Assembly: GCF_030547005.1 (NCBI RefSeq)
Contig: NZ_JAUOPN010000001.1
Span: 310,001-374,000 of the forward strand
Reading direction: 5' to 3'
Source: Maribacter sp. 1_MG-2023
Lineage (GTDB): Bacteria; Bacteroidota; Bacteroidia; Flavobacteriales; Flavobacteriaceae
DNA: 64,000 bases
Each line of letters begins with the position of its first letter. Position 1 is the first letter of the stretch. Position numbers and translations under genes: made by a program. This document shows, piece after piece, positions 1 through 64,000 of the stretch. Under the pieces are notes generated by a model. It was not told where the DNA came from, searched no databases, and saw nothing but the letters and a program-made list of their open reading frames with translations.

Positions 1-1
1 A

Positions 2-643
2 CATCCTGAGAATGGTGTGTGGACAGGAGAAATTCCTATATCTGTAAAAAACAAAAAATCGGTAGCCATGCATATTGCTTTATTAAGTCCGAATGGGTAC
101 ACACGGTTTAAAAAAAATATTGACCTAAAAAAACCTGTAGCTCCTAAAGTTACAGCAATAGTTGGGGGTAAAAATTCAGCCAGGGTATATTTTGAGGAAG
201 TGGCAGGGGCAAAGGAATATTTTATACAATTCCAAAACTTAAAAGGCGAAACGGTTACAACTGCTAAAACGATATCCAATTATATTACTGTTGATAGTCT
301 ACCCAACTCTTCTGTAAAAGCAGAACTAATAGCAGTAAATGGTAAGGGATCTGAGTCTGTCATGGTCAACTTAACAAGGAGTGAGCAAGAATTACCACCT
401 GTTATTTGGGATGCTTTTATACGAGATAATCGTATTGTGGTTGGATATTCTGGAGAATTAAATGATGAAGCGTATACCGTACGTTACGGAACTTCGCCAT
501 TAAACTTAAATCAAGAAATTACAACGTACACTAAAGGTATGATGACCATCCCCATTAAAGAAAGTGAAATATACTACCTGCAAATACAAAAAAAGGATAG
601 TTACGGATTGAGCAATTGGTCTCCAGTTAAAAAAATAAATTAA
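2..643 (+). CDS. C-terminal part of a large secreted protein with FN3-like modules (5' truncated by window edge)
   Basis: The reading frame is open from base 2, so the true start lies outside the window. A GTG at 17 is an internal valine codon and not a convincing start. About 213 residues are visible. After a short beta-rich stretch there are two regions with fibronectin type III-like character, about residues 40-120 and 130-213, the second ending in a typical strand with SNWSP. Such modules often end secreted glycoside hydrolases or binding proteins in Bacteroidetes. No catalytic motif is visible. The stop is 7 bases before the next gene, so it is probably co-transcribed with the three glycosidase-like genes that follow. 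The enzyme family cannot be named from this fragment. Confidence 0.6.
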   Translation, partial: HPENGVWTGEIPISVKNKKSVAMHIALLSPNGYTRFKKNIDLKKPVAPKVTAIVGGKNSARVYFEEVAGAKEYFIQFQNLKGETVTTAKTISNYITVDSLPNSSVKAELIAVNGKGSESVMVNLTRSEQELPPVIWDAFIRDNRIVVGYSGELNDEAYTVRYGTSPLNLNQEITTYTKGMMTIPIKESEIYYLQIQKKDSYGLSNWSPVKKIN

Positions 644-650
644 TCCTTAA

Positions 651-1763
651 ATGAAAAATATAATTTCCATAGTATTATTCATTGCCTTGTTTGGAGCTTG
701 TGCTCAAAAACCAAAACAAAAAGCATCAGAAAAGGTAGAAAATTATAAGATAGTATTAGGGAAAGTATCTAAATCTTCTGTATTCAAAGAAGAGGGCAAA
801 AGTGTTTGGGGAGGTACATTAACCAAAGGTGAAGATGGCTTATACCATATGTTTTACTCTAGATGGCCAAAAGAGATTGGTTGGGAATGGGTTAATTATT
901 CTGAAATAGCGCATGCCACGGCTACTAGTCCATTTGGACCGTTTTCTTTTCAAGATGTGGCTTTGGGTGATAGGGGTGAAAAATTCTGGGACGGAGCGAC
1001 TACGCATAACCCTACCATCCTTAAAATTAAAGGAAAGTACTACTTATATTATATGGGCAATACCGGAAATAAAGAAATTGTAAGTATTCCCGGAAACCCT
1101 AAATTAAATTGGGAGCATAGAAACAACCAAAGAATAGGAGTTGCCGTTGCCGATGGTCCTAACGGACCGTGGAAAAGATTTGATACGCCTGTTTTAGATA
1201 TTGCTCATGGAGATGATAAGGCACATGACGCCTTGATGACTTCGAACCCATCTGTATGCGAAATGCCAGATGGTAAAATACTAATGGTATACAAAGCGGT
1301 AGGGAAAGCATTTAAATTACCAGCTGGTGGTCCTGTAGTACATATGGTGGCTATTGCAGATTCGCCAACCGGACCTTTTAAAAAGTATCCTGATCCAATA
1401 TTTGTGTTTGAAGGAGAAACATTTCCTGCCGAAGACCCTTACATCTGGTACCAAGATGGTAAATATCATGCTATAGTAAAACGAATGAAGCATGAAGGAA
1501 ATAAGCGTTTATTCTCATTAGTCCATTATGAATCTGAAGATGGAATTAAATGGGACAAAGCAAAATATTTTGAAGTTTCAGATAGAACGGTTACTTGGGA
1601 AGATGGTACCCGTACCAAGTTTAATCATTTAGAGCGTCCGCAAGTTTTTATGGAAAATGGAGCTCCTGTTGCTTTGTTATGTGCAGCAGATACTATTGAT
1701 GTGAATAATGTCAGGCATTCCTTCAATATTCAAATTCCATTACAGATCACTAAAGAAAAATAA
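651..1763 (+). CDS. Five-bladed beta-propeller glycosidase-like lipoprotein (GH43/GH117-like fold, family unresolved)
   Basis: 370 residues. The signal peptide ends in a lipobox (FGAC, Cys17), so an outer-membrane or periplasmic lipoprotein is expected. Repeated propeller-type segments are visible: GLYHMFYSRW, HNPTILKIKGKYYLYYMGN, VAVADGPNGPWKRF, DSPTGPF and EDPYIWYQDGKYHAIV. Short acidic NP/DP motifs at the start of blades resemble the catalytic layout of GH43, GH32 and GH117 enzymes. It lies between an FN3-type protein and a GH2, with gaps of 7 and 3 bases, so it is probably in the same operon. Removal of an alpha- or beta-linked end sugar from a galactan oligosaccharide is plausible. The substrate is not determinable here, and I cannot assign a CAZy family with certainty. 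Confidence 0.7.
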   Translation: MKNIISIVLFIALFGACAQKPKQKASEKVENYKIVLGKVSKSSVFKEEGKSVWGGTLTKGEDGLYHMFYSRWPKEIGWEWVNYSEIAHATATSPFGPFSFQDVALGDRGEKFWDGATTHNPTILKIKGKYYLYYMGNTGNKEIVSIPGNPKLNWEHRNNQRIGVAVADGPNGPWKRFDTPVLDIAHGDDKAHDALMTSNPSVCEMPDGKILMVYKAVGKAFKLPAGGPVVHMVAIADSPTGPFKKYPDPIFVFEGETFPAEDPYIWYQDGKYHAIVKRMKHEGNKRLFSLVHYESEDGIKWDKAKYFEVSDRTVTWEDGTRTKFNHLERPQVFMENGAPVALLCAADTIDVNNVRHSFNIQIPLQITKEK

Positions 1764-1766
1764 AGT

Positions 1767-3503
1767 ATGAATAAGAAGCTCTTTTTACTGTTATCTATTA
1801 TTGTTTTATGGGGTGTTTCCTGTAAAAAAGTAAGCCCCCTAAACGATTTTAATACCTATGAGAAGAATAAATCTTTAGATGGTACTTGGCAATTTTTAGC
1901 ATCAAATACTATAGCAGAAACAGCAGTGTTGTCGCAAACAGACCAGCAATGGGATACCATTACTGTGCCTGGCAATTGGGATACTAGAGAAAAATACGGC
2001 ACTTATGTGGGCAAAGGGTATTATAAAAAAAGCTTCACACTTCCTGAAAATTGGGAAGACAAGCACATTAGATTAAAATTTGGGGCGGTATATCAAACGG
2101 CAAAGGTTTGGTTAAATGGAAATTTATTAGGAATCAACGTTGGAGGCTATTTACCTTTTGATTTTGAAATAACCCCATTTATACATAAAACTGGAACAAA
2201 TGATGTGGTAGTAATGGCAGATAACACCATTAAACGAGGTGCATGGTGGGCTTGGGGCGGTATAAGTAGAGCAGTGGTTTTAGAAGCTAATGAACCTGTG
2301 CGTTTGGTATACCAGCATATTAGTTCGGTACCCGATTTTGAGAATAATTTGGTGAATTTCAGCATCAAGTACAGAATAGAAAACAGTGAAGAATCTTCTG
2401 TAAATGTTACCATTAATTCAACAATTAAAGAAAAAGAAAAGCTGCCTGAAACTTTATTAACCTTAGATGCCGGTGAAGTAGAAGAAGTAATCGTAACATT
2501 TAAGAGAAAGTTATCTGACTTTGATTTATGGCATTTTAATTCGCCTAATTTATATCAATTAGCTACAGATGTAGAAGTAGATGGCAAGTTGCAGGATCAA
2601 ACAGTTGATAATTTTGGGATTAGAAAATTTGAGGTTAGAGGAGAACAGTTTTATTTAAATAATAGTGCTGTACGAATGAACGGTGTCAATCGTGTACACG
2701 ATCATCCTAACTACGGTAATACAGAACCAGATCAGTTAATAGAACAAGATATCTTGGATATAAAGTCTTTGGGGTGTAATTTTTCAAGACTAATGCATGC
2801 CCCTTTATCTAAAAATCTGTTAGATTTTTGTGACAAGAACGGATTCTTATTAGTGGAAGAAATTCCGGTTTGGGGAGATGAAGACCCTAATTCTTTTCCA
2901 AATAATCCACTAACAAAACAATGGTTAAATACCATGATTGAAAGAGATTTTAATCATCCTTCTGTAGTAGCCTGGAGTGTAGGTAATGAATTAAGAAATC
3001 CTGATGGTGATTGGGAGGATAAGGCGCTAACTAAAGAGCAATATGGTTACGTAGATTCTATGTTAGATTATGTAGCAACATTAGATAGTACACGGTTAAA
3101 AACTTATGTTAGTATTACTGCTTATAGAAAAGGGGAAATAGGAACGGAACCTTACGATAAAGTAGATTTTATATCAATGAATAGCTACGGAAATGCACCT
3201 GTATTGGCAGAAAAAACACATGAGAAATTCCCAGGAAAACCCATTTTTATTTCTGAAATAGGAATAGGTCAAATAGGTCCTGCACCAGAAGGTGCTTTGA
3301 GCGATGAATTGGTAGGCTATTTAAATGAATTGAAAAAGTACCCTTGGGTAACAGGCGTTTCTATTTGGAGCTATAATGATTACAGAAGTAATTATAAAGG
3401 TACACCCGCTTCGGGTTTTAGAGAATGGGGCATAGTTGATGAACATCGAAATAAAAAGAAAGCCTACCATCAATTAAAAGAAATTTACAAAGAGTGGGAA
3501 TAA
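1767..3503 (+). CDS. GH2 family beta-glycosidase (short, three-domain type; beta-galactosidase-like), lipoprotein
   Basis: 578 residues, with a lipobox VSC at Cys19. The order is the usual GH2 one: a jelly-roll sugar-binding domain (about 35-175, with VPGNWD and GISRAVVL), an immunoglobulin-like domain (about 180-285), then a TIM barrel. The acid/base glutamate is E408 in SVGNELRNP, after the HPSVVAW strand. The nucleophile is E497 in FISEIGIG. The length is that of beta-glucuronidase-like GH2 members without C-terminal extra domains. In this locus it probably cleaves beta-linked D-galactose from oligo-agar or oligo-porphyran, but that specificity is an inference. It sits 3 bases after the propeller gene and 39 before the GH117 gene. 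Confidence 0.85.
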   Translation: MNKKLFLLLSIIVLWGVSCKKVSPLNDFNTYEKNKSLDGTWQFLASNTIAETAVLSQTDQQWDTITVPGNWDTREKYGTYVGKGYYKKSFTLPENWEDKHIRLKFGAVYQTAKVWLNGNLLGINVGGYLPFDFEITPFIHKTGTNDVVVMADNTIKRGAWWAWGGISRAVVLEANEPVRLVYQHISSVPDFENNLVNFSIKYRIENSEESSVNVTINSTIKEKEKLPETLLTLDAGEVEEVIVTFKRKLSDFDLWHFNSPNLYQLATDVEVDGKLQDQTVDNFGIRKFEVRGEQFYLNNSAVRMNGVNRVHDHPNYGNTEPDQLIEQDILDIKSLGCNFSRLMHAPLSKNLLDFCDKNGFLLVEEIPVWGDEDPNSFPNNPLTKQWLNTMIERDFNHPSVVAWSVGNELRNPDGDWEDKALTKEQYGYVDSMLDYVATLDSTRLKTYVSITAYRKGEIGTEPYDKVDFISMNSYGNAPVLAEKTHEKFPGKPIFISEIGIGQIGPAPEGALSDELVGYLNELKKYPWVTGVSIWSYNDYRSNYKGTPASGFREWGIVDEHRNKKKAYHQLKEIYKEWE

Positions 3504-3542
3504 TTTTAAATAGTAAAATTCACATTAAACAACATATAAACT

Positions 3543-4850
3543 ATGAAGTTTTCACATAATTTGAAGATAAGTACTTTTTTACTGGTAGTGCTCTCGGCAA
3601 TATCTTGTACACAGAAAGAAGCTAAGGTTGTAGACAATGTCATAATCGATACTTTACAGGTTTTTCCTTTTAAAATGCCTATTGAAAAGCCAAATATTCC
3701 GCTTAGTGCTTCTTCAGAACGAATGTTTAATTACCCAACACCAAGAGTTCAAGACAACGAACTTTTCTCGCAATTTAAGTATACGCGTTTAAATGGTTTT
3801 GATTATAATAATGGTGATGGTACTATTTCTAGAAGAGATCCTTCTAGACCAATCTTGGTAAATGATACTTATTATGTTTGGTACACTAAAAGGCATACAG
3901 TAGTACCTCCTATTGGTTGGAATCGTGCGGCAGAGGCTACCGATGTAATACCTTCTACCGATTGGGATTTATGTGATATTTGGTATGCTACTAGTAAAGA
4001 CGGAGTTACTTGGGAAGAAAAAGGGGTGGCTATTTCACGTCCTGAAAAGCCAAAGTCAGGATGGCGTTCTGTGGCTACGCCCGATATTCTTGTTTGGAAG
4101 AATAAATACTATCTGTACTACCAAGCTTTTGATGAACCTAGTGGGTTAAAAGGCGATTTATGCCCTGTCTCTATTTCATATGCCGACTCGCCTGATGGTC
4201 CTTGGATTCATGGTGGCGATAAAGTAATTCCGTTTGGTAAAGAGGGAGAGTGGGACCACAAAGCTACACATGACCCGCAACCTATAGTTCATGATGGAAA
4301 AATTTATGTATACTACAAAGCAGCCTATAATAAATGGCCAGATAATAGAACTAACTATGCAGTAGGGCACGGTTTGGCAATAGCAGAAGATCCTTTAGGG
4401 CCTTATAAAAAACACTATTTAAATCCGGTTATGCAATCAGGTCATGAGACCACATATTGGCCTTATAAAGGAGGTGTTGCCACCTTGGCTATCAAAGATG
4501 GAAACGAACGTGAAACCATACAATATGCTGAAGACGGAGTAAATTTTAAAATTGCATCGAGTGTTTCTTTAACTCCATCAGCGGCCGCACCTTTTGTTGC
4601 AGATGCATTTACAGATACTAAAGATGGTAGAGGTTTTACTTGGGGTCTATCTCATTTCATAAATGCGGGTACACCAGGAAAAGGATATTCAATTTTAGGG
4701 AGATTTGATTGCGATTTGAGTTTGGATTATGATGAGCCAGCTTTTAAGAATACCGGTGTTTGGCATAAGCCCGAAGTTTATTTTGCACAAGGTATGGGTT
4801 CTATTAATCAACACCCAGAGGGTAGAGCGATAAAGAAAAATAAAGATTGA
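3543..4850 (+). CDS. GH117 alpha-1,3-(3,6-anhydro)-L-galactosidase-like lipoprotein
   Basis: 435 residues, lipobox AISC at Cys22. It has a five-bladed propeller with the features expected of GH117: catalytic base region RRDPS (D99), HDPQPIV (D244) and SGHETTYWP (H301, E302). The segments [10 protein letters not shown] and GVATLAI are also typical of the family. GH117 enzymes release 3,6-anhydro-L-galactose from the non-reducing end of neoagaro-oligosaccharides; some clades have other or unknown activity. This is the last gene of the left plus-strand operon and is followed by a convergent GH16 gene. Its presence ties the locus to agar-type (L-series) galactans rather than carrageenans. A related but divergent GH117 lies at 58937-60163. 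Confidence 0.88.
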   Translation: MKFSHNLKISTFLLVVLSAISCTQKEAKVVDNVIIDTLQVFPFKMPIEKPNIPLSASSERMFNYPTPRVQDNELFSQFKYTRLNGFDYNNGDGTISRRDPSRPILVNDTYYVWYTKRHTVVPPIGWNRAAEATDVIPSTDWDLCDIWYATSKDGVTWEEKGVAISRPEKPKSGWRSVATPDILVWKNKYYLYYQAFDEPSGLKGDLCPVSISYADSPDGPWIHGGDKVIPFGKEGEWDHKATHDPQPIVHDGKIYVYYKAAYNKWPDNRTNYAVGHGLAIAEDPLGPYKKHYLNPVMQSGHETTYWPYKGGVATLAIKDGNERETIQYAEDGVNFKIASSVSLTPSAAAPFVADAFTDTKDGRGFTWGLSHFINAGTPGKGYSILGRFDCDLSLDYDEPAFKNTGVWHKPEVYFAQGMGSINQHPEGRAIKKNKD

Positions 4851-4982
4851 TTTTAGAAGGGATTTTAAAATGAATTTGGAAGGCAATTACTTCATTTACT
4901 AAATGCATTAGTACATGGATTAAAAGAGCGACGACCAATGCAACTACTAGAAGTGATTAGATGAAATATGTATTTGAGTTTA

Positions 4983-6038
4983 CTATTGGTCTTCAAGCTT
5001 CCAAACTCTTATCCAATCAATTTTAGTGTAACGATTTTCTAATGGTTGTTCAAACCCCATTTCTTGCGCCGTAGTTTCTTCGATCCAATCATAGAAATTA
5101 CTTGACATAATCAACCGTAGTGCTCCATTAAAAGGAATAACAGGCGTAACAGATTCTTCTAAGGCTCCATCAATATAAAAATCAACTTTACTGCCATCTG
5201 CGTACCAATAGGCGGCGTAAATATGAAACTCTTCAGAATTATTTTTTTCAAAATTACTTTTACCTCCTTTTGTCTGTCTTGCTCCGATATTGTTACAAGG
5301 GCTATTATGTCTATGGGTATTGTAATGAAATATTTTATCCCAATCAGAAGTTACTGCCCAATCATCATTTGTCCAATCATCACCTAATTCACCAGTAAAA
5401 ACACCTACGCATTCTTGAATGTCTATTTCAAGATTCTCACCATCATTAAAGTTTTCTGTACATGGTTTGGTTTCAGATTTTAACCAAAATGCAGCAGACA
5501 TAGCCGTTTTGCTAGCTTTCATACGTGCTTCAATATAATAGCCCGGCTCTGCTAAGGTTTTTCCATAAATATATGCTCCGCCATACCTGCGTTCTGAGGG
5601 TTCGTTGGTATTGTCTTTAGGTGAATATTTAGGGCTATCAAATTTCTCTCCTTCTATTCTTAAATAACCATCGCCCGTGCTAACATTATCGGCTTCAAAA
5701 AGAGATCTTCCTGATCCGTACCAACCTCGATCTTGACCGTTCCAAATAAATTCTGGAGTCGGATTCCATTTATCGGTGTCTAATTCATTACCATCAAATT
5801 CATCAGAAAGTCCATCAACCTTGACCCATTTTTTATCTTCTGATTTGGGGTCTTGATTTTCTATAAAAGTTGGTTTCAGAGATGTATCTGGCTCGATTTC
5901 TTCAATCGGAGTCTCAATTTCTTCCTCTTGGCTTACTTCAATGTCTTCAATAACTTCTATATCATTTGTATCAGAATTACTGCAGGCAAAAATGGAAATT
6001 AATAAAAGGAGAGATAGGACTTTAATAGTTTCGGACAT
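4983..6038 (-). CDS. GH16 endo-beta-galactanase-like lipoprotein (agarase/porphyranase type)
   Basis: 351 residues, lipobox FAC at Cys19, followed by a very acidic linker (about residues 27-55) that probably spaces the enzyme from the membrane. The GH16 beta-jelly-roll covers about 70-351. The active-site motif reads EIDIQE (E204, D206, E209), the ExDxxE form of agarases and porphyranases. WNPTPEFIWNG and the C-terminal strand IDWIRVWKL are also typical. An inserted region (about 190-265) carries cysteines at 193 and 210 and one in the NSPCNN segment, more than usual for the family. It is expected to cut the galactan backbone at the cell surface. Subfamily and exact substrate cannot be settled by eye. 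Confidence 0.82.
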   Translation of the reverse strand: MSETIKVLSLLLLISIFACSNSDTNDIEVIEDIEVSQEEEIETPIEEIEPDTSLKPTFIENQDPKSEDKKWVKVDGLSDEFDGNELDTDKWNPTPEFIWNGQDRGWYGSGRSLFEADNVSTGDGYLRIEGEKFDSPKYSPKDNTNEPSERRYGGAYIYGKTLAEPGYYIEARMKASKTAMSAAFWLKSETKPCTENFNDGENLEIDIQECVGVFTGELGDDWTNDDWAVTSDWDKIFHYNTHRHNSPCNNIGARQTKGGKSNFEKNNSEEFHIYAAYWYADGSKVDFYIDGALEESVTPVIPFNGALRLIMSSNFYDWIEETTAQEMGFEQPLENRYTKIDWIRVWKLEDQ

Positions 6039-6103
6039 TATTTAATTTTTTATAAAACTATTCTGAAAAGATTTCAGTTCAACCTTTAAATGTTCAGAAG
6101 TAT

Positions 6104-6117
6104 AACACATATGGTTT
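6104..6117 (-). promoter_or_regulatory. Candidate regulator box (CATATG-centred) upstream of the GH16 gene
   Basis: The plus-strand sequence AACACATATGGTTT lies 66 bases upstream of the GH16 start. Read on the coding strand it is AAACCATATGTGTT. Closely similar boxes occur upstream of the 957-residue GH2, the sulfatase-led operon and the divergent regulator/L-galactose promoters. It is a candidate binding site for a shared regulator, possibly the hybrid two-component system. This rests on similarity between sites only. Confidence 0.35.
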
Positions 6118-6221
6118 TTAAAATATTCGTTATAATTTTATAAAGTACTTTCTTTGAAGTAAAATAACTTCAACGACTTTTGAGTAAAGGATTAGTTTAT
6201 AGTTATTGTTCGGTGTTAGCT

Positions 6222-7848
6222 TTAATGTTTCGCATTTGGAAAAGCATCATTGGTGTATCTCAAAACCATTGGTTTTCCGCTACCTCTAGCTGTAGTAATT
6301 TTTGTTTTCCATTGCGCTCTAAGATTTTCTAAAATTTTAGAATGTTCAGGTCTGTCGGCTAAGTTATGAAGCTCGTTAGAATCTTCTTTTAGGTTATATA
6401 ATTCTTCATAAACAGGTTGTTCTCCATGTAAAGGAGCATCAATGTAATCTCGATAAATGGCTATTTGCGGGTCGTGCATTGTATACAGTATTTCATTGAC
6501 TGGTATACCTATTTCTTTGGCGTACTTAATTTCTTTTGAGGCAGAGAAATTATTGTTCTTGTAATATCGAATGTATTTCCATTCTTTATTCTGAACCGAT
6601 TCGCACCTAGGATTGCCGAAATGTGTAGACCATAAGTTTTCGGTATATACATAATCTCGAACTTCAATTTTTGAACCTTTTATTAAATTGGAGATATCTG
6701 CACCTTGAAAGGTTTCTGGAGCTTTAATACCTGCATAGGCAAGCATTGTTGGCGCTATATCAATAGTTTGTACCAAGGCATCGCTTTTTAGTTGCATTAG
6801 GATCAAAAACAATTATAGGTACATGGGTAGTTTGCTCATAACATAGCGCCTTACCACCTAAACCTAGTTCGCCACCAAATAAGCCATGGTCAGAAGTGAA
6901 AATGATAATGGTATTTGTATCTAGTTTTAGATCTTTAAGTTTATCTATAAGATTGCCCACCAATCTATCTATGCCAGTCATGGCCTCTAATTCTCTTATA
7001 TAACGTTCCTTCTTGTCCTCAGGATTATCTACATAATTATATCCTTCTTGTCTGTCTTCAGTTTTAAGGAGATCTGCAGGCAGTTTAGGTGTTTTTATAT
7101 CTGCCTTAGCAATGTAATTTTCAGGAAGAGGAAGGTCAATATCACGATACATTGTTTTGTAAATGGCATCATCGGTTTCTTTTAATTTCATAGAACGGGT
7201 ACCGGCGCCATGTGGTAAATTAAAATTGATAGAAAGCATAAATGGTTTGTTCTTTGGTCTGTTTTCTAAAAAGTGAACGGCACCTTTTAATTTTCTGGCA
7301 TTTGGATCCAAAAAATCATTTACACCTTCATTAATGATTTCGGGTTGTGTAAAAGCAATAGCGTCATTAAAAATGCTATGATTGTCTTTCGGATAAAAAC
7401 CTAGATGGCCGTGCCCAGCGTACCAATAATCAAAACTCTTTTCCATGAGCCCGCTATCATAACCGCCATTACCAATGGGCGCATGATTTTTACCTACCCA
7501 GCCGGTATAATACCCATTATTGCGCATTACAACAGGATAAGAGTTTGCCCATGCAGTATCTGAAACACTTGTGCCAGAATTAAAATTTACGCCGTGCTTT
7601 CGTTCGTATTGACTTAATAAAATAGATATTCTACTAGGTGTACAAATGGCACTGGTAACATGTGCGTTCGTAAAAAGTATGCCTTCTTGTGCAATGTTAT
7701 CAATATTAGGGGTTTGAACAATTGGGTTACCTGTGCAACCTAATAAGTCATACGATTGGTCATCGGTTAAAATGAAAACAATATTGGGTTGGTCTTGTGC
7801 CTTATCTATAGTGGCTAATAGGAAAAGGAATAAAAGCGTTTTTTTCAT
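6222..7848 (-). pseudogene. S1-type sulfatase interrupted by a +1 frameshift in an A5/T5 run near base 6790
   Basis: The two halves are adjacent pieces of one sulfatase. The N-terminal frame (6760-7848, 362 residues) has a signal peptide, PNIVFILTDDQ, the formylglycine site C69-T-P-S-R, and TSDHG. It runs to ...FDPNATKK and then into junk. The C-terminal frame continues with KSDALVQTIDIAPTMLAYAG, exactly what follows in intact family members, and ends at 6222. On the coding strand the join reads ACTAAAAAGCGATGCC; one A fewer in the five-A run restores ATKSDALVQ. The break is therefore either a real frameshift or a homopolymer sequencing error. If intact, it would be a secreted sulfatase of about 540 residues working with the neighbouring GH16. 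The two upstream reading frames overlap by about 50 bases. Confidence 0.85.
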
Positions 7849-7879
7849 GTTTCATTTTTTTGATGTTTATTGCATGAAA

Positions 7880-7914
7880 ATTGGTTAAGGAATTTGGAGA
7901 ATTACTTAACCAAT
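7880..7914. repeat. Perfect 10-bp inverted repeat between SDR and sulfatase genes
   Basis: ATTGGTTAAG (7880-7889) and CTTAACCAAT (7905-7914) are exact complements separated by 15 bases. It lies after the SDR stop and before the sulfatase start on the minus strand. It could be a weak terminator for the module at 7932-12590, since four T follow on that strand, or a dyad operator for the sulfatase/GH16 pair. Confidence 0.4.
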
Positions 7915-7931
7915 ATCATGTTGCAATTATT

Positions 7932-8651
7932 TTAAGGATTCGTAGACCACAAAGAAGCCCCTTTAAGCATAGCTCTTCTTGGAAGTTTTAAACCGGCAAG
8001 AATCAATTCAGCAAAATCTTCTGGTTGTAACACGCTATCTTCTGAACCCTTTTCTGCAATACCGGCTTCAATCGACATATCAGATTCTATGGTGCTTGGG
8101 GTCAATGTAACAACCCTGATATTATTTTTACGTACTTCCTTCATCAAGGATTCAGACATGCCTATTACAGCAAATTTTGATGCTGAATATGCTGATGTAG
8201 TTGCATTTCCATTTACTCCTGCTGTAGAAGACACATTAATAATATCGCCTTCATTTTTAGCTATTAAAGACGGCAAAACTTCTTTAGTCACATAATACAT
8301 GCCCATAAGATTGGTTTGTATAATTTGAGTCCATTGTTCAACCGGCATGTCATTAAATGAACCAAAGCCCCCTATACCCGCGTTATTAACCAAAATATCT
8401 ACACCGCCTAATGTGTCTATGATGTTTTTAATATTTGTTTTGACGTCCTCATAATTGCCCACATCGAATACCGCATAAGTGGCGTTTACGCCCAGTGCTT
8501 CAATTTCTGAAACGGTTTCTTTTAATGTACTTTCAGTTCTACCAGTAATGGCTACATCAATACCTTCTTTGGCAAAAGCGATTGCCGTCGCTTTCCCAAG
8601 ACCTCTACCACCACCTGTGATGATGGCTTTTTTATTTTTTAAATTGCTCAT
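7932..8651 (-). CDS. Short-chain dehydrogenase/reductase (SDR), classical type
   Basis: 239 residues, cytoplasmic. The Rossmann nucleotide site is TGGGRGLG (about 12-19), followed by the NNAG motif at 89-92. The catalytic triad is S142, Y155 and K159 in YSASK. The sequence resembles the many FabG-like 3-oxoacyl or sugar-alcohol dehydrogenases, and the substrate cannot be deduced. It is the last gene of a five-gene minus-strand run (Crp-like regulator, HbpS/GlcG-like protein, lactonase-Dabb, porin, SDR) that does not resemble the surrounding polysaccharide genes. A general redox or detoxification role is as likely as a sugar role. Confidence 0.8.
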   Translation of the reverse strand: MSNLKNKKAIITGGGRGLGKATAIAFAKEGIDVAITGRTESTLKETVSEIEALGVNATYAVFDVGNYEDVKTNIKNIIDTLGGVDILVNNAGIGGFGSFNDMPVEQWTQIIQTNLMGMYYVTKEVLPSLIAKNEGDIINVSSTAGVNGNATTSAYSASKFAVIGMSESLMKEVRKNNIRVVTLTPSTIESDMSIEAGIAEKGSEDSVLQPEDFAELILAGLKLPRRAMLKGASLWSTNP

Positions 8652-8729
8652 TTTTATTTTTTAGTATGTTCAAATTTTTAAAAGTGTTAACAAACATCCT
8701 TCATTTACTTAAGTTTTAGGTCGGCTTTT

Positions 8730-9893
8730 TTAAAAGTTAGCTTCAATCCAAATACCTGGAATAACAGCATTAGCGATTATACCAGATCCGCCTGGTCTGA
8801 TATTATATTGCACTGCAGGTTGCAGCACAAAATAGTTTGTTACCTGAAAACGATACCCTATCTCCATTACTACTTCGGGTGACAACTGATTTTGTTGTAA
8901 AGAAGCCCATTCACTACTAAAACTACCTACGGTAGTAAAGAATAGTATTCTGTCATTAGGTCTAGATTTAACCATGCCCTTCCAGTTGAGACCTATGCTA
9001 CTTTGAAAAGGTAATTTTACGATCTCGCCGTGGGGTGAATATGCCATAGTTAGAAAAGAGCTTAAACCTTTTACAAGTTCTACATCTATATGCCCATAAA
9101 GGCGTATAAAGTAATCAGATATATTATCTGAATTAAAATTAGCTAAACTACCGAAAACTTGGTTTGATCCTAAATAAATTCTAGCGTTACGATCTGCAAC
9201 TTTTCCAAACCAATCATATTGAAAAAAGACTGATAAATCGTCTGAATTCCTTAACGAAAAGTCTAACCCATTTTGTTTGTCATCAAATACGTTTTTACCT
9301 AATTGATAAACACCTAATTGAAATTGATGCTTGGCATTTGGCTTGTATTTCAACCTTGTTCCCCATGTTGCAAAAGGGAAAGTAGTTGTTAGGCCATCTA
9401 ACAGCAATGCTCTAATAACGCCATTTACTGTGTTATTGAGTGAATAATAATATAATTTTGAGACGGAAAAATCATCAACCGAGGTTGTGCGACCTGCTTT
9501 TAAAGAAAACTTATCTCCAAAATCTTTTTCAACGTTTAAATCATATAAAAAGATGTTTTGTCCGCCAACAAGATTCAAAGGCTCAAAAACAGAACCGACC
9601 TCTTTCTCTAGCCCGCTACCATGACGGTTTATAATGGAGATTTTTGCGCGAGTACCTTTCCATCCTAATATTTTTTCAAAATCAAATTTGAGTCCTGTAT
9701 AAAGTTGACCAGCGTACTTACTAGTTTGGTTTAGCCCCCCCGAAACATTAGCCGCTGCAATAGAAGCGTAAGAGACAAAGGGGACGATGCCATTTTTTAG
9801 CCTAATTCCACTTTGGGTGCTATCCGTTTTTTGTACTTGCCCCATTAGAATATAGGAAGTAAGAACAAAGAATAGTGAAATTAATTTTTTCAT
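8730..9893 (-). CDS. Outer-membrane porin, OprB-like carbohydrate-selective porin family (tentative)
   Basis: I place the start at the ATG at 9893, giving MKKLISLFFVLTSYILMGQ, a clear signal peptide, and a 387-residue protein. A further-upstream ATG would overlap the preceding gene and lacks a signal peptide at its front. The mature part alternates short polar and aromatic beta-strands and ends in a strand closing with F (IWIEANF), the usual outer-membrane barrel signal. Segments such as LKAGRTT and QLGVYQLG resemble OprB-type porins. The start is 1 base after the stop of the upstream lactonase-like gene, so translation is probably coupled. The transported solute is unknown. Confidence 0.65.
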   Translation of the reverse strand: MKKLISLFFVLTSYILMGQVQKTDSTQSGIRLKNGIVPFVSYASIAAANVSGGLNQTSKYAGQLYTGLKFDFEKILGWKGTRAKISIINRHGSGLEKEVGSVFEPLNLVGGQNIFLYDLNVEKDFGDKFSLKAGRTTSVDDFSVSKLYYYSLNNTVNGVIRALLLDGLTTTFPFATWGTRLKYKPNAKHQFQLGVYQLGKNVFDDKQNGLDFSLRNSDDLSVFFQYDWFGKVADRNARIYLGSNQVFGSLANFNSDNISDYFIRLYGHIDVELVKGLSSFLTMAYSPHGEIVKLPFQSSIGLNWKGMVKSRPNDRILFFTTVGSFSSEWASLQQNQLSPEVVMEIGYRFQVTNYFVLQPAVQYNIRPGGSGIIANAVIPGIWIEANF

Positions 9894-9894
9894 T

Positions 9895-11418
9895 TTACTC
9901 TTCTGTCCAGTAATCCATAATAAAAGCATCACCTATTATTGGACCAACTTTACTTACCAAATCTAAATGTGCTTTATGAAAAAGATAAATTTCTCTGGCA
10001 TGCTCGTCATTAAATGTAATTGTAAACGTATGCGTAAAACCTTTACTGGCGCCTTCGCTACTATCGTTCTCTCCCCATTCAATGTTGGCGATTTCCGGAA
10101 TTTCATTTTTAAGATTTACAAAAGTTTCAACAGCTTCATTTATTTGAGCTTCGGTAGCTTCTTCTTTATATTTAAGATTTACTATGTGTCTTAAAACTTT
10201 GCCTTCTCTATTAATTTTCGGTGATATTTTATAAGAGACTATTTTTCCTAAATCAAAGCGAAAAGAGCCAGCAATTAAGAAGTTGTCATCTCCAATTTTA
10301 TGAGATCTTAAACCGTAATAGATGGAAAATCCTGTTTCTAAATAATTGATAGGACTAAGAACTCCAGCTTCGTTTAATTTTAATAATTGAATACTCGCAT
10401 CATCTCTTGTGCCAACTGCTAAAATAGCTTCGTTATTATCGGTTGAAACAATTTCAATTCGTGTTTGTCCTTGTAGTTTTGTGGTTTCATCATCTTTGAG
10501 AACGAAATGTGGTACTAAAGCTCCCTTTTTATTTACTTTAAATACGCTTACACCATCACCATGATAAACAAAATCTGTTTTTTTAATAAAGCCATTTCTT
10601 TCGTAGTATTTGTGATGTCTATGACCTACAATTACATATTTATTATCGCCTAAAGTTACCCCTGTTACTGGGTAAGCTCCTGTTAAATAGCTATCTGTAT
10701 TATTATCATCAATATTATTTATGTTCTTGAAAGTTCCGTCATCATAGACTCTGAAACTACTAACACCATTGTCTTGAAAACCTCCTGTGTATAAAAAAGT
10801 TTTACCCTTTATTTTGTGAATGAACATGCCAATAATTCCATCAGTGTGTATGGTTTCATCATCTTTCATAGATTGCACGTGTGTTAGCTTTCCATCGTTC
10901 TGTATTTTGAAACTACTCAAGCCAGGTGTTTCTTCTAGGCCACCAATGAAAAGATATGATGCATTTTTCATATGTATTACTTGCAATGTAATTGCCGTAC
11001 CCAAATGGGTCTCATTCGTATCTTCAACTAGAGAAACACGATCTAAAGATCCGTTGTCTAAAATTTTAAAGGTTTCAATAACATTGCCATGTTTATTGGC
11101 CACAAAAAGGAAGTCGGTGCCATTAATATTATCGGCTACCATACCTCTCGAAGGTCCTGTTCCCTTATGAAGTTCGTGGTTGCTAATTGGAGTAAGTATA
11201 CCGTCTTTATTTAAACTATATACATCTACATTACCTACGCCACCAGCATAAACAAGATGAATTCCGTTTTTTTCGTAGCTAGTTACCGAAACTGTGTTTT
11301 TTCCTGTGATGCTTTTGAAGTCTTTTCTGTACAGCATCGAATCATCTGAATTTTGAGCAAGGCTAAATTGAGATAATGCGACGATGATTATTAGTGCAAA
11401 ATATTTTATGATTTTCAT
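9895..11418 (-). CDS. Secreted beta-propeller (lactonase-like) protein fused to a C-terminal Dabb domain
   Basis: 507 residues with a signal peptide (MKIIKYFALIIIVALSQFSLAQ). Residues about 35-400 form repeated propeller blades of the kind YAGGVGNVDVYSLNKDG, FVANKHGNVIETFKI and YTGGFQDNGVSSFRV, like the 6-phosphogluconolactonase-type propeller family. Residues about 405-507 match the stress-responsive A/B barrel (Dabb) pattern: VLRHIVNLKYKEE at the start, then FTHTFTITF and HKAHLDLV. Dabb domains in other proteins form small ferredoxin-like dimers, some with cyclase or lyase activity. The fusion of a secreted propeller with a Dabb domain is unusual. Catalytic residues could not be assigned. 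Confidence 0.65.
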   Translation of the reverse strand: MKIIKYFALIIIVALSQFSLAQNSDDSMLYRKDFKSITGKNTVSVTSYEKNGIHLVYAGGVGNVDVYSLNKDGILTPISNHELHKGTGPSRGMVADNINGTDFLFVANKHGNVIETFKILDNGSLDRVSLVEDTNETHLGTAITLQVIHMKNASYLFIGGLEETPGLSSFKIQNDGKLTHVQSMKDDETIHTDGIIGMFIHKIKGKTFLYTGGFQDNGVSSFRVYDDGTFKNINNIDDNNTDSYLTGAYPVTGVTLGDNKYVIVGHRHHKYYERNGFIKKTDFVYHGDGVSVFKVNKKGALVPHFVLKDDETTKLQGQTRIEIVSTDNNEAILAVGTRDDASIQLLKLNEAGVLSPINYLETGFSIYYGLRSHKIGDDNFLIAGSFRFDLGKIVSYKISPKINREGKVLRHIVNLKYKEEATEAQINEAVETFVNLKNEIPEIANIEWGENDSSEGASKGFTHTFTITFNDEHAREIYLFHKAHLDLVSKVGPIIGDAFIMDYWTEE

Positions 11419-11440
11419 GATTAAGGTTCTTTGTAAATAA

Positions 11441-11929
11441 TTAGTCTACTATTGATTTGGCTCCTGCTGTTGCTATTGCTCTATCTTGATCTATTGTTCC
11501 ACCGCTTACACCGATGGCTCCAATAATTTTACCGTCTTTATTTTTAATAGGTAAGCCGCCGGGAAAAGTCATTAGACCACCATTAGAATGCTCAATATTG
11601 TAAATAATACCACCTGGTTGGGTTAATTCGCCTAATTCACCTGTGTCAATATCAAAATATCTTGCCGTCTTAGCTTTTTTTATAGCTACGTCTATACTTC
11701 CTAAAAATGAATCATCCATTCGAATAAATGCTTTTAAATTTGCACCTGCATCGACCACTGCAATGTTTACTAGCACGTTTGAATCTTCAGCGTTTTTCTT
11801 CGCGGCTAAAAGAATTTCAAAGGCTTCTTCATGCGAAATGTCATTTGTAATTTGAGCATAAGTTGTAGTTGACATAGTTACTAATGTCAGTGCGACAACC
11901 CAAACTTTAATTTGCTTAAATAAGTTCAT
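11441..11929 (-). CDS. HbpS/GlcG family protein (DUF336-like), exported
   Basis: 162 residues. The signal peptide is about 25 residues long, ending TTYAQ. The body matches the GlcG/HbpS fold: NIAVVDAGANLKAFIRMDDS, KKAKTARYF and the glycine-rich ending GGLPIKNKDGKIIGAIGVSGG. Family members bind haem or small ligands; some sense oxidative stress, and others sit in glycolate or diol-use operons. It lies 22 bases upstream of the lactonase-Dabb gene and 79 downstream of the Crp-like regulator. A role in redox or haem handling is an inference from the family. Confidence 0.75.
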   Translation of the reverse strand: MNLFKQIKVWVVALTLVTMSTTTYAQITNDISHEEAFEILLAAKKNAEDSNVLVNIAVVDAGANLKAFIRMDDSFLGSIDVAIKKAKTARYFDIDTGELGELTQPGGIIYNIEHSNGGLMTFPGGLPIKNKDGKIIGAIGVSGGTIDQDRAIATAGAKSIVD

Positions 11930-12008
11930 AATTACGTTTATCAGTTAAGCTTACAAATATTGGAAATCACTTCTAAAAAATAGTTGAACAAGTTCAACTC
12001 GATCATGA

Positions 12009-12590
12009 TTATTGCTTTTTATCTCGTTTTTTTATTTTACTTAAGAACTCATGCGTAATACCTAAATAACTCGCCATTTGTCTATCTGTCAGTTTCAAAA
12101 CAATTTCAGGATAATGTGTCGTAAAATAATTGTACCGCTCTTTTGCTGTTAAACTGTTGTTTCTAACCACTCTTCGCTGCCAAGCCACAATTGATTTTTG
12201 GAACATGATGCGAAAAAATTTCTCAGCCATAGGTAATTCATTATAGAGATTAGATTTGTCTTCTTGAGAGATGATCAAAATCTTGCTATCTTCTAAAGCT
12301 TGAATATTTAAATCTGATGGTTTGTGGTTCATAAAACTATCTATATCCATCAGCCACCAGTCTTTGGCGGCAAAGTATAATGTGTTTTCGTTCCCTTTTT
12401 TGTCTAGTGAAAAAACTCTAAAACACCCTTCGGTTACAAACGCTTCAAATTTGCAAAACTCGCCTTGCTTGAGTAAAAATTCTTTTTTTGAAATAGTTTT
12501 ATCATTAAAAAAACTACAAAACTTTTCAGCTTCGGCAATCGACACTTCTCTGTTTTTAGTAATATTTTCTATTAATAAATCGTAAATCAT
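12009..12590 (-). CDS. Crp/Fnr family transcriptional regulator
   Basis: 193 residues, cytoplasmic. A cyclic-nucleotide-binding-like beta-roll covers about 25-115 (FLLKQGEFCKFEAFVTEGCFRVF) and is followed by the long dimerisation helix. The C-terminal winged helix includes LTDRQMASYLGITHEFLSKIKK (about 167-188). There is no Fnr-type cysteine cluster, so an iron-sulfur oxygen sensor is unlikely. It heads the module at 7932-12590 and probably controls it. An inverted repeat, GTACAAT and ATTGTAC, stands just upstream and may be its own operator. Confidence 0.8.
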   Translation of the reverse strand: MIYDLLIENITKNREVSIAEAEKFCSFFNDKTISKKEFLLKQGEFCKFEAFVTEGCFRVFSLDKKGNENTLYFAAKDWWLMDIDSFMNHKPSDLNIQALEDSKILIISQEDKSNLYNELPMAEKFFRIMFQKSIVAWQRRVVRNNSLTAKERYNYFTTHYPEIVLKLTDRQMASYLGITHEFLSKIKKRDKKQ

Positions 12591-12613
12591 ATTTTATTCA
12601 AATTACACATGTC

Positions 12614-12641
12614 GTACAATATTTATCGAATGTAATTGTAC
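12614..12641. promoter_or_regulatory. Inverted repeat upstream of the Crp/Fnr-like gene, candidate operator
   Basis: GTACAAT (12614-12620) and ATTGTAC (12635-12641) are exact complements with 14 bases between. They start 24 bases upstream of the regulator's ATG. The spacing is compatible with a dimeric regulator site, but Crp-type sites usually have shorter gaps, so this is tentative. Confidence 0.3.
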
Positions 12642-12698
12642 CATTATAAGCATTGTGCGTGCAAAATAATGGGCGCAGTAGCATTTATTATTCTCAGT

Positions 12699-14531
12699 TT
12701 ATATTTTTTTGATATATACATAATAAGCAACATTTGTTTGGTTCTGTACATCAATAAAGTTTGCTGATAATTTTGTTTTCCCTGCTTTCAATGATACGTT
12801 GAACACAGCTGAGGTGGCGCCTTTTTCGATTGAAGTTTCAGTTGTAATCTGATTTTCAAATGTGATGTTGGCTTTGATATATTCTAAATTTTTTCCTGCA
12901 GGAATTTCTTTTTCCAAACTAGGTACTTCAGCAATTGAAATTTGTGGGGTAGTAGCGTTTATCGCTAAATTAGATTCTATAGGATATCTTCTAAGAGATA
13001 CTTTGTAATTTCCATCTTCAACGATATTTACACTCCAATAGCCGGCACCAGATTTACCTTCTCTAATTTGAATCTGGTTCCAAGGTTGCATGGTTGCAGC
13101 GCCGTGAATATCATGTGCTGTTAGTGTAATAGGATTTTCTTTTTCAGACCCTATTTGAAAATAGATTTCCTTGTTAAAGTATTTAGAAACTTCTGTCCAC
13201 CATTGTTCATAGAAAGCTTTCATTGCCTCGACCTTTTGTGGGTTTTCAGTTGCAATATCGTTTTCTTGTCCTTGATCATTTTCAATATTGTAAAGTTCTT
13301 TCCCATTTATTAAACGCCAATTAGCTTGCATGACTGCCGAATTTTTCCATTTTTCAGGATTTTGAATTCTTTGAGAATCGGTTACTAACATTCTATTTTG
13401 TAGCGTGTCTTTTCCTTTTAAAATGGGCACTATGCTTTTTCCGTTCAATGTCAAATGATCTTTCGGTAATGCGATTCCACAAAGTTCTGCCAGGGTGGGT
13501 AAGATGTCTATTTGTGCGGTAAGCGTATTTATATCTTTTGCCGTAGTTATTTCCCCGTCTTTCCAATAAATAAAAAAAGGTACTCGGTGTCCGCCATCAT
13601 ACTCGCTTCCTTTTGTACCTCTCATACCGCTATTAAAGCCTGTGATTTTCCCTTTCCTGTTATAGTAGCCTGCAGAGGTGCCATTGTCGGTCATGAAAAT
13701 CAATATGGTATTATCGGCTATTTTCAGTTCACTCAATGTAGCTCTAAGTTTTCCGAAATTATCATCGATATTCGTGATCATTCCATAAAAGCGTTTTTGG
13801 GTATCTGCTAAAATACTATCATCTAAATCTTTATATAAATCATAATACGCCGTAGGTACATTGTAAGGACCATGAGGTGCATTGGGCGCTAAATAGCAAA
13901 AGAACGGCTTGTCTTTATTAGTCTGTATGAATTTTATAGCTTCATCAAAAAAGACATCAGTACAATATCCCTCGTATTTCTCAGGTGTTCCGTTATGAAA
14001 ATAGGTGTCGTTGAAATACGTGTTATTCCAGTAGTCGGGTGTTTGTTGTACACCGCCACCACCATGCATTACCGTTTCTTGAAATCCACGGTCTTCTGGT
14101 CTAAAAGGATAATTATCACCTAAATGCCATTTACCGAAACCACCAGTTTTATAACCTGCTTCGGTAAACATATCGGCTAAGGTTTTTTCATTTTCACGCA
14201 ATAACGACCAACCGCCAACGGTATGCCAAACACCTGTGCTATTTGCATATCTGCCTGTCATTAATCCTGAACGGGTAGGAGCACAGGTGGGACCCACATG
14301 AAAATTGGTTAAATGGGTACTTTCTGTATAAAAGGAATCTATATTAGGCGTTTTAATAATCTTATTACCGTGAACGCCTAAATCTCCATAACCTTGATCA
14401 TCTGTAATAACTAAGATGACATTAGGCTTTGAGATTTCTTTTGAATTTCCTTTTTTCTGTTTCTTAGTAGTACAGCTTGTTACTATGATGAAGCTTACTA
14501 TTAAAAAGAGTTTTATTTTAGTATACATCAT
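12699..14531 (-). CDS. S1-type sulfatase with C-terminal beta-sandwich extension, lipoprotein
   Basis: 610 residues, lipobox VTSC at Cys20. The core starts PNVILVITDDQGYGDLG. The formylglycine site is C83-A-P-T-R, followed by SGLMTGRY, and FGKWHLGD and FMTDNGTS are the usual metal and sulfate-binding segments. The sulfatase domain ends near 440. The remaining 170 residues form a beta-rich tail (GYWSVNIVEDGNYKVSLRRYP) seen in some algal-galactan sulfatases. It is the second gene of a two-gene unit with the GH2 just upstream (19-base gap). Which sulfate ester it removes is unknown. It needs a formylglycine-generating enzyme, not in this window. Confidence 0.88.
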   Translation of the reverse strand: MMYTKIKLFLIVSFIIVTSCTTKKQKKGNSKEISKPNVILVITDDQGYGDLGVHGNKIIKTPNIDSFYTESTHLTNFHVGPTCAPTRSGLMTGRYANSTGVWHTVGGWSLLRENEKTLADMFTEAGYKTGGFGKWHLGDNYPFRPEDRGFQETVMHGGGGVQQTPDYWNNTYFNDTYFHNGTPEKYEGYCTDVFFDEAIKFIQTNKDKPFFCYLAPNAPHGPYNVPTAYYDLYKDLDDSILADTQKRFYGMITNIDDNFGKLRATLSELKIADNTILIFMTDNGTSAGYYNRKGKITGFNSGMRGTKGSEYDGGHRVPFFIYWKDGEITTAKDINTLTAQIDILPTLAELCGIALPKDHLTLNGKSIVPILKGKDTLQNRMLVTDSQRIQNPEKWKNSAVMQANWRLINGKELYNIENDQGQENDIATENPQKVEAMKAFYEQWWTEVSKYFNKEIYFQIGSEKENPITLTAHDIHGAATMQPWNQIQIREGKSGAGYWSVNIVEDGNYKVSLRRYPIESNLAINATTPQISIAEVPSLEKEIPAGKNLEYIKANITFENQITTETSIEKGATSAVFNVSLKAGKTKLSANFIDVQNQTNVAYYVYIKKI

Positions 14532-14549
14532 CTATAAAGTTAGGTTGAT

Positions 14550-17423
14550 TTATTTTATTTGTTTTAAAACAAAACCATTTAACCAAAGGCTTCCTTTTTC
14601 ATTTTTACTTTTAAATTTTAGAATAACAGGCTTAGAGCCGTCTGATTCTAAGATTGAATTAATGGAAATTGGTTGACGTTCACCAGTATTGCTATTATCA
14701 AAATAATTTACAGTGTGGTCATCTGAAGTTCTAGTGAAACTACCATCTGCATCATTTACAGTAACTTCTATTTCATTGGTTAATTTAATATCCGTTTTTC
14801 TCGCATGATGAAATGTTTCTAAAGCATATGTACCAGCTTTTAAATTGGTCAGTTTTAATTGCATTTCTCCTTTTTCTACATATAGACCGTCTGTGCCGAC
14901 AAAACTCAAATCACCCAGCATACTAGTGCCATTACCTAACCAATTTATCTTTTCATCTGCGCTTATTTGTATTTGCGCGTTTTCTTTAATGGTGTAGTTT
15001 AAATCATTATCAGTATTTCCTGTCCATTCATTCCATTCAAATTGTACCAATTGTTTTTCTCCACCAATATCGACCCTGCTAATGGGGAAATCATATATTG
15101 GTTTGGCATTATTGGCAATTTCGTTGGTGTTAAATTTAACGGTGTTAATCGTTGCTTTACCAGATTTTAGACCCGTTGCCTTTGCCGTAACTGTAATTGA
15201 TCCGAAATCATCGGTTCCTCTTACATAGATAGCTGCAACGCCGTTATATGCTGGTGCCGGATTGGCATAAATTTTTCCGTTATCTATCAATTCTCCAGCT
15301 CCCGAAATCGAAAATTGAACATCATAATCAGCGCTGGTTACTACGTTATTATTTTCATCTAATATAGAGGCATAAACCAGTCGAATGTCTGAACCTTCTG
15401 CATAAAATGGCTTATCGGTAATATTATATGCTACTTTAATATGATGTGGTTTACTTTCTTTATGTCTGGTGTATTCCATTACTTTTTCACCATTTGTATA
15501 GCCAACGGCTTTTAGGCTGCCTTCTTTCCAATTGTATTTAAATGTAAATGATGGATGATCAAGGTTAATTTTGGTAAGATCATTATCCGGCACCTGTTTT
15601 CCAATTAATTCTCCATTGTGGTATAATGCAACTTCTTGACAATTACTGAATACACGAACTTTCCCATCTCTAGAGGCTGTTTCATCGGCAATATGAACAA
15701 TAGGTTTTGCCACTAACTCAGATTGATACCAATAGTAAACAGGTTTAGGTACTCGATAAGCTGATAATACACCGTAGGTAGTCACAAAATCTCGCGACCA
15801 TTGTGCATCTACAATATCGGGCTGTAAGTGATTGTAGTCTGCACCCAACCATGTAATTGCCGCAAAATTATTCTTATTGCCTTTATATCTTGATATATGA
15901 AATTGATTTACTTCTGAATTCGGAGAACTACCATGCTCCATTACCATGGTAAAAGCACTTTCTGGGAATTCGGTTCTTCTATAATCCATAGTTGCATGCA
16001 CATCAGTAATGCCTTCATTTTTAGGTCCGTCCCATGGGGCAGAAGCAGAGGCGGTCAATCTAAACGGATCTTCTTCTTTAGCCACGGTCTGCATTCTTGG
16101 TACGGGACCTCTATGGTTTATACCAGCACCCCAAACAATAATAGATGGGTGATTTCTATGATTACGGATCATAGTTCTGGTAGCTTTTTCTAAATTATCG
16201 AACCAAGTATCGCCTCCCCATTCGATCCATGTAGAGGGTTCTTCATAAATGAGGATGCCTAATTCATCACAGGCTTTAATAAAAGCATCATCTTGGGTAT
16301 AATGAGAAAGCCTAATGATATTCATACCAGCCTTTTTGTACTGTAGTGCCTCGTTATAATGAAACGAGTTTGGTATTGCATCACCGATATTAGGATAGTT
16401 CTGATGACGGTTGGCACCAACCAAAAATAATGGCTCTCCATTTAAAACGAAACCTTTTCCCTTTTCTAATGAAAACTTTCTAAATCCGAATGTATTCTCA
16501 ACAAAATCAACAGGGCTATCGCCATCATAAATTATTGAATTTACCCGGTATAGGTAAGGGGAGTCGGGCGACCATAAATGGTAATCATCTTCAATGGTTG
16601 CAGATTGCCTAAATGTATGTGTTGCATTAGCTGCAATATCGATTTCAGTAATTATTTTTTTTATAACATAGCCATCTTTATCGATGATGTTGGTTATAAT
16701 TTTAGTATTCTTGGCGGTAGAATTTTCATTTTTTACCGTCGTTTTAATCGTTACCGTACCATTATGCTTGTTCACTGTAGGTGTAGTTATATGCACACCG
16801 GCATCAAAATCTTCCCAATTATAGTTTACATGCAAATTATTGGTGGTTACTAAATATACATCTCGGTACAGACCACCGAATTTTACATAATCGGTTCTAT
16901 CTGGATCAGGTGCAATAACCTGGCTATATGAATTGTCTGCTTTAACGGCAATGGTATTTTCTTTTCCAAATTTCACATATTCAGTAATATCAAAGTGAAA
17001 AGGTACATAACCATTGACTGCGTATTCGCCAACTTTTATGCCGTTTACCCATAATTCTGTGGCATTATGAACTGCTTCGAATTCTAAAAACACCTTAGCG
17101 GTACTTTTTGCTTCGATAGTTATCTTTTTGCGGTACCAGCTGATATCTCGAAGGTATTTCTCTTGTACCCAAGTTTCTTTAATACTATCCAATTCATAAG
17201 AAACCAGCTGTGGTGTATGTGGTACAGAAACATTTTCCCAGCTACTATCATCAAAATCTATTGCTGTAGGTGAGTTTGTTAAATCGCCTAAATGGAATTT
17301 CCATCCGATATTTAAATTGGTTTTTGTTCTGTCGCCAGTTTCAAAACCTTGTGGTAATGGTGAAGTTTGAGCAAGGGTTAATTTGTAAATTAAAAGACAA
17401 AAGAATACATAGTTTAGTTTCAT
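14550..17423 (-). CDS. GH2-fold glycosidase lacking the canonical acid/base glutamate
   Basis: 957 residues with a signal peptide (MKLNYVFFCLLIYKLTLAQ). The N-terminal sugar-binding domain has VSVPHTPQ and GLYRDVYL; an Ig-like domain, the TIM barrel and further beta domains follow. After the conserved NHRNHPSIIVW strand, the usual GNE reads GIN (I435, N436, H437), so the acid/base glutamate position is asparagine. The nucleophile position is kept as E496 in VMEHGSS. The C-terminal part (about 680-957) carries Ig-like and carbohydrate-binding-like domains. It may act on a charged or sulfated substrate, use another acid, or be a binding protein. It heads a two-gene unit with a sulfatase and has a CATATG-type box upstream. 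Confidence 0.82.
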   Translation of the reverse strand: MKLNYVFFCLLIYKLTLAQTSPLPQGFETGDRTKTNLNIGWKFHLGDLTNSPTAIDFDDSSWENVSVPHTPQLVSYELDSIKETWVQEKYLRDISWYRKKITIEAKSTAKVFLEFEAVHNATELWVNGIKVGEYAVNGYVPFHFDITEYVKFGKENTIAVKADNSYSQVIAPDPDRTDYVKFGGLYRDVYLVTTNNLHVNYNWEDFDAGVHITTPTVNKHNGTVTIKTTVKNENSTAKNTKIITNIIDKDGYVIKKIITEIDIAANATHTFRQSATIEDDYHLWSPDSPYLYRVNSIIYDGDSPVDFVENTFGFRKFSLEKGKGFVLNGEPLFLVGANRHQNYPNIGDAIPNSFHYNEALQYKKAGMNIIRLSHYTQDDAFIKACDELGILIYEEPSTWIEWGGDTWFDNLEKATRTMIRNHRNHPSIIVWGAGINHRGPVPRMQTVAKEEDPFRLTASASAPWDGPKNEGITDVHATMDYRRTEFPESAFTMVMEHGSSPNSEVNQFHISRYKGNKNNFAAITWLGADYNHLQPDIVDAQWSRDFVTTYGVLSAYRVPKPVYYWYQSELVAKPIVHIADETASRDGKVRVFSNCQEVALYHNGELIGKQVPDNDLTKINLDHPSFTFKYNWKEGSLKAVGYTNGEKVMEYTRHKESKPHHIKVAYNITDKPFYAEGSDIRLVYASILDENNNVVTSADYDVQFSISGAGELIDNGKIYANPAPAYNGVAAIYVRGTDDFGSITVTAKATGLKSGKATINTVKFNTNEIANNAKPIYDFPISRVDIGGEKQLVQFEWNEWTGNTDNDLNYTIKENAQIQISADEKINWLGNGTSMLGDLSFVGTDGLYVEKGEMQLKLTNLKAGTYALETFHHARKTDIKLTNEIEVTVNDADGSFTRTSDDHTVNYFDNSNTGERQPISINSILESDGSKPVILKFKSKNEKGSLWLNGFVLKQIK

Positions 17424-17500
17424 TTTCAGGTGTGTGATTTTTCTTAAAATAAAATTATTTATTCTTGATCAGGTATCTCAATAGAGATGTTTGTAATGAT

Positions 17501-17514
17501 ACCACATATGGTTA
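17501..17514 (-). promoter_or_regulatory. Candidate regulator box (CATATG-centred) upstream of the GH2 gene
   Basis: ACCACATATGGTTA on the plus strand, 78 bases upstream of the 957-residue GH2 start, reads TAACCATATGTGGT on the coding strand. It is nearly the same as the box before the GH16 gene at 6104-6117 and at a similar distance from the start codon. Confidence 0.35.
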
Positions 17515-17594
17515 ATTGTTCGCTTTATGCCAATTAAACGGGGCGGTAATGCCAGTTTATAGTGTTTTAGATTTATGTTAGTTATTTATAAAAA

Positions 17595-17624
17595 AAAGAC
17601 TTTGAATTTATATTCAAAGTCTTT
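17595..17624 (-). terminator. Rho-independent terminator of the sulfatase/GH2 operon
   Basis: A perfect 13-bp stem, AAAGACTTTGAAT and ATTCAAAGTCTTT, closes a 4-base loop. On the minus strand it is followed directly by a run of T. It lies 28 bases after the stop of the last sulfatase, marking the end of the 17652-24678 operon. Confidence 0.85.
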
Positions 17625-17651
17625 CGTCTATTCTGCGGTAAAATATAAAGG

Positions 17652-19241
17652 TTACTTCAATTCTAATTCTTTAATTTCTACTTTATCGGTGCCTCTTAAT
17701 TTTTCGTAGTTTGCCATCATTTCCTTCAATTTTTCAGGATTAGATTCTGCAACGTTATGCTCTTGTGCCCTGTCTTCTTTTATATTGTAAAGTTGATATG
17801 ATTCTGAAACACCCAATTCAATTTTAACTTGAGCATTAAAAGCGCTGCCTTTGTAAGGCGGAATCATAATCCAATCGCCGCTTCTTAATGCTGTTTTTTG
17901 ACTTGCTTCTAAAATTAAATCGGTTCTACCTGTTTTCGTTTTTCCTAATAGCGCGTCAATTATTTGGTCACTATCATCTGTTTTTTCGGTACTGCCCGTT
18001 AAGCTTGCAAGCGAACTAAGAAAATCTACTTGACAAACTAACGCGTCTGAAACAGAAGGCTCAATAGTTCCTTTCCAGTATGTAATAAATGGTACATGGG
18101 TTCCGGCATCAAATAAACTATACTTTCCACCTCTTAGACCACCTGCAGGGTTATGTTTGCCTAATTTTTCTACTGCGTCATCATAATAACCATCATTTAA
18201 AACAGGTCCGTTATCACTTGTGAAAATAATTAAGGTGTTTTCTAAAATTCCCTCATCTTCCAATGTTTTCATGAATTCACCTATAACCCAATCAGCTTCA
18301 AGAATGACATCGCCACGTGGTCCCATACCAGATTTACCTTCAAAACGAGGATGAGGTGTTCTTGGTACATGCGGTTGTTGCAGTGCATAGTATAAAAAGA
18401 AAGGTTCTTTTTTATGGTTCTTTACATAGGCTTGTGCTTTTTCTAAAAAGTGATCAGCCATATCTACATCAGTCCATTTTGCATCTTCTCCACCTTTCAT
18501 AAAGCCGATTCTTGGTATACCGTTTACAATGCTGTTATTATGACCATGGTGCCACTTCATACTTGTTAATTCCGGATCATCCTTACCCGTTGGTTGGTTG
18601 CTATAATTGTTCGCATAATCTACCTCTATTGGGTCATTAGGGTCTAAACCATCTACATGACCATCTTTTATATAGACTGTAGGTACGCGATCTTGCGTAG
18701 CTGCCATGATATAAGAATAGTCAAAACCAACTTCATTTGGACCAGGAGATACTCTTTCGTTCCAGTTTACATTACCCGTACCTAAACCTAAGTGCCATTT
18801 ACCTACGATACCGGTAGCATAGCCTTGTTTCTTTAGCATCTTTGGTACGGTTTGCTGTTCGGTGCTAATAATTAATGGTGCAGTACCGGGTAATATTTGA
18901 GCGTCTTTATTTCTCCAAGGGTATACTCCTGTTAAAAGACCATAACGGCTTGGTGTACACGTGGCAGATGTTGCATAGCCATTTGTAAAGCGTACACCAC
19001 CATTGGCTAAATTATCAATATTAGGAGTGTTTATTTCAGTAGCGCCATTGGCACTTATATCACCATAACCTAAATCATCGAGGTAAATAACCACAATATT
19101 TGGTTGGGTAGAAGTTTCCACTTCTTTAGAACCATCTGTTACTACTTTTTTATTCGACTCTTTGCAACTAAATGCAATTAAGACTAAAAGAGATAGGCAA
19201 ATTTTGTAAAGACTACTTTTTGGTTTTAAAATATTATTCAT
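17652..19241 (-). CDS. S1-type sulfatase, lipoprotein
   Basis: 529 residues, lipobox AFSC at Cys26. The core has PNIVVIYLDDLGYGD, the formylglycine site C95-T-P-S-R followed by YGLLTG, then VGKWHLGLG and FTSDNGPVLNDGYYDD. The segment RYGLLTGVYPWRN resembles the arylsulfatase group acting on 6-sulfated galactose-type sugars, but that is a tentative reading. It is the last of four minus-strand genes (sulfatase, GH2, sulfatase, sulfatase), 12 bases after the preceding one and just before a strong terminator. A target such as L-galactose-6-sulfate or D-galactose sulfate in porphyran or agar is inferred from context. Confidence 0.88.
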   Translation of the reverse strand: MNNILKPKSSLYKICLSLLVLIAFSCKESNKKVVTDGSKEVETSTQPNIVVIYLDDLGYGDISANGATEINTPNIDNLANGGVRFTNGYATSATCTPSRYGLLTGVYPWRNKDAQILPGTAPLIISTEQQTVPKMLKKQGYATGIVGKWHLGLGTGNVNWNERVSPGPNEVGFDYSYIMAATQDRVPTVYIKDGHVDGLDPNDPIEVDYANNYSNQPTGKDDPELTSMKWHHGHNNSIVNGIPRIGFMKGGEDAKWTDVDMADHFLEKAQAYVKNHKKEPFFLYYALQQPHVPRTPHPRFEGKSGMGPRGDVILEADWVIGEFMKTLEDEGILENTLIIFTSDNGPVLNDGYYDDAVEKLGKHNPAGGLRGGKYSLFDAGTHVPFITYWKGTIEPSVSDALVCQVDFLSSLASLTGSTEKTDDSDQIIDALLGKTKTGRTDLILEASQKTALRSGDWIMIPPYKGSAFNAQVKIELGVSESYQLYNIKEDRAQEHNVAESNPEKLKEMMANYEKLRGTDKVEIKELELK

Positions 19242-19253
19242 TGATTTATTGTT

Positions 19254-20642
19254 TTAATTCTGTTTTAGTGATTTATTTCTGTCTTGCTCCCATTTTTTTT
19301 CCTCTTTGATGACGTTTTTGGCATGAGGGTCGAGCCAACCTGGCGCCATATTCTTTGCATCCCATTTTTTGTATTCTTGTTCTAAAACTAAGCAAATCTC
19401 TGGATGTTTCGATGCGATGTCATTTCGCTCAAGTTGGTCATTTTCTAGATCGAAAAGTAATGTGCTGTTTTTATAAGCACTTTTGTACAACTTGTATTTT
19501 CCTTTTCTAACGGCATATTCAAAGTTACCCGATGACCTCCAAAACAAAGTTTTATGCGGGGTTTCATTACTTTTATTAAGAACGTAAGGAAGCAGATCTA
19601 CACCATCCAACTGTTTTTCCTTAGTCGCATTACCGCCCGCCGCATTTAAAATAGTAGGATATAGGTCTAAAGAGGAAATAGGTTTGTCATAAGTTTGTTT
19701 TCCCTCTATTTTTTTCGGCCATGTAATAAAGAAAGGCACTTTTATTCCGCCCTCGAACAACATGCCTTTATGCCCTCGATTAGGTCTATTGTCGGCATGT
19801 TCAATTCTACCGCCATTATCGCTTAAAAATACCAAAATTGTATTTTCTTTCATATGGTTGACAACGAGGGTTGAATCAATTCTACCAACGTTGGTATCTA
19901 CCGCATTTACCATAGCGGCATAAATACTTCTACCGGCATATTCTATATGTTTCGTTTTTTCTAAATATTCTTTTGTAGCGTGATCAGGTGCGTGTGGTGC
20001 ATTATATGCCAAATAAATAAAAAAGGGTTTGTCATCTTTTTTATTAATAAAAGCAATTGTTTCGTCAGTGAAGTCATCTGTTAAGTACGATAATTCATTT
20101 TCGGGTACTGCTTTTCTATTTCTATAAATAGTCTGAATTTCATTTTTAGATTCTCCCCAATAGTTCATTCCTCCACCAGGAAATCCGAACCAATGGTCAA
20201 AACCTTGCGCTGGCGGGTACAAATCTGGGTGATCTCCTATATGCCATTTTCCTACTGCACTAGTTCTATAGCCTTGGTTCTTTAAAGCCTCAGAAATCAT
20301 TTTTTCAGATAAAGGTGTACCAATACTGGCATCGTTTTCTCCGTCATAGGGCATATTGCAATCATGGCCGAAACGGGCTTGGTAACGACCCGTTAGTAAA
20401 CCAGCTCTCGACGGACTGCAGTACGGATGAGAAACATAACCATTTGAAAAAATAACTCCTTCTCTAGCAAGCCTATCTAAATTTGGGGTGGGTATATCGG
20501 TAGCACCATTAAAACCAACATCGGCCCAACCTTGATCATCTGTAAGAATTACGAGAACATTTGGTTGTTCTTGGCTAATTGCTGTATTAAAACTTAATAT
20601 TGCTAAGAATAGAATAAAGAGTGCGGTAAAATTCTTGTTCAT
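19254..20642 (-). CDS. S1-type sulfatase, exported
   Basis: 462 residues with a signal peptide ending near SQEQP and no lipobox cysteine, so probably periplasmic. Motifs are PNVLVILTDDQGWADVG, C75-S-P-S-R with AGLLTGRYQARFGHD, GKWHIGDH and FLSDNGGRIEH. The phrase AGLLTGRYQxRFG is shared with the sulfatase at 54613-56001, and the two may belong to the same S1 subgroup. Its start touches the stop of the upstream GH2 gene at 20642, a sign of translational coupling. Desulfation of galactan oligosaccharides before the GH2 acts is likely. The regiospecificity is unknown. Confidence 0.88.
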   Translation of the reverse strand: MNKNFTALFILFLAILSFNTAISQEQPNVLVILTDDQGWADVGFNGATDIPTPNLDRLAREGVIFSNGYVSHPYCSPSRAGLLTGRYQARFGHDCNMPYDGENDASIGTPLSEKMISEALKNQGYRTSAVGKWHIGDHPDLYPPAQGFDHWFGFPGGGMNYWGESKNEIQTIYRNRKAVPENELSYLTDDFTDETIAFINKKDDKPFFIYLAYNAPHAPDHATKEYLEKTKHIEYAGRSIYAAMVNAVDTNVGRIDSTLVVNHMKENTILVFLSDNGGRIEHADNRPNRGHKGMLFEGGIKVPFFITWPKKIEGKQTYDKPISSLDLYPTILNAAGGNATKEKQLDGVDLLPYVLNKSNETPHKTLFWRSSGNFEYAVRKGKYKLYKSAYKNSTLLFDLENDQLERNDIASKHPEICLVLEQEYKKWDAKNMAPGWLDPHAKNVIKEEKKWEQDRNKSLKQN

Positions 20643-23140
20643 TATTTCGATTTAATGGTAATAGTAGATGAACTTAAATTTTGTGAACTTGCCGTAATAT
20701 TAATTTCTCCAGAGGCTTCGGTAGATTTTAATATTGCCAAGCTTTTGCCATAAAAAGATTTAATATGGTGTTCTTTAAATGATTCTAAAGAGGCAGAATT
20801 TCCATTACCGACCGCTTCTAGAACACCATTGCCGGTTACTTCGAAATTTACTAAGTTATCTGCATTAGCACATAAATTGCCATCTTTATCTTCAACCCTA
20901 ACCGTTATAAAAGATAGGTCCTTTCCATTAGCATCAATACTGCTTCTATCAGCCACCAAAGTTATTTTAGCAGCTTTGCCTGCCGTTTTTATTTCTTTGG
21001 TTGCCACTTCTTTATTGTCTTTATAAGCAACTACTTTTATACTGCCAGGTTGGTACGGTACGTTCCAAGACAGTCGGTATTTAGATTTGTAAATTCCGCG
21101 TTTAAATCCATATCCCGAATCTAAGAAACCTCTGTATTCGGTAAAGATATCGGTTAAATCTTTGCCTTTTACTTTTTTGCCAAATGACTTTCCGTTTACA
21201 AATAACTCCACTTCATCTGCATTGGTGTAAGCATAAACCGGTATGGTCTGTCCTTCTCTTCCTTCCCAATTCCAATGTGGCAAAACATGTACCATAGGTT
21301 CTGTTGTCCATTGACTTTGGTATAAATAGAATCTATCTTTTGGAAATCCGCATAAATCTACCGGTGCAAAATAAGAAGCGTGAGATGGCCAATCGTCGTT
21401 CCAATAGCCATTGGTAGAATTATCTCTGCCACCATAAGGCGTCGGTTCACCTAAATAATCAAAACCTGTCCAAATAAACTCGCCTAAAGAGTGGGGGTTT
21501 GCCTCTTGTGCAGCAAATTCGATATCTGGTGCATACGCCCAATTAGGACCAACAGTAACATCGTAACTAGAAACTTGGTTGGTCTCTTTGTTTACATTGT
21601 AAGCCTGCGGAATTTCATAAAATCCTCTAGTGCTTGTTTGGGATGAAGTTTCGGATCCATAGAAAATCATTTCAGGATTCTGTTTTCGTATTTCGCCATA
21701 GTAGGAAGGTTTGTAATTAACCCCTACCACGTCAATCTGTGAAGCCAATTTATTAGTGAATGAAGCAGGATAGTTATTAAAACCGGCAGTTGTCGGTCTT
21801 GTGTTATCTTCATCATGGCAAATATCATTTAGCATTTTTGCTGTTTTCCATCCGTCAGGTTGACCTTGTTCTAAAATTTCGTTACCGATACTCCACATAA
21901 TTACCGAGGGGTGATTACGGTCTCTTTTTATCATGTCGCGTAAATCTGTTTCTGCCCATTCATCAAAATAATTGCTATATCCGTTAGGCACTTTCGGTAT
22001 TTTCCACTCGTCAAAAGCTTCGTCAATGACAACAATACCTAATCTATCGCATACTTGAAGCATTTCTGGCGATGGCGGGTTATGACTTGTTCGTAAGGCA
22101 TTAGCGCCCATTTCTTGCATAATTTGCATTTGGCGTTCTGTCGCTCTGTAATTAACGGCAGCACCTAACGGTCCTAAATCATGGTGCATACAAACGCCAT
22201 TTAGTTCTACGGTATTACCGTTTAAATAAAAACCTTCTTTTTTAAATTCAATTTGTCGTATACCAAACTCGGTTTCATATTCATCTACAAGTTGACCGTC
22301 TATTTTGACCCGGCTTACCGCTTTGTACAAATTTGGAACACCGATATTCCATAGTTTTGGGTTACTGACCTCAATCTCTTGAATTTGTTTGCTTTCAGAT
22401 TTTTTTAAAAGAGAGACAGCCGTTGTACTTAAGGCAACACTATTATTTTCAGTGTCTAAAATGGTAGTTTCTAAAGTTACTTCTTTAGCATTCTCTGAAG
22501 CATTTTTAATTTTGGTTTCAACCTTAATCAATGCTTTCTCTGAAGTGGCAATTGGGGTAGTGATGTAAGTTCCCCATTGCGGAATATGTATGGCATTATT
22601 TATTTTTAAGCGTACATTCCTATAAATTCCTGCACCAGGATACCAGCGTTCAGATAATACTTCTGGTGCTAATTCTACAGCAATAACATTGTCTTCGCCA
22701 AACTTAATATAAGGTGTTAGATAGTATTCGAAACCGCTATACCCGTAGTGTCTTTTACCAACAAAATTACCGTTGATATATACTTTGGAATTATCCATTA
22801 CTCCGTCAAATTCAATTGAAATTTGTTTGTCCGCGTTTTCTTTTTCTATGGTAAAATGTTTTCTGTACCAGGCAATTCCGTCTATTGTTAATCCGCCATT
22901 TCGAGCATTGTTAGAACTGTCAAAAGGCATTTCTATAGCCCAATCATGTGGTACGTTCACTTTTTTCCAATTGTTATCTTTTAAGGTTGCACTTTCTCCA
23001 TTTTCAATAGTATCCTTAACAAATAACCAATCTTTATTAAAGTCTATGTCGGCAATTACCTTATCTTCTTTGGGTTGGCAAGAGGTTACTACAAGTGCTA
23101 ATAAGATGATTTGAAATACTACAATTTTAAATAGCTTCAT
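20642..23140 (-). CDS. GH2 family beta-galactosidase-like lipoprotein
   Basis: I place the start at the ATG at 23140, giving MKLFKIVVFQIILLALVVTSC with a lipobox at Cys21 and 832 residues. A longer frame to 23185 would put 15 extra residues before the signal peptide and run into the upstream sulfatase gene. Domains: sugar-binding jelly roll (VNVPHDWAIE, GAGIYRNVRL), Ig-like, TIM barrel, then two more beta domains. The acid/base is E421 in SIGNEILEQ; the nucleophile is E497 in FYGSETSS. Both are present, unlike in the neighbouring 957-residue GH2. It is probably a beta-galactosidase on desulfated galactan oligomers, co-transcribed with three sulfatases. Confidence 0.87.
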   Translation of the reverse strand: MKLFKIVVFQIILLALVVTSCQPKEDKVIADIDFNKDWLFVKDTIENGESATLKDNNWKKVNVPHDWAIEMPFDSSNNARNGGLTIDGIAWYRKHFTIEKENADKQISIEFDGVMDNSKVYINGNFVGKRHYGYSGFEYYLTPYIKFGEDNVIAVELAPEVLSERWYPGAGIYRNVRLKINNAIHIPQWGTYITTPIATSEKALIKVETKIKNASENAKEVTLETTILDTENNSVALSTTAVSLLKKSESKQIQEIEVSNPKLWNIGVPNLYKAVSRVKIDGQLVDEYETEFGIRQIEFKKEGFYLNGNTVELNGVCMHHDLGPLGAAVNYRATERQMQIMQEMGANALRTSHNPPSPEMLQVCDRLGIVVIDEAFDEWKIPKVPNGYSNYFDEWAETDLRDMIKRDRNHPSVIMWSIGNEILEQGQPDGWKTAKMLNDICHDEDNTRPTTAGFNNYPASFTNKLASQIDVVGVNYKPSYYGEIRKQNPEMIFYGSETSSQTSTRGFYEIPQAYNVNKETNQVSSYDVTVGPNWAYAPDIEFAAQEANPHSLGEFIWTGFDYLGEPTPYGGRDNSTNGYWNDDWPSHASYFAPVDLCGFPKDRFYLYQSQWTTEPMVHVLPHWNWEGREGQTIPVYAYTNADEVELFVNGKSFGKKVKGKDLTDIFTEYRGFLDSGYGFKRGIYKSKYRLSWNVPYQPGSIKVVAYKDNKEVATKEIKTAGKAAKITLVADRSSIDANGKDLSFITVRVEDKDGNLCANADNLVNFEVTGNGVLEAVGNGNSASLESFKEHHIKSFYGKSLAILKSTEASGEINITASSQNLSSSTITIKSK

Positions 23141-23157
23141 TTCTTTGGTATCTATGA

Positions 23158-24678
23158 TTAATCGGTTTGGTTTTCTGAAAAGCAATCGGTGATGTCAAGT
23201 GGGTCATCCATTTCTTGCTGTAATTGTTGTAAGTCTAGAAATAGCGATTTAATTCTTTCTTGTTGTTCAGGTAGATTAGAAATATCGTTCATTTCTTTAG
23301 GATCAACATTTAAATCGAAAAGGAGTATTTTTTTGATTTTAGGAAACACCATTAGTTTGTAACCATCTTTACGAATCATTCTTTGAACATCTAAATAGCC
23401 ACCGTAAATAGCATCATATTTACTTTTGGTTTCTTTTCCTTTTGCGATATCTAAAAAACTATGGAAATCAATATAAGTTGGCTTTTCTACGCCGGCAATA
23501 TCCAATGAAGTTGCCATGGCATCTTGTAAATATACATCTGTATCACTTTTCTTGTTTTTAGGTATATCTGGCCCTAAAATAATCATGGGTGGCCTAATGC
23601 TATGGTCAAATAAACTTTGCTTGCCCAGTAAGCCATGTCTACCCATAGCCAAGCCATGGTCTGCCGTAAAGATGATGTACGTATTGTTCATTTTGCCAGA
23701 ATCTTTAAGAGCTGATATAATTTTACCGATTTGAGCATCTACATGGGTAATGCTTGCGTAATATTCTTTTGTATGGGTTTTAATGGCAAGTTCTGTTCTA
23801 GGGAATGGTGCTAGAGCTTCATCTCTTAGGTTATCTCCGTTGGCAATATCATGTCTAAACGTATATTCGGGCATGTAGCTTTTAGGTAATGTTATATCAT
23901 CTATTGCATACATGTCTTGGTATTCTTGCGGTGCCTGCCTGGGGTCATGTGGCGCATTAAAAGCCAAGTACATAAAAAAAGGTTTTTCACTTTCTTTTGC
24001 TTTATTTATAAACCCAATGGCATCATCTTTTAAAACTTCGCTCCAATGTTTTCCGCCTTGCCAATACCCGCCATGAGCGGTATCTGTAGGTGACCAAGTA
24101 GTATCGTTGATAGAAAGTGGGCGATTATAGCCATTAGGCATAATATGCGCTGATTTTGCATTCGAAATTTTTGAAAGCGAATCGAACTTAGCGACCATGG
24201 TATCATGGTGCCATGCATCTTTAGGCATACCAGGGCGAATATGTGCTGTATGCATAAAAACTTTTTGGGCAGGAGCATCTACATGCCATTTTCCGGTCAT
24301 ATAGGTTTCATAACCATTACTTTCCAAAAGCTTGCCCCAAGTCTTATCGATAGAATCATTTGCAATCCAATTTTGTCTAAATGTATTTGCCCTCCAAACA
24401 GAGCGCCCAGAAATTATCATTGCTCTCGATGCCGCGCAGACAGCACCGCTCCATGAGCCCATATTGTAAGCATTTGTAAATGTGGTGCCGTCATGTACCA
24501 TGGCATCCATATTCGGAGTAATGATTTCTGAATTACCTAAAGCATGTATAGATGAATAGGTTTGGTCATCGGTAAAAATAAAAACAATGTTAGGCTTAGA
24601 ATTTTGGCTAGAATTTTTAGGCTCGCTTTCACAAGAGATGAATACTGAGAATAGAAAAAGGTATAGCGTAATTTTCAT
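23158..24678 (-). CDS. S1-type sulfatase with a CxAxR active-site motif, lipoprotein
   Basis: 506 residues, lipobox FISC at Cys16. The active-site motif is C81-A-A-S-R, i.e. alanine in place of the proline of CxPxR; this is an accepted variant for formylglycine formation. Other motifs: PNIVFIFTDDQTYSS, TGKWHVDAP, LAFNAPHDPRQAP and FTADHGLAMGRHGLLGK. The insert with tryptophans and histidines (about 190-215) is not seen in the other five sulfatases here. It is the first gene of the operon 17652-24678. Its promoter lies in the 24679-24831 gap, beyond the regulator's terminator. Confidence 0.87.
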   Translation of the reverse strand: MKITLYLFLFSVFISCESEPKNSSQNSKPNIVFIFTDDQTYSSIHALGNSEIITPNMDAMVHDGTTFTNAYNMGSWSGAVCAASRAMIISGRSVWRANTFRQNWIANDSIDKTWGKLLESNGYETYMTGKWHVDAPAQKVFMHTAHIRPGMPKDAWHHDTMVAKFDSLSKISNAKSAHIMPNGYNRPLSINDTTWSPTDTAHGGYWQGGKHWSEVLKDDAIGFINKAKESEKPFFMYLAFNAPHDPRQAPQEYQDMYAIDDITLPKSYMPEYTFRHDIANGDNLRDEALAPFPRTELAIKTHTKEYYASITHVDAQIGKIISALKDSGKMNNTYIIFTADHGLAMGRHGLLGKQSLFDHSIRPPMIILGPDIPKNKKSDTDVYLQDAMATSLDIAGVEKPTYIDFHSFLDIAKGKETKSKYDAIYGGYLDVQRMIRKDGYKLMVFPKIKKILLFDLNVDPKEMNDISNLPEQQERIKSLFLDLQQLQQEMDDPLDITDCFSENQTD

Positions 24679-24703
24679 TGCAATGGATGGTTTTAAAATA
24701 AAT

Positions 24704-24731
24704 AATGCCCACTTCGGTAGAAGTGAGCATT
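24704..24731 (-). terminator. Hairpin terminator after the hybrid two-component regulator
   Basis: AATGCCCACTTC and GAAGTGAGCATT form a 12-bp stem with one mismatch and a 4-base loop (GGTA). It lies about 100 bases past the regulator's stop on the minus strand and just upstream of the sulfatase start. The T-run after it is weak. Confidence 0.55.
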
Positions 24732-24814
24732 ATAAATAACTCAAATAATTTTTAGCTAACACTCACTACAAATGTGGCTTTTATAGTTTTATTTAGCGGT
24801 CACAGATGGTTTTT

Positions 24815-24834
24815 ATAAAACAACATATGTTTTA
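24815..24834 (-). promoter_or_regulatory. Candidate regulator box (CATATG-centred) upstream of the sulfatase/GH2 operon
   Basis: The plus-strand sequence AAAACAACATATGTTTTATC overlaps the stop codon of the hybrid regulator and lies about 140 bases upstream of the sulfatase start. On the coding strand its core is AACATATGTTGTTTT, close to AACATATGATGTTTA found at 29260-29274. The overlap with coding sequence weakens the case. Confidence 0.3.
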
Positions 24835-27800
24835 TCCTTCTATTTCTTCATTTGAAATATCATCGGTCTTTTTAAGTCTAATGTACTTGCTAGGTATTAC
24901 GCCAAACTGTTTTTTGAAACATTTCGAAAAGTACGAAGCGGTATTAAAACCGGTCATGTACATGATCTCTTTTACTGATAAATCACTTTTTTCAAATAGT
25001 TGAACAGCACGTTTTAATCGAATATTTCTAATAAATTCACTTGATGAAAGACCGGTCAATTCTTTTATTTTCAAATACAAGTTACTTCTACTCATATTCA
25101 TTTCTTTAACTAACATTTCAACACTAAATTCAGAATTCATCATGTGTTTTTCTACAATTTCAATTGCATTTTGTAAAAATATTTCATCTGATGAGGTTAC
25201 CGTAACTTCATTTGGTTGTAATGTTATTTCTCTATTGAATCTTTTACGTAGTTCTTCACGATCTTTTAAAATATTAGCAAGTTTCAATTCTAAAAGTTCT
25301 AAATCAAAAGGTTTTCTAATATAGGCGTCTGCACCAGTTTTTAGTCCTTCGATTTCTTTTTCTTGAGATGTTTTAGCAGTAAGCATCACCACCGGAATAT
25401 GACTTGTTTCTTGTGTGGTTTTTAATTTATTACAAAGTTCAATACCATCCATAACTGGCATCATTAGATCTGTAATTACAATATTTGGCATAAACTTATT
25501 TGCCAACTCTAAACCTTTTTCTCCGTTTTCAGCTTCGTAGATATAATAGCTTTCTCCTAGTCCCTTTTTAATAAAAGATCTTATATCTGAGTTATCGTCT
25601 ACGATTAGTAGTAAGGGAAGTTTAGATCTAGACCGTGTCATGTTTTGGTCAATGATATCATCCATAAAACTGATGGCATGCGAGTCGGCATCATCTTTAC
25701 TGATAAAGGTGTTTGCTTCAAAAACTTCATGAAAGTTGAGTTCTTTTGTTTTTTCAAAGGTTTCTTTTTCTTTGGGTAACCAAACATAAAACGTAGTGCC
25801 GCTTTCAGAATCACTCTTAACTTTTATAATACCCTGATGTAATTCGACAAGATTTTTGGTAAAGGAGAGTCCGATACCCGTTCCTTTGGTATCTACATGG
25901 GTTGTAAGTCCTATTTCAGTGTAAAAGCGTTCGAATATATGTTGTAATCTATGGGCCGGAATACCGGGACCAGAATCTTTAACTTGAATAACAATGTATT
26001 TAGATTGGTCTACTGTAAGCTCAATGTCTTTTGGTTTATTAAAATCATTACCATCGAAAATTTCAAGAAGAATGCTACCGTCTTCAGGTGTAAATTTAAA
26101 GGCATTCGAAAGTAGATTATTGCAAACTTTCTCAACGGCATCTGGATCGAACCATGATAAAATTGAATCTTTCGAAGATTTTATTTCGAATTCAATATTC
26201 TTTTTTCTGCTCAGAAACTGAAATGGTTCACCTACTTCTTTTAAAAACTCGGTAATATTACTTTTACTTAGATTAAGGTTCATTTTACCATGATCCATTT
26301 TTCTAAAATCTAATAATTGATTTACCAAGCGTAATAGGTAATCGGTATTTTTTCGCATCAACCCATATTGATCTTTGGTTTCTTTCGGGCTAATTTTTTC
26401 TCCCTTTTTAATTAAATAGTCTAACGGACCTTTTATAAGTGTAAGCGGGGTTCTAAACTCATGAGATATATTGGTAAAGAATTCAAGTTTAAGTCGGTGA
26501 ATTTCTTCGTTCTTATCTTTTTCTAAATTTCGAAGTTCTAATTGATGCTTCTCTGCAGATCTAATCATAGTAAATCTTCTAAAAGCATATAACAATGCTA
26601 TTGCCAATAATAAATAAGCAAATTTGGCAAGGTTTGTTTGCCACCATGGCGGTGTAACTTTTATTTTAATTTCAACAGGAGTTTCGTCCCAAATATTATC
26701 GTTGTTTGAAGCTTTTACACGTAAGATATAAGAACCTGGCTCAAGATTGGTATATGTGGCAAACCTATTATCGGCAGATGTGTAGATCCAATCTTTATCA
26801 AACCCATCTAACTTATAAGCAAATTTGTTTTTACTGGAAGCGGCATAATGCAAGGCGGCAAACTCGAAAGAGAAGCTGTTTTCATTATGTTTTAATTCAA
26901 TTTCGCCTATAGAATTTATAGATTGATCAAGAATAACGCGACCATTTATTTTGGTGTCAATAGCCACAGGTTTATTAAAGATGGAAAAGTTGGTTAAAAC
27001 CGTTTCTGGTTTTATTTTATTACTTATAATATCTTCGGGGTAGAAAGCGGTAAGACCGTTAACACCTCCAAAAAGCATCAATCCTTCTTCGGTTTTATAA
27101 GCGGCTAGCTCGCTAAATTCGTTGCTTTGTAAGCCATCATTTACATCATAATTTTGAAATTTCTCTTTGTCAATACTAAATTTTGATATTCCTTTATTGG
27201 TTGATAGCCATAGATTGCCCTGATTATCATCTAAAATTCCTTTTATAACATTGTTAGGTAAACCCTCTTTTTCACTATAGGTTTTAAAATGTTCTGGTTC
27301 ATCATCTTTTCTAGGTATAAGCTTATTTAAACCACCACCAAAAGTACCTACCCATATGTCTTTAGACTTACTTTCGAAAACGGATAAAATGTAGTTATGG
27401 CTAATGGTAGTTTCATCATCAGGCGTATTCTTATAATTAACAAATTTTGGATTCTTAGAATCAATTTGATTGTAAGGTAATTTTGCTAGACCATTACCGG
27501 TAGCAAACCAAATATCACCCTTTGAGTCTTGAAAAATATCTCTAATAATATTATTGGGTATGCCAGTTTCATTGTTTGTATTATGCTTAAAATTATCTTT
27601 AACGAAGGTATCACCATCTTCTTTTATGAGCCAACGTTGTATGCCCCCATTATAAAAACCTAACCATATATTATGCTCTTTATCTTGTAAAATAGAAAAA
27701 ACACTACTTGGTACTTCGGATATTGCCTTTAAGTCTTCTTCTGTTATTTTTTTATTATTGCCAAGGTCTATTTCGAATAAACCTGGTGAATTCTCTCCTC

Positions 27801-29121
27801 CAACTAATAATTTGGTGCTAGATTTTAATTGTATTTCTTCAATGGCAAATACCTTGTTGATTTTTGTAAAGTGTTGAAATTGATTAAAATCACTTTCTTT
27901 ATCTGTTTTCCCTAACAAGTTTAAACCACCACCTTCGGTACCGATCCATAGGTTTTTATTTTTATCTTCATGAATGGCCCTAACCTTATCGTTACTTAAA
28001 CTACCTACTTCGAGATTCTTTTTAATATGTAAAAATTGTTTTCTTTGAGGGTCAAATTTATTGACTCCGCCACCATTGACACCCACCCATATGATACCAG
28101 TATGATCAATATATAATGATTTAACCGCATTTTTGCTTAAACTGTTCGTAGGGTTTTCAGGGTCGTACTTGTATTCGCCTACCAACTCGGGTAATTTTGT
28201 TTCAGATAGGTTAGAAAACTCTAAAAGACCATAGTCGGTACCTGCCCAAATATGATTGTTATTTATTGAAATGGTGTTAAAATTGCCACTATAGAAAAAC
28301 TGTAACTGATTCTCTTTTTTATTTGGAGAATATCGATAAAGACCATTACTAGTACCTAAAATTAAATGGCCATAAGTGTCTTCAACTATAGATTTTACTT
28401 GCGTGTTTGGTAAGTTGATTTTTTCGTTTACTTCTTGAAAATACATGTCTCCATTATTATCTCTAGATAACTTAGAAAGACCATTTATGCCACCGATCCA
28501 GATTTGGTGCATACTGTCTTCGAAAAAAGTGTTTACATTATTACTGTTTCTAGTAGGTGAATTGCTGTTTTGATATAAGTTGAAATGTTCAAATTTTAAT
28601 GAATCTGTTGGCTTTGATAGATCGGCCATATCAATTCCTTTCGTGGTACCTACCCAAAGTCTGTTATCACTATCATTAAATAGTAAGGTGATGTAATTAC
28701 TTTTTATGGAAAATTCATTATTAGGGTCACTTTTAAAATGTTTGAATTTTTCAGTTTTTTGATCGAAGTAATTTAAACCCCCACCAGTAGTTCCTATCCA
28801 TAAATTACCTGATTTATCATCAATTATTTTCCAAATTAAGTTGCTACTTATGCTGTGCGGCTTTTCAGGGTTTGGTTTAAAAACAGTAAAATTATAACCA
28901 TCATATCTGTTTAACCCATCATGTGTTCCAAACCACATAAAACCGTTATCATCTTGAATAATTGTATTTACATCGCTTTGCGATAATCCGTTCTCTGTAT
29001 TTAAATGCTCAAATTTTAAAGAATTTTGAGCGTAAGAGGTATGTGCTAATCCGAAGAGCAGCATAAAGATTAAATATAGCGAACTCCTAGTCGAGCTCAA
29101 TTTATAGGGGAGATTGGTCAT
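24832..29121 (-). CDS. Hybrid two-component system sensor kinase/AraC-type regulator (HTCS)
   Basis: 1429 residues with an N-terminal signal peptide ending near SYAQ (about 31). About 35-725 holds repeated periplasmic propeller units of the Reg_prop type (DGLNRYDG, GLNYFD, WIGTEGGGLNLL, WFATGNGL). A Y_Y_Y-type Ig domain follows (FAYKLDGFDKDW). A membrane helix lies at about 826-850. Next come HisKA with H887 in ISHEFRTPL, an ATPase domain (GTGIGLSFTKNLVELH), a receiver domain with D1218 in ITDLMMPVMDG, and an AraC-type DNA-binding domain ending near 1410. HTCS proteins bind oligosaccharides in the periplasm and activate nearby utilization genes. It is divergent from the L-galactose operon. 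Confidence 0.95.
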   Translation of the reverse strand: MTNLPYKLSSTRSSLYLIFMLLFGLAHTSYAQNSLKFEHLNTENGLSQSDVNTIIQDDNGFMWFGTHDGLNRYDGYNFTVFKPNPEKPHSISSNLIWKIIDDKSGNLWIGTTGGGLNYFDQKTEKFKHFKSDPNNEFSIKSNYITLLFNDSDNRLWVGTTKGIDMADLSKPTDSLKFEHFNLYQNSNSPTRNSNNVNTFFEDSMHQIWIGGINGLSKLSRDNNGDMYFQEVNEKINLPNTQVKSIVEDTYGHLILGTSNGLYRYSPNKKENQLQFFYSGNFNTISINNNHIWAGTDYGLLEFSNLSETKLPELVGEYKYDPENPTNSLSKNAVKSLYIDHTGIIWVGVNGGGVNKFDPQRKQFLHIKKNLEVGSLSNDKVRAIHEDKNKNLWIGTEGGGLNLLGKTDKESDFNQFQHFTKINKVFAIEEIQLKSSTKLLVGGENSPGLFEIDLGNNKKITEEDLKAISEVPSSVFSILQDKEHNIWLGFYNGGIQRWLIKEDGDTFVKDNFKHNTNNETGIPNNIIRDIFQDSKGDIWFATGNGLAKLPYNQIDSKNPKFVNYKNTPDDETTISHNYILSVFESKSKDIWVGTFGGGLNKLIPRKDDEPEHFKTYSEKEGLPNNVIKGILDDNQGNLWLSTNKGISKFSIDKEKFQNYDVNDGLQSNEFSELAAYKTEEGLMLFGGVNGLTAFYPEDIISNKIKPETVLTNFSIFNKPVAIDTKINGRVILDQSINSIGEIELKHNENSFSFEFAALHYAASSKNKFAYKLDGFDKDWIYTSADNRFATYTNLEPGSYILRVKASNNDNIWDETPVEIKIKVTPPWWQTNLAKFAYLLLAIALLYAFRRFTMIRSAEKHQLELRNLEKDKNEEIHRLKLEFFTNISHEFRTPLTLIKGPLDYLIKKGEKISPKETKDQYGLMRKNTDYLLRLVNQLLDFRKMDHGKMNLNLSKSNITEFLKEVGEPFQFLSRKKNIEFEIKSSKDSILSWFDPDAVEKVCNNLLSNAFKFTPEDGSILLEIFDGNDFNKPKDIELTVDQSKYIVIQVKDSGPGIPAHRLQHIFERFYTEIGLTTHVDTKGTGIGLSFTKNLVELHQGIIKVKSDSESGTTFYVWLPKEKETFEKTKELNFHEVFEANTFISKDDADSHAISFMDDIIDQNMTRSRSKLPLLLIVDDNSDIRSFIKKGLGESYYIYEAENGEKGLELANKFMPNIVITDLMMPVMDGIELCNKLKTTQETSHIPVVMLTAKTSQEKEIEGLKTGADAYIRKPFDLELLELKLANILKDREELRKRFNREITLQPNEVTVTSSDEIFLQNAIEIVEKHMMNSEFSVEMLVKEMNMSRSNLYLKIKELTGLSSSEFIRNIRLKRAVQLFEKSDLSVKEIMYMTGFNTASYFSKCFKKQFGVIPSKYIRLKKTDDISNEEIEG

Positions 29122-29257
29122 ACTAACAAATATATCAATTAAGCTATGAAATTTTATGATTGATTTTTTTAACGGTAGACATAAGTTATATCGTGTTTTA
29201 TTGTAAGCGTTTGATTTTCAGTAGTTATTTGTTAATTCTTAAAAGTAGTACTGCCTA

Positions 29258-29276
29258 TTAAACATCATATGTTCTA
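29258..29276. promoter_or_regulatory. Candidate regulator box in the HTCS / L-galactose operon divergent promoter region
   Basis: ATTAAACATCATATGTTCT lies about midway in the 270-base gap, near 140 bases from the HTCS start and 120 from the dehydrogenase start. On the minus strand the core AACATATGATGTTTAAT matches the box at 24815-24834. It could serve either promoter. Confidence 0.35.
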
Positions 29277-29344
29277 GCTTTTAAATCATTTGCTATAATT
29301 CAAAATCGCTTTATACACGAACTTTACGGTCTATAAAGTGAAAG

Positions 29345-29361
29345 TTGAATTCTAAATTCAA
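29345..29361. promoter_or_regulatory. Perfect 17-base palindrome upstream of the L-galactose operon, candidate operator
   Basis: TTGAATT (29345-29351), spacer CTA, AATTCAA (29355-29361). The palindrome ends 30 bases before the start codon at 29392, a position suited to an operator or to the 5' end of the mRNA. AT-rich palindromes occur by chance in this genome, so the support is moderate. Confidence 0.35.
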
Positions 29362-29391
29362 TTAAATTTAAACGCTACTAATTCCGCATTA

Positions 29392-30402
29392 ATGAAATAT
29401 ATAGTTTGTGAAAAACCGGGTGAATTTATTTTAAAAGAAAAAGAAGCACCTGTAAGAAAGAAAGATGAAGCCTTGTTGAGAATTAAAAAAGTAGGTATTT
29501 GTGGTACGGATCTACATGCCTATGGAGGCAATCAAGCTTTTTTTACATATCCGCGAATATTAGGTCATGAGTTGGCTTCTGAGGTAGTTGAGATTGGAGC
29601 AAATGAACGTGGAATTAAAGCAGGAGATAAGGTGGTAGTAATGCCGTACATAAGCTGTGGAAAATGTATCGCTTGTAGAAACGGAAAAACAAATTGTTGT
29701 ACTAATATCAGAGTTTTGGGCGTACATACCGATGGTGGAATGCAAGAGTTCATTACCGTACCCACCAATATTCTGTTGTTAGCCAATAATTTGACCGATG
29801 ATGAAATGGCTATTGTAGAACCACTGGCAATTGGGGCACATGCTGTTAGAAGAACCAATATTGTACCTGGCGAAACAGTTGCCGTTGTTGGTTGTGGACC
29901 AATCGGGATAGGAATTATGAAATTAGCTCAGATTGCAGGTGCAAAAGTTATCGCTTTAGATATGAACGAGCAACGTTTGCAATATGCAAAAGATAAAATA
30001 GGGGTAGATTATATTGTTAATGTAAGCGAAGATCCCGTAAAACAAATTTCTGAAATTACAAATGGAGAATTATGTACGGCCGTATTCGATGCTTCCGGAC
30101 ACAAGGGGGCATTAGAAATGTGTCCTTCGTACATGTCGCACGGAGGTAGGTTTGTTTTAGTAGGACTTTCAAAAGGAGAACTTACCTATACGCACCCGGC
30201 AATACATGCAAAAGAAATGACTTTAATGTGCAGTAGAAATGCTACTACTGAAGATTTTGAACATGTTATTAATGTTTTAGATCAATTTCCAACGGCATCA
30301 TTTATTACACATTCGGTCCCCTTTACAGAAATGATCGAAAATTTTGATAGTTGGTTAAAACCAGAAACAGGGGTAATAAAAGCAACAGTTAATTTTAATT
30401 GA
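29392..30402 (+). CDS. lgoD: Zn-dependent L-galactonate 5-dehydrogenase (LgoD-like)
   Basis: 336 residues, cytoplasmic medium-chain dehydrogenase. Catalytic zinc ligands are C37 in GICGTDLHAYGG, and H59 and E60 in LGHE. The structural zinc cysteines are C89, C92, C95 and C103 (CGKCIACRNGKTNCC). The NAD site is VGCGPIGIG. As I recall the E. coli L-galactonate oxidoreductase LgoD (YjjN), it shares GICGTDxHAxGGNQxFFxYPR and the late segment KExTxMxSRNAT almost exactly. The reaction is L-galactonate + NAD to D-tagaturonate. The next two genes encode altronate dehydratase and tagaturonate reductase, which consume that product, and this strongly supports the call. It is first in a seven-gene operon divergent from the HTCS. 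Confidence 0.85.
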   Translation: MKYIVCEKPGEFILKEKEAPVRKKDEALLRIKKVGICGTDLHAYGGNQAFFTYPRILGHELASEVVEIGANERGIKAGDKVVVMPYISCGKCIACRNGKTNCCTNIRVLGVHTDGGMQEFITVPTNILLLANNLTDDEMAIVEPLAIGAHAVRRTNIVPGETVAVVGCGPIGIGIMKLAQIAGAKVIALDMNEQRLQYAKDKIGVDYIVNVSEDPVKQISEITNGELCTAVFDASGHKGALEMCPSYMSHGGRFVLVGLSKGELTYTHPAIHAKEMTLMCSRNATTEDFEHVINVLDQFPTASFITHSVPFTEMIENFDSWLKPETGVIKATVNFN

Positions 30403-30406
30403 TATA

Positions 30407-32053
30407 ATGCAAAAAAGTTACGTTCAAATAGATCCGAAAGATAATATAATCGTTGCCATCACTAATTTAGAGAAGGGTACGGTTGTTACTATTGCAGATC
30501 TAGAGGTTACTTTAATCGAGCATATTAAGCAAAAACATAAGTTTGCCTTGGTCGATTTTAATTTGGGTGATGACATTTTTATGTACGGTGTTTTAATTGG
30601 TAAAGCAATGACTAAAATTGCTGCAGGTTGTGCTATTACCATAGAAAACGTAAAACATGCCTCTGCAGAATTTAGCGAAACTAAAGTAGCATTTAATTGG
30701 CAGGCACCTGATGTTTCTAAATTTGAGAATAGAACTTTTAACGGCTACCATAGAGAAGATGGTAAAGTAGGTACAGCCAATTATTGGTTGGTTATACCGC
30801 TGACATTTTGCGAAAACAGAAACTTAGATGTAATTGAAGCTGCACTATCAGAAAAATTAGGATACCAAACCACGAAAGACTTTTCTGTAGATACAGATGC
30901 TTTAATTCAACAATATAAATTAGGTAGTTCAAGAGATAAAATATTAAACACACCTATAATTGCTACTCATGAAGAAATGGCGAAAAATAGGGTGTTCCCG
31001 AATGTAGACGGAATTAAATTTTTAAAGCATGATGGTGGTTGTGGAGGCATTCGGCAAGATTCTGAAACCTTATGCAAGTTGCTAGCTGGTTACATCGCCA
31101 ACCCAAATGTGGCTGGTGCAACCATACTGAGTTTGGGTTGCCAAAATGCACAGATTTCAATGCTTCAAAATGCATTGAACGCAATCGATAGTAATAAGCC
31201 CGTGCATTATTTAGAACAACAGCGAAGTTTAAGCGAACGTCATTTTATTGAAGAAGCTGTTAAAGTAACTTTCTTGGGGTTAATCGATGCTAATGAAATC
31301 TTTAGAAAACCGGCACCACTTAGTAAATTGGTTCTAGGTTTGGAATGTGGCGGGTCAGATGGTTTTTCAGGTATTTCTGCCAATCCTGCCTTAGGGTATG
31401 CATCTGATCTATTGGTTGCTTTAGGGGGTAGTCCTGTATTATCAGAATTTCCGGAGTTGAATGGGGTAGAACAAGAAATCATTAATAGATGTATTACTGA
31501 TGAAGACTCTAAAAAGTTTTATGACCTAATGCGTGCATATTCCGCTGCTGCAGTTGCCGTGGGTTCTGGTTTTGAAAATAATCCGTCTCCTGGTAATATA
31601 AAAGACGGTTTAATTACCGATGCCATGAAATCTGCCGGTGCAGCTAAAAAAGGTGGTACTTCACCCATAGTAGAGGTTTTAGATTATACGGAACAGGTGA
31701 CCAAACCAGGATTGAATTTATTATGTACCCCTGGTAACGATGTAGAATCTACTACGGGTCTTGTTGGTTCGGGCTGCAATGTGGTTGTGTTTACCACTGG
31801 TTTAGGCACACCAACAGGTAACCCTGTAGCCCCAGTTTTAAAAATGTCGAGTAATACTGCTTTATATGAGCGTATGAATGATATTATTGATATTAATGCC
31901 GGTACGGTTATCAGTGGTGAAGATTCTATAGAAACTATGGGCGAAAAAATACTGGAACATATTATTCAAGTAGCCAGTGGTACGCTTGCTTCAAAAGCGG
32001 TCGCACATGGTAATAATGACTTTATTCCGTGGAAAAGAGGAGTTTCTTTATAA
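30407..32053 (+). CDS. uxaA: Altronate dehydratase (UxaA family)
   Basis: 548 residues, cytoplasmic. An N-terminal SAF-type domain (about 5-90) is joined to the large dehydratase part. Family motifs include KHDGGCGGIRQDS, LSLGCQNAQI, LECGGSDGFSGI, KGGTSPIVEVLDY and LCTPGNDVESTTG. The reaction is D-altronate to 2-keto-3-deoxy-D-gluconate plus water. Four bases separate it from the dehydrogenase gene, and the reductase gene follows 30 bases later. In this locus no hexuronate isomerase accompanies it, so it most likely serves L-galactose rather than galacturonate breakdown. Confidence 0.9.
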   Translation: MQKSYVQIDPKDNIIVAITNLEKGTVVTIADLEVTLIEHIKQKHKFALVDFNLGDDIFMYGVLIGKAMTKIAAGCAITIENVKHASAEFSETKVAFNWQAPDVSKFENRTFNGYHREDGKVGTANYWLVIPLTFCENRNLDVIEAALSEKLGYQTTKDFSVDTDALIQQYKLGSSRDKILNTPIIATHEEMAKNRVFPNVDGIKFLKHDGGCGGIRQDSETLCKLLAGYIANPNVAGATILSLGCQNAQISMLQNALNAIDSNKPVHYLEQQRSLSERHFIEEAVKVTFLGLIDANEIFRKPAPLSKLVLGLECGGSDGFSGISANPALGYASDLLVALGGSPVLSEFPELNGVEQEIINRCITDEDSKKFYDLMRAYSAAAVAVGSGFENNPSPGNIKDGLITDAMKSAGAAKKGGTSPIVEVLDYTEQVTKPGLNLLCTPGNDVESTTGLVGSGCNVVVFTTGLGTPTGNPVAPVLKMSSNTALYERMNDIIDINAGTVISGEDSIETMGEKILEHIIQVASGTLASKAVAHGNNDFIPWKRGVSL

Positions 32054-32083
32054 ACTTTTCAATTTAATACAAGTAAGAGTAGC

Positions 32084-33562
32084 ATGACGATACATAAGGA
32101 AATAACAGAACTACAAATATTGAACAGAAAAACTACAGGTAAGCCTGTAGAATACCCTGTTCGTGTACTACAGTTTGGTGGAGGTAATTTTTTAAGGGCA
32201 TTTTGCGATTGGATGTTCGATGTTTTAAATAAAACAACAGATTTCAATGGTAGTGTGGCTGTCGTTAAACCAACCGAAAGAGGGGAGTATTCAGAACTCT
32301 TAAATCAAGACGGCTTGTTTCATGTAGTTTTAGATGGATTGAAAGACGGTAATTTAGTCTCAGAGGTAACATTGGTAGAATCTGTTAGTACTATTATTCA
32401 ACCGTATAAAGATTGGAATGCATATTTGGCTTTGGCAGAGGTACCTGAACTGAGATTTATTGTTTCTAATACTACAGAAGCAGGAATTAAATTTTCGGAA
32501 AAGGATCAAAAGACAGACAACCCACCTCATGAATTTCCGGCTAAATTGACCTTATGGTTATATCACCGGTTTAATTATTTTAAAGGTGCAGCTGATAAAG
32601 GTTGCATTTTATTACCATGCGAATTAATTGAAGATAATGGCGATGCTTTACAGAAAACCATTATTCAATATGCTGAACACTGGGGTTTAGAAACAGCATT
32701 TATCACTTGGATCAATAACTGTAATTATTTCTGTAGCACACTAGTTGATCGTATTGTGTCTGGTTTTCCTACGGATAGAAAAGTTGCCATTGAACAGCAA
32801 ACGGGTTATAAAGATGATTTGTTGGTCGCTGGTGAGGTGTACCATAGTTGGGTTATAAAAGCAGCACCAATTGTTCAAAAAGAATTGCCTTTTTCTAAAA
32901 CGGACTTAAATGTTTTGTTCGTTGATGATCTTAAAGAGTATAGAGAAATGAAGGTTCGTATTCTAAATGGGGCCCATACTTCTTTGGTGCCTGTAGGGTA
33001 TTTGGCAGGTCTAAGAACTGTATTAGAAAGTATGAACGATGATTTGGTTAGAAACCATGTATTGCAAGTACTGTCTGAAGAAATAAAACCTACGCTAACC
33101 AATTTCTCAGAAAAGGAGATTGACGCATTTATAAATGCAGTTATTGATCGATTTAAGAATCCGACTCTTAAACATTTTTTAATAGCCATATCATTAAATA
33201 GTACATCTAAATTTCAGGCTCGCTTATTACCGGCATTTAAAGAATACACTCAAATTAACGGTCATTTTCCAAAGAGAATAGCATTTTCATTAGCATGTTT
33301 AATTCGTTTTTATAAAGGCGAATTCGATGGAGAGCATATTCCAGTAAATGATGATGCTAATGTGTTGGGCTACTTTAATGAAGAATGGCGAAAAGTAACA
33401 GAGCAACACCAAACTATAGAAAACTTGGTTACAAACGTACTGTCTAATAGTGATATAGTTGGCGAAAATTTAACCACATATAATGGTCTGGTTCAATTTG
33501 TTACTAAGAGTATCAATAGCATAAATGAAGTAGGTGTAAAAGAGTGTTTAAAGGCACTATAA
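32084..33562 (+). CDS. uxaB: Tagaturonate reductase (UxaB; mannitol-dehydrogenase family)
   Basis: 492 residues. The N-terminal NAD site is VLQFGGGNFLRAF (about 28-40). NTTEAG marks the family's substrate pocket, and the catalytic segment is MKVRILNGAHT (Lys, Asn and His of the polyol dehydrogenase family). The reaction is D-tagaturonate + NADH to D-altronate. It therefore links the LgoD-like enzyme with the altronate dehydratase. The order dehydrogenase, dehydratase, reductase in one operon forms a closed redox pair: one NADH is made at L-galactonate and one is used here. Confidence 0.9.
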   Translation: MTIHKEITELQILNRKTTGKPVEYPVRVLQFGGGNFLRAFCDWMFDVLNKTTDFNGSVAVVKPTERGEYSELLNQDGLFHVVLDGLKDGNLVSEVTLVESVSTIIQPYKDWNAYLALAEVPELRFIVSNTTEAGIKFSEKDQKTDNPPHEFPAKLTLWLYHRFNYFKGAADKGCILLPCELIEDNGDALQKTIIQYAEHWGLETAFITWINNCNYFCSTLVDRIVSGFPTDRKVAIEQQTGYKDDLLVAGEVYHSWVIKAAPIVQKELPFSKTDLNVLFVDDLKEYREMKVRILNGAHTSLVPVGYLAGLRTVLESMNDDLVRNHVLQVLSEEIKPTLTNFSEKEIDAFINAVIDRFKNPTLKHFLIAISLNSTSKFQARLLPAFKEYTQINGHFPKRIAFSLACLIRFYKGEFDGEHIPVNDDANVLGYFNEEWRKVTEQHQTIENLVTNVLSNSDIVGENLTTYNGLVQFVTKSINSINEVGVKECLKAL

Positions 33563-33570
33563 TAAAATAT

Positions 33571-34398
33571 ATGAAAATAGATTCGCATCAACATTTTTGG
33601 AAATATGAACCGGTAAAACATAGCTGGATAGATGATGAAATGGCAGTAATCAGAAAAGATTTTATGCCAGCTGATCTAAAGCAAGTATACCTTGAAAATG
33701 ATATTGATGGCTGCGTTGCAGTACAGGCAGATCAAACAACTGCTGAAACGGATTTTTTAATTGAACTGGCTTCAGAAAATAATTTTATAAAAGGAATTGT
33801 AGGATGGGTAGACCTAAGAGGTAACGATATTGATGAGGTTTTGGAGCATTACAATAAGTTTAAAGTTGTAAAAGGTTTTAGGCACGTCGTACAAGGTGAG
33901 GCTGATCACAATTTTTTATTGCGACCAGATTTTCTTGCAGGTATCTCAAAATTAGCTCGCTATAATTTCACCTATGATATATTGGTGTTTCCGCATCAAT
34001 TGGGAGCAGTTCTAGAATTTGTGAAAAAATTCCCGAATCACAAATTTGTAATTGATCACATAGCTAAGCCTTATATAAAAGATAGTTTTTATGAGGGTTG
34101 GGCTGTTTTAATGACCGAAATAGGTAAGCAAAAAAATGTGTATTGCAAGTTGTCGGGGATGATTACCGAAGCCGATTATAAAAAATGGACAGTTGAGCAA
34201 ATAACACCCTATATGACCTTGGTATTAAATGCTTTTGGCGCAGATAGAATTATGTTCGGTTCTGATTGGCCAGTGTGTTTAGTGGCAGGAAATTACAAAA
34301 CCGTAAAAAAAATAGTTACAGATTTCATTTCGCAATTAAGTGAAGAAGAGCAGGCTAAAATAATGGGTTTGAATGCAATGAAATTTTATAATTTATAA
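33571..34398 (+). CDS. Amidohydrolase-superfamily sugar lactonase (COG3618 type; L-galactono-/L-fucono-lactonase)
   Basis: I place the start at the ATG at 33571 (MKIDSHQHFW), 8 bases after the uxaB stop; a longer frame from 33544 overlaps uxaB and adds nothing conserved. 275 residues. The metal/active-site pattern is DSHQHFW at the N-terminus, FVIDHIAKP in the middle and FGSDWPV near the end. Enzymes of this group hydrolyse L-fucono- and L-galactono-1,5-lactones. The operon context (L-galactonate dehydrogenase two genes upstream, sugar dehydrogenase just downstream) points to L-galactonolactone. L-fucose or L-rhamnose lactones remain possible. Confidence 0.8.
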   Translation: MKIDSHQHFWKYEPVKHSWIDDEMAVIRKDFMPADLKQVYLENDIDGCVAVQADQTTAETDFLIELASENNFIKGIVGWVDLRGNDIDEVLEHYNKFKVVKGFRHVVQGEADHNFLLRPDFLAGISKLARYNFTYDILVFPHQLGAVLEFVKKFPNHKFVIDHIAKPYIKDSFYEGWAVLMTEIGKQKNVYCKLSGMITEADYKKWTVEQITPYMTLVLNAFGADRIMFGSDWPVCLVAGNYKTVKKIVTDFISQLSEEEQAKIMGLNAMKFYNL

Positions 34399-34408
34399 TA
34401 GGAACAGT

Positions 34409-35200
34409 ATGGATTTAAAACTAAAAGATAAAGTAGTTGTCGTAACGGGTGCTGCAGGATTAAAGGGAAGTATTGGTGAAACCATAGTTCAGCATTTGGC
34501 AGCCGAAGGCGCAATACCTGTAATCGTTTGTAGAAATGATAGAGGTATAGGTTATGAGAAAGAATTACGAGAAAAAGGTATTGACGCCTTGTTTGTAAAG
34601 ACAGATTTATCTGATCATGTTCAAATTGAAAAGGCTGTTCGTAAAATAGAAGAGAAATACGGTGAAATACATGCATTAATAAATAATGTAGGGGTTAACG
34701 ATGGTGCAGGTTTAGATGCTTCAATAGATGATTTTATGTATTCCTTAAAACTAAATATGGTAAGCTATTTTGCAATGACTAAATACTGTTTGCCAATGCT
34801 TAAAAAGTCAAAAGGAAATATTTTGAATATAGGCTCGAAAGTAGCACTTACAGGTCAAGGTGGTACTTCTGGGTATGCAGCGTCAAAAGGTGGTGTCTTC
34901 GGTTTAACCAGAGAATGGGCGGTTGATTTAATACAATTCGGTATCCGTTCTAATGCTATTGTTATAGCAGAAAGTTGGACTCCCGCTTATGATGCTTGGA
35001 TTAAAACTTTAGATAACGGAGAAGAAAAACTTGAGGCTATCGTTAAAAAGATTCCTTTAGAAAATAGAATGACAATGCCGGCAGAAATAGCAGATCAATG
35101 TCTATTTACCATTTCAGAAAAATCATCTCATACAACCGGTCAGTTTATTACCGTAGACGGCGGGTATGTGCATCTTGATAGATCTTTATTGACGGAATAA
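34409..35200 (+). CDS. SDR sugar dehydrogenase, probable L-galactose (or L-fucose) 1-dehydrogenase
   Basis: 263 residues. The nucleotide site is TGAAGLKGSIG (about 13-23), with four residues more than the usual TGxxxGIG. The catalytic residues are S143, Y156 and K160 in YAASKGG. It lies 10 bases after the lactonase gene and before a FucP-like permease. The expected reaction is oxidation of L-galactose at C1 to L-galactono-1,5-lactone, feeding the lactonase. The family alone would allow L-fucose, L-rhamnose or 3-oxoacyl substrates, so the substrate comes from pathway logic. It is the only candidate in the operon for the first oxidation step. Confidence 0.7.
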   Translation: MDLKLKDKVVVVTGAAGLKGSIGETIVQHLAAEGAIPVIVCRNDRGIGYEKELREKGIDALFVKTDLSDHVQIEKAVRKIEEKYGEIHALINNVGVNDGAGLDASIDDFMYSLKLNMVSYFAMTKYCLPMLKKSKGNILNIGSKVALTGQGGTSGYAASKGGVFGLTREWAVDLIQFGIRSNAIVIAESWTPAYDAWIKTLDNGEEKLEAIVKKIPLENRMTMPAEIADQCLFTISEKSSHTTGQFITVDGGYVHLDRSLLTE

Positions 35201-35266
35201 TTCCCGCTTTTCCTATCAGAATAACCAAAGTCTAATTAGTACCAGATTAGCATTTTTATTTTAATC

Positions 35267-36607
35267 ATGAAAGTTATCCAGCTAAATATGAATCAACCAA
35301 AAAAAATACCCGTAGTCAGTAAAGAGTTATTAGTTCCGTTTATAATAATCACTATACTTTTTGCTTTATGGGGCTTCGCCAATGATGTTACTAACCCTAT
35401 GGTGACTGCATTTAAAAAAGTAATGCCAGAATTAAGTTGGACACAAGCATATTTAGTACAATTTGCATTTTATTTCGGCTATGGTTGTATGGCCATACCA
35501 GCTGCACTTTTTATTAAAAAATATACTTATAAAAAAGGTATCATTCTTGGGCTGTCGCTTTATGCTGTAGGAGCATTTTTATTCTATCCGGCATCTGTCT
35601 ATGAAGAGTATTCGTATTTTTTAATTTCATTATATGTTATCACTTGTGGCTTAGCCTTATTGGAAACAACTTCAAACCCATTGATTTTATCGCTAGGGGC
35701 AAAAGAAACCGCTACACAACGATTGAATTTGGCACAGTCATTTAATCCTATTGGGTCAATATCAGGTATGTTGATAGCTCAGTTTGTTGTCCTTAGTCAA
35801 ATAAAATCGTCAACTTACAATGATGATACCTACGCGGCTTTAGATGCGGCAAGTAAAGCTTCAATTAAAACCGAAGATTTGAATATTATTAGTTACCCTT
35901 ATTTAGGCATAGGAGTTGTTGTTTTGGTTATTTTAATATTAATAGTATTTACCAAAATTCCGACGGTTCAAGAACATACTAGTTTAAGCTTTAAAGAATC
36001 GTTAAATAAAATCTTTTCGAAGAAGACTTTTTTACCTGGTGTTATAGCTCAAATGTTTTATGTAGGTGCACAAATAATGTGTTGGACAGCTATCTTTCAA
36101 TACGTGCAATATTTAAATGAATCTACAAATAGTGATATAAATGCCACGTATATGAATATGATTGCTATGGGAATTTTTCTTGGCGGTCGTTTTCTGGGTA
36201 CTGCTTTGTTAAGTGTATTCTCGGCGCCAAAATTACTATACACCTTTGCCGGCTGTGCCGTTTTATGTTGTGCGGGTGCTATTGTTATACCTGGTATGCC
36301 CGGGTTAATTTCTTTAGTTAGTATTTCTTTATTCATGTCAATTATGTTCCCTACTATTTATGGTATAGCTTTAAAAGATATGGGTGACGAAGCAAAGTTG
36401 GGGTCTGCTTTTCTGGTGATGGCAATTGTTGGAGGCGCTATCTTTCCGTTAATGCAAGGTGCCATTATCGACATAGGAGGTGATAACCTTGCGGACACGC
36501 TTATTTTAGGAGTTCCAGAAGTTAAATTTTCTTTTATAATGCCAATGATATGTATCGCTGTTGTCGGTTTATATGGCTTATATGCTGCTAAACAACAAAA
36601 AGCTTAA
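35267..36607 (+). CDS. FucP-like sugar:proton symporter (MFS)
   Basis: 446 residues with about 12 hydrophobic helices. An alternative ATG at 35288 (MNQPKK) is equally plausible. Features shared with the L-fucose permease family include FALWGFANDVTNPM in helix 1, FYFGYGCMAIP in helix 2, and GLALLETTSNPLILSLG with TQRLNLAQSFNPIGSI in helices 4-5. The E. coli member also carries L-galactose, which shares stereochemistry with L-fucose, so L-galactose is a natural substrate here. It acts at the inner membrane after periplasmic breakdown of the glycan. The 66-base gap to the SDR gene may allow some independent control. Confidence 0.85.
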   Translation: MKVIQLNMNQPKKIPVVSKELLVPFIIITILFALWGFANDVTNPMVTAFKKVMPELSWTQAYLVQFAFYFGYGCMAIPAALFIKKYTYKKGIILGLSLYAVGAFLFYPASVYEEYSYFLISLYVITCGLALLETTSNPLILSLGAKETATQRLNLAQSFNPIGSISGMLIAQFVVLSQIKSSTYNDDTYAALDAASKASIKTEDLNIISYPYLGIGVVVLVILILIVFTKIPTVQEHTSLSFKESLNKIFSKKTFLPGVIAQMFYVGAQIMCWTAIFQYVQYLNESTNSDINATYMNMIAMGIFLGGRFLGTALLSVFSAPKLLYTFAGCAVLCCAGAIVIPGMPGLISLVSISLFMSIMFPTIYGIALKDMGDEAKLGSAFLVMAIVGGAIFPLMQGAIIDIGGDNLADTLILGVPEVKFSFIMPMICIAVVGLYGLYAAKQQKA

Positions 36608-36625
36608 TTATTTAAAACTTGAACG

Positions 36626-36964
36626 ATGACTAAAAGATATTGTTACGCCTGCGATTTAAAAGAGGACGCTAAACTTATTGCAGAATACAAAGCATATCAT
36701 GCCGAAGGCAAGGCATGGCCAGAAATCACTAAAAGTATTAAAGATGCCGGTATTGTTGATATGCAAATTTACCTCACTGGTAACCGCATGTTCATGATTA
36801 TGGAAGTTGATGAAACATTCGATGCTGAGAAAAAAGCAAAAATGGATGCCGATAATACTAGAGTTCAAGAATGGGAGAATTTAATGTGGAATTACCAACA
36901 AGAATTGCCATGGACCAAAGATGGTGAGAAGTGGATTGAATTAGAACAGATTTTTCAGTTGTAA
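36626..36964 (+). CDS. Sugar mutarotase, RhaM / L-fucose mutarotase-like
   Basis: 112 residues, small ferredoxin-like fold. MTKRYCYACDLKED at the start, YKAYHAEGKAWPEI, the MQIYLTGNRMFMIMEVD strand and the end QELPWTKDGEKWIELEQIF match the L-rhamnose mutarotase (RhaM) family. It would speed interconversion of alpha and beta anomers of an L-sugar before C1 oxidation. It sits 18 bases after the permease as last gene of the L-galactose operon and is followed by a strong terminator. L-galactose or L-fucose is the likely substrate. Confidence 0.85.
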   Translation: MTKRYCYACDLKEDAKLIAEYKAYHAEGKAWPEITKSIKDAGIVDMQIYLTGNRMFMIMEVDETFDAEKKAKMDADNTRVQEWENLMWNYQQELPWTKDGEKWIELEQIFQL

Positions 36965-36981
36965 CACAACTAAACTAATAG

Positions 36982-37021
36982 AAACACAGAAGCCAGATTT
37001 TTAAATCTGGCTTCTGTGTTT
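36982..37021 (+). terminator. Strong bidirectional hairpin terminator, L-galactose operon end
   Basis: AAACACAGAAGCCAGATTT and its exact complement AAATCTGGCTTCTGTGTTT close a 2-base loop, giving a 19-bp stem. It starts 17 bases after the mutarotase stop. The stem core CAGAAGCCAGAT is shared with the terminator at 49852-49893. Confidence 0.85.
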
Positions 37022-37297
37022 TAAATAATACATAAGCTTACTTCATTAAAGCTACACTATGGCTATCGTTAACAATGATAAAATTATTAAAAAACCTTCA
37101 TTTTCAAAGTCTTGTAACCGTTATGATTCATTCTTTGATACCTTGCTTAATTAGTTACTATTTATACTAGCTAATGCATCTGCAAGCTCCTCTGCAGCTT
37201 CTGTTTTATTTTATAAGGTAATTTATATCTTTTTTGTTTTTTGGGCTTATAAACATGCTCTTAATAGATTTGAACAAACTAGTACAAAATTGTAATG
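37022..37297. other. Gene-free AT-rich stretch between terminator and convergent GH2 gene
   Basis: About 276 bases between the L-galactose operon terminator and the stop of the convergent GH2 gene. I see no open frame with coding character, no second clear hairpin and no repeat. Confidence 0.6.
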
Positions 37298-39826
37298 TTA
37301 TTCTTGTTTATTTGGTTTTATCGTGATTTCAATTTCATTGCTCGTTAATGTATTAGAGCTGGCTTTGATACGTATTGGTTTTGAGCTACCTTTTATTGAT
37401 TGAACAATAAGTAAAGCACGCCCTTTATCTGTCATTAATTCTTGTGAATTAAAGTTTTGCGTGTTAGTGATACTGCCATTATCTACGCCAAGCACTTTTG
37501 CATCTCCGGTCACTGTAAATTTTACTTTTTGATTTTCTAATTTAACAGGATTACCATCTTTATCTATTATTTGAAGTATAATATGAGCAGTGTCATAACC
37601 ATCTGCTACTACGCTTTTAGTATCAGTAGATATTGCTAAGGCTTTTGGTTGAGTGCTCGTTTTTATAAATGATTCAAAGTTTTCTCCGTTATTATATCCG
37701 ACAGCTTTTAAAGTGCCGGCTTCAAATGGAACTGCCCATTTGTAAATATGATCCTCAAAATCTGCTAGTTTTTTTATGCCTAATGATTTTTCGTTCAAGA
37801 AAAGTTCTACTGCATCAGAATTTGAATATACTTCTACTATTGTGGTTTGATCACTATCATAGTTCCAATGTTCATTAACATCTTGCCAAACCCAAAGCGC
37901 TTTTTGCCAAGCGCCTTCTTTTTTCTCAACAACTTTACCATGGTCATTAAGCACATATTTTGATTTTTCAATAGTCTGTGTAGCAATGTATATACTAGGT
38001 GTCTCGCTCCATAAAGATTTAAACATGTAGAACGACGGCTTTTCAAATCCAGCCAAATCTAATAATCCGCTTGGGGTTCCTTTTTTAGGCCATCCTCCGT
38101 TAGATTCTCCCAAGTAGTCAATGCCGGTCCATAAGAATGTTCCTGAAATGAAAGGTCTTTCAATGACAGCCTTCCATTCATGCCATTGTCCTAAATTTTC
38201 GGTACCCATAAGTGGCTTATTTGGGTAGTTTTCATGACCATAATCGTAAAGAACTCGTCTATAGCTAAAACCAATTATGTCTAGAGCTTCTGCATAACCA
38301 GATTCATAACTAGAAGAAGGTAGAATGCAATTGGCTATTACATACCTTGTTGTGTCTAATTCTTTGGTCCATTTAGCCAATTTCTGAGCAGTTTTACCAA
38401 TATCATACGCTGCTTTTGGCAACGTGTCTAGCTTCTCTTTAATCTGTTCTATGCTATTTGGTGGTGTAGACCAAAAGTAATTACCACTCCAGTCCATATT
38501 ATTAAAGAAACCGGTAGCTTCAGCATTACGAGGGTATGTCCATTCAATTTCATTACCAATACTCCATTGAAAAATAGATGGGTGATTTCTATGTGATAAA
38601 ATGGTGTTTTTCAAGTCTCTTTCTGCCCATTCTTGAAAATGTTCAACATAACCTCTGGTAATGTAGTCCACACTTTTTTCGTTCATGTTTTTTCTTTTGT
38701 CTTTAGGGTTGTCCCATTCATCAAAGAATTCATCTTGAACTAAAAAGCCCATTTCATCGCATAAATCTAAAAATTCATTAGAAGCAGGGTTGTGCGATAT
38801 TCGTATAGCATTACAACCCGCATCTTTTAGTTTTTCTAAACGTCTTCTCCAAACACTTTTAGGTACGGCTGCACCAACTAAGCCAGCGTCATGGTGTAAA
38901 CAAACACCTTTTATTTTACGGTTTTTCCCATTAAGATAGAATCCTGTATTGGCATCGAACTTAATACTGCGAATTCCGAAAATAGTTTCTTCAGTATCTA
39001 CAACTTGATCATTTTCAATAATTTGAGTAATGGCTTTATAAAGAGTAGGTTTGTCTACATCCCATAAATCAGGATTTTTAATAGCTACGGTAGTTGTATG
39101 ATTTTCTGTAGCCCCTGTGTAAATCGTTAGTTTTTTACTTGTTGAACCAACCTTTAAATTCTCATTATTGAAAATTTCTGTAGTGATTTTCACTCTTTTA
39201 TCTTCTGAATACCCGTTTTTAAGTTGAGTTTCTATTTTAACCGTGGCTTTATCCTCATTTACCTGAGGTGTGGTTATGAATGTTCCCCATACCGGAATGT
39301 GTAGTTTGTTTTTTGTAATTAAGGTTACATTTCTATAGATGCCAGAACCGGTATACCATCTGCTGTCGGCATATCTTGTTCTATCTACAGTTACATTTAT
39401 AGTATTTGTGTTTGGGTGCAATTTTTCGGTTATGTCATGAAAGAAAGGTGCATAGCCATAAGGGTGTTCGCCTAATTCTTGATTATTTAAGCTTATACTA
39501 GCATTATTATATACACCATCAAAAACCAAATATGCAACTTGATTGTCGTTCAAGTTTAGTGTAAATTTTTTTTTATAAAATCCAGTACCTCCTAATAAAT
39601 ATCCTGTAGCTCCTTCACCGTTTATTGAGTCGAATGGAGTGCCAATGCTCCAATCATGCGGTAGGTTTATTTTTTTCCAAGTAGTATCGAACCGATTAGA
39701 TGTGGAGTCTTCTAACTTAAATTCCCAATTAAAATTAAAATCGGTATTAGTAGTCAAATATTCTTTGGTAGAACAACTAAAAAGTGTGATTGCAATTAGG
39801 TGAATAAGGAAGATTTTATATTTCAT
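37298..39826 (-). CDS. GH2 family beta-galactosidase-like lipoprotein
   Basis: 842 residues, lipobox LFSC at Cys18. The order is sugar-binding domain ([18 protein letters not shown]), Ig-like domain, TIM barrel, then C-terminal Ig-like domains ([17 protein letters not shown]) like those of Bacteroides beta-galactosidases. The acid/base is E426 in SIGNEIEWT and the nucleophile is E543 in [10 protein letters not shown] long insert (about 430-500) with [11 protein letters not shown] separates the two, which may shape the substrate pocket. It is a single-gene unit, convergent with the L-galactose operon and divergent from the TPR regulator. Activity on beta-D-galactose at the non-reducing end is likely. 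Confidence 0.87.
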
Positions 39827-40245
39827 GCTGTTCGTTTAAAAATACTTTTCACGGTGTGTTTTGATGCTATACTGTACTAGAAAAAACTAAACATCTTATT
39901 GAATTAATTTTAACCAACTATTATTTCTAATAAACTATAATTGAACTTTTTGCGATATAGAAACGGCGTTTGTCGGTGACAAGTTTTTAGAGTTAAACCG
40001 TTAGTGAATATTGATATCGCGTTTAGTTTTCAATTAATTCAAAATATTGCAATATTATATATTAATAATTGCAGTATTCTTAGCTTTACAAATATGTGCT
40101 TATTAAAGGATTTAATGTTATTGATAAACTAGACAAAAACTCAACATAACCCAATTAGTAGTGGTTTTTAAAGAAAATGAACTAGACATTGTATATATTG
40201 ATTTCTCAATTAAACTTTAAAAGAACGAGGAGAATTTTTTTTGAT
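39827..40245. other. Divergent intergenic region between GH2 and TPR/HTH regulator
   Basis: About 420 very AT-rich bases that must hold two promoters. At 39887-39900 the sequence CTAAACATCTTATT, 61 bases upstream of the GH2 start, resembles TTAAACATCATATG at 29259-29272. A purine-rich AGGAG lies near 40227-40231, upstream of the ATG at 40246. No other gene or hairpin was recognised. Confidence 0.5.
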
Positions 40246-41877
40246 ATGAATTATACAATACAGACTTTTCGAGGGTATATGGTTATCTTTTCAACCTTAG
40301 TTTTGCTCATATGCCTAAGTGGTATCTTGTCTGCGCAAAATATTAATAAAACCGATCAATATTTTCAAAAAGCAGAGTCACTAAAAGCTACGAATATTGA
40401 TAGTGCCATTAGTTTCTACAAGAAAAGTATTCACTTACATAAAGAGCAAAAAGATACCGCTAACTTGGTAAATAGTTTATATGAGCTTTCAAATTTATAT
40501 GCCCATAATTTAGATTATGGAAATTCATACGATGGTTACTGGGAGGCCTTGTTTCTTGCTGATAGTTCAAAAAACGATGTAGCAAGAACAAAGTTATATC
40601 AAGCTTTGGGTTGGCTTTATTTATTTTATAGACGTGATAACGAAGCTAATAATTACTTCAACCTTTCGCTGAGATTAAAGGATAAAATGATTGATGAAAA
40701 GGTTATGAATTCTAGTTATTTATTAACTGATTATTATGCGTTAACTACTATGTTTAGAACCAATGGGAATGATAAGATGGTTCGTAAATATTTAGACAGT
40801 AGTAATATTATTCGAAATCAATATAAGATAAAATCTAACTATTTAGATGCAGAAGAGGGCTATCAAGACGCAAGGGACGGTGATTTTGAAATGGGCTTGC
40901 TTAAGTTAAATAAATCTAGAAATGAGTTCGAGATTGAAAACCCCTCATACCTCATTATTATAGACTATTTAATTGGTCAGGTTTATTTTATGAAGGGTGA
41001 TTTAGAGGAGAGTAGAAAGTTTTTTGAGCAATCGTTAGCTTATACTACAGTGTATAGCAATCATTCAAATTATAAGTTAATGGTACAAGAAGCCTTGGCG
41101 CTTTTAGATAAACAGGTTAAAGATTTTGAAAGTGCTTTTTTTCATTTAGAGACTGCAAATGAATTGAATGAATTAATTTTTGGTAGAAAAAGTAAGAATA
41201 ATCAACATTTATTTGAGATTAATGATAAATATCGCCTGCAGAAAGAAAAAGAAAAGGAATTAATAAAAGAACAGCGCTTGGCTAATTTAGAAAATGAAGA
41301 AAAATTATGGGTTTTGAAATTTTTATTGATGTTTGTTGTTGTAGCTTCCTTACTTATTCTTGGATTTTTATTCATTCGTAATATTAGACGTAAACATAAG
41401 TTAGAGAAAAAATCACTTGAAGAAAAGAGAGTTGTTGAATTGCAGAAAACTAATGAAATATTAGAATTGAAAAATAATGAACTAACGTCTTCTGCATTGC
41501 AACTGATAGAGAAAGAAGAGTTTATTAGAAAAATGAAAGATACTATTGGTAAGAGTAAAGAAAATTTAGACGTTTCTGCTCTCAATAGAATTATTAGTTC
41601 AGCACAAGGTAGTCCAAGTGGTAATTGGAAAGAATTTGAAGCTAGGTTTACGGCTGTAAATCAAAGTTTTTATAAAAATTTAAAAGATGCTTACCCTTCT
41701 TTGAGTCAAACAGACTTAAAACTTTGTGCATTAGTAAAGCTTAATTTTTCTAGTAAAGAAATGGCATCACTTTTAGGTATTTCAATTGAAAGTATGCACA
41801 CATCTCGTTATCGTTTAAGAAAAAAATTGAAACTTAAACGTAATGATAATCTCACCGAATTTATAGCAAACCACTGA
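40246..41877 (+). CDS. Membrane-spanning TPR sensor with C-terminal HTH DNA-binding domain
   Basis: I choose the ATG at 40246 (MNYTIQTF), after an AGGAG stretch; a longer frame starts at 40189. 543 residues. An N-terminal signal-like hydrophobic segment (about 12-31) ends SGILSAQ. TPR-like helical pairs follow (about 35-310: DSAISFYKKSIHLHK, NEANNYFNLSLRLKD, DLEESRKFFEQSLAY). A charged helix leads to one membrane helix (about 357-377) and a cytoplasmic coiled coil (380-450). A LuxR-like HTH is at about 490-540 (DLKLCALVKLNFSSKEMASLLGISIESMHTSRYRLRKKL). It lies directly upstream of susC and probably controls it, acting as a one-component transmembrane regulator. Confidence 0.8.
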   Translation: MNYTIQTFRGYMVIFSTLVLLICLSGILSAQNINKTDQYFQKAESLKATNIDSAISFYKKSIHLHKEQKDTANLVNSLYELSNLYAHNLDYGNSYDGYWEALFLADSSKNDVARTKLYQALGWLYLFYRRDNEANNYFNLSLRLKDKMIDEKVMNSSYLLTDYYALTTMFRTNGNDKMVRKYLDSSNIIRNQYKIKSNYLDAEEGYQDARDGDFEMGLLKLNKSRNEFEIENPSYLIIIDYLIGQVYFMKGDLEESRKFFEQSLAYTTVYSNHSNYKLMVQEALALLDKQVKDFESAFFHLETANELNELIFGRKSKNNQHLFEINDKYRLQKEKEKELIKEQRLANLENEEKLWVLKFLLMFVVVASLLILGFLFIRNIRRKHKLEKKSLEEKRVVELQKTNEILELKNNELTSSALQLIEKEEFIRKMKDTIGKSKENLDVSALNRIISSAQGSPSGNWKEFEARFTAVNQSFYKNLKDAYPSLSQTDLKLCALVKLNFSSKEMASLLGISIESMHTSRYRLRKKLKLKRNDNLTEFIANH

Positions 41878-42205
41878 TTTAGAATTTTTAAACTTCCTAA
41901 AGCTCAGTAGTTTTAATTTCATAGCATTATTTCCATTCCTTTAGTTGAATATTAATCAACTGTTTCTAATAGTACCATCAAAATTACTGTCTAGTTGTGT
42001 TTAGTATTGCTTAAAACACTGATAAATAAGCCTTTTTTTTATGAATTGTTCAGTTTTAGTTGAGTCAAATTTCCTAAAACTATAATATGAAATTGATAAT
42101 TTAGATCCGATAAATTTATTGTTTGATTAATATTTTAGAATCAAAATAAGAATTTGTTAAAAATAACTCACCAAAACTTAATTATTAATTAACTCAATTT
42201 TATTT
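41878..42205. other. Leader/promoter region upstream of the SusC gene
   Basis: 328 AT-rich bases between the regulator and susC. I see no coding frame and no clear terminator. At 42074-42089 the sequence CTAAAACTATAATATG loosely resembles the CATATG-type boxes elsewhere. The length is compatible with a promoter and long leader. Confidence 0.4.
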
Positions 42206-45200
42206 ATGAAGGAAAAGGACAAATTATGGAAGAGGATGCTTTCAGTGTTTTCTCTATTTGTAATCTTGGCAATGCAACAAGGCCATGCGCAAGATGTAAT
42301 TAATGGATCCGTTAGTGATGAACAAGGTACGCCGATACCAGGTGCAACCATTCTTATTGAAGGAACAACTAAAGGAGCTGTTGCTGATTTTGATGGAGTT
42401 TTTTCGATTAATTCAGCATCTGGCGATGTTTTAGTGATTTCATCAATTGGTTTTAAAACTAAAAAAGTAAGTGTAGGTGCAAATGAGAATTTAAAAGTTG
42501 TTCTTATCGAAGACCTTGCTTTGTTAGATGAAGTTGTTGTAGTCGGTTATGGTACACAGAAGAAAAAAGAGGTAACAGGTGCCGTAGTACAAGTAAAGTC
42601 TGATGTTATTAGTATAGCTCCTGTGACTGATATTAGCGAGGCAATTCAAGGTCGTGTAGCAGGTGTAAATGTGCAAGCTGCAAGTGGGCGTCCGGGAGAA
42701 GCTGCTAACATTCAAATTAGGGGTGTTGGATCTTTGCTCGGGAGTTTAGAACCATTGTATGTTGTAGATGGGGTTCCGTATGAATCTAACCCTAACATCG
42801 CTCCGGATCAAGTAGAGACTATAGACATATTAAAAGATGGTGCTGCAGCTTCTATTTATGGTGTAAGAGCTTCAAACGGGGTTATTTTAATTACGACCAA
42901 ATCAGGTAAAGAAGGGAAGTTAGATGTTAACTTTTCTACATACACAGGTATTCAGAATATAACTTCAGGAACACCTTTGATGAATACACAACAACAACTA
43001 TTTGCAGATTTTTCTGTAGATAATGTTTTAAACGGTGGTAATCTGCCAGGATACTTTATTACTTCTCCAGAATTATTGGATTATGATAGTGACTTTGTAG
43101 GGGATGTACAAAATAACAACGCACTATTTAGAAACTATGAGTTGGGTATTAGTGGTGGTTCTAAAGATTTGAATTTAGGTTTTAGTACTAGTTATATCGA
43201 CCAAGAGGGTGTTCTAATCAAATCTGGTTTTGATAGATTGAGTTCTAGATTGACAGCCAATTTTACAAAAGGAAAATTTAAAGCATTTGCTACAGTCGCC
43301 TATACCGAAGAAAATAGAGAGCAAGAACCTTTCGCTTATTATGAATATAGTATAGGTCAAAACCCTTGGCAGCTACCTCTAGGGGATTTAAATATTAGTG
43401 AAGATAATGTGGTAACAATACCAGTAGATAATACTATTTATTTTGGCTTTTTAGCAAAACAATTATTAAACATTGATGATAGAAAAACAACTTCGACCAA
43501 TGTTGCTTTCAATATGCAGTATGAATTAGCAAAAGGATTGACTTATAAGTTAAGTTTAAGTAATAATAAATTTGACTATAACCGAAAATTCTTTAGACCT
43601 ACATTTTTAATTTATGGTAGAGATGGGGTGTTAAATGCAACGGCTTCTACGCTTGAGGCACAACTTCAAAAAGATTTTACTATGTCTACTAGAAGGGTCC
43701 TTGAGAATATGATAAACTATGATGTGAAATTCGGCTCTCATAAAGTAAACACAACATTGGTGTCTTCATTTGAAGATTATACATCAGAACAACTTACTAT
43801 AGGGGGTATCGGTTTTCCTACAAATAGCACACAAGAAATAGGGCAAGCTTTTTCTGCAACTACACCAACTAGTTTTGTAAATAATTATGCACTATCTGGC
43901 TTGCTAGGTAGAGTTCAATATAGTTATGATGAGCGATACTTATTGTCTGCAAGTATTCGTAGAGATGGTTCTTCTAAATTCGGACCAGATAATAGATATG
44001 GTACTTTTGGAGGTATTTCTGTTGGATGGAATATTGCCGAAGAAAATTTCTTTAAAAATTCATTTTTGGGTGATGCGGTCAATAGCTTAAAGTTTAGAGC
44101 TAGTTATGCAGAATTGGGTAACCAAGATGTTCAGCCTTATGCTGCATCTACTCAAATAGAAACTGGTGTAAATTATTTATTCGGACCTAATGAAGCTATT
44201 GCTTCAGGATTGATACAAAGGAGAAATGCAAATCCTGATTTGAAATGGGAAACGAGTGTTTCGAAAAACATCGGATTTGATTTAGCTATGTTTCAAAATA
44301 GATTGACATTGACTGCTGATTTTTATAGCAATGATAAGCAAGATATGTTGTTGCCATTTCAAACACCGCCTTCTTTAGGTACATCTGCGCCGGGTGCAGA
44401 AACCGTGTATAACCCTATATTTATTAATGCGGGTAAAATGACCAACGAAGGTGTAGAAATAGCTTTAGGATATAAAGGTGATTTTAAAAGTGGACTAAAA
44501 TATAATATCTCTTCTACGTTTACGAAAAATACCAATGAGATTATAGATTTAAACGGAATAGAACGTGGGTACTCTAATGGTAGACCAACATTTTCTTTAG
44601 GTAACAGTATAGATGAAACTACATTTTTTGCGGTAGGTCATGAAGCAGGATCATTCTTTTTATTGAAAAATGAAGGCGTAATTAAAACTGATGCCGAATT
44701 AGCAGAATACCAGCAAATCAATCCATCTGCAGCAAAAGGCGATATTCGTTATGCCGATGTAAATGGTGATAATGCAATTGATGATAATGATCGTGTATAT
44801 GCCGGTTCTGGTCAAGCAGAATGGGAAGCTGGTTTAAATGTTGATTTAAACTATAAAAACTTTGATCTGTCGGTTCAGACTTATATGTCTTACGGCGCTG
44901 AGTTATTTAACGGTGCACGATTTTTCGCCTATACTCAAGGTAGACACTTAGATCAATATTATCAATGGTCTCCACAAAACCCTACTTCTGATATTCCTAG
45001 TTATAGAAATAGTGAGGCTACAGAAAGCATTAGAGCAAGATCAGATTATTGGATAGAAGATGGTACATATTTAAGAATTCGAAATATTACTTTGGGTTAT
45101 TCATTACCTAAAGAATTACTAGATAAAACCAAAATTGGTAGCATACGATTATATCTAACAGGATTTAACCCTTTTACATTTACTAATTATACAGGTTATG

Positions 45201-45301
45201 ATCCAGAAGTTGGTGGTAATGGTATAAGCACAAGAGGTGTTGATAGAGGTAATTATCCTGTAACCAGAAGATTTGTTCTAGGGGTTAAAGTTAAATTTTA
45301 A
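42206..45301 (+). CDS. SusC-like TonB-dependent outer-membrane transporter
   Basis: 1031 residues. A signal peptide ends near GHAQ (about 29). A carboxypeptidase-regulatory-like domain (about 32-105, GSVSDEQGTPIPGATI) is followed by the TonB-box-like DEVVVVGYG (108-116). The plug domain carries IQGRVAGVNV, GVGSLLGSLEPLYVVDG and IYGVRASNGVILITTK. The rest is a 22-stranded barrel ending in VKVKF with a terminal phenylalanine. It imports oligosaccharides across the outer membrane using TonB energy, with the SusD lipoprotein as lid. It begins the susCDE-like operon and is the only SusC/SusD pair in the window. Confidence 0.95.
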   Translation: MKEKDKLWKRMLSVFSLFVILAMQQGHAQDVINGSVSDEQGTPIPGATILIEGTTKGAVADFDGVFSINSASGDVLVISSIGFKTKKVSVGANENLKVVLIEDLALLDEVVVVGYGTQKKKEVTGAVVQVKSDVISIAPVTDISEAIQGRVAGVNVQAASGRPGEAANIQIRGVGSLLGSLEPLYVVDGVPYESNPNIAPDQVETIDILKDGAAASIYGVRASNGVILITTKSGKEGKLDVNFSTYTGIQNITSGTPLMNTQQQLFADFSVDNVLNGGNLPGYFITSPELLDYDSDFVGDVQNNNALFRNYELGISGGSKDLNLGFSTSYIDQEGVLIKSGFDRLSSRLTANFTKGKFKAFATVAYTEENREQEPFAYYEYSIGQNPWQLPLGDLNISEDNVVTIPVDNTIYFGFLAKQLLNIDDRKTTSTNVAFNMQYELAKGLTYKLSLSNNKFDYNRKFFRPTFLIYGRDGVLNATASTLEAQLQKDFTMSTRRVLENMINYDVKFGSHKVNTTLVSSFEDYTSEQLTIGGIGFPTNSTQEIGQAFSATTPTSFVNNYALSGLLGRVQYSYDERYLLSASIRRDGSSKFGPDNRYGTFGGISVGWNIAEENFFKNSFLGDAVNSLKFRASYAELGNQDVQPYAASTQIETGVNYLFGPNEAIASGLIQRRNANPDLKWETSVSKNIGFDLAMFQNRLTLTADFYSNDKQDMLLPFQTPPSLGTSAPGAETVYNPIFINAGKMTNEGVEIALGYKGDFKSGLKYNISSTFTKNTNEIIDLNGIERGYSNGRPTFSLGNSIDETTFFAVGHEAGSFFLLKNEGVIKTDAELAEYQQINPSAAKGDIRYADVNGDNAIDDNDRVYAGSGQAEWEAGLNVDLNYKNFDLSVQTYMSYGAELFNGARFFAYTQGRHLDQYYQWSPQNPTSDIPSYRNSEATESIRARSDYWIEDGTYLRIRNITLGYSLPKELLDKTKIGSIRLYLTGFNPFTFTNYTGYDPEVGGNGISTRGVDRGNYPVTRRFVLGVKVKF

Positions 45302-45319
45302 TAACTAATTAAGAAAAAA

Positions 45320-47059
45320 ATGATACAAGTTATATTAAAACACAAAGTGTGGTCTATTGCAATAGTAGCCTGCTGTATATTATCTCTAGCTAGTTGTTCA
45401 GAGGATGAATTTTTAACAGTAGATAATCCGAATTCGATTACAGATGCAACGTTTTGGAATACACCAACTCAGTTCAATACTGCCTTAACGACAGTATATG
45501 GCGCAATGCAGTTTCAGGCAGTAAGCGGTAGTGGATTGTCACAAGAAATAATTAGAGCAGACATTGCAGATACCTATTCTTTTTTTGGAAGATGGAACAT
45601 TTTCAGACAACTGAGCTATACAGATAATAGTGAGCAAATAGTTAATAAGTGGAATCAATTATATATAGGTATTTTTAGAGCTAATCAGATAATAAATAAC
45701 ATTGAACTTGCCGATGAAACAGTTTTTGCTACAGGCGAAAAAGAAGCTATTTTAGGGCAAGCAAGATTATTAAGAGCTTTCTTCTATTTTCAATTGGTTC
45801 ATACTTATGGTAAAGCAGTAATACGTACCGAGGTTTCTACGACAGAATTAAGTAAAGCACTTAGTTCAATTGAAGAAGTTACGCAGCAAGTAATACTTCC
45901 AGATTTAAATTATGCAAAAGATAACCTACCATTAGTTTGGGACGATAGTTCAGATTTAGGCAGAGTAACATCTGGTACAGCAACATCTTTAAGAGGTAAA
46001 GTTTATTTGTTTGCTGAAAACTGGCAACTGGCTGCCGATGATTTTAAAGAAGTTATAGATTCTGGTGTATATGCGTTGGTTCCAAATTCTTTAGACAATT
46101 TCACCGATCAAAACGAATTTAATTCTGAATCAATTTTAGAAGTAGCGTACAGTTCTACAGCTAATCCTGGCGCAAATGGAAATAACGTAGATGATACTCC
46201 TGGTAATTCAGGTGCTGAAGCTAGTGGCGTGTCTAGTAATTATGCTTCTATTGGTGGCTTTGGCGGATTTAATACCGTAGTAGCAAATTTATATTTACAT
46301 GAATTATTTACGAACGATGAAATAGATCCGAGTAATTCAGTGAATGCAGGCGGTAATTTGCATTCTCAACGTTTAACTGCTTCTATTTGTCCAAAAGATT
46401 TTGAAGGTACCTATTATGGTGTAGATAATACAGATGCAAATGTACATTCTTATAGAGGACTAGGATTGACGGCTTTGGTAAAAAAGCATACAAATTGGTT
46501 TCAAGGTACAGCTGAAATAGCTTTAAATAGAAGTGGAATTAATTTCAGACATATTCGTTTGGCTGATGTTTATTTAATGTATGCAGAGGCGGTTTTAAAT
46601 GCAAGCGGAGATGTTAATGAAGCTATTGAGTACATTGACATGGTTCGTTCAAGAGCTGGTGTTATAACAATACAACAGTACCTGGCCGATAACGGAAATA
46701 CTTTTCCGCAATTACACATCAGTAAGCAAAGGTATGGTAACCAGCCATTTGTTAGTGCAACAGCCGATAATTTAATGACACACCTTCAGATGGTAGAAAG
46801 ACCACTTGAACTTTGTTTTGAAGGGCAAAGATGGGCTGATTTAGTTCGTTGGGGTATCGTTGATGATGTATTTACAACCATGGGTGACAATCTGAACTGG
46901 AGAAATGATAATTTAGAGTCTATCACAGGACAAGCACCTCTTTTTATCGAAGGATCAATCAATTTGCTTTCGTTAGGCGGTATAGATAGATATAGTTCAA
47001 GTCAACATGATTATCTCCCTATTCCTGCAGGAGAAGTACAAAGTAATAATGATTTATAA
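45320..47059 (+). CDS. SusD/RagB-like glycan-binding lipoprotein
   Basis: 579 residues, lipobox LASC at Cys26. The SusD hallmarks are TDATFWNTPTQFNTALTTVYGAM at the front, the TPR-like helices with EAILGQARLLRAFFYFQLVHTYG, the GTATSLRGKVYLFAENW segment, and RLADVYLMYAEAVLNASGDVNEA with MVRSRAG. The C-terminus has ERPLELCFEGQRWADLVRWG and HDYLPIPAGEVQSNNDL. It is the surface lid and oligosaccharide receptor for the SusC transporter, 18 bases downstream of it. The specificity is inferred as agar/porphyran oligomers. Confidence 0.94.
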   Translation: MIQVILKHKVWSIAIVACCILSLASCSEDEFLTVDNPNSITDATFWNTPTQFNTALTTVYGAMQFQAVSGSGLSQEIIRADIADTYSFFGRWNIFRQLSYTDNSEQIVNKWNQLYIGIFRANQIINNIELADETVFATGEKEAILGQARLLRAFFYFQLVHTYGKAVIRTEVSTTELSKALSSIEEVTQQVILPDLNYAKDNLPLVWDDSSDLGRVTSGTATSLRGKVYLFAENWQLAADDFKEVIDSGVYALVPNSLDNFTDQNEFNSESILEVAYSSTANPGANGNNVDDTPGNSGAEASGVSSNYASIGGFGGFNTVVANLYLHELFTNDEIDPSNSVNAGGNLHSQRLTASICPKDFEGTYYGVDNTDANVHSYRGLGLTALVKKHTNWFQGTAEIALNRSGINFRHIRLADVYLMYAEAVLNASGDVNEAIEYIDMVRSRAGVITIQQYLADNGNTFPQLHISKQRYGNQPFVSATADNLMTHLQMVERPLELCFEGQRWADLVRWGIVDDVFTTMGDNLNWRNDNLESITGQAPLFIEGSINLLSLGGIDRYSSSQHDYLPIPAGEVQSNNDL

Positions 47060-47069
47060 TATTTAAGAT

Positions 47070-48632
47070 ATGAAAACAAAATTTAAAATATTAACAGCGT
47101 TTGTAGCGGTTCTAATAGGTCTGTATTCTTGTGAAGATATTTACGATGATATAGAACTAAATGAAGCTAATAGTAGAATTATTGCTACATCTCAAATGAA
47201 TTTTACCAATACAATAAGAATTGGTAATAGCATTACTTTAGGAGATTTATCTTCTGGAGTAGCGTCACGATTATGGACTTTACCAATTGGTGTCGCAGAT
47301 ATTGTTGGGTCTGATAATGATGAAACATCAACAGAGCAAAATGTCAAGGCAATTTTTAATGCTGAAGGTGAGCACGATGTAGTTTTATCTCAAGTTTTTA
47401 AGGGTGAAGCATACGATCTAGCAGGAAATATCATTGGTAAAGAAATAGATACTACCATTGTTGTTACAGTACTACCTGAAATAAAAACTGTTCTTAAAGC
47501 ATATAGACTAGACGAAGATGGATCACAAGGAGATGAATTAAGTCTTACAAGTGGAGCAAATAATGAAGTTACTGCAGGTAAGGCGGTTCGTTTTATAGTA
47601 GATGAGTCAACTCAAGGTAGTCCTGATAGTTTTGTGTGGACTGCAGAAGGCGGTACTAGACTTAGCCTATCTGAAGATAAGAGAATTTACGATGTGCGTT
47701 ATAAAAAAACGGGTTCTTTTGGCTTAGAGCTTATATCTTCATTGGCAAGACCAGTTGGAGAAGAAATCATTACGCTAACAAGTTTAATTAATGTAATACC
47801 TTCTACTGAACCAGTACAGTTAGATGGAATAGAGGCAGTAGGGACTAGTATATTCTTGAATTTTAGTAGAGATATGGATGAAACTACAGGTATTCCTTCA
47901 GATTTTGTGGTATCAATAGATAATGGCGGAATATCTAATCCAGCAATCACTTCGATTACGGTAAATCCTAATACGGCAAACTTTGTAGAGTTAAAACTAG
48001 ATATACCTCAGTTTTATTCTGATGATATGATAAGTCTTTCTTACACAAAAGGAAGTTTGTCAACTTTAGATGGGGTTATAGCCGATTCTTTTACTGATCA
48101 AGAAGCAGTACTAATCGAACAAAACCTTTTAATTGGAACTAGCTACGATTATAGTATGGAGACTGGTGGTGCTGATTGGAGAGATGTTGGATGGGGTGGC
48201 GTTTGGGGTCAGTTCACAGCAGTCGTTAACGACGCAAGAGCTAAAACGGGTACGATGGCTACTCAAGCTAACATAGAAGCAAATGGTGGTATGATATACG
48301 CTTATAAGCCAGAAGCTATTGATAATGCCAAATTTACTTTTGAAGCAGGTAAGAATTATAAATTAGGGGCTTGGGTTTATATTACAACTCCCGTGACAGG
48401 TACAGCAGATCTTAGATTTTATGTAGTTCCTCCTTTTAAAGAAGTTTTTATAGCAGAACTTAATGCATCAACACCTCTTGATAAATGGGTTTACATTAGT
48501 TCTGATGAATTTAATTTCTTAAGTGATACAACCAGTGAAATCTTAATTAGAGGTAATAATCAAAATAATGGTGCAGAGTTACTATTTACTATTGATGATA
48601 TTACAATTACTGAAGTTGTAAATAAACCTTAA
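47070..48632 (+). CDS. SusE-like surface glycan-binding lipoprotein with PKD/Ig-like and C-terminal CBM-like domain
   Basis: 520 residues, lipobox LYSC at Cys21. Two Ig/PKD-like domains (about 30-150 and 150-245, the second with VDESTQGSPDSFVWTAEGG) are followed by an Ig-like domain near 250-350 (SIFLNFSRDMDE). The final 150 residues form a jelly-roll-like domain (YSMETGGADWRDVGWGG, FEAGKNYKLGAWVYI, FTIDDITITEV) with exposed tryptophans suited to sugar binding. No catalytic motif is visible. It lies 10 bases after the SusD gene and is followed by a terminator. It is probably a surface glycan-binding protein that captures the polymer near SusCD. Confidence 0.75.
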   Translation: MKTKFKILTAFVAVLIGLYSCEDIYDDIELNEANSRIIATSQMNFTNTIRIGNSITLGDLSSGVASRLWTLPIGVADIVGSDNDETSTEQNVKAIFNAEGEHDVVLSQVFKGEAYDLAGNIIGKEIDTTIVVTVLPEIKTVLKAYRLDEDGSQGDELSLTSGANNEVTAGKAVRFIVDESTQGSPDSFVWTAEGGTRLSLSEDKRIYDVRYKKTGSFGLELISSLARPVGEEIITLTSLINVIPSTEPVQLDGIEAVGTSIFLNFSRDMDETTGIPSDFVVSIDNGGISNPAITSITVNPNTANFVELKLDIPQFYSDDMISLSYTKGSLSTLDGVIADSFTDQEAVLIEQNLLIGTSYDYSMETGGADWRDVGWGGVWGQFTAVVNDARAKTGTMATQANIEANGGMIYAYKPEAIDNAKFTFEAGKNYKLGAWVYITTPVTGTADLRFYVVPPFKEVFIAELNASTPLDKWVYISSDEFNFLSDTTSEILIRGNNQNNGAELLFTIDDITITEVVNKP

Positions 48633-48686
48633 CCGTGCTTAATGAAAGGTAAATAAAGAAAAGTTGTTGAGTTAGTAATTTGTTAG

Positions 48687-48722
48687 AAAAGAGGGGAAGC
48701 ATAGCACTGTTTTCCCTCTTTT
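48687..48722 (+). terminator. Rho-independent terminator after the SusC/D/E-like operon
   Basis: AAAAGAGGG and CCCTCTTTT pair as a 9-bp stem around an 18-base loop region, and TTAATTTTTA follows. It lies 55 bases after the SusE-like stop and separates this operon from the GH16 gene. Confidence 0.7.
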
Positions 48723-48904
48723 AATTTTTATCAAATAGCAACATTTGGGTCTCATATTAAAATGCCACAAAAATTTTACCAACATTTTACGTAACGAAGA
48801 CTATTGTGTATCAATTAAATTAAATGCAAGATGATATTGATGATGTCTTTGATAGCGTTGTAAATTTTTAAAAATCTTAAATAATTATTTACAAAATTAA
48901 AATT

Positions 48905-49849
48905 ATGAATAAAGCCCTTGTCTTAATAGTGTTACTTGAAAGCTTATTTCTAGGTAGTTGTTCTAGTCAAAACAGTGAGCCTACAAAAGAGGAGCCCATT
49001 TCGAAGGAAATTATAGATGAAGAAATCGTTGATAAAGAAGAAGGTGAGAATGATGTATCCTTTTTGCCTAGTCCGAAGGAGGAAGGTACGGTATGGACTA
49101 TTCAATTTGATGTTTCCAGTGAATTTAATTACGAAAATGGGAAATATTCGACTGAATTTTCAAACGATTGGAACGATAGTTTTTTCAACGGATGGACTGG
49201 TCCAGGAATAACTAGATACACCCCAGAACAATCTTCTATAGATGCTGGTGAGCTAGTTTTCAAAGCTACAATTGTCGATGGTAAAATATTAACTGGTTGT
49301 ATAACTTCTAAGGCAAAAACATCATATCCTATGTATATGGAGGCTAGGGTAAAGCTCAGTGAATCTGTGCTCTCCTCTGCAGTATGGATGCTAAGTGATG
49401 ATTCTACCGAAGAGATTGATAATTTAGAGGCATTCGGTGCAAAAAGTAACGACTATTTTTCTAAACGATTACATTTAAGTCATCATGTTTTTATAAGAAA
49501 GCCATTTCAAGATTATCAACCAGAAGGTCAAGAAACTTGGTATGCTGATGGTAATGGAACAATATGGTCAGAAGATTATCATACCTACGGTGTTCTTTGG
49601 CTAGATCCTTGGAGTTTGTCCTATTATGTAGATGGTGTTTTAGTTCGCAGAACTCCGGTTGACGAAATAGATCCTGAAAATTATACAAGCGGTAATGGTT
49701 TAACAAAGCCAATGCACCTAATTATTAGTGCTGCTGCGCAATCTTGGAGAACAACTCAGGACATAGATTTTTTAAATGACCCAACGGTAACAAACGAAGA
49801 AAACACAATGATGCATGTGGATTGGATACGGGTGTATAAACCAGAATAA
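48905..49849 (+). CDS. GH16 beta-agarase/beta-porphyranase-like lipoprotein
   Basis: 314 residues, lipobox LGSC at Cys19, then an acidic spacer to about residue 60. The GH16 jelly roll includes WNDSFFNGWTGPGITRY (about 89-105), the active site EIDNLE (E170, D172, E175), LHLSHHVFIRKPFQDYQP and the ending MHVDWIRVYKPE. LHLSHHVFIR and YYVDGVLVRRT resemble the agarase and porphyranase branches, as I recall AgaB and the porphyranases. Which of the two it is depends on subsite residues I cannot resolve. It is monocistronic, between two terminators, and the terminator after it is shared with the convergent L-AHG operon. Confidence 0.85.
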   Translation: MNKALVLIVLLESLFLGSCSSQNSEPTKEEPISKEIIDEEIVDKEEGENDVSFLPSPKEEGTVWTIQFDVSSEFNYENGKYSTEFSNDWNDSFFNGWTGPGITRYTPEQSSIDAGELVFKATIVDGKILTGCITSKAKTSYPMYMEARVKLSESVLSSAVWMLSDDSTEEIDNLEAFGAKSNDYFSKRLHLSHHVFIRKPFQDYQPEGQETWYADGNGTIWSEDYHTYGVLWLDPWSLSYYVDGVLVRRTPVDEIDPENYTSGNGLTKPMHLIISAAAQSWRTTQDIDFLNDPTVTNEENTMMHVDWIRVYKPE

Positions 49850-49851
49850 AT

Positions 49852-49893
49852 AAAAAACAGAAGCCAGATCATAAGATCTGGCTTCTGTTTTTT
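49852..49893. terminator. Bidirectional hairpin terminator shared by GH16 gene and L-AHG operon
   Basis: AAAAAACAGAAGCCAGATC and GATCTGGCTTCTGTTTTTT form a perfect 19-bp stem with a 4-base loop. A-run and T-run flank it, so it works on both strands, and it sits between two convergent genes. The stem core repeats that at 36982-37021. Confidence 0.88.
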
Positions 49894-49913
49894 ATACTTT
49901 ACTTTTTAGTAAC

Positions 49914-50927
49914 CTAAGAAAGACTATTGCTATAGGCAACAATGATAATCCCTATAACCATACAGCTTAAACCCATATATAAGAACTTACGAGCCTTTGG
50001 TGAAGCGTTGACCCATTCTTTAGTGATAATACCACTTATAATAGCCGTAACCACACAAGCTGTATTGAATATGGCATACCCTACCGTATTACCTGATGCA
50101 CCCAATTTGTATGCTGCAAAAGCAAATAGTGCAGACGCAGCATAATGAAAGAATGCCATGACTAATATTAGTATAAAGTTTTTGCCGAATGCAGGTGTCT
50201 TAAAATCTCCCCATGCCTTTTTAGTGCTTAATTGCCAAAGAAAATAAGCGGTCATAACAATACCACCACTTATAAAAATAGGAAACATTACAGCCACGGC
50301 GGTAATCCACTCTGCATTACCTGCAGCCTGGCTAGCTTCATGTAAATATGGTCTACCAGCTGCATTTGCATAACTAAAGCCAGTTGCAAGTAAGCCGCCA
50401 ATAACAGCAATTAGAATACCTGTGGCCATCGAGCCTTTTTGTTCGCTGTTCTCATCATTTGCCTTTTCAACTTTTTCACGAATAAAACCAGCTTTACCGT
50501 TCGCAAAAATTCCTATTAATACAACGAATAAGCCTAATAGAATAGTTGTTAATTTGTTTGTAGGTGGTAAACCATCTTCAATAAATGGTAATACCGATCC
50601 CACTAAAATAATTGTACCTATAAAAAGTGAAAAACCTAATGATAGACCAATATGGTTTATCGCCTTACTCCACATCATAACCCCAACGCCCCATAGAAAA
50701 CTGGTTAAGCCCATTTTTACCCAAATATCTGTTGGCATATTGCCGAAAATATCTCCAAATCCATTGATTAGGGTAACCGATGCTATAATGGGTACAACGA
50801 ACATGGTTAATAAAAAGAACAAACTCCAAGTATTTTCGTACTTAAAATCTTTCGTAAATTTTTCGGGTAGGGCATAAAGCCCCAACATTAGTCCGGCAAA
50901 AATGGCCAGTAAAACTCCTTCTGTCAT
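49914..50927 (-). CDS. RhaT/GRP-like sugar permease (10-TM, drug/metabolite transporter fold)
   Basis: 337 residues with about ten hydrophobic helices and no signal peptide. The start GVLLAIFAGLMLGLYALPEKFTKDF, WGVGVMMWSKAINHIGLSLGFSL, and the final helices with GIITKEWVNASPKARKFLYMGL resemble the L-rhamnose:proton symporter RhaT family. It ends the seven-gene L-AHG operon, 32 bases after the mutarotase-like gene. It is a candidate inner-membrane importer for 3,6-anhydro-L-galactose or another L-sugar freed in the periplasm. That specificity is an inference from context. Confidence 0.75.
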   Translation of the reverse strand: MTEGVLLAIFAGLMLGLYALPEKFTKDFKYENTWSLFFLLTMFVVPIIASVTLINGFGDIFGNMPTDIWVKMGLTSFLWGVGVMMWSKAINHIGLSLGFSLFIGTIILVGSVLPFIEDGLPPTNKLTTILLGLFVVLIGIFANGKAGFIREKVEKANDENSEQKGSMATGILIAVIGGLLATGFSYANAAGRPYLHEASQAAGNAEWITAVAVMFPIFISGGIVMTAYFLWQLSTKKAWGDFKTPAFGKNFILILVMAFFHYAASALFAFAAYKLGASGNTVGYAIFNTACVVTAIISGIITKEWVNASPKARKFLYMGLSCMVIGIIIVAYSNSLS

Positions 50928-50959
50928 AATTGGTTATTTAGTGAGTTGATTAGTTGTTG

Positions 50960-52003
50960 TTAAAATGAAAATTTAAAAACAGTTGTGCTTTTAAAATTTT
51001 CACCTGCTTTTGTAATTGATTTGGGTGAACCTTCAATGTTTGGACCATTAGGGTATCTATGTGTTTCACAGCAAAACCCTTTATATTTTCCGTATTGAAT
51101 TCCATTTTCCCTTTTTAAATCATCTGAGGTGTATTTGCCTGTATAAAGTAACATACAAGGTTCTGTAGAAAAGACATCTAAACGTATTTGTTCTTTTTCA
51201 CTAGAAATAGAAGCAACTTGATTTAAATCTGCTTTTTCATTATCGAAAACATAAAAATGTTCAAACCCGTCATTTATGGCTTCATGAACATCTCCAATTC
51301 GTTTTGAAACTCTTAAATCGTCAGCCTGATTTTCAACATTGACGATTTTTCCAGTAGCAGCTCCAGTATCATCAAGCTCCAAACGTTTATTGGTATGTAC
51401 TTGAGCGTTATGGTTTTCTATAGTTTCAGAAAATCCCTCTAAATTAAAATAAGTATGGTTGGTAATGGAAAGGGGAGTATCTGCATCAGTGGTTGCATTA
51501 TAATCAATCTTCAACTCATTATCATCTGTCAAAGTAAAGGAAACATCAACCTGTACATTACCAGGAAATCCCTCTTCCATATCTTTACTTAATAAAGACA
51601 TTTTAATGGTTGACTGATCATTGTTTTCAAAAGTGGAATCCCATATTCTCTTGTCAAAACCAACAACGCCACCATGTAAATTATTTGTTCCGCAATTACC
51701 TGACAAATCATATGTTTTACCATTTAGGCTGAATTTAGCATCTTTAATTTGAGAACAATATCTACCCACTGTTGAACCGAAATAAGGTGAATTTGCTTTA
51801 TAATCTTCAGAAAAATAACCTTCTATCGTATCAAAACCACAAGCAATTTCTTTCAATTTTCCATTGACATCAGGAATCTGTATCGATGTAATGGTAGCAC
51901 CGTAGTTAGTAATTTTTACTACCATACCGTTGGCGTTTTTCAAGGTATATAAATCTACTTTTTCTCCTGCTAAATTTCCGAAATCACTTTTTATGGGTTT
52001 CAT
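50960..52003 (-). CDS. galM: Aldose 1-epimerase (mutarotase), GalM family
   Basis: 347 residues. Motifs are CGFDTIEGYF, GSTVGRYCSQI, NLHGGVVGFDKRIW, the catalytic histidine in TNHTYFNLEG, and the catalytic glutamate in CCETHRYPNGPN (usually ETQ in family members). The mature protein has no signal peptide, so it acts in the cytoplasm. It interconverts sugar anomers. D-galactose is the classical substrate, but the position in the L-AHG operon, next to the permease and the cycloisomerase, leaves L-AHG or other sugars possible. The gap to the upstream gene is 9 bases. Confidence 0.85.
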   Translation of the reverse strand: MKPIKSDFGNLAGEKVDLYTLKNANGMVVKITNYGATITSIQIPDVNGKLKEIACGFDTIEGYFSEDYKANSPYFGSTVGRYCSQIKDAKFSLNGKTYDLSGNCGTNNLHGGVVGFDKRIWDSTFENNDQSTIKMSLLSKDMEEGFPGNVQVDVSFTLTDDNELKIDYNATTDADTPLSITNHTYFNLEGFSETIENHNAQVHTNKRLELDDTGAATGKIVNVENQADDLRVSKRIGDVHEAINDGFEHFYVFDNEKADLNQVASISSEKEQIRLDVFSTEPCMLLYTGKYTSDDLKRENGIQYGKYKGFCCETHRYPNGPNIEGSPKSITKAGENFKSTTVFKFSF

Positions 52004-52012
52004 ACGTTTTTT

Positions 52013-53104
52013 TTATTGTTGATAAGGGGCTAATTTGTTCCAATCGAATACTACACCTGTTCCTGGTTCATCAGAAGCTACAGCTCTGCAATTTTCAACA
52101 ACTAAAGGTCTTGTAGTATATTCATCAATAGGGAAACTGTGAACTTCTAACCATCCGGAATTAGGTTGGGCAGAAACTAAACTAACATGTAATTCTTGCA
52201 TACCGTGAGAGCAAGCAGGTATACCGTGCTTGTCTGCTAAACGGGCAGCTTTAAGCCAACCGGTTACACCACCACAGTTAGAGGCATCTGGTTGTATAAA
52301 GGATAGTTTAGCTTGGTCAAAAGCATATTCAAATTCATGAATGGTATGTAAATTTTCTCCCATAGCTAAAGGGAATCCTGTTTTTTCTACAATTTCAGCA
52401 AAACCTTTATAATCATCTGGTATTATGGGTTCTTCAAACCAAGTGATGTCATACTTTTTAAATCCTTCAATTGCTTTAATTGCTTTTTCTATGGACATAG
52501 AATAATTGGCATCTACCATAAAGGTTACATCTGGACCAATAAATTCCCTGACAGCTTTAATTCGTTCTAAATCTTCTTCTAAGTTTTCTCTTCCTATTTT
52601 GATTTTCACGGCATTGAATCCGTTATCTAAATAGGTTTTCATATTGTTTAAAAGCTTTTCTATAGGGAACTGTAAATCTATACCGCCACAATATGCTTTA
52701 CAGGTATTGCCCTCACCACCTGCCATTTTCCATAAAGGTTGACCGGCTTTTTTACATTTTATATCCCATAGGGCAATATCGATGGTCGAAATCGCAAATG
52801 ATGCTATACCACCACGACCTACATAATGTATATGCCACTCCATAAAATCGTAAATACCATCTATATCTGTACCGTCTTTACCCACGAGAACGTTGGCAAA
52901 ATCATGATCAATCATGGCTTTTATTGAAAAACCTCCTTTTCCGCCTGTATATGTATACCCGGTACCTTCACTACCGTCTTCTAAAGTTATGGTAGTGGTT
53001 ACTAATTCGAAATGTGTGTGATCTCCATGTTTTGCATCGTTCATTACTTCAGGTAAAGGAACTTTAAAAAGTTTGGCGATTACGCTCTTAATTTTTGTAC
53101 TCAT
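52013..53104 (-). CDS. Enolase-superfamily 3,6-anhydro-L-galactonate cycloisomerase-like enzyme
   Basis: 363 residues, mandelate racemase/muconate lactonizing branch. Catalytic and metal residues are K167 and K169 in KIKIG, D198 in VDANYS, E224 in WFEEPI, E250 in MGENLHT and H300 in SHGMQELH. Cycloisomerases that convert 3,6-anhydro-L-galactonate to 2-keto-3-deoxy-L-galactonate belong to this superfamily. The aldehyde dehydrogenase just upstream (42-base gap) would supply that substrate, and a keto-deoxy-sugar dehydrogenase lies in the same operon. The family contains many acid-sugar dehydratases, so the substrate comes from context. Confidence 0.8.
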
Positions 53105-53146
53105 CTTAATTAAATAAAAGGTGCTATTAATTACACTTATTACTAC

Positions 53147-54601
53147 TTATGCTTTATGTCTAATATAAAAGGTTTTCTTTTCCATGTATTGTTCAAAACC
53201 ATACTTGCCATCTTCACCACCAGAACCAGATAATTTGTAACCATTATGGAAACCTTGGTGTTGTTCACCATGACCACGGTTTACATATATTTCGCCGTAT
53301 TCCAATTCATCATTACATTTCATGATAGTGTTCATGTCATTGGTAAAAACCATAGCAGCTAATCCATATTCACAGTCATTTGCATAGCCAATTACTTCAT
53401 CAAAAGTTTTAAATTTTAAAACGGGTAAAATTGGACCGAACGATTCTTCATGAACAATAGTCATATCTTGCGTTACATTGGTTAAAACAGTAGGTTCAAA
53501 CCAAAAACCTTTTTCAAATTCTGCACCTGTAGGTCTTTTTCCTCCGGTAGCAACAGTTGCTCCTTCTTCAATACTGACAGCTACTAAATGCTCCATATGC
53601 TTTAATTCTGATGCATTTACTTTAGGGCCCATATCCGTATCTTCTAGCATAGGATCCCCAACTTTTATTGCCTTGGTTTTAGCAATGAATTTTTCCATAA
53701 ACGTATCATAAATACCTTCGTGTAAATACATTCTTTCGTTACAGGTACATACCTGACCACAATTATCAAAACGAGAATGTAAAGCGGCATCTACTGCAGC
53801 ATCAATATCTGCATCTTCAAATACAATAAATGGGGCTTTACCACCTAATTCTAATTGAACGTGTGTTAGATTTTGAGCTGCATTTCTTGCTATTTGCTGA
53901 CCAACAGGCGTAGAACCTGTCATAGTCACCATTTTGCAAATAGGACTTTCAACTAGTGCATTACCCATTGCTCTACCTGGACCAGTTAAAATATTGATTA
54001 CCCCTGCAGGAATACCTACTTTGTTTGCTAAATTACCAAGTTCTAAAGTTGCTAAAGGTGTTTCAGAAGTAGGCTTAATTACAATAGAATTACCTGCAAC
54101 TAGAGCCGGTCCTAATTTACGACCCGCTAATGCCAACGGGAAATTCCATGCTGTAATGGCAACAACGACGCCACGAGGTACTTTTTGAATCCAAATTTGT
54201 TCGTTTGGATTGTCTGAAGGAATAATATCACCCTCTATTCTTCGTGCACCTTCGCAAGCATATCTAATGAATGATGCAGTAACAGCAACCTCAAAACGAG
54301 CAACCTTTAAAAGTTTACCTTGTTCTTTGGTCAATAATTCAGCTAAATATTCTGTATTGGCATCAATCTCATCTGCCAACTTATACAATAGATCTGCTCT
54401 TGTTCTGGCAGGTAGTTTTTTCCATTCTTTTTGCGCTTTATCGGCAAACTCAAGAGTTTCTATGGCTTCTTCAGCAGTACCGTTTTGTACACGTGCTACA
54501 ACTTCTCCATTAGAAGGACTAATGATATCAATTGTTTCACCTGATGTTGATGTTCTCCATTCTCCGTTTATAAAAAGCTTGTATTCCTTAATTGATGACA
54601 T
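53147..54601 (-). CDS. Aldehyde dehydrogenase, probable 3,6-anhydro-L-galactose dehydrogenase
   Basis: 484 residues, NAD(P)-dependent aldehyde dehydrogenase superfamily. The active site has N153 in AWNFP, E251 in LELGGKAP and nucleophile C285 in NCGQVC. It resembles the lactaldehyde/glycolaldehyde dehydrogenase branch. 3,6-anhydro-L-galactose cannot close a normal hexose ring, so its open aldehyde is oxidised directly to anhydrogalactonate; the known enzymes for this step are of this superfamily. It lies next to the cycloisomerase gene that consumes the product. Oxidation of L-lactaldehyde is an alternative role, but no fucose or rhamnose aldolase is present. Confidence 0.82.
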   Translation of the reverse strand: MSSIKEYKLFINGEWRTSTSGETIDIISPSNGEVVARVQNGTAEEAIETLEFADKAQKEWKKLPARTRADLLYKLADEIDANTEYLAELLTKEQGKLLKVARFEVAVTASFIRYACEGARRIEGDIIPSDNPNEQIWIQKVPRGVVVAITAWNFPLALAGRKLGPALVAGNSIVIKPTSETPLATLELGNLANKVGIPAGVINILTGPGRAMGNALVESPICKMVTMTGSTPVGQQIARNAAQNLTHVQLELGGKAPFIVFEDADIDAAVDAALHSRFDNCGQVCTCNERMYLHEGIYDTFMEKFIAKTKAIKVGDPMLEDTDMGPKVNASELKHMEHLVAVSIEEGATVATGGKRPTGAEFEKGFWFEPTVLTNVTQDMTIVHEESFGPILPVLKFKTFDEVIGYANDCEYGLAAMVFTNDMNTIMKCNDELEYGEIYVNRGHGEQHQGFHNGYKLSGSGGEDGKYGFEQYMEKKTFYIRHKA

Positions 54602-54612
54602 AGTATATTGTA

Positions 54613-56001
54613 TTATTGTTTCGTATTCGTTTTTCTATAAGCATCCATTCTATCGGCTGCTTTACCTTCAAATTCTCGTCTTAATTGCCAAAGTGGTCTT
54701 TCCATTGTAAGTTCCCATTTGAATAATTTCTTGTAGAGATCTTTTACTTTTTCAGGATGTTGTGCAGCTAAATCATTGGTTTCAGATTCATCTTCCTTAA
54801 TATTGTATAATGCGGCCGGGCGATCAGGAAAACGAATTAGTTTCCAATCTTGATTTCTAATGGCGCCTCTGTTTTCTTTTTTCCAGTATAGAAACTCATG
54901 AGGTGCTTCTGTTTTTTCACCTTTTAAATAGGGTAGAAGGTTTACGCCGTCTAATCCTTCAATTTCAGAACTATTTCCGCCTGCCGCCGATAAAAAGGTA
55001 GGGAATAAGTCTAAGGTGCTAATTGGATAATTGTAGGTCTTGTAATCGTTAAATTGGTTAGCCCAAGACAATAGAAAGGGTACTCTAATACCGCCTTCTA
55101 AATGATTTGCTTTTGTACCGCTTAACGGACTATTGTCAGATTCATTAGCGTCTGATGGTCCACCGTTATCATTGGTAAAAACAATTAAAGTATTATCTGT
55201 TAACCCTCTTTTTTTAAGTTCTTTTAATACCTTTCCGATTGCTCTATCCATGGCTAAGGTCATCGCTGCCAATGTTTTTCTTTTTCCTTTGAGATTTGGA
55301 AATTTAGCTAAATCTTCAGCTGTGGCTTCCATAGGTGTATGTACTGCATTGAAAGACAGGTAGATGAAAAACGAATTTTCTTTATTTCTGTCAATAAAAG
55401 AAATTGCTTCGTTGGCTAGTTCATCGGTGAGATAGCCTTTGTGTTCTGAGAAATTACCAAAGCCTTGTTCTAATTTGTCCTCGTTTCTAGTGAGTAGATT
55501 GTTTTTATCAAAAGGCAAATAACTACGGGCACCGCCTCTAAAACCATAAAATTCATCAAATCCACGTTTAGTTGGGTGAAAGCGGTCGGCATTGCCTAGG
55601 TGCCATTTTCCAAAAAGTGCAGTTTTGTATCCTTGTTTTTTTAAATGATCAGCTATTGTTTTTTGACCTAATGGCAAACCCATTTCATCATCCGCCAAAC
55701 AAGATATACTCATATACCCAGGTACATTATTTTCTTCAAAGCCAAACTTTTGCTGGTATTTTCCGGTTAACATCCCTGCTCTTGATGGTCCGCATACTGC
55801 AGCACTTACATAGGCTTGCGTAAATTTTATACTTTTATTCGCAAGCTTATCTAACTCTGGGGTTTTAAATTCTTTACTTCCTTGAAACCCAAAATCGGCA
55901 TAGCCTGCATCATCGGATAAAATAAAAACAATATTTGGTTGCTGTTGAGCAATTAAAAAACTCACCTTAAAAAAGCCTAACAGAATTAATATTATTTTCA
56001 T
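54613..56001 (-). CDS. S1-type sulfatase embedded in the L-AHG catabolic operon
   Basis: I place the start at the ATG at 56001 ([11 protein letters not shown]), giving a clean signal peptide; an ATG at 56016 adds five residues. 462 residues. Motifs are [17 protein letters not shown], formylglycine site C70-G-P-S-R with [25 protein letters not shown] and [19 protein letters not shown]. Export contrasts with the cytoplasmic enzymes around it. The gaps are 39 bases after KduD and 11 before the aldehyde dehydrogenase. It probably desulfates agar/porphyran oligomers while the operon handles the sugars released. The subgroup seems shared with the sulfatase at 19254-20642. Confidence 0.88.
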
Positions 56002-56040
56002 GTACCGATGATGCATTGTATACCTTTTTTTGAATTATTA

Positions 56041-56811
56041 TTATCTACCCATCCATCCGCCGTCAACAAGGGTAATTGATCCATGCATGTAGTCTGATGC
56101 TTTTGAGCATAGGAATACAATTGGACCAGCAAAATCTTTAGGCTCACCCCATCTACCTGCCGGTATTCGAGATAAAATAGAAGTTGCTCTATCTGGATCA
56201 TTACGTAATGCTTCAGTATTATCAGTAGCAATATACCCTGGAGCAATACCATTAACATTAACACCTTTACTAGCCCATTCGTTAGCGAAAGCCATTATCA
56301 TTTGACCAATTGCACCTTTACTTGCTGCATAACCCGGTACTGTAATACCGCCTTGGTATGTTAATAAAGATGCAGTAAATACTATTTTTCCTGAACCACG
56401 TGCAATCATGTCTTTTCCAATCTCACGTGTTAGAATAAATTGGGCATTCTGGTTTACTTCTATTACTTTATCCCACATTTCATCTGGGTGCTCTGCTGCC
56501 GGTGTTCTTAAAATTGTACCTGCATTGTTTACCAAAATATCTATAGTTGGGTGATTGGCTTTTACCTCTTTAATAAATTTGTAAAGTGCTTTTCTATCTG
56601 AAAAATTACATTGGTATGCAGTGAATTTTCTACCCAGTGCAGTGACTTCTTTTTCTACAGCACTACCTGTTGCTTCTAAAGATGCCGATACACCTATAAT
56701 ATCTGCACCGGCTTCTGCTAATGCTAAAGCCATACCTTTTCCAATTCCTCTTTTGCAACCCGTTACAAGTGCTACTTTACCGTTTAGGCTAAAACTATCT
56801 AATATGCTCAT
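56041..56811 (-). CDS. kduD: KduD-like 2-keto-3-deoxy-D-gluconate 5-dehydrogenase (SDR)
   Basis: 256 residues. The nucleotide site is TGCKRGIGKGMA (17-28), NNAG lies at 95-98, and the triad is S148, Y161 and K165 in YAASKGA. GAIGQMIMAFANEWASKGVNVNGIAPGYIATDNTEALRN is typical of KduD. The enzyme interconverts 2,5-diketo-3-deoxygluconate and KDG. In L-AHG breakdown, 2-keto-3-deoxy-L-galactonate is oxidised at C5 and then reduced by a KduD-type enzyme to the D-series product KDG. The zinc dehydrogenase 12 bases upstream would do the first of these two steps. Confidence 0.82.
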   Translation of the reverse strand: MSILDSFSLNGKVALVTGCKRGIGKGMALALAEAGADIIGVSASLEATGSAVEKEVTALGRKFTAYQCNFSDRKALYKFIKEVKANHPTIDILVNNAGTILRTPAAEHPDEMWDKVIEVNQNAQFILTREIGKDMIARGSGKIVFTASLLTYQGGITVPGYAASKGAIGQMIMAFANEWASKGVNVNGIAPGYIATDNTEALRNDPDRATSILSRIPAGRWGEPKDFAGPIVFLCSKASDYMHGSITLVDGGWMGR

Positions 56812-56823
56812 ACTTGTTTTATA

Positions 56824-57840
56824 TTATAATTGACAATCCATCAAGACTTTTAGTCCGTCAGGGTTATTATCTATGTTTTCAAATACTTGTTGAATATTCG
56901 TTAAAGGTTGAACATCTGTAATCATTTGTGAAAAAGGTAATTCATTACGAGTGATCAGTTCAATTGCTTTTTCGTAATCTTCTTTTTCATAAACTCGTGC
57001 GCCAATTAGGCTTAACTCTTTCCAGAAAAATTTGAACAAATCAACCGGTTTTTTCTCACCGTGAATTGCTACCATTAATATTCTCCCTCTAATGCCTGCT
57101 ACTTCGCACATTACATCTAGTGCAGGTTGTACGCCAGCTACTTCAAAAACAACATCTGCACGGCGATTCTCGGTTTTGCTTTTTACGTATTCTACTAAGT
57201 CTAATTCGATAGGATTAACTGCGTCAAAGCCTAATTCTTTTGCCTTTGCAATACGTTTTGGGTTTACTTCTGAGATAATTACATGAGCACCTACTTCTTT
57301 AGCTACCATTGCTACTAATAACCCAATTGGTCCACCCCCTAGAACAACCGCAGTTTCACCTTTTACCAAACCACTTCTACGTACATCATGAGTTGCAACT
57401 GATAATGGTTCTATTAAGGCAGCCAATTTTAAATCTGTTTCTGGTTTTAATTTGTGAAGTACAAATGCTGGTACGTTCCAATATTGTTGCATAGAACCTG
57501 GACTGTCAATTCCTATAAATTTCAACTCCTCACAAATGTGGTTAAAGCCTTTGTCAGAAGCTTTCACTTTTCTGTCGTCTAATGGTCGAACAACTACTTT
57601 TTCTCCCACAACATAACCTTCAACACCTTCGCCAACGGCGTCAATGGTACCAGACATTTCATGCCCAATGGTTTGTGGCATAGCCACACGCTTGTCCATC
57701 ATACCATGATAGATGTGAACATCGGTGCCACAAACACCTGAATAAGCTACTTTAATTCGGACTTCACCTGTTTTGGGTTGATCAATTTCTTTGTCTATAA
57801 CAGTGAAGGTTTTATTGCCTTCGTATATGGTTGCTTTCAT
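56824..57840 (-). CDS. Zn-type medium-chain dehydrogenase, probable 2-keto-3-deoxy-L-galactonate 5-dehydrogenase
   Basis: 338 residues. The catalytic zinc ligands are kept: C37 in GVCGTDVHIYHG, H59 and E60 in IGHE. The NAD site is LGGGPIGL. The structural zinc lobe lacks the four-cysteine cluster: after VVVRP comes LDDRKVKASDKGF with no CxxCxxC. The first gene of the L-AHG operon, it precedes the KduD-like gene. A C5 oxidation of the L-configured keto-deoxy acid, followed by KduD reduction, would invert C5 and give KDG. It is similar in type to the LgoD-like enzyme at 29392, which performs the matching C5 oxidation of L-galactonate. Confidence 0.75.
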   Translation of the reverse strand: MKATIYEGNKTFTVIDKEIDQPKTGEVRIKVAYSGVCGTDVHIYHGMMDKRVAMPQTIGHEMSGTIDAVGEGVEGYVVGEKVVVRPLDDRKVKASDKGFNHICEELKFIGIDSPGSMQQYWNVPAFVLHKLKPETDLKLAALIEPLSVATHDVRRSGLVKGETAVVLGGGPIGLLVAMVAKEVGAHVIISEVNPKRIAKAKELGFDAVNPIELDLVEYVKSKTENRRADVVFEVAGVQPALDVMCEVAGIRGRILMVAIHGEKKPVDLFKFFWKELSLIGARVYEKEDYEKAIELITRNELPFSQMITDVQPLTNIQQVFENIDNNPDGLKVLMDCQL

Positions 57841-57847
57841 TTTATAT

Positions 57848-57883
57848 TAGTTTCAAATAGTAAACTAGTTTCATATTTGAAAT
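57848..57883. promoter_or_regulatory. Candidate IclR operator upstream of the L-AHG operon
   Basis: The stretch holds a near-palindrome TTTCATATTTGAAA (57869-57882; arms TTTCA and TGAAA) and two direct repeats TAGTTTCA at 57848-57855 and 57866-57873. It lies 8-43 bases upstream of the dehydrogenase start. The pattern recalls KdgR-type sites (TGAAAC with GTTTCA), and the IclR-family gene is the next upstream gene. Confidence 0.45.
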
Positions 57884-57981
57884 AAATATACAATTATTTA
57901 TAAAACCGACAACTAATAAATAATCATATCCTAAAGTTTAATTGTTAAATTATAGACAAAGACATATTTAGGTGTAAAAAA

Positions 57982-58001
57982 AAGCTCTTAAAAAAGAGCT
58001 T
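57982..58001 (-). terminator. Rho-independent terminator after the IclR gene
   Basis: AAGCTCTT and AAGAGCTT pair as an 8-bp stem with a 4-base A loop. On the minus strand the stem is followed by a T-run (the complement of GGTGTAAAAAAA). It lies 36 bases after the IclR stop. Confidence 0.75.
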
Positions 58002-58037
58002 AAAGTATTTATGAAGTCGAAGTGATTACTGAAAAAT

Positions 58038-58829
58038 CTATTGTGAGATATAACCTAGTTTTATTGAAATGTCTAGTGCATATTGTGCTATGATTTTTCC
58101 TTTGATATCAAATTGATCATGAGGTAATCTACCATGGGGTGCCGTGATCCAAAGGGCTGCCACCGGATATCCTGATTCATTAAAAATAGGTGCACCTATA
58201 CAATGAATACCTTGTATGTCTTCGCCGTTATCAATGGCAAAGCCATTTTTTTTAACTTCTTTAAGGGTGTTTCTAAAATCTTTTTTAGAAGTAATGGTGT
58301 TTTTTGTGAATTTAGTAAGAGTAATTTTTTTTAAAATTTCATCAGACTCTTCTTTTGGTAAATATGATAGTATGCATTTACCACCTACAGAGCTATGTAA
58401 ACTGAATTGGGTACCCTGTTCTACAAATAATTTTACTGGATAAGATGAAGATACTTGTTCTAAAATAGTGCCTTTGTCTCCTAATAAAATACCTAACATA
58501 ACAGATTCTTTTAACTCATCTCTTAAGGCACGCATAACATCTATGGACATTTCTACGATGCTCTGCTCGGTCATGGAAGATATGCCTAAAGAAAGCATTT
58601 TTCTAGAGAGTGTTATCTTTTTGGTAGTTTCGTTTTTTTGTAAATAGTTCTTGAAAATTAACGTGCTGACGACCCTAAATGCCGAAGTTTTTGTTAGAGA
58701 TAATGTTTCGGTAATTTCAGCTAAAGTGAGTCCGCTTTTTTTTGTAGCCAATAACTCAATAACCAATAGACCTCTTTCAAGATTTGGTACATTATACTCT
58801 GATTTTAAATTTGGCTTAGTTTTGTTCAT
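58038..58829 (-). CDS. IclR-family transcriptional regulator (KdgR-like role)
   Basis: 263 residues, cytoplasmic. The N-terminal winged helix (about 15-75) has LERGLLVIELLATKKSGLTLAEITETLSLTKTSAFRVVSTL. The C-terminal ligand domain (about 85-260) has the IclR signatures HSSVGGKCILSYLP, GFAIDNGEDIQGIHCIGAPIF and ALWIT. IclR proteins bind small acid metabolites; the KdgR group responds to KDG, the shared product of both L-sugar arms here. It is a single-gene unit with its own terminator, adjacent to the L-AHG operon whose upstream region holds a matching dyad. Repression relieved by a keto-deoxy acid is a reasonable hypothesis, not a demonstrated one. Confidence 0.85.
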   Translation of the reverse strand: MNKTKPNLKSEYNVPNLERGLLVIELLATKKSGLTLAEITETLSLTKTSAFRVVSTLIFKNYLQKNETTKKITLSRKMLSLGISSMTEQSIVEMSIDVMRALRDELKESVMLGILLGDKGTILEQVSSSYPVKLFVEQGTQFSLHSSVGGKCILSYLPKEESDEILKKITLTKFTKNTITSKKDFRNTLKEVKKNGFAIDNGEDIQGIHCIGAPIFNESGYPVAALWITAPHGRLPHDQFDIKGKIIAQYALDISIKLGYISQ

Positions 58830-58885
58830 TGAAAAAACATTGTACCGTAAAATTACTATTATTTAACTTACCACGATGCGAATAA

Positions 58886-58919
58886 AAAAAGAGGAGCACT
58901 TTCTGATGCTCCTCTTTTT
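58886..58919 (-). terminator. Hairpin terminator after the second GH117 gene
   Basis: AAAAAGAGGAGCA and TGCTCCTCTTTTT are exact complements, a 13-bp stem around an 8-base loop. It lies 18 bases after the GH117 stop on the minus strand. The A/T-rich base of the stem lets it work in both directions. Confidence 0.85.
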
Positions 58920-58936
58920 ATTAATATGTAGTCTAT

Positions 58937-60163
58937 TTATTTTGCTTTTTCTCCTTTTGCGGCATGCGTAGTTTTTCTTTCAGATGTAAAACTCATTATA
59001 CTTTGGTAATCGCTATTATTGTAAATATGTGAAAGGCCCCAACGCAAAATTTCAGTTGGCTCTTTTTCATTATCGGCTGATCTATCTAAGCCAATAGCAT
59101 GTGCAGAAACCCCTGGAATTACAGACATTATCTCAAAATTAATACCATCTGGTGCCCATTGAATGGTGTTTTTTTCAGGACCGTCAGTAGTAATTAAAGC
59201 AGCAATACCATCATTATAAGGCCATACACAAATTTCGTGGCCGCTATTACTAATGGGGTTGTAAGGCGATTTTACATATGGACCCAATGGGTTATCTGCA
59301 ATGGCAACTCCGTGACGAATTTGTCTACCACCAAAGGTAATTTTTTCACCCATTTGTTCTCCTTTGTAATACAAGTAGAATTTGCCTTTGTAAGGTATTA
59401 TGCATGGGTCATGTACTTTATGACTATCAAAGTCTCCTTTTTTCTCGACTAAAAATCTGTTTTGTTCTTCTCCTTTCCAAACACCATTGTCTGCCGGACT
59501 TAGAATAGGTTCTTCGCTTTTGGTCCATGGTCCGTTAGGTGAATCTGACCACGCCAATCCTACTTGATTTTTGACGCGTACATTATAAGGTGATTTTACC
59601 GTTTGGTAGCATAAATAATATTTGTCTTCAAACTTCATGATTTCTACCGTAAATACTGAGCGGTCATCATAAGTTCCTTTTTCGCCTCGTGCTACCGCTA
59701 ACCCTTCTTCTTTCCAGGTTTCTCCATCTTCAGATGTTGCATACCAAATATCGCAGCGATCCCATGGGAAAACTTTTTCATTTGCAACGTCACCTCCAAA
59801 ACCCTGTGACGGTCCCAAACTTTTGCTATACCAAACGTAATATTTGCCATTTTCTTTAATAACGGCACTAGGGTCTCTACGTACAACGCCTTCTTCGTAA
59901 GTAAGGTCACCCTTTAAAGGTTTTAGATCAGAAAATTGAATAAACCATTCGTTTCCTAAATCTTGTGACCATTGTAATGCTCTTTTAGATGCGGCACTTA
60001 ATGAGTCTCGGTTGGTAATACCTAATTCATCTATCAGCTCGTCGGTAACTACTATTTTTTCTTCAACCTTGTCTGTTTCTTTTTCGGTTTTTTTAGTTTC
60101 GGAACATGCCGTAAAGATGAACAAACACGCTATTGATAATAATTTTATGATATTTTTTTTCAT
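58937..60163 (-). CDS. GH117 family glycosidase-like lipoprotein (second paralogue)
   Basis: 408 residues, lipobox FTAC at Cys20. The propeller has the same key positions as the first GH117: RRDPS with D97, VHDPCIIP with D252, and [10 protein letters not shown] with H309 and E310. D97 and D252 coincide with the numbering I recall for Zobellia AhgA. The sequence otherwise differs clearly from the paralogue at 3543-4850: it lacks that protein's 35-residue N-terminal extension and has [14 protein letters not shown] before the second acid. It may belong to another GH117 clade with a different substrate. It is followed by its own terminator and preceded by galK, 113 bases away. Confidence 0.85.
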
Positions 60164-60276
60164 TTTTATTTGTTGTTTGGTATTAGAATAATTGGTTTAC
60201 AAATTAAAGTTAAGTGTGTTGAAAATTTATCATATTGAGCTAAATTTCCTTTTAATTGATTGATTAGTCCATGTTA

Positions 60277-61422
60277 TTATAAATTGTTGGTTTTGATACT
60301 AGTACCTTCACTAGGCATTGCTTCGAAAGCGGTCAATTTAATATTGAATTTATTATAATATGCGTTGGTGGCTTCTTCAATGAAATGTTCTACCGCATCT
60401 TCATGTATTAGATTTATGGTGCAACCACCAAAACCACCACCCATCATTCTAGATCCAATTACAGTATCATAACATTTAGAGAAATCTACTAAATAGTCAA
60501 GTTCTGGGCAGCTTACGTCATAAAGGTGTTGTAAACCTTGGTGAGTCTCAAACATGAATTTTCCTAATTGGTGTAGAGATGATTCTTTTAAGGCTTCAAC
60601 TGATTTTAAAACTCGTTCTTTTTCTTCAATGATATAGGTACAGCGATTAAAAACATCTTCAGAAAGTTCATTTTCAAATTCAGCTAACATGCTTAATGAA
60701 ACATCACGTAAAGAGCTTACGTTATTATATTTTTCGCGAATAATTGCTACCGCTTCTTCGCATTGACTTCGACGAACATTATACTCGCTAGAAGCTAAAT
60801 TATGCGAAACATTGGTATTCAATAAAAGAATTCTATAAGGAGCGATAGTTATGGGAACGTATTCATAATCAAGAGATTTACAATCTAACAAGATTACATG
60901 CCCTGCTTTGCTCATTACTGAGCTGAATTGATCCATGATACCGCACTTTGTACCCACATAATTATGTTCTGCGCGTTGAGATAATGCTACGATTTCTTGT
61001 TTGGAGAGTTTCAATTCGAAGAGTTCGTTGAGTCCGTATGCAATTCCACATTCTAAAGCGGCCGAAGAGCTTATTCCAGACCCTACCGGTATGTCACTAT
61101 CTAAAATACAATCGAACCCTTTCAACTTATTGGTCAACTGCTGTAGTTCGTATATAACCCCCAAGGCATAGTTTTCCCATTGGTTTTCGCTTACGCTAAT
61201 ATTATCAAGTTCAAAAGTTAGATTTGCATTAAAATTGCGGCTATGAATATTGCACGTAGTAGCACTATTATTTTTGTTGAATTTGAGTTGAATTTTTTTA
61301 TCAATAGCTGTAGGTAGTACAAAGCCATTATTGTAATCGGTGTGCTCGCCGATTATATTTATTCTACCGGGAGAGTCGATAATTAAATCCCAATTTTTCG
61401 AATTAAATTCTATTTCTTTCAT
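60277..61422 (-). CDS. galK: Galactokinase
   Basis: 381 residues, GHMP kinase family. The galactose signature is GRINIIGEHTDYNNG (about 19-33). The ATP loop is PVGSGISSSAALE (about 112-124). The catalytic aspartate lies in CGIMDQF, and MMGGGFGGCTI is the third GHMP motif. The enzyme phosphorylates alpha-D-galactose at C1, the first committed Leloir step. The start codon follows the galT stop directly, so translation is coupled. Its place beside GH117 and the L-AHG operon shows that the D-galactose half of the galactan is dealt with in the same locus. Confidence 0.96.
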   Translation of the reverse strand: MKEIEFNSKNWDLIIDSPGRINIIGEHTDYNNGFVLPTAIDKKIQLKFNKNNSATTCNIHSRNFNANLTFELDNISVSENQWENYALGVIYELQQLTNKLKGFDCILDSDIPVGSGISSSAALECGIAYGLNELFELKLSKQEIVALSQRAEHNYVGTKCGIMDQFSSVMSKAGHVILLDCKSLDYEYVPITIAPYRILLLNTNVSHNLASSEYNVRRSQCEEAVAIIREKYNNVSSLRDVSLSMLAEFENELSEDVFNRCTYIIEEKERVLKSVEALKESSLHQLGKFMFETHQGLQHLYDVSCPELDYLVDFSKCYDTVIGSRMMGGGFGGCTINLIHEDAVEHFIEEATNAYYNKFNIKLTAFEAMPSEGTSIKTNNL

Positions 61423-62439
61423 TTATAGGGATTTTAGTTTTTCTGCGGCCATTTCTGGTGTAATATCACGCTGTGCCATGGCAAACATTTCATAACCTAC
61501 CATAAATTTTTTGACCGTTGCAGATCGTAGTAATGGAGGGTAAAAGCTCATATGCCAATGCCATTCTTCGTAGTTATCACCACTGGTTGGCGCTTGGTGT
61601 ATGCCTGATGAATAAGGAAAAGAGCAGTTGAACAATGCGTCGTATTTTTGAGTCAATGTTTTTAATTGTTGGGCAAAGTCTTCTCTTTCTGTAGTATTTA
61701 AACTTGCTATATTAGCCATTTTCCTTTTTGGAACAATCATCGCCTCATAGGGCCAAACTGCCCAAAAGGGTACAAGCGTGACAAAGCTTTTATTTTCTGA
61801 GATAATACGAGTACCGATACTTAGTTCTTGATCTATGTATTTACTTAGTAAGCTGGTACTTTCTTTTTTATAGAAGTTTTTTTGTGCTATTGTCTTTTTT
61901 TCAATTTCTGTGGGTATCGAATGTTGAGCCCAAATTTGACCGTGAGGGTGGGGGTTACTACATCCCATTATAGCCCCTTTATTTTCAAAAATCTGTACAT
62001 AATTGATATGTTTTAAATTGCCTAGTTCTGTAAATTCATTTTGCCATGCCTCTACTACTTTAATAATAGCATTAACCTCCATATCAGGAATTGTTAAAGA
62101 ATGGTTGGGCGAGAAGCAAATAACCTTACAAATGCCGCTTTCACCTTCAGCGTGTAGTAAACCATCAGTATAATCGAACAATGGCGTATCGTTTAAAAGA
62201 GCACCAAAATCATTTTTAAAAACTAATGTATTCTTGTAATCGGGGTTAGGTTCACCATTCATTCGGGCATTAGTAGGACACAGAAAACATTCAGAGTCAT
62301 AATTGATTTTTTCTCTTTTTTCAAAAGATTCTGTTTTGCCTTGCCAAGGTCTTTTGGTTCTATGTGGTGATACCAAGATCCACTCACCAGTAAGTATATT
62401 AAGTCTTCTATGTGGAGCGTTCGCTAATTCAGATTTCAT
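61423..62439 (-). CDS. galT: Galactose-1-phosphate uridylyltransferase
   Basis: 338 residues. The active-site motif is H164-P-H166-G-Q in SNPHPHGQIWAQ, H166 being the uridylylated histidine. The zinc-site cysteines C51 and C54 are in CFLC. NYVQIFENKGAIMGCSNPHPHG and SSGIHQAPTSG are characteristic. It transfers UMP between UDP-glucose and galactose-1-phosphate. It is transcribed ahead of galK with no gap. GalE is not in the window and would be needed elsewhere. Confidence 0.96.
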   Translation of the reverse strand: MKSELANAPHRRLNILTGEWILVSPHRTKRPWQGKTESFEKREKINYDSECFLCPTNARMNGEPNPDYKNTLVFKNDFGALLNDTPLFDYTDGLLHAEGESGICKVICFSPNHSLTIPDMEVNAIIKVVEAWQNEFTELGNLKHINYVQIFENKGAIMGCSNPHPHGQIWAQHSIPTEIEKKTIAQKNFYKKESTSLLSKYIDQELSIGTRIISENKSFVTLVPFWAVWPYEAMIVPKRKMANIASLNTTEREDFAQQLKTLTQKYDALFNCSFPYSSGIHQAPTSGDNYEEWHWHMSFYPPLLRSATVKKFMVGYEMFAMAQRDITPEMAAEKLKSL

Positions 62440-62611
62440 TTATGAGCTAAAAGTTTGAGGTTTTAATTAATTATAAAGCCTCTGATTTTTATTCTTTTTC
62501 TTGAAACCTAATGTACAGGTATTGAGTAGGAAACGTAGATATTTAGACTTGACAAAAACTGAACAAAATAAATTTTCGGTATAATTGACTCTAAATCAGT
62601 AATAAACGGGC

Positions 62612-63409
62612 TTACTTTATTTCGTTAAAGAAAATCAATGTTTTCTCAATATGTTTTTGCCAATAAGACCATTCGTGTTTGCCTTCGAATTCTTGGTAGG
62701 TATGATTAATATCTGAGTTGTTCAGTTTTGTATGAAGTGCTCTATTGTACTCAATTAGTAAATCATCTTTACCACAATCAAAACGAAATGGAGGTAGCTC
62801 TTTCTTATTTTGTTGCATCAACTTAAAAACATCTTCGTTTAACGCTTCGGTTTGACTATAATTAATTTCCTTTTCTTCTACAAATAAATGCATTTGATTG
62901 GTGTTGGTAATAGAAGAATGACCTGAAAATCCTTTATATTTTTTAGGATATTTAGCAGCAAGACGCAAAGCACCATAGCCACCCATTGATAGACCAGAGA
63001 TAAATAAATTTGATGATGAACTTGTAGCATTAATATTTTCAATAACTGCATTGATTACATCTTCAACAATCCATTTTTCAAAATCAAGATTATTATGAGG
63101 TAGATATGCAGAGCCATCTCCCCATAATCCGTCAGAAGGCATTGCAATAACCATTGGTTGTATAAGCCCTTCAGTCATCATTCGTAAAACGGTAAAGTGT
63201 ACACCTGCTTTGTGTGCCCAAATCCAAGCACTACCGTACACGCCGTGAAGAAGCGTAACTATAGGTAAGTCTTTTAGATTTTCATCTGGGGGGACAAATA
63301 CACAAATGTCTCCACGACCTTTAAGATTAGGAGTCTTTACAGTAATAAATCTAAGATGATTATTTTCAAATTCAGGATTTGATATTTCTGTTGTTCTAAA
63401 TTTTGACAT
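62612..63409 (-). CDS. Cytoplasmic alpha/beta-hydrolase, esterase-D-like family
   Basis: 265 residues, no signal peptide. The nucleophile is S141 in GLSMGGYGAL. The probable acid is D215 or D216 in DCGKDD, and the histidine is H245 in GKHEWSYW. LPIVTLLHGVYGSAWIWAHKAG covers the oxyanion-hole region. The family includes S-formylglutathione hydrolase, feruloyl and acetyl esterases. It overlaps no neighbour and lies 6 bases after the zinc dehydrogenase gene, so the two are probably co-transcribed. Deacylation of a sugar or a thioester detoxification are both possible. Confidence 0.75.
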   Translation of the reverse strand: MSKFRTTEISNPEFENNHLRFITVKTPNLKGRGDICVFVPPDENLKDLPIVTLLHGVYGSAWIWAHKAGVHFTVLRMMTEGLIQPMVIAMPSDGLWGDGSAYLPHNNLDFEKWIVEDVINAVIENINATSSSSNLFISGLSMGGYGALRLAAKYPKKYKGFSGHSSITNTNQMHLFVEEKEINYSQTEALNEDVFKLMQQNKKELPPFRFDCGKDDLLIEYNRALHTKLNNSDINHTYQEFEGKHEWSYWQKHIEKTLIFFNEIK

Positions 63410-63415
63410 ATTTGT

Positions 63416-64000
63416 TTATTCGAAAACGATTACACCTTTAGCATTTTTACCTGCCAGCATATCATCAAAAGCTTGTTGTAGATTTTCAATAGGGTATGTT
63501 CTGGTAATCATTTCATCTAACATCAAATCTCCTTTATCATACAAGCTTACTAATTTTGGAAAATCTATTTGTGGACGACATTTACCGTAAAGCGGATTAA
63601 TGTAAATTTTATCCCATTCAAATAAGTTCATATCTATAGAAATGGTTTCTTCTATACCACTAACTTGAACAGCTGTGCCTGCATTTCTAATCATTGCTAA
63701 CGGTGCTGCACCTAATGCCGGCACGGCTGTACACTCAAAAGCAAAATCGGCACCTCTACCTTCGGTTTCTGTTTTTACTTTCTCTGATGCCTGTAGTAAA
63801 CCTTTATCATTTCTATCTGCTAGAATTGTATGGGTTGCCCCAAACTGTTTTGCCATTTCAAGACGCTCTTCATTAATGTCAATAGCTATAATTTTTGATG
63901 CTCCAGAAATTCTAGCACCTTGTATAACATTTAAGCCAACTCCTCCAGTACCAATAATTACGGCAGAACTTCCTGCGGTTACTTTTGCCGTATTCACAGC
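63416..64000 (-). CDS. C-terminal half of a Zn-type alcohol dehydrogenase (5' end outside window)
   Basis: The frame is open to the window edge, so the N-terminal catalytic domain is missing here; a GTG at 63997 is probably an internal valine. About 195 residues are visible. The NAD-binding fold reads VIIGTGGVGLNVIQGARISGASKIIAIDINEERLEMAKQFGATH, which is typical of the class III/AdhC branch of medium-chain alcohol dehydrogenases. FAFECTAVPALG and the C-terminal PIENLQQAFDDMLAGKNAKGVIVFE complete the fold. It is followed by the esterase gene 6 bases later. Such enzymes can oxidise primary alcohols or formaldehyde adducts; the substrate is unknown. Confidence 0.85.
   Translation of the reverse strand, partial: AVNTAKVTAGSSAVIIGTGGVGLNVIQGARISGASKIIAIDINEERLEMAKQFGATHTILADRNDKGLLQASEKVKTETEGRGADFAFECTAVPALGAAPLAMIRNAGTAVQVSGIEETISIDMNLFEWDKIYINPLYGKCRPQIDFPKLVSLYDKGDLMLDEMITRTYPIENLQQAFDDMLAGKNAKGVIVFE

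Follow-up and report, generated by a model that had tools for sequence, protein, structure and literature searches.

Gene organisation of the locus

The window, i.e. the entire 64,000-nucleotide stretch of Maribacter sp. 1_MG-2023 DNA analysed here, contains seven intact and tightly packed open reading frames on the plus strand between positions 29392 and 36964 (Table 1), separated in order by gaps of 4, 30, 8, 10, 66 and 18 bases. The GTG open reading frame of the lactonase as listed begins at 33544; the gene is taken here from 33571. All seven genes named by the first-pass annotation are present and intact, and their profile scores place them in the respective families far above chance. An intergenic region of 270 bases separates the operon from the divergent gene of a hybrid two-component regulator (HTCS), the domains of which were found by a scan of its C-terminal 722 residues. 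A promoter pattern of the Flavobacteria type was not detected before the operon, and its frequency was no higher than chance.

The operon is surrounded by genes of galactan breakdown. The first-pass annotation had assigned the locus to porphyran; this assignment is uncertain, as the GH16 enzyme is beta-agarase-like and agar is suggested by the GH117 gene together with those for 3,6-anhydro-L-galactose. Neither a porphyranase nor an L-galactosidase was recognised within the window. Three GH29 genes are located 13–36 kb upstream of it, one of which is L-galactosidase-like. A GH29 protein of a related operon (L033) and one from this genome matched the PDB exo-alpha-L-galactosidase with 343 and 391 bits; structure 7snk, deposited as an alpha-L-fucosidase, scored about equally, and the next fucosidases reached 246–269 bits.

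Table 1 Features of the galactan locus with positions in the window.
Feature	Position	Strand	Basis
Four sulfatases and two GH2 enzymes	12699..24678	-	PF00884, GH2 domains
HTCS, candidate regulator	24832..29121	-	Y_Y_Y, HisKA, HATPase_c, Response_reg, HTH_18
Zn-dependent alcohol dehydrogenase (ADH), LgoD-like; proposed L-galactonate 5-dehydrogenase (to D-tagaturonate)	29392..30402	+	PF08240/PF00107; E. coli LgoD match
UxaA-family, putative D-altronate dehydratase (to KDG)	30407..32053	+	SAF, GD_AH_second, GD_AH_C
UxaB, putative tagaturonate reductase	32084..33562	+	NF002969 638 bits (cut-off 359)
COG3618-type amidohydrolase lactonase; proposed L-galactono-1,5-lactonase	33571..34398	+	PF04909
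SDR of the L-fucose dehydrogenase family; proposed L-galactose 1-dehydrogenase	34409..35200	+	NF052481
FucP-type MFS sugar permease	35267..36607	+	TIGR00885 481 bits (cut-off 280)
RhaM/COG3254-type sugar mutarotase	36626..36964	+	PF05336 105 bits (cut-off 23.4)
GH2, beta-galactosidase-like, following the operon	37298..39826	-	GH2 domains; NF041463 GalB 554 bits (below cut-off 900)
SusC/SusD pair	42206..47059	+	PF00593, PF07980
GH16, beta-agarase-like	48905..49849	+	PDB 3wz1 249 bits, beta-agarase A 229 bits; porphyranases 22–31 bits
Proposed 3,6-anhydro-L-galactose arm: MR_MLE enzyme, aldehyde dehydrogenase, sulfatase, KduD-like SDR, second Zn-ADH (ADH2)	52013..57840	-	Pfam/NCBIfam
GH117, 3,6-anhydro-alpha-L-galactosidase	58937..60163	-	PDB 3p2n 779 bits

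Homology of the individual enzymes

The ADH of the operon shares 41.5% identity (288 bits) with LgoD of E. coli, compared with 28% (128 bits) for ADH2. UxaB is 44% identical to its E. coli counterpart and is the only close tagaturonate reductase of the genome, the second match having 26%. UxaA (PF20629, 323 bits) is the sole GD_AH_second match in the genome and clusters with UxaA proteins from operons that also carry UxaB. It is 31% identical to E. coli UxaA, a comparison that cannot separate altronate from L-fuconate dehydratases because the UxaA of an L-fucose-type cluster is equally distant (31%). The lactonase scored 162 bits with PF04909 and 181 bits with PDB entry 4dlf; its 272 bits to the L-fucono-1,5-lactonase family NF052480 are below the equivalog cut-off of 400. 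By homology only, the operon would supply the L-galactonate 5-dehydrogenase, the sugar lactonase and, with UxaB above its curated cut-off and UxaA carrying three Pfam domains, the tagaturonate reductase and the altronate dehydratase of an oxidative L-galactose pathway.

The SDR reached 359.6 bits with the NCBIfam L-fucose dehydrogenase family NF052481 (cut-off 300), and its top PDB match is 4gkb (250 bits). It falls in clade A of the family tree and has kept the catalytic Lys160. A member of the L-fucose dehydrogenase family in Burkholderia accepts L-galactose. For the mutarotase no match was present in the PDB.

Proposed pathway

We consider it very probable that all seven genes belong to a single operon serving the utilisation of L-galactose from an agar-type red-algal galactan, with KDG as the predicted end point. 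That such a route lies in a red-algal galactan locus had been proposed by the first-pass annotation, and homology, gene context and the enzymes missing from the genome support it well. We infer the substrates, the reaction order and the regulation; the route would run as follows. L-galactose would be taken up by the FucP-type permease, and the mutarotase would maintain the reactive anomer, which the SDR may then oxidise at C1. Opening of the resulting lactone by the lactonase would yield L-galactonate, a likely substrate for C5 oxidation to D-tagaturonate by the LgoD-like ADH. UxaB would reduce D-tagaturonate to D-altronate, and dehydration by UxaA would give KDG. Finally, KDG would be converted to pyruvate and glyceraldehyde 3-phosphate by a KDG kinase and a KDPG aldolase whose genes lie at another place in the genome. 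Homologues of both enzymes were indeed found in this genome (G000:C13), with 84% and 82% identity to the operon-borne copies of a relative. Since the 3,6-anhydro-L-galactose arm should also yield KDG, the locus would send both forms of the L-sugar to one point.

Some observations speak against the L-galactose reading. The SDR passes the cut-off for L-fucose dehydrogenases, and permease and mutarotase carry the names of deoxy-sugar families. In addition, clade-A SDRs together with the ADH also occur in clusters of the FAH type that lack UxaA and UxaB (in one of these, L032, the SDR is 86% identical to that of the window), so that the downstream route cannot be told from the SDR sequence. A tree of the SDRs, built from sequences of at least 60% identity and 6 of the 11 fetched clade-B loci, was rejected as a classifier of the route: it gave no clean split by downstream context and needs three switches between the UxaA/UxaB-type and the FAH-type context, only switches between these two being counted.

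Distribution of the operon

Gene families, gene order, the conservation of this order and its linkage to agar genes can be read directly from the genomes. UxaA and UxaB were found near a close relative of the SDR in 31 genomes out of 397 sampled from the bacterial family, corresponding to 32 loci. The family name, Flavobacteriaceae, is deduced from one member genome that matches Cellulophaga baltica. Carriers of the operon include the marine relatives Zobellia barbeyronii and Cellulophaga baltica. The ADH is present in every one of the 32 loci, the full set of seven genes was recognisable in 21 (hand count, window included), and an FAH hydrolase was present in none. KDG kinase and KDPG aldolase both occur in the fetched stretch of 9 of the 32 loci; in 8 (hand count) they lie on the operon strand, between or adjoining its genes. 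A GH29 protein at least 35% identical to that of the L033 operon was present at 15 of the 32 loci (L033 counted) versus 0 of 11 FAH-type loci (p = 0.004). Loci were assigned to types from the genes up to 9 kb away from the first SDR match, for which reason those typed as ‘other’ or ‘part’ could have been placed wrongly; a fucose-type set lies further away in two of the ‘other’ loci (L214, L215). Pieces of tblastn matches covering less than 40% of the query were discarded in the typing, and less than 50% in one other search.

GH117, counted only at an E value of 1e-80 or better, was detected in 19 of the 31 operon genomes versus 16 of the 366 others (Fisher p = 3e-15, uncorrected for kinship). 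In 7 of the 19 genomes with both, the two are at most 52 kb apart, for which the chance is roughly 1e-5 to 1e-7; the 52-kb limit was set after the distances had been seen and the count was read by hand. Against an association with agar, a close GH117 is absent from 12 of the 31 operon genomes, a clade-A SDR (at least 64% identity to the window SDR in the 397-genome count) is absent from 8 of 35 GH117 genomes, and two sampled genera go the opposite way.

Alternative explanations

The absence of a hexuronate isomerase, noted in the first-pass annotation as an argument against galacturonate use, holds for the window but not for the genome: UxaC (G000:C1:245832) is encoded ≈96 kb upstream of the operon's UxaB. 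UxaA and UxaB could hence mainly serve tagaturonate made by UxaC from D-galacturonate, and as UxaB is the only close tagaturonate reductase of the genome, any tagaturonate formed in this way would need the operon's enzyme. This explanation is nevertheless extremely improbable. UxaC is part of a self-sufficient glucuronate-type set near a D-mannonate oxidoreductase and UxuA, so that UxaC, UxaA and UxaB do not share one locus, and the SDR, lactonase, FucP and ADH would be left unexplained. Moreover, in counts read by hand, UxaB and UxaC were non-adjacent in 5 of 5 compared genomes with a UxaAB operon (on different contigs in three, these being draft assemblies) and neighbours in 5 of 5 genomes of the ADH+FAH type. 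It is also very unlikely that UxaA directly dehydrates L-galactonate to 2-keto-3-deoxy-L-galactonate, which would join the anhydrogalactose arm via ADH2 and KduD. ADH2 and the KduD-like SDR are present in the window, and four loci (L201, L203, L212, L217) combine ADH, lactonase, SDR and FucP with ADH2, a KduD-like SDR, an aldolase and a kinase and have no UxaAB nearby. A UxaA-family L-galactonate dehydratase of Acidovorax, mentioned as unpublished data in PMC6336799, likewise counts for this route. However, direct dehydration would leave UxaB and the LgoD-like ADH idle, yet both have been kept next to UxaA at all 32 UxaA/UxaB-type loci (for UxaB, this follows from how the type is defined).

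L-fucose would be a substrate if SDR, lactonase, FucP and mutarotase acted in a non-phosphorylative route with UxaA as L-fuconate dehydratase. The SDR score and its match to 4gkb fit this, and several L-fucose-type clusters of Bacteroidota hold a UxaA homologue next to an FAH hydrolase and a second SDR. However, a fucose route has no role for a C5-dehydrogenase and a tagaturonate reductase. An FAH-type (2,4-diketo-3-deoxy-acid) hydrolase was not found at 1e-30 in this near-complete genome, whereas one was present in each of 8 other genomes, and a search for L-fucose isomerase, an enzyme of the phosphorylative pathway, gave no PF02952 match in the genome. A 6-deoxy sugar acid cannot be phosphorylated at C6 and could not use KDG kinase and KDPG aldolase, and their presence next to a quarter of the operons (8 of 32) thus speaks against fucose. 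In Cellulophaga baltica a fucose-type set occurs apart from the UxaAB operon, although each has a clade-A SDR. Although the title of a 2019 paper by Watanabe et al. reports UxaA-family enzymes to be promiscuous in L-galactose and L-fucose routes, we regard a dedicated L-fucose operon as very improbable. Unlikely, too, is a dual operon, which overlaps with our preferred explanation: promiscuous upper enzymes would also oxidise L-fucose or D-arabinose, and only L-galactose would reach KDG. The GH29 genes of the genome could release either sugar, but no match was obtained in it for the FAH hydrolase (at 1e-30) or for L-fucose isomerase, both key to the known L-fucose routes, and oxidised fucose would therefore be a dead end, barring an unrecognised route.

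Comparison with known systems

The breakdown of the agar and porphyran polymers has been studied in detail; in searches of an open-access library we found no account of what marine bacteria do with the L-galactose unit, and likewise no description of the seven-gene arrangement beside agar-breakdown genes. The oxidative type of L-galactose pathway itself is already known. In Phocaeicola (Bacteroides) vulgatus, work by Hobbs et al. in 2014 reportedly described the conversion of L-galactose through the lactone and L-galactonate into D-tagaturonate, involving a lactonase as well as an L-galactonate dehydrogenase, the lower steps being supplied by the general hexuronate pathway; here, by contrast, the genes for UxaA and UxaB belong to the operon itself, along with those for a permease and a mutarotase. 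The E. coli LgoD/UxaB/UxaA system resembles the operon to the extent of the identities given above, but its genes lie at three separate places and its route starts from L-galactonate. With the non-phosphorylative L-fucose pathway of Burkholderia multivorans and Campylobacter jejuni the operon has the SDR, lactonase, FucP and mutarotase families in common; it differs by the additional ADH and UxaB and by a genome in which no FAH-type hydrolase was found.

The lgu cluster of Luteolibacter sp. LG18, which has been examined with enzyme and knockout tests, is similar in that it unites a dehydrogenase with an L-galactonate dehydrogenase, a tagaturonate reductase, an altronate dehydratase and a KDPG aldolase. 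As far as the available text goes (PMC12632266), lguA-F include no lactonase (the word is absent there), FucP-type permease or RhaM-type mutarotase; the host, a member of the Verrucomicrobiota, also uses L-glucose, and an algal galactan locus is not described. Aquimarina ERC-38 has the genes of the window's arm at 52013–60163 in the same order (Table 2 of PMC10163077), a sulfatase being added here; its 3,6-anhydro-L-galactose pathway ends at KDG, and the accessible part of that source describes no L-galactose operon.

What is apparently new is the first enzyme from the L-fucose dehydrogenase family and the linkage to a route for 3,6-anhydro-L-galactose, for which KDG is likewise the expected end point. 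The evidence is evenly balanced on a wider proposal, by which the clade-A SDR would be a dedicated L-galactose 1-dehydrogenase derived from L-fucose dehydrogenases, the operon a mobile module of marine Bacteroidota and, with the anhydrogalactose arm, part of a two-armed funnel of L-galactose and 3,6-anhydro-L-galactose from agar and porphyran into KDG. The operon offers a specific and testable answer on the fate of L-galactose. Annotation under labels like ‘L-fucose dehydrogenase’ or ‘FucP’ currently blurs the use of L-galactose and L-fucose; UxaA, UxaB and an LgoD-like ADH beside the SDR may serve as a marker separating the two.

The seven-gene operon and its proposed pathway

The window covers bases 310001-374000 of a 672-kb contig in a 4.27-Mb genome (completeness 99.98%), presumably of the Flavobacteriaceae. 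Seven ORFs spaced by 4 to 66 bases form the putative operon on the plus strand, and domain searches assigned their products to these families: a Zn-dependent dehydrogenase (ADH), UxaA, UxaB, an amidohydrolase lactonase, an enzyme of the L-fucose dehydrogenase family (SDR), FucP and a RhaM-type mutarotase. UxaB, SDR and FucP exceeded their curated cut-offs by a wide margin. The lactonase scored below the L-fuconolactonase equivalog cut-off, which might fit a relative acting on another substrate. ADH shares 41.5% identity (288 bits) with LgoD of E. coli K-12, compared with 28% (128 bits) for a second Zn-dehydrogenase of the window (ADH2); UxaB and UxaA are 44% and 31% identical to their K-12 namesakes. 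The closest solved structures are 4dlf for the lactonase (181 bits) and 4gkb for SDR (250 bits). A Burkholderia member of the SDR's family, presumably the 4gkb protein, accepts L-galactose.

On the best reading, L-galactose would be converted via the 1,5-lactone to L-galactonate and further via D-tagaturonate and D-altronate to KDG; we infer the substrate of every enzyme in this route. The pathway type is already known: its first three steps in P. vulgatus were reportedly described by Hobbs in 2014, and the proposed operon shares it with this organism and with Luteolibacter LG18. The LG18 report describes a tested L-galactose/L-glucose cluster running through tagaturonate (PMC12632266). What appears to be new is a first enzyme drawn from the L-fucose dehydrogenase family, an operon that itself encodes the lower steps along with a permease and a mutarotase, and its tie to agar degradation; a search of the open-access literature, with subscription papers mostly outside its reach, found no description of such an operon in marine Flavobacteria.

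The surrounding putative agar locus

Features of the window in and around the operon
Feature	Position	Strand	Remarks
Dabb-domain protein with weak lactonase-propeller match, HbpS-like protein, cyclic-nucleotide-binding protein	9895-11929 and 12009-12590		near sulfatase/GH2 genes
Hybrid two-component regulator	24832-29121	divergent	precedes operon; domains from C-terminal half scanned
Seven-gene operon	29392-36964	+	
520-aa protein	47070-48632		downstream of SusC/SusD; no match in Pfam search
GH16	48905-49849	+	249 bits to 3wz1, beta-agarase-like
ADH2	56824-57840		
GH117	58937-60163	-	779 bits to 3,6-anhydro-alpha-L-galactosidase 3p2n

The likeness of the GH16 enzyme to porphyranases is slight (22-31 bits). 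Between GH16 and GH117 lie genes for an MR_MLE enzyme, an aldehyde dehydrogenase, a KduD-like SDR and ADH2, arranged as are the anhydrogalactose genes of Aquimarina ERC-38, where the pathway leads to KDG (PMC10163077); the two arms of the window would therefore converge on KDG. Both are flanked by sulfatases, GH2 enzymes and SusC/D. Judged by position, the 520-aa protein probably binds glycans at the surface.

The genome encodes three GH29 enzymes 13-36 kb upstream of the window. The one that was searched matched an exo-alpha-L-galactosidase in the PDB with 391 bits, equalled by 7snk (named alpha-L-fucosidase), the next fucosidase reaching 247. The GH29 of another UxaAB locus (L033) gave a similar picture (343 bits, 349 for 7snk, 269 for the next fucosidases), and enzymes at least 35% identical to it occur in 15/32 UxaAB loci, L033 counted, versus 0/11 FAH loci. 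In Ulvibacterium marinum (L068), an uncultured Cellulophaga (L065) and another isolate (L067) a GH29 gene is located within the operon.

L-galactose or L-fucose

Among 397 genomes drawn evenly from a larger set of the family, 119 encode an SDR at 1e-65 or better. In a tree of 65 clade-A and 6 clade-B sequences the window SDR falls in clade A, separate from clade B (SH-aLRT 100). We surveyed 12-20 kb around each of the 65 clade-A genes, counting that of the window: of their 62 genomes, 31 have UxaA and UxaB beside SDR (UxaAB), 10 instead have a set with the FAH-type hydrolase, the last enzyme of the non-phosphorylative L-fucose route, and 21 are other or partial. An LgoD-like ADH lies within 9 kb of SDR in 57/65 clade-A loci, and 5/21 named clade-B loci have one. 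It is present in 32/32 UxaAB loci, 21 of which have all seven genes by hand count; none of the 32 has FAH. KDG kinase and aldolase accompany nine, in eight on the operon strand beside or between its genes. At the level of sequence, the gene families and their conservation are shown.

Several results stand against the L-galactose reading. SDR exceeds the cut-off of the L-fucose dehydrogenase model, clade-A SDRs occur in two contexts with at least three switches on the tree, and a close relative (86%, L032) sits in an FAH-type set; the likeness of UxaA to E. coli UxaA is non-discriminating, and GH117 is absent from 12/31 operon genomes at the thresholds used. As for L-fucose degradation, the source genome has no PF02952 match (L-fucose isomerase) and no FAH homologue at 1e-30, the latter being present in 8/8 other genomes searched likewise. 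In Cellulophaga baltica DSM 24729 (G641, L069) the UxaAB operon, its SDR 94% identical to that of the window, adjoins GH16 and anhydrogalactose genes, and a fucose-type set on another contig comprises a clade-A SDR together with FucD, a further SDR and FAH.

GH117 occurs in 35/397 genomes (19/31 UxaAB, 2/10 FAH-type, 6/21 others, 8 lacking a clade-A SDR); the comparison of 19/31 UxaAB with 16/366 other genomes gives a Fisher p=3e-15, uncorrected for kinship. In 7/19 (the source genome G000, G641, G133, G511, G659, G648, G311) SDR and GH117 share a contig at most 52 kb apart, a limit chosen post hoc. Two genomes of the window's genus have neither SDR nor GH117 at the thresholds used, as if the locus had been acquired as one block. 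Contrary cases are genera g6 and g214, each with one member having GH117 without the operon and another the reverse.

The canonical catalytic lysine of SDR enzymes (YxxxK; K160 in the window SDR) is kept in 65/65 clade-A sequences, as it is in 4gkb and 6drr, two relatives of solved structure; it is asparagine in 27/27 clade-B SDRs examined (e.g. L052:9594-10370, L119-L139).

Uronate enzymes and variant loci

The first-pass annotation had noted the absence of a hexuronate isomerase, which fails for the whole genome: UxaC is encoded upstream of the window at G000:C1:245832. Within about 15 kb follow D-mannonate oxidoreductase, at 304 bits against a cut-off of 281, and the mannonate dehydratase UxuA, at 588 bits against 200, and a TRAP transporter is probable from size and order, so that G000:C1:245832-261135 is, by its predicted genes, a glucuronate-type set. 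The operon encodes the only close UxaB of the genome (next match 26%) and its only GD_AH_second protein, UxaA; tagaturonate of any origin would therefore have to use it. Contig C13 carries homologues of KDG kinase and KDPG aldolase.

UxaB was not beside UxaC in 5/5 UxaAB genomes checked (96 kb apart in G000, far in G109, on separate contigs in G286, G133 and G119), and the two lie within about 6 kb in 5/5 genomes with ADH and FAH (G281, G095, G216, G148, G158); they are unlinked in two further genomes, G291 and G251. On a simple reading, tagaturonate goes to the galacturonate operon in species that have one, and in species that do not, the L-galactose operon includes its own UxaA and UxaB.

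Four loci (L201, L203, L212, L217) show ADH-lactonase-SDR-FucP-mutarotase without UxaA/UxaB, adjoining ADH2, a KduD-like SDR, KDG kinase and KDPG aldolase, a layout that hints at an alternative entry of L-galactonate into the anhydrogalactose route. The FAH-type sets with LgoD-like ADH of L182, L188 and L190 adjoin genes that, on the starts and lengths of their proteins alone, resemble L-arabinose genes; L182 carries a UxaA homologue, and an edge ORF of L190 (41-1069) resembles an IlvD/EDD-type dehydratase on visual inspection.
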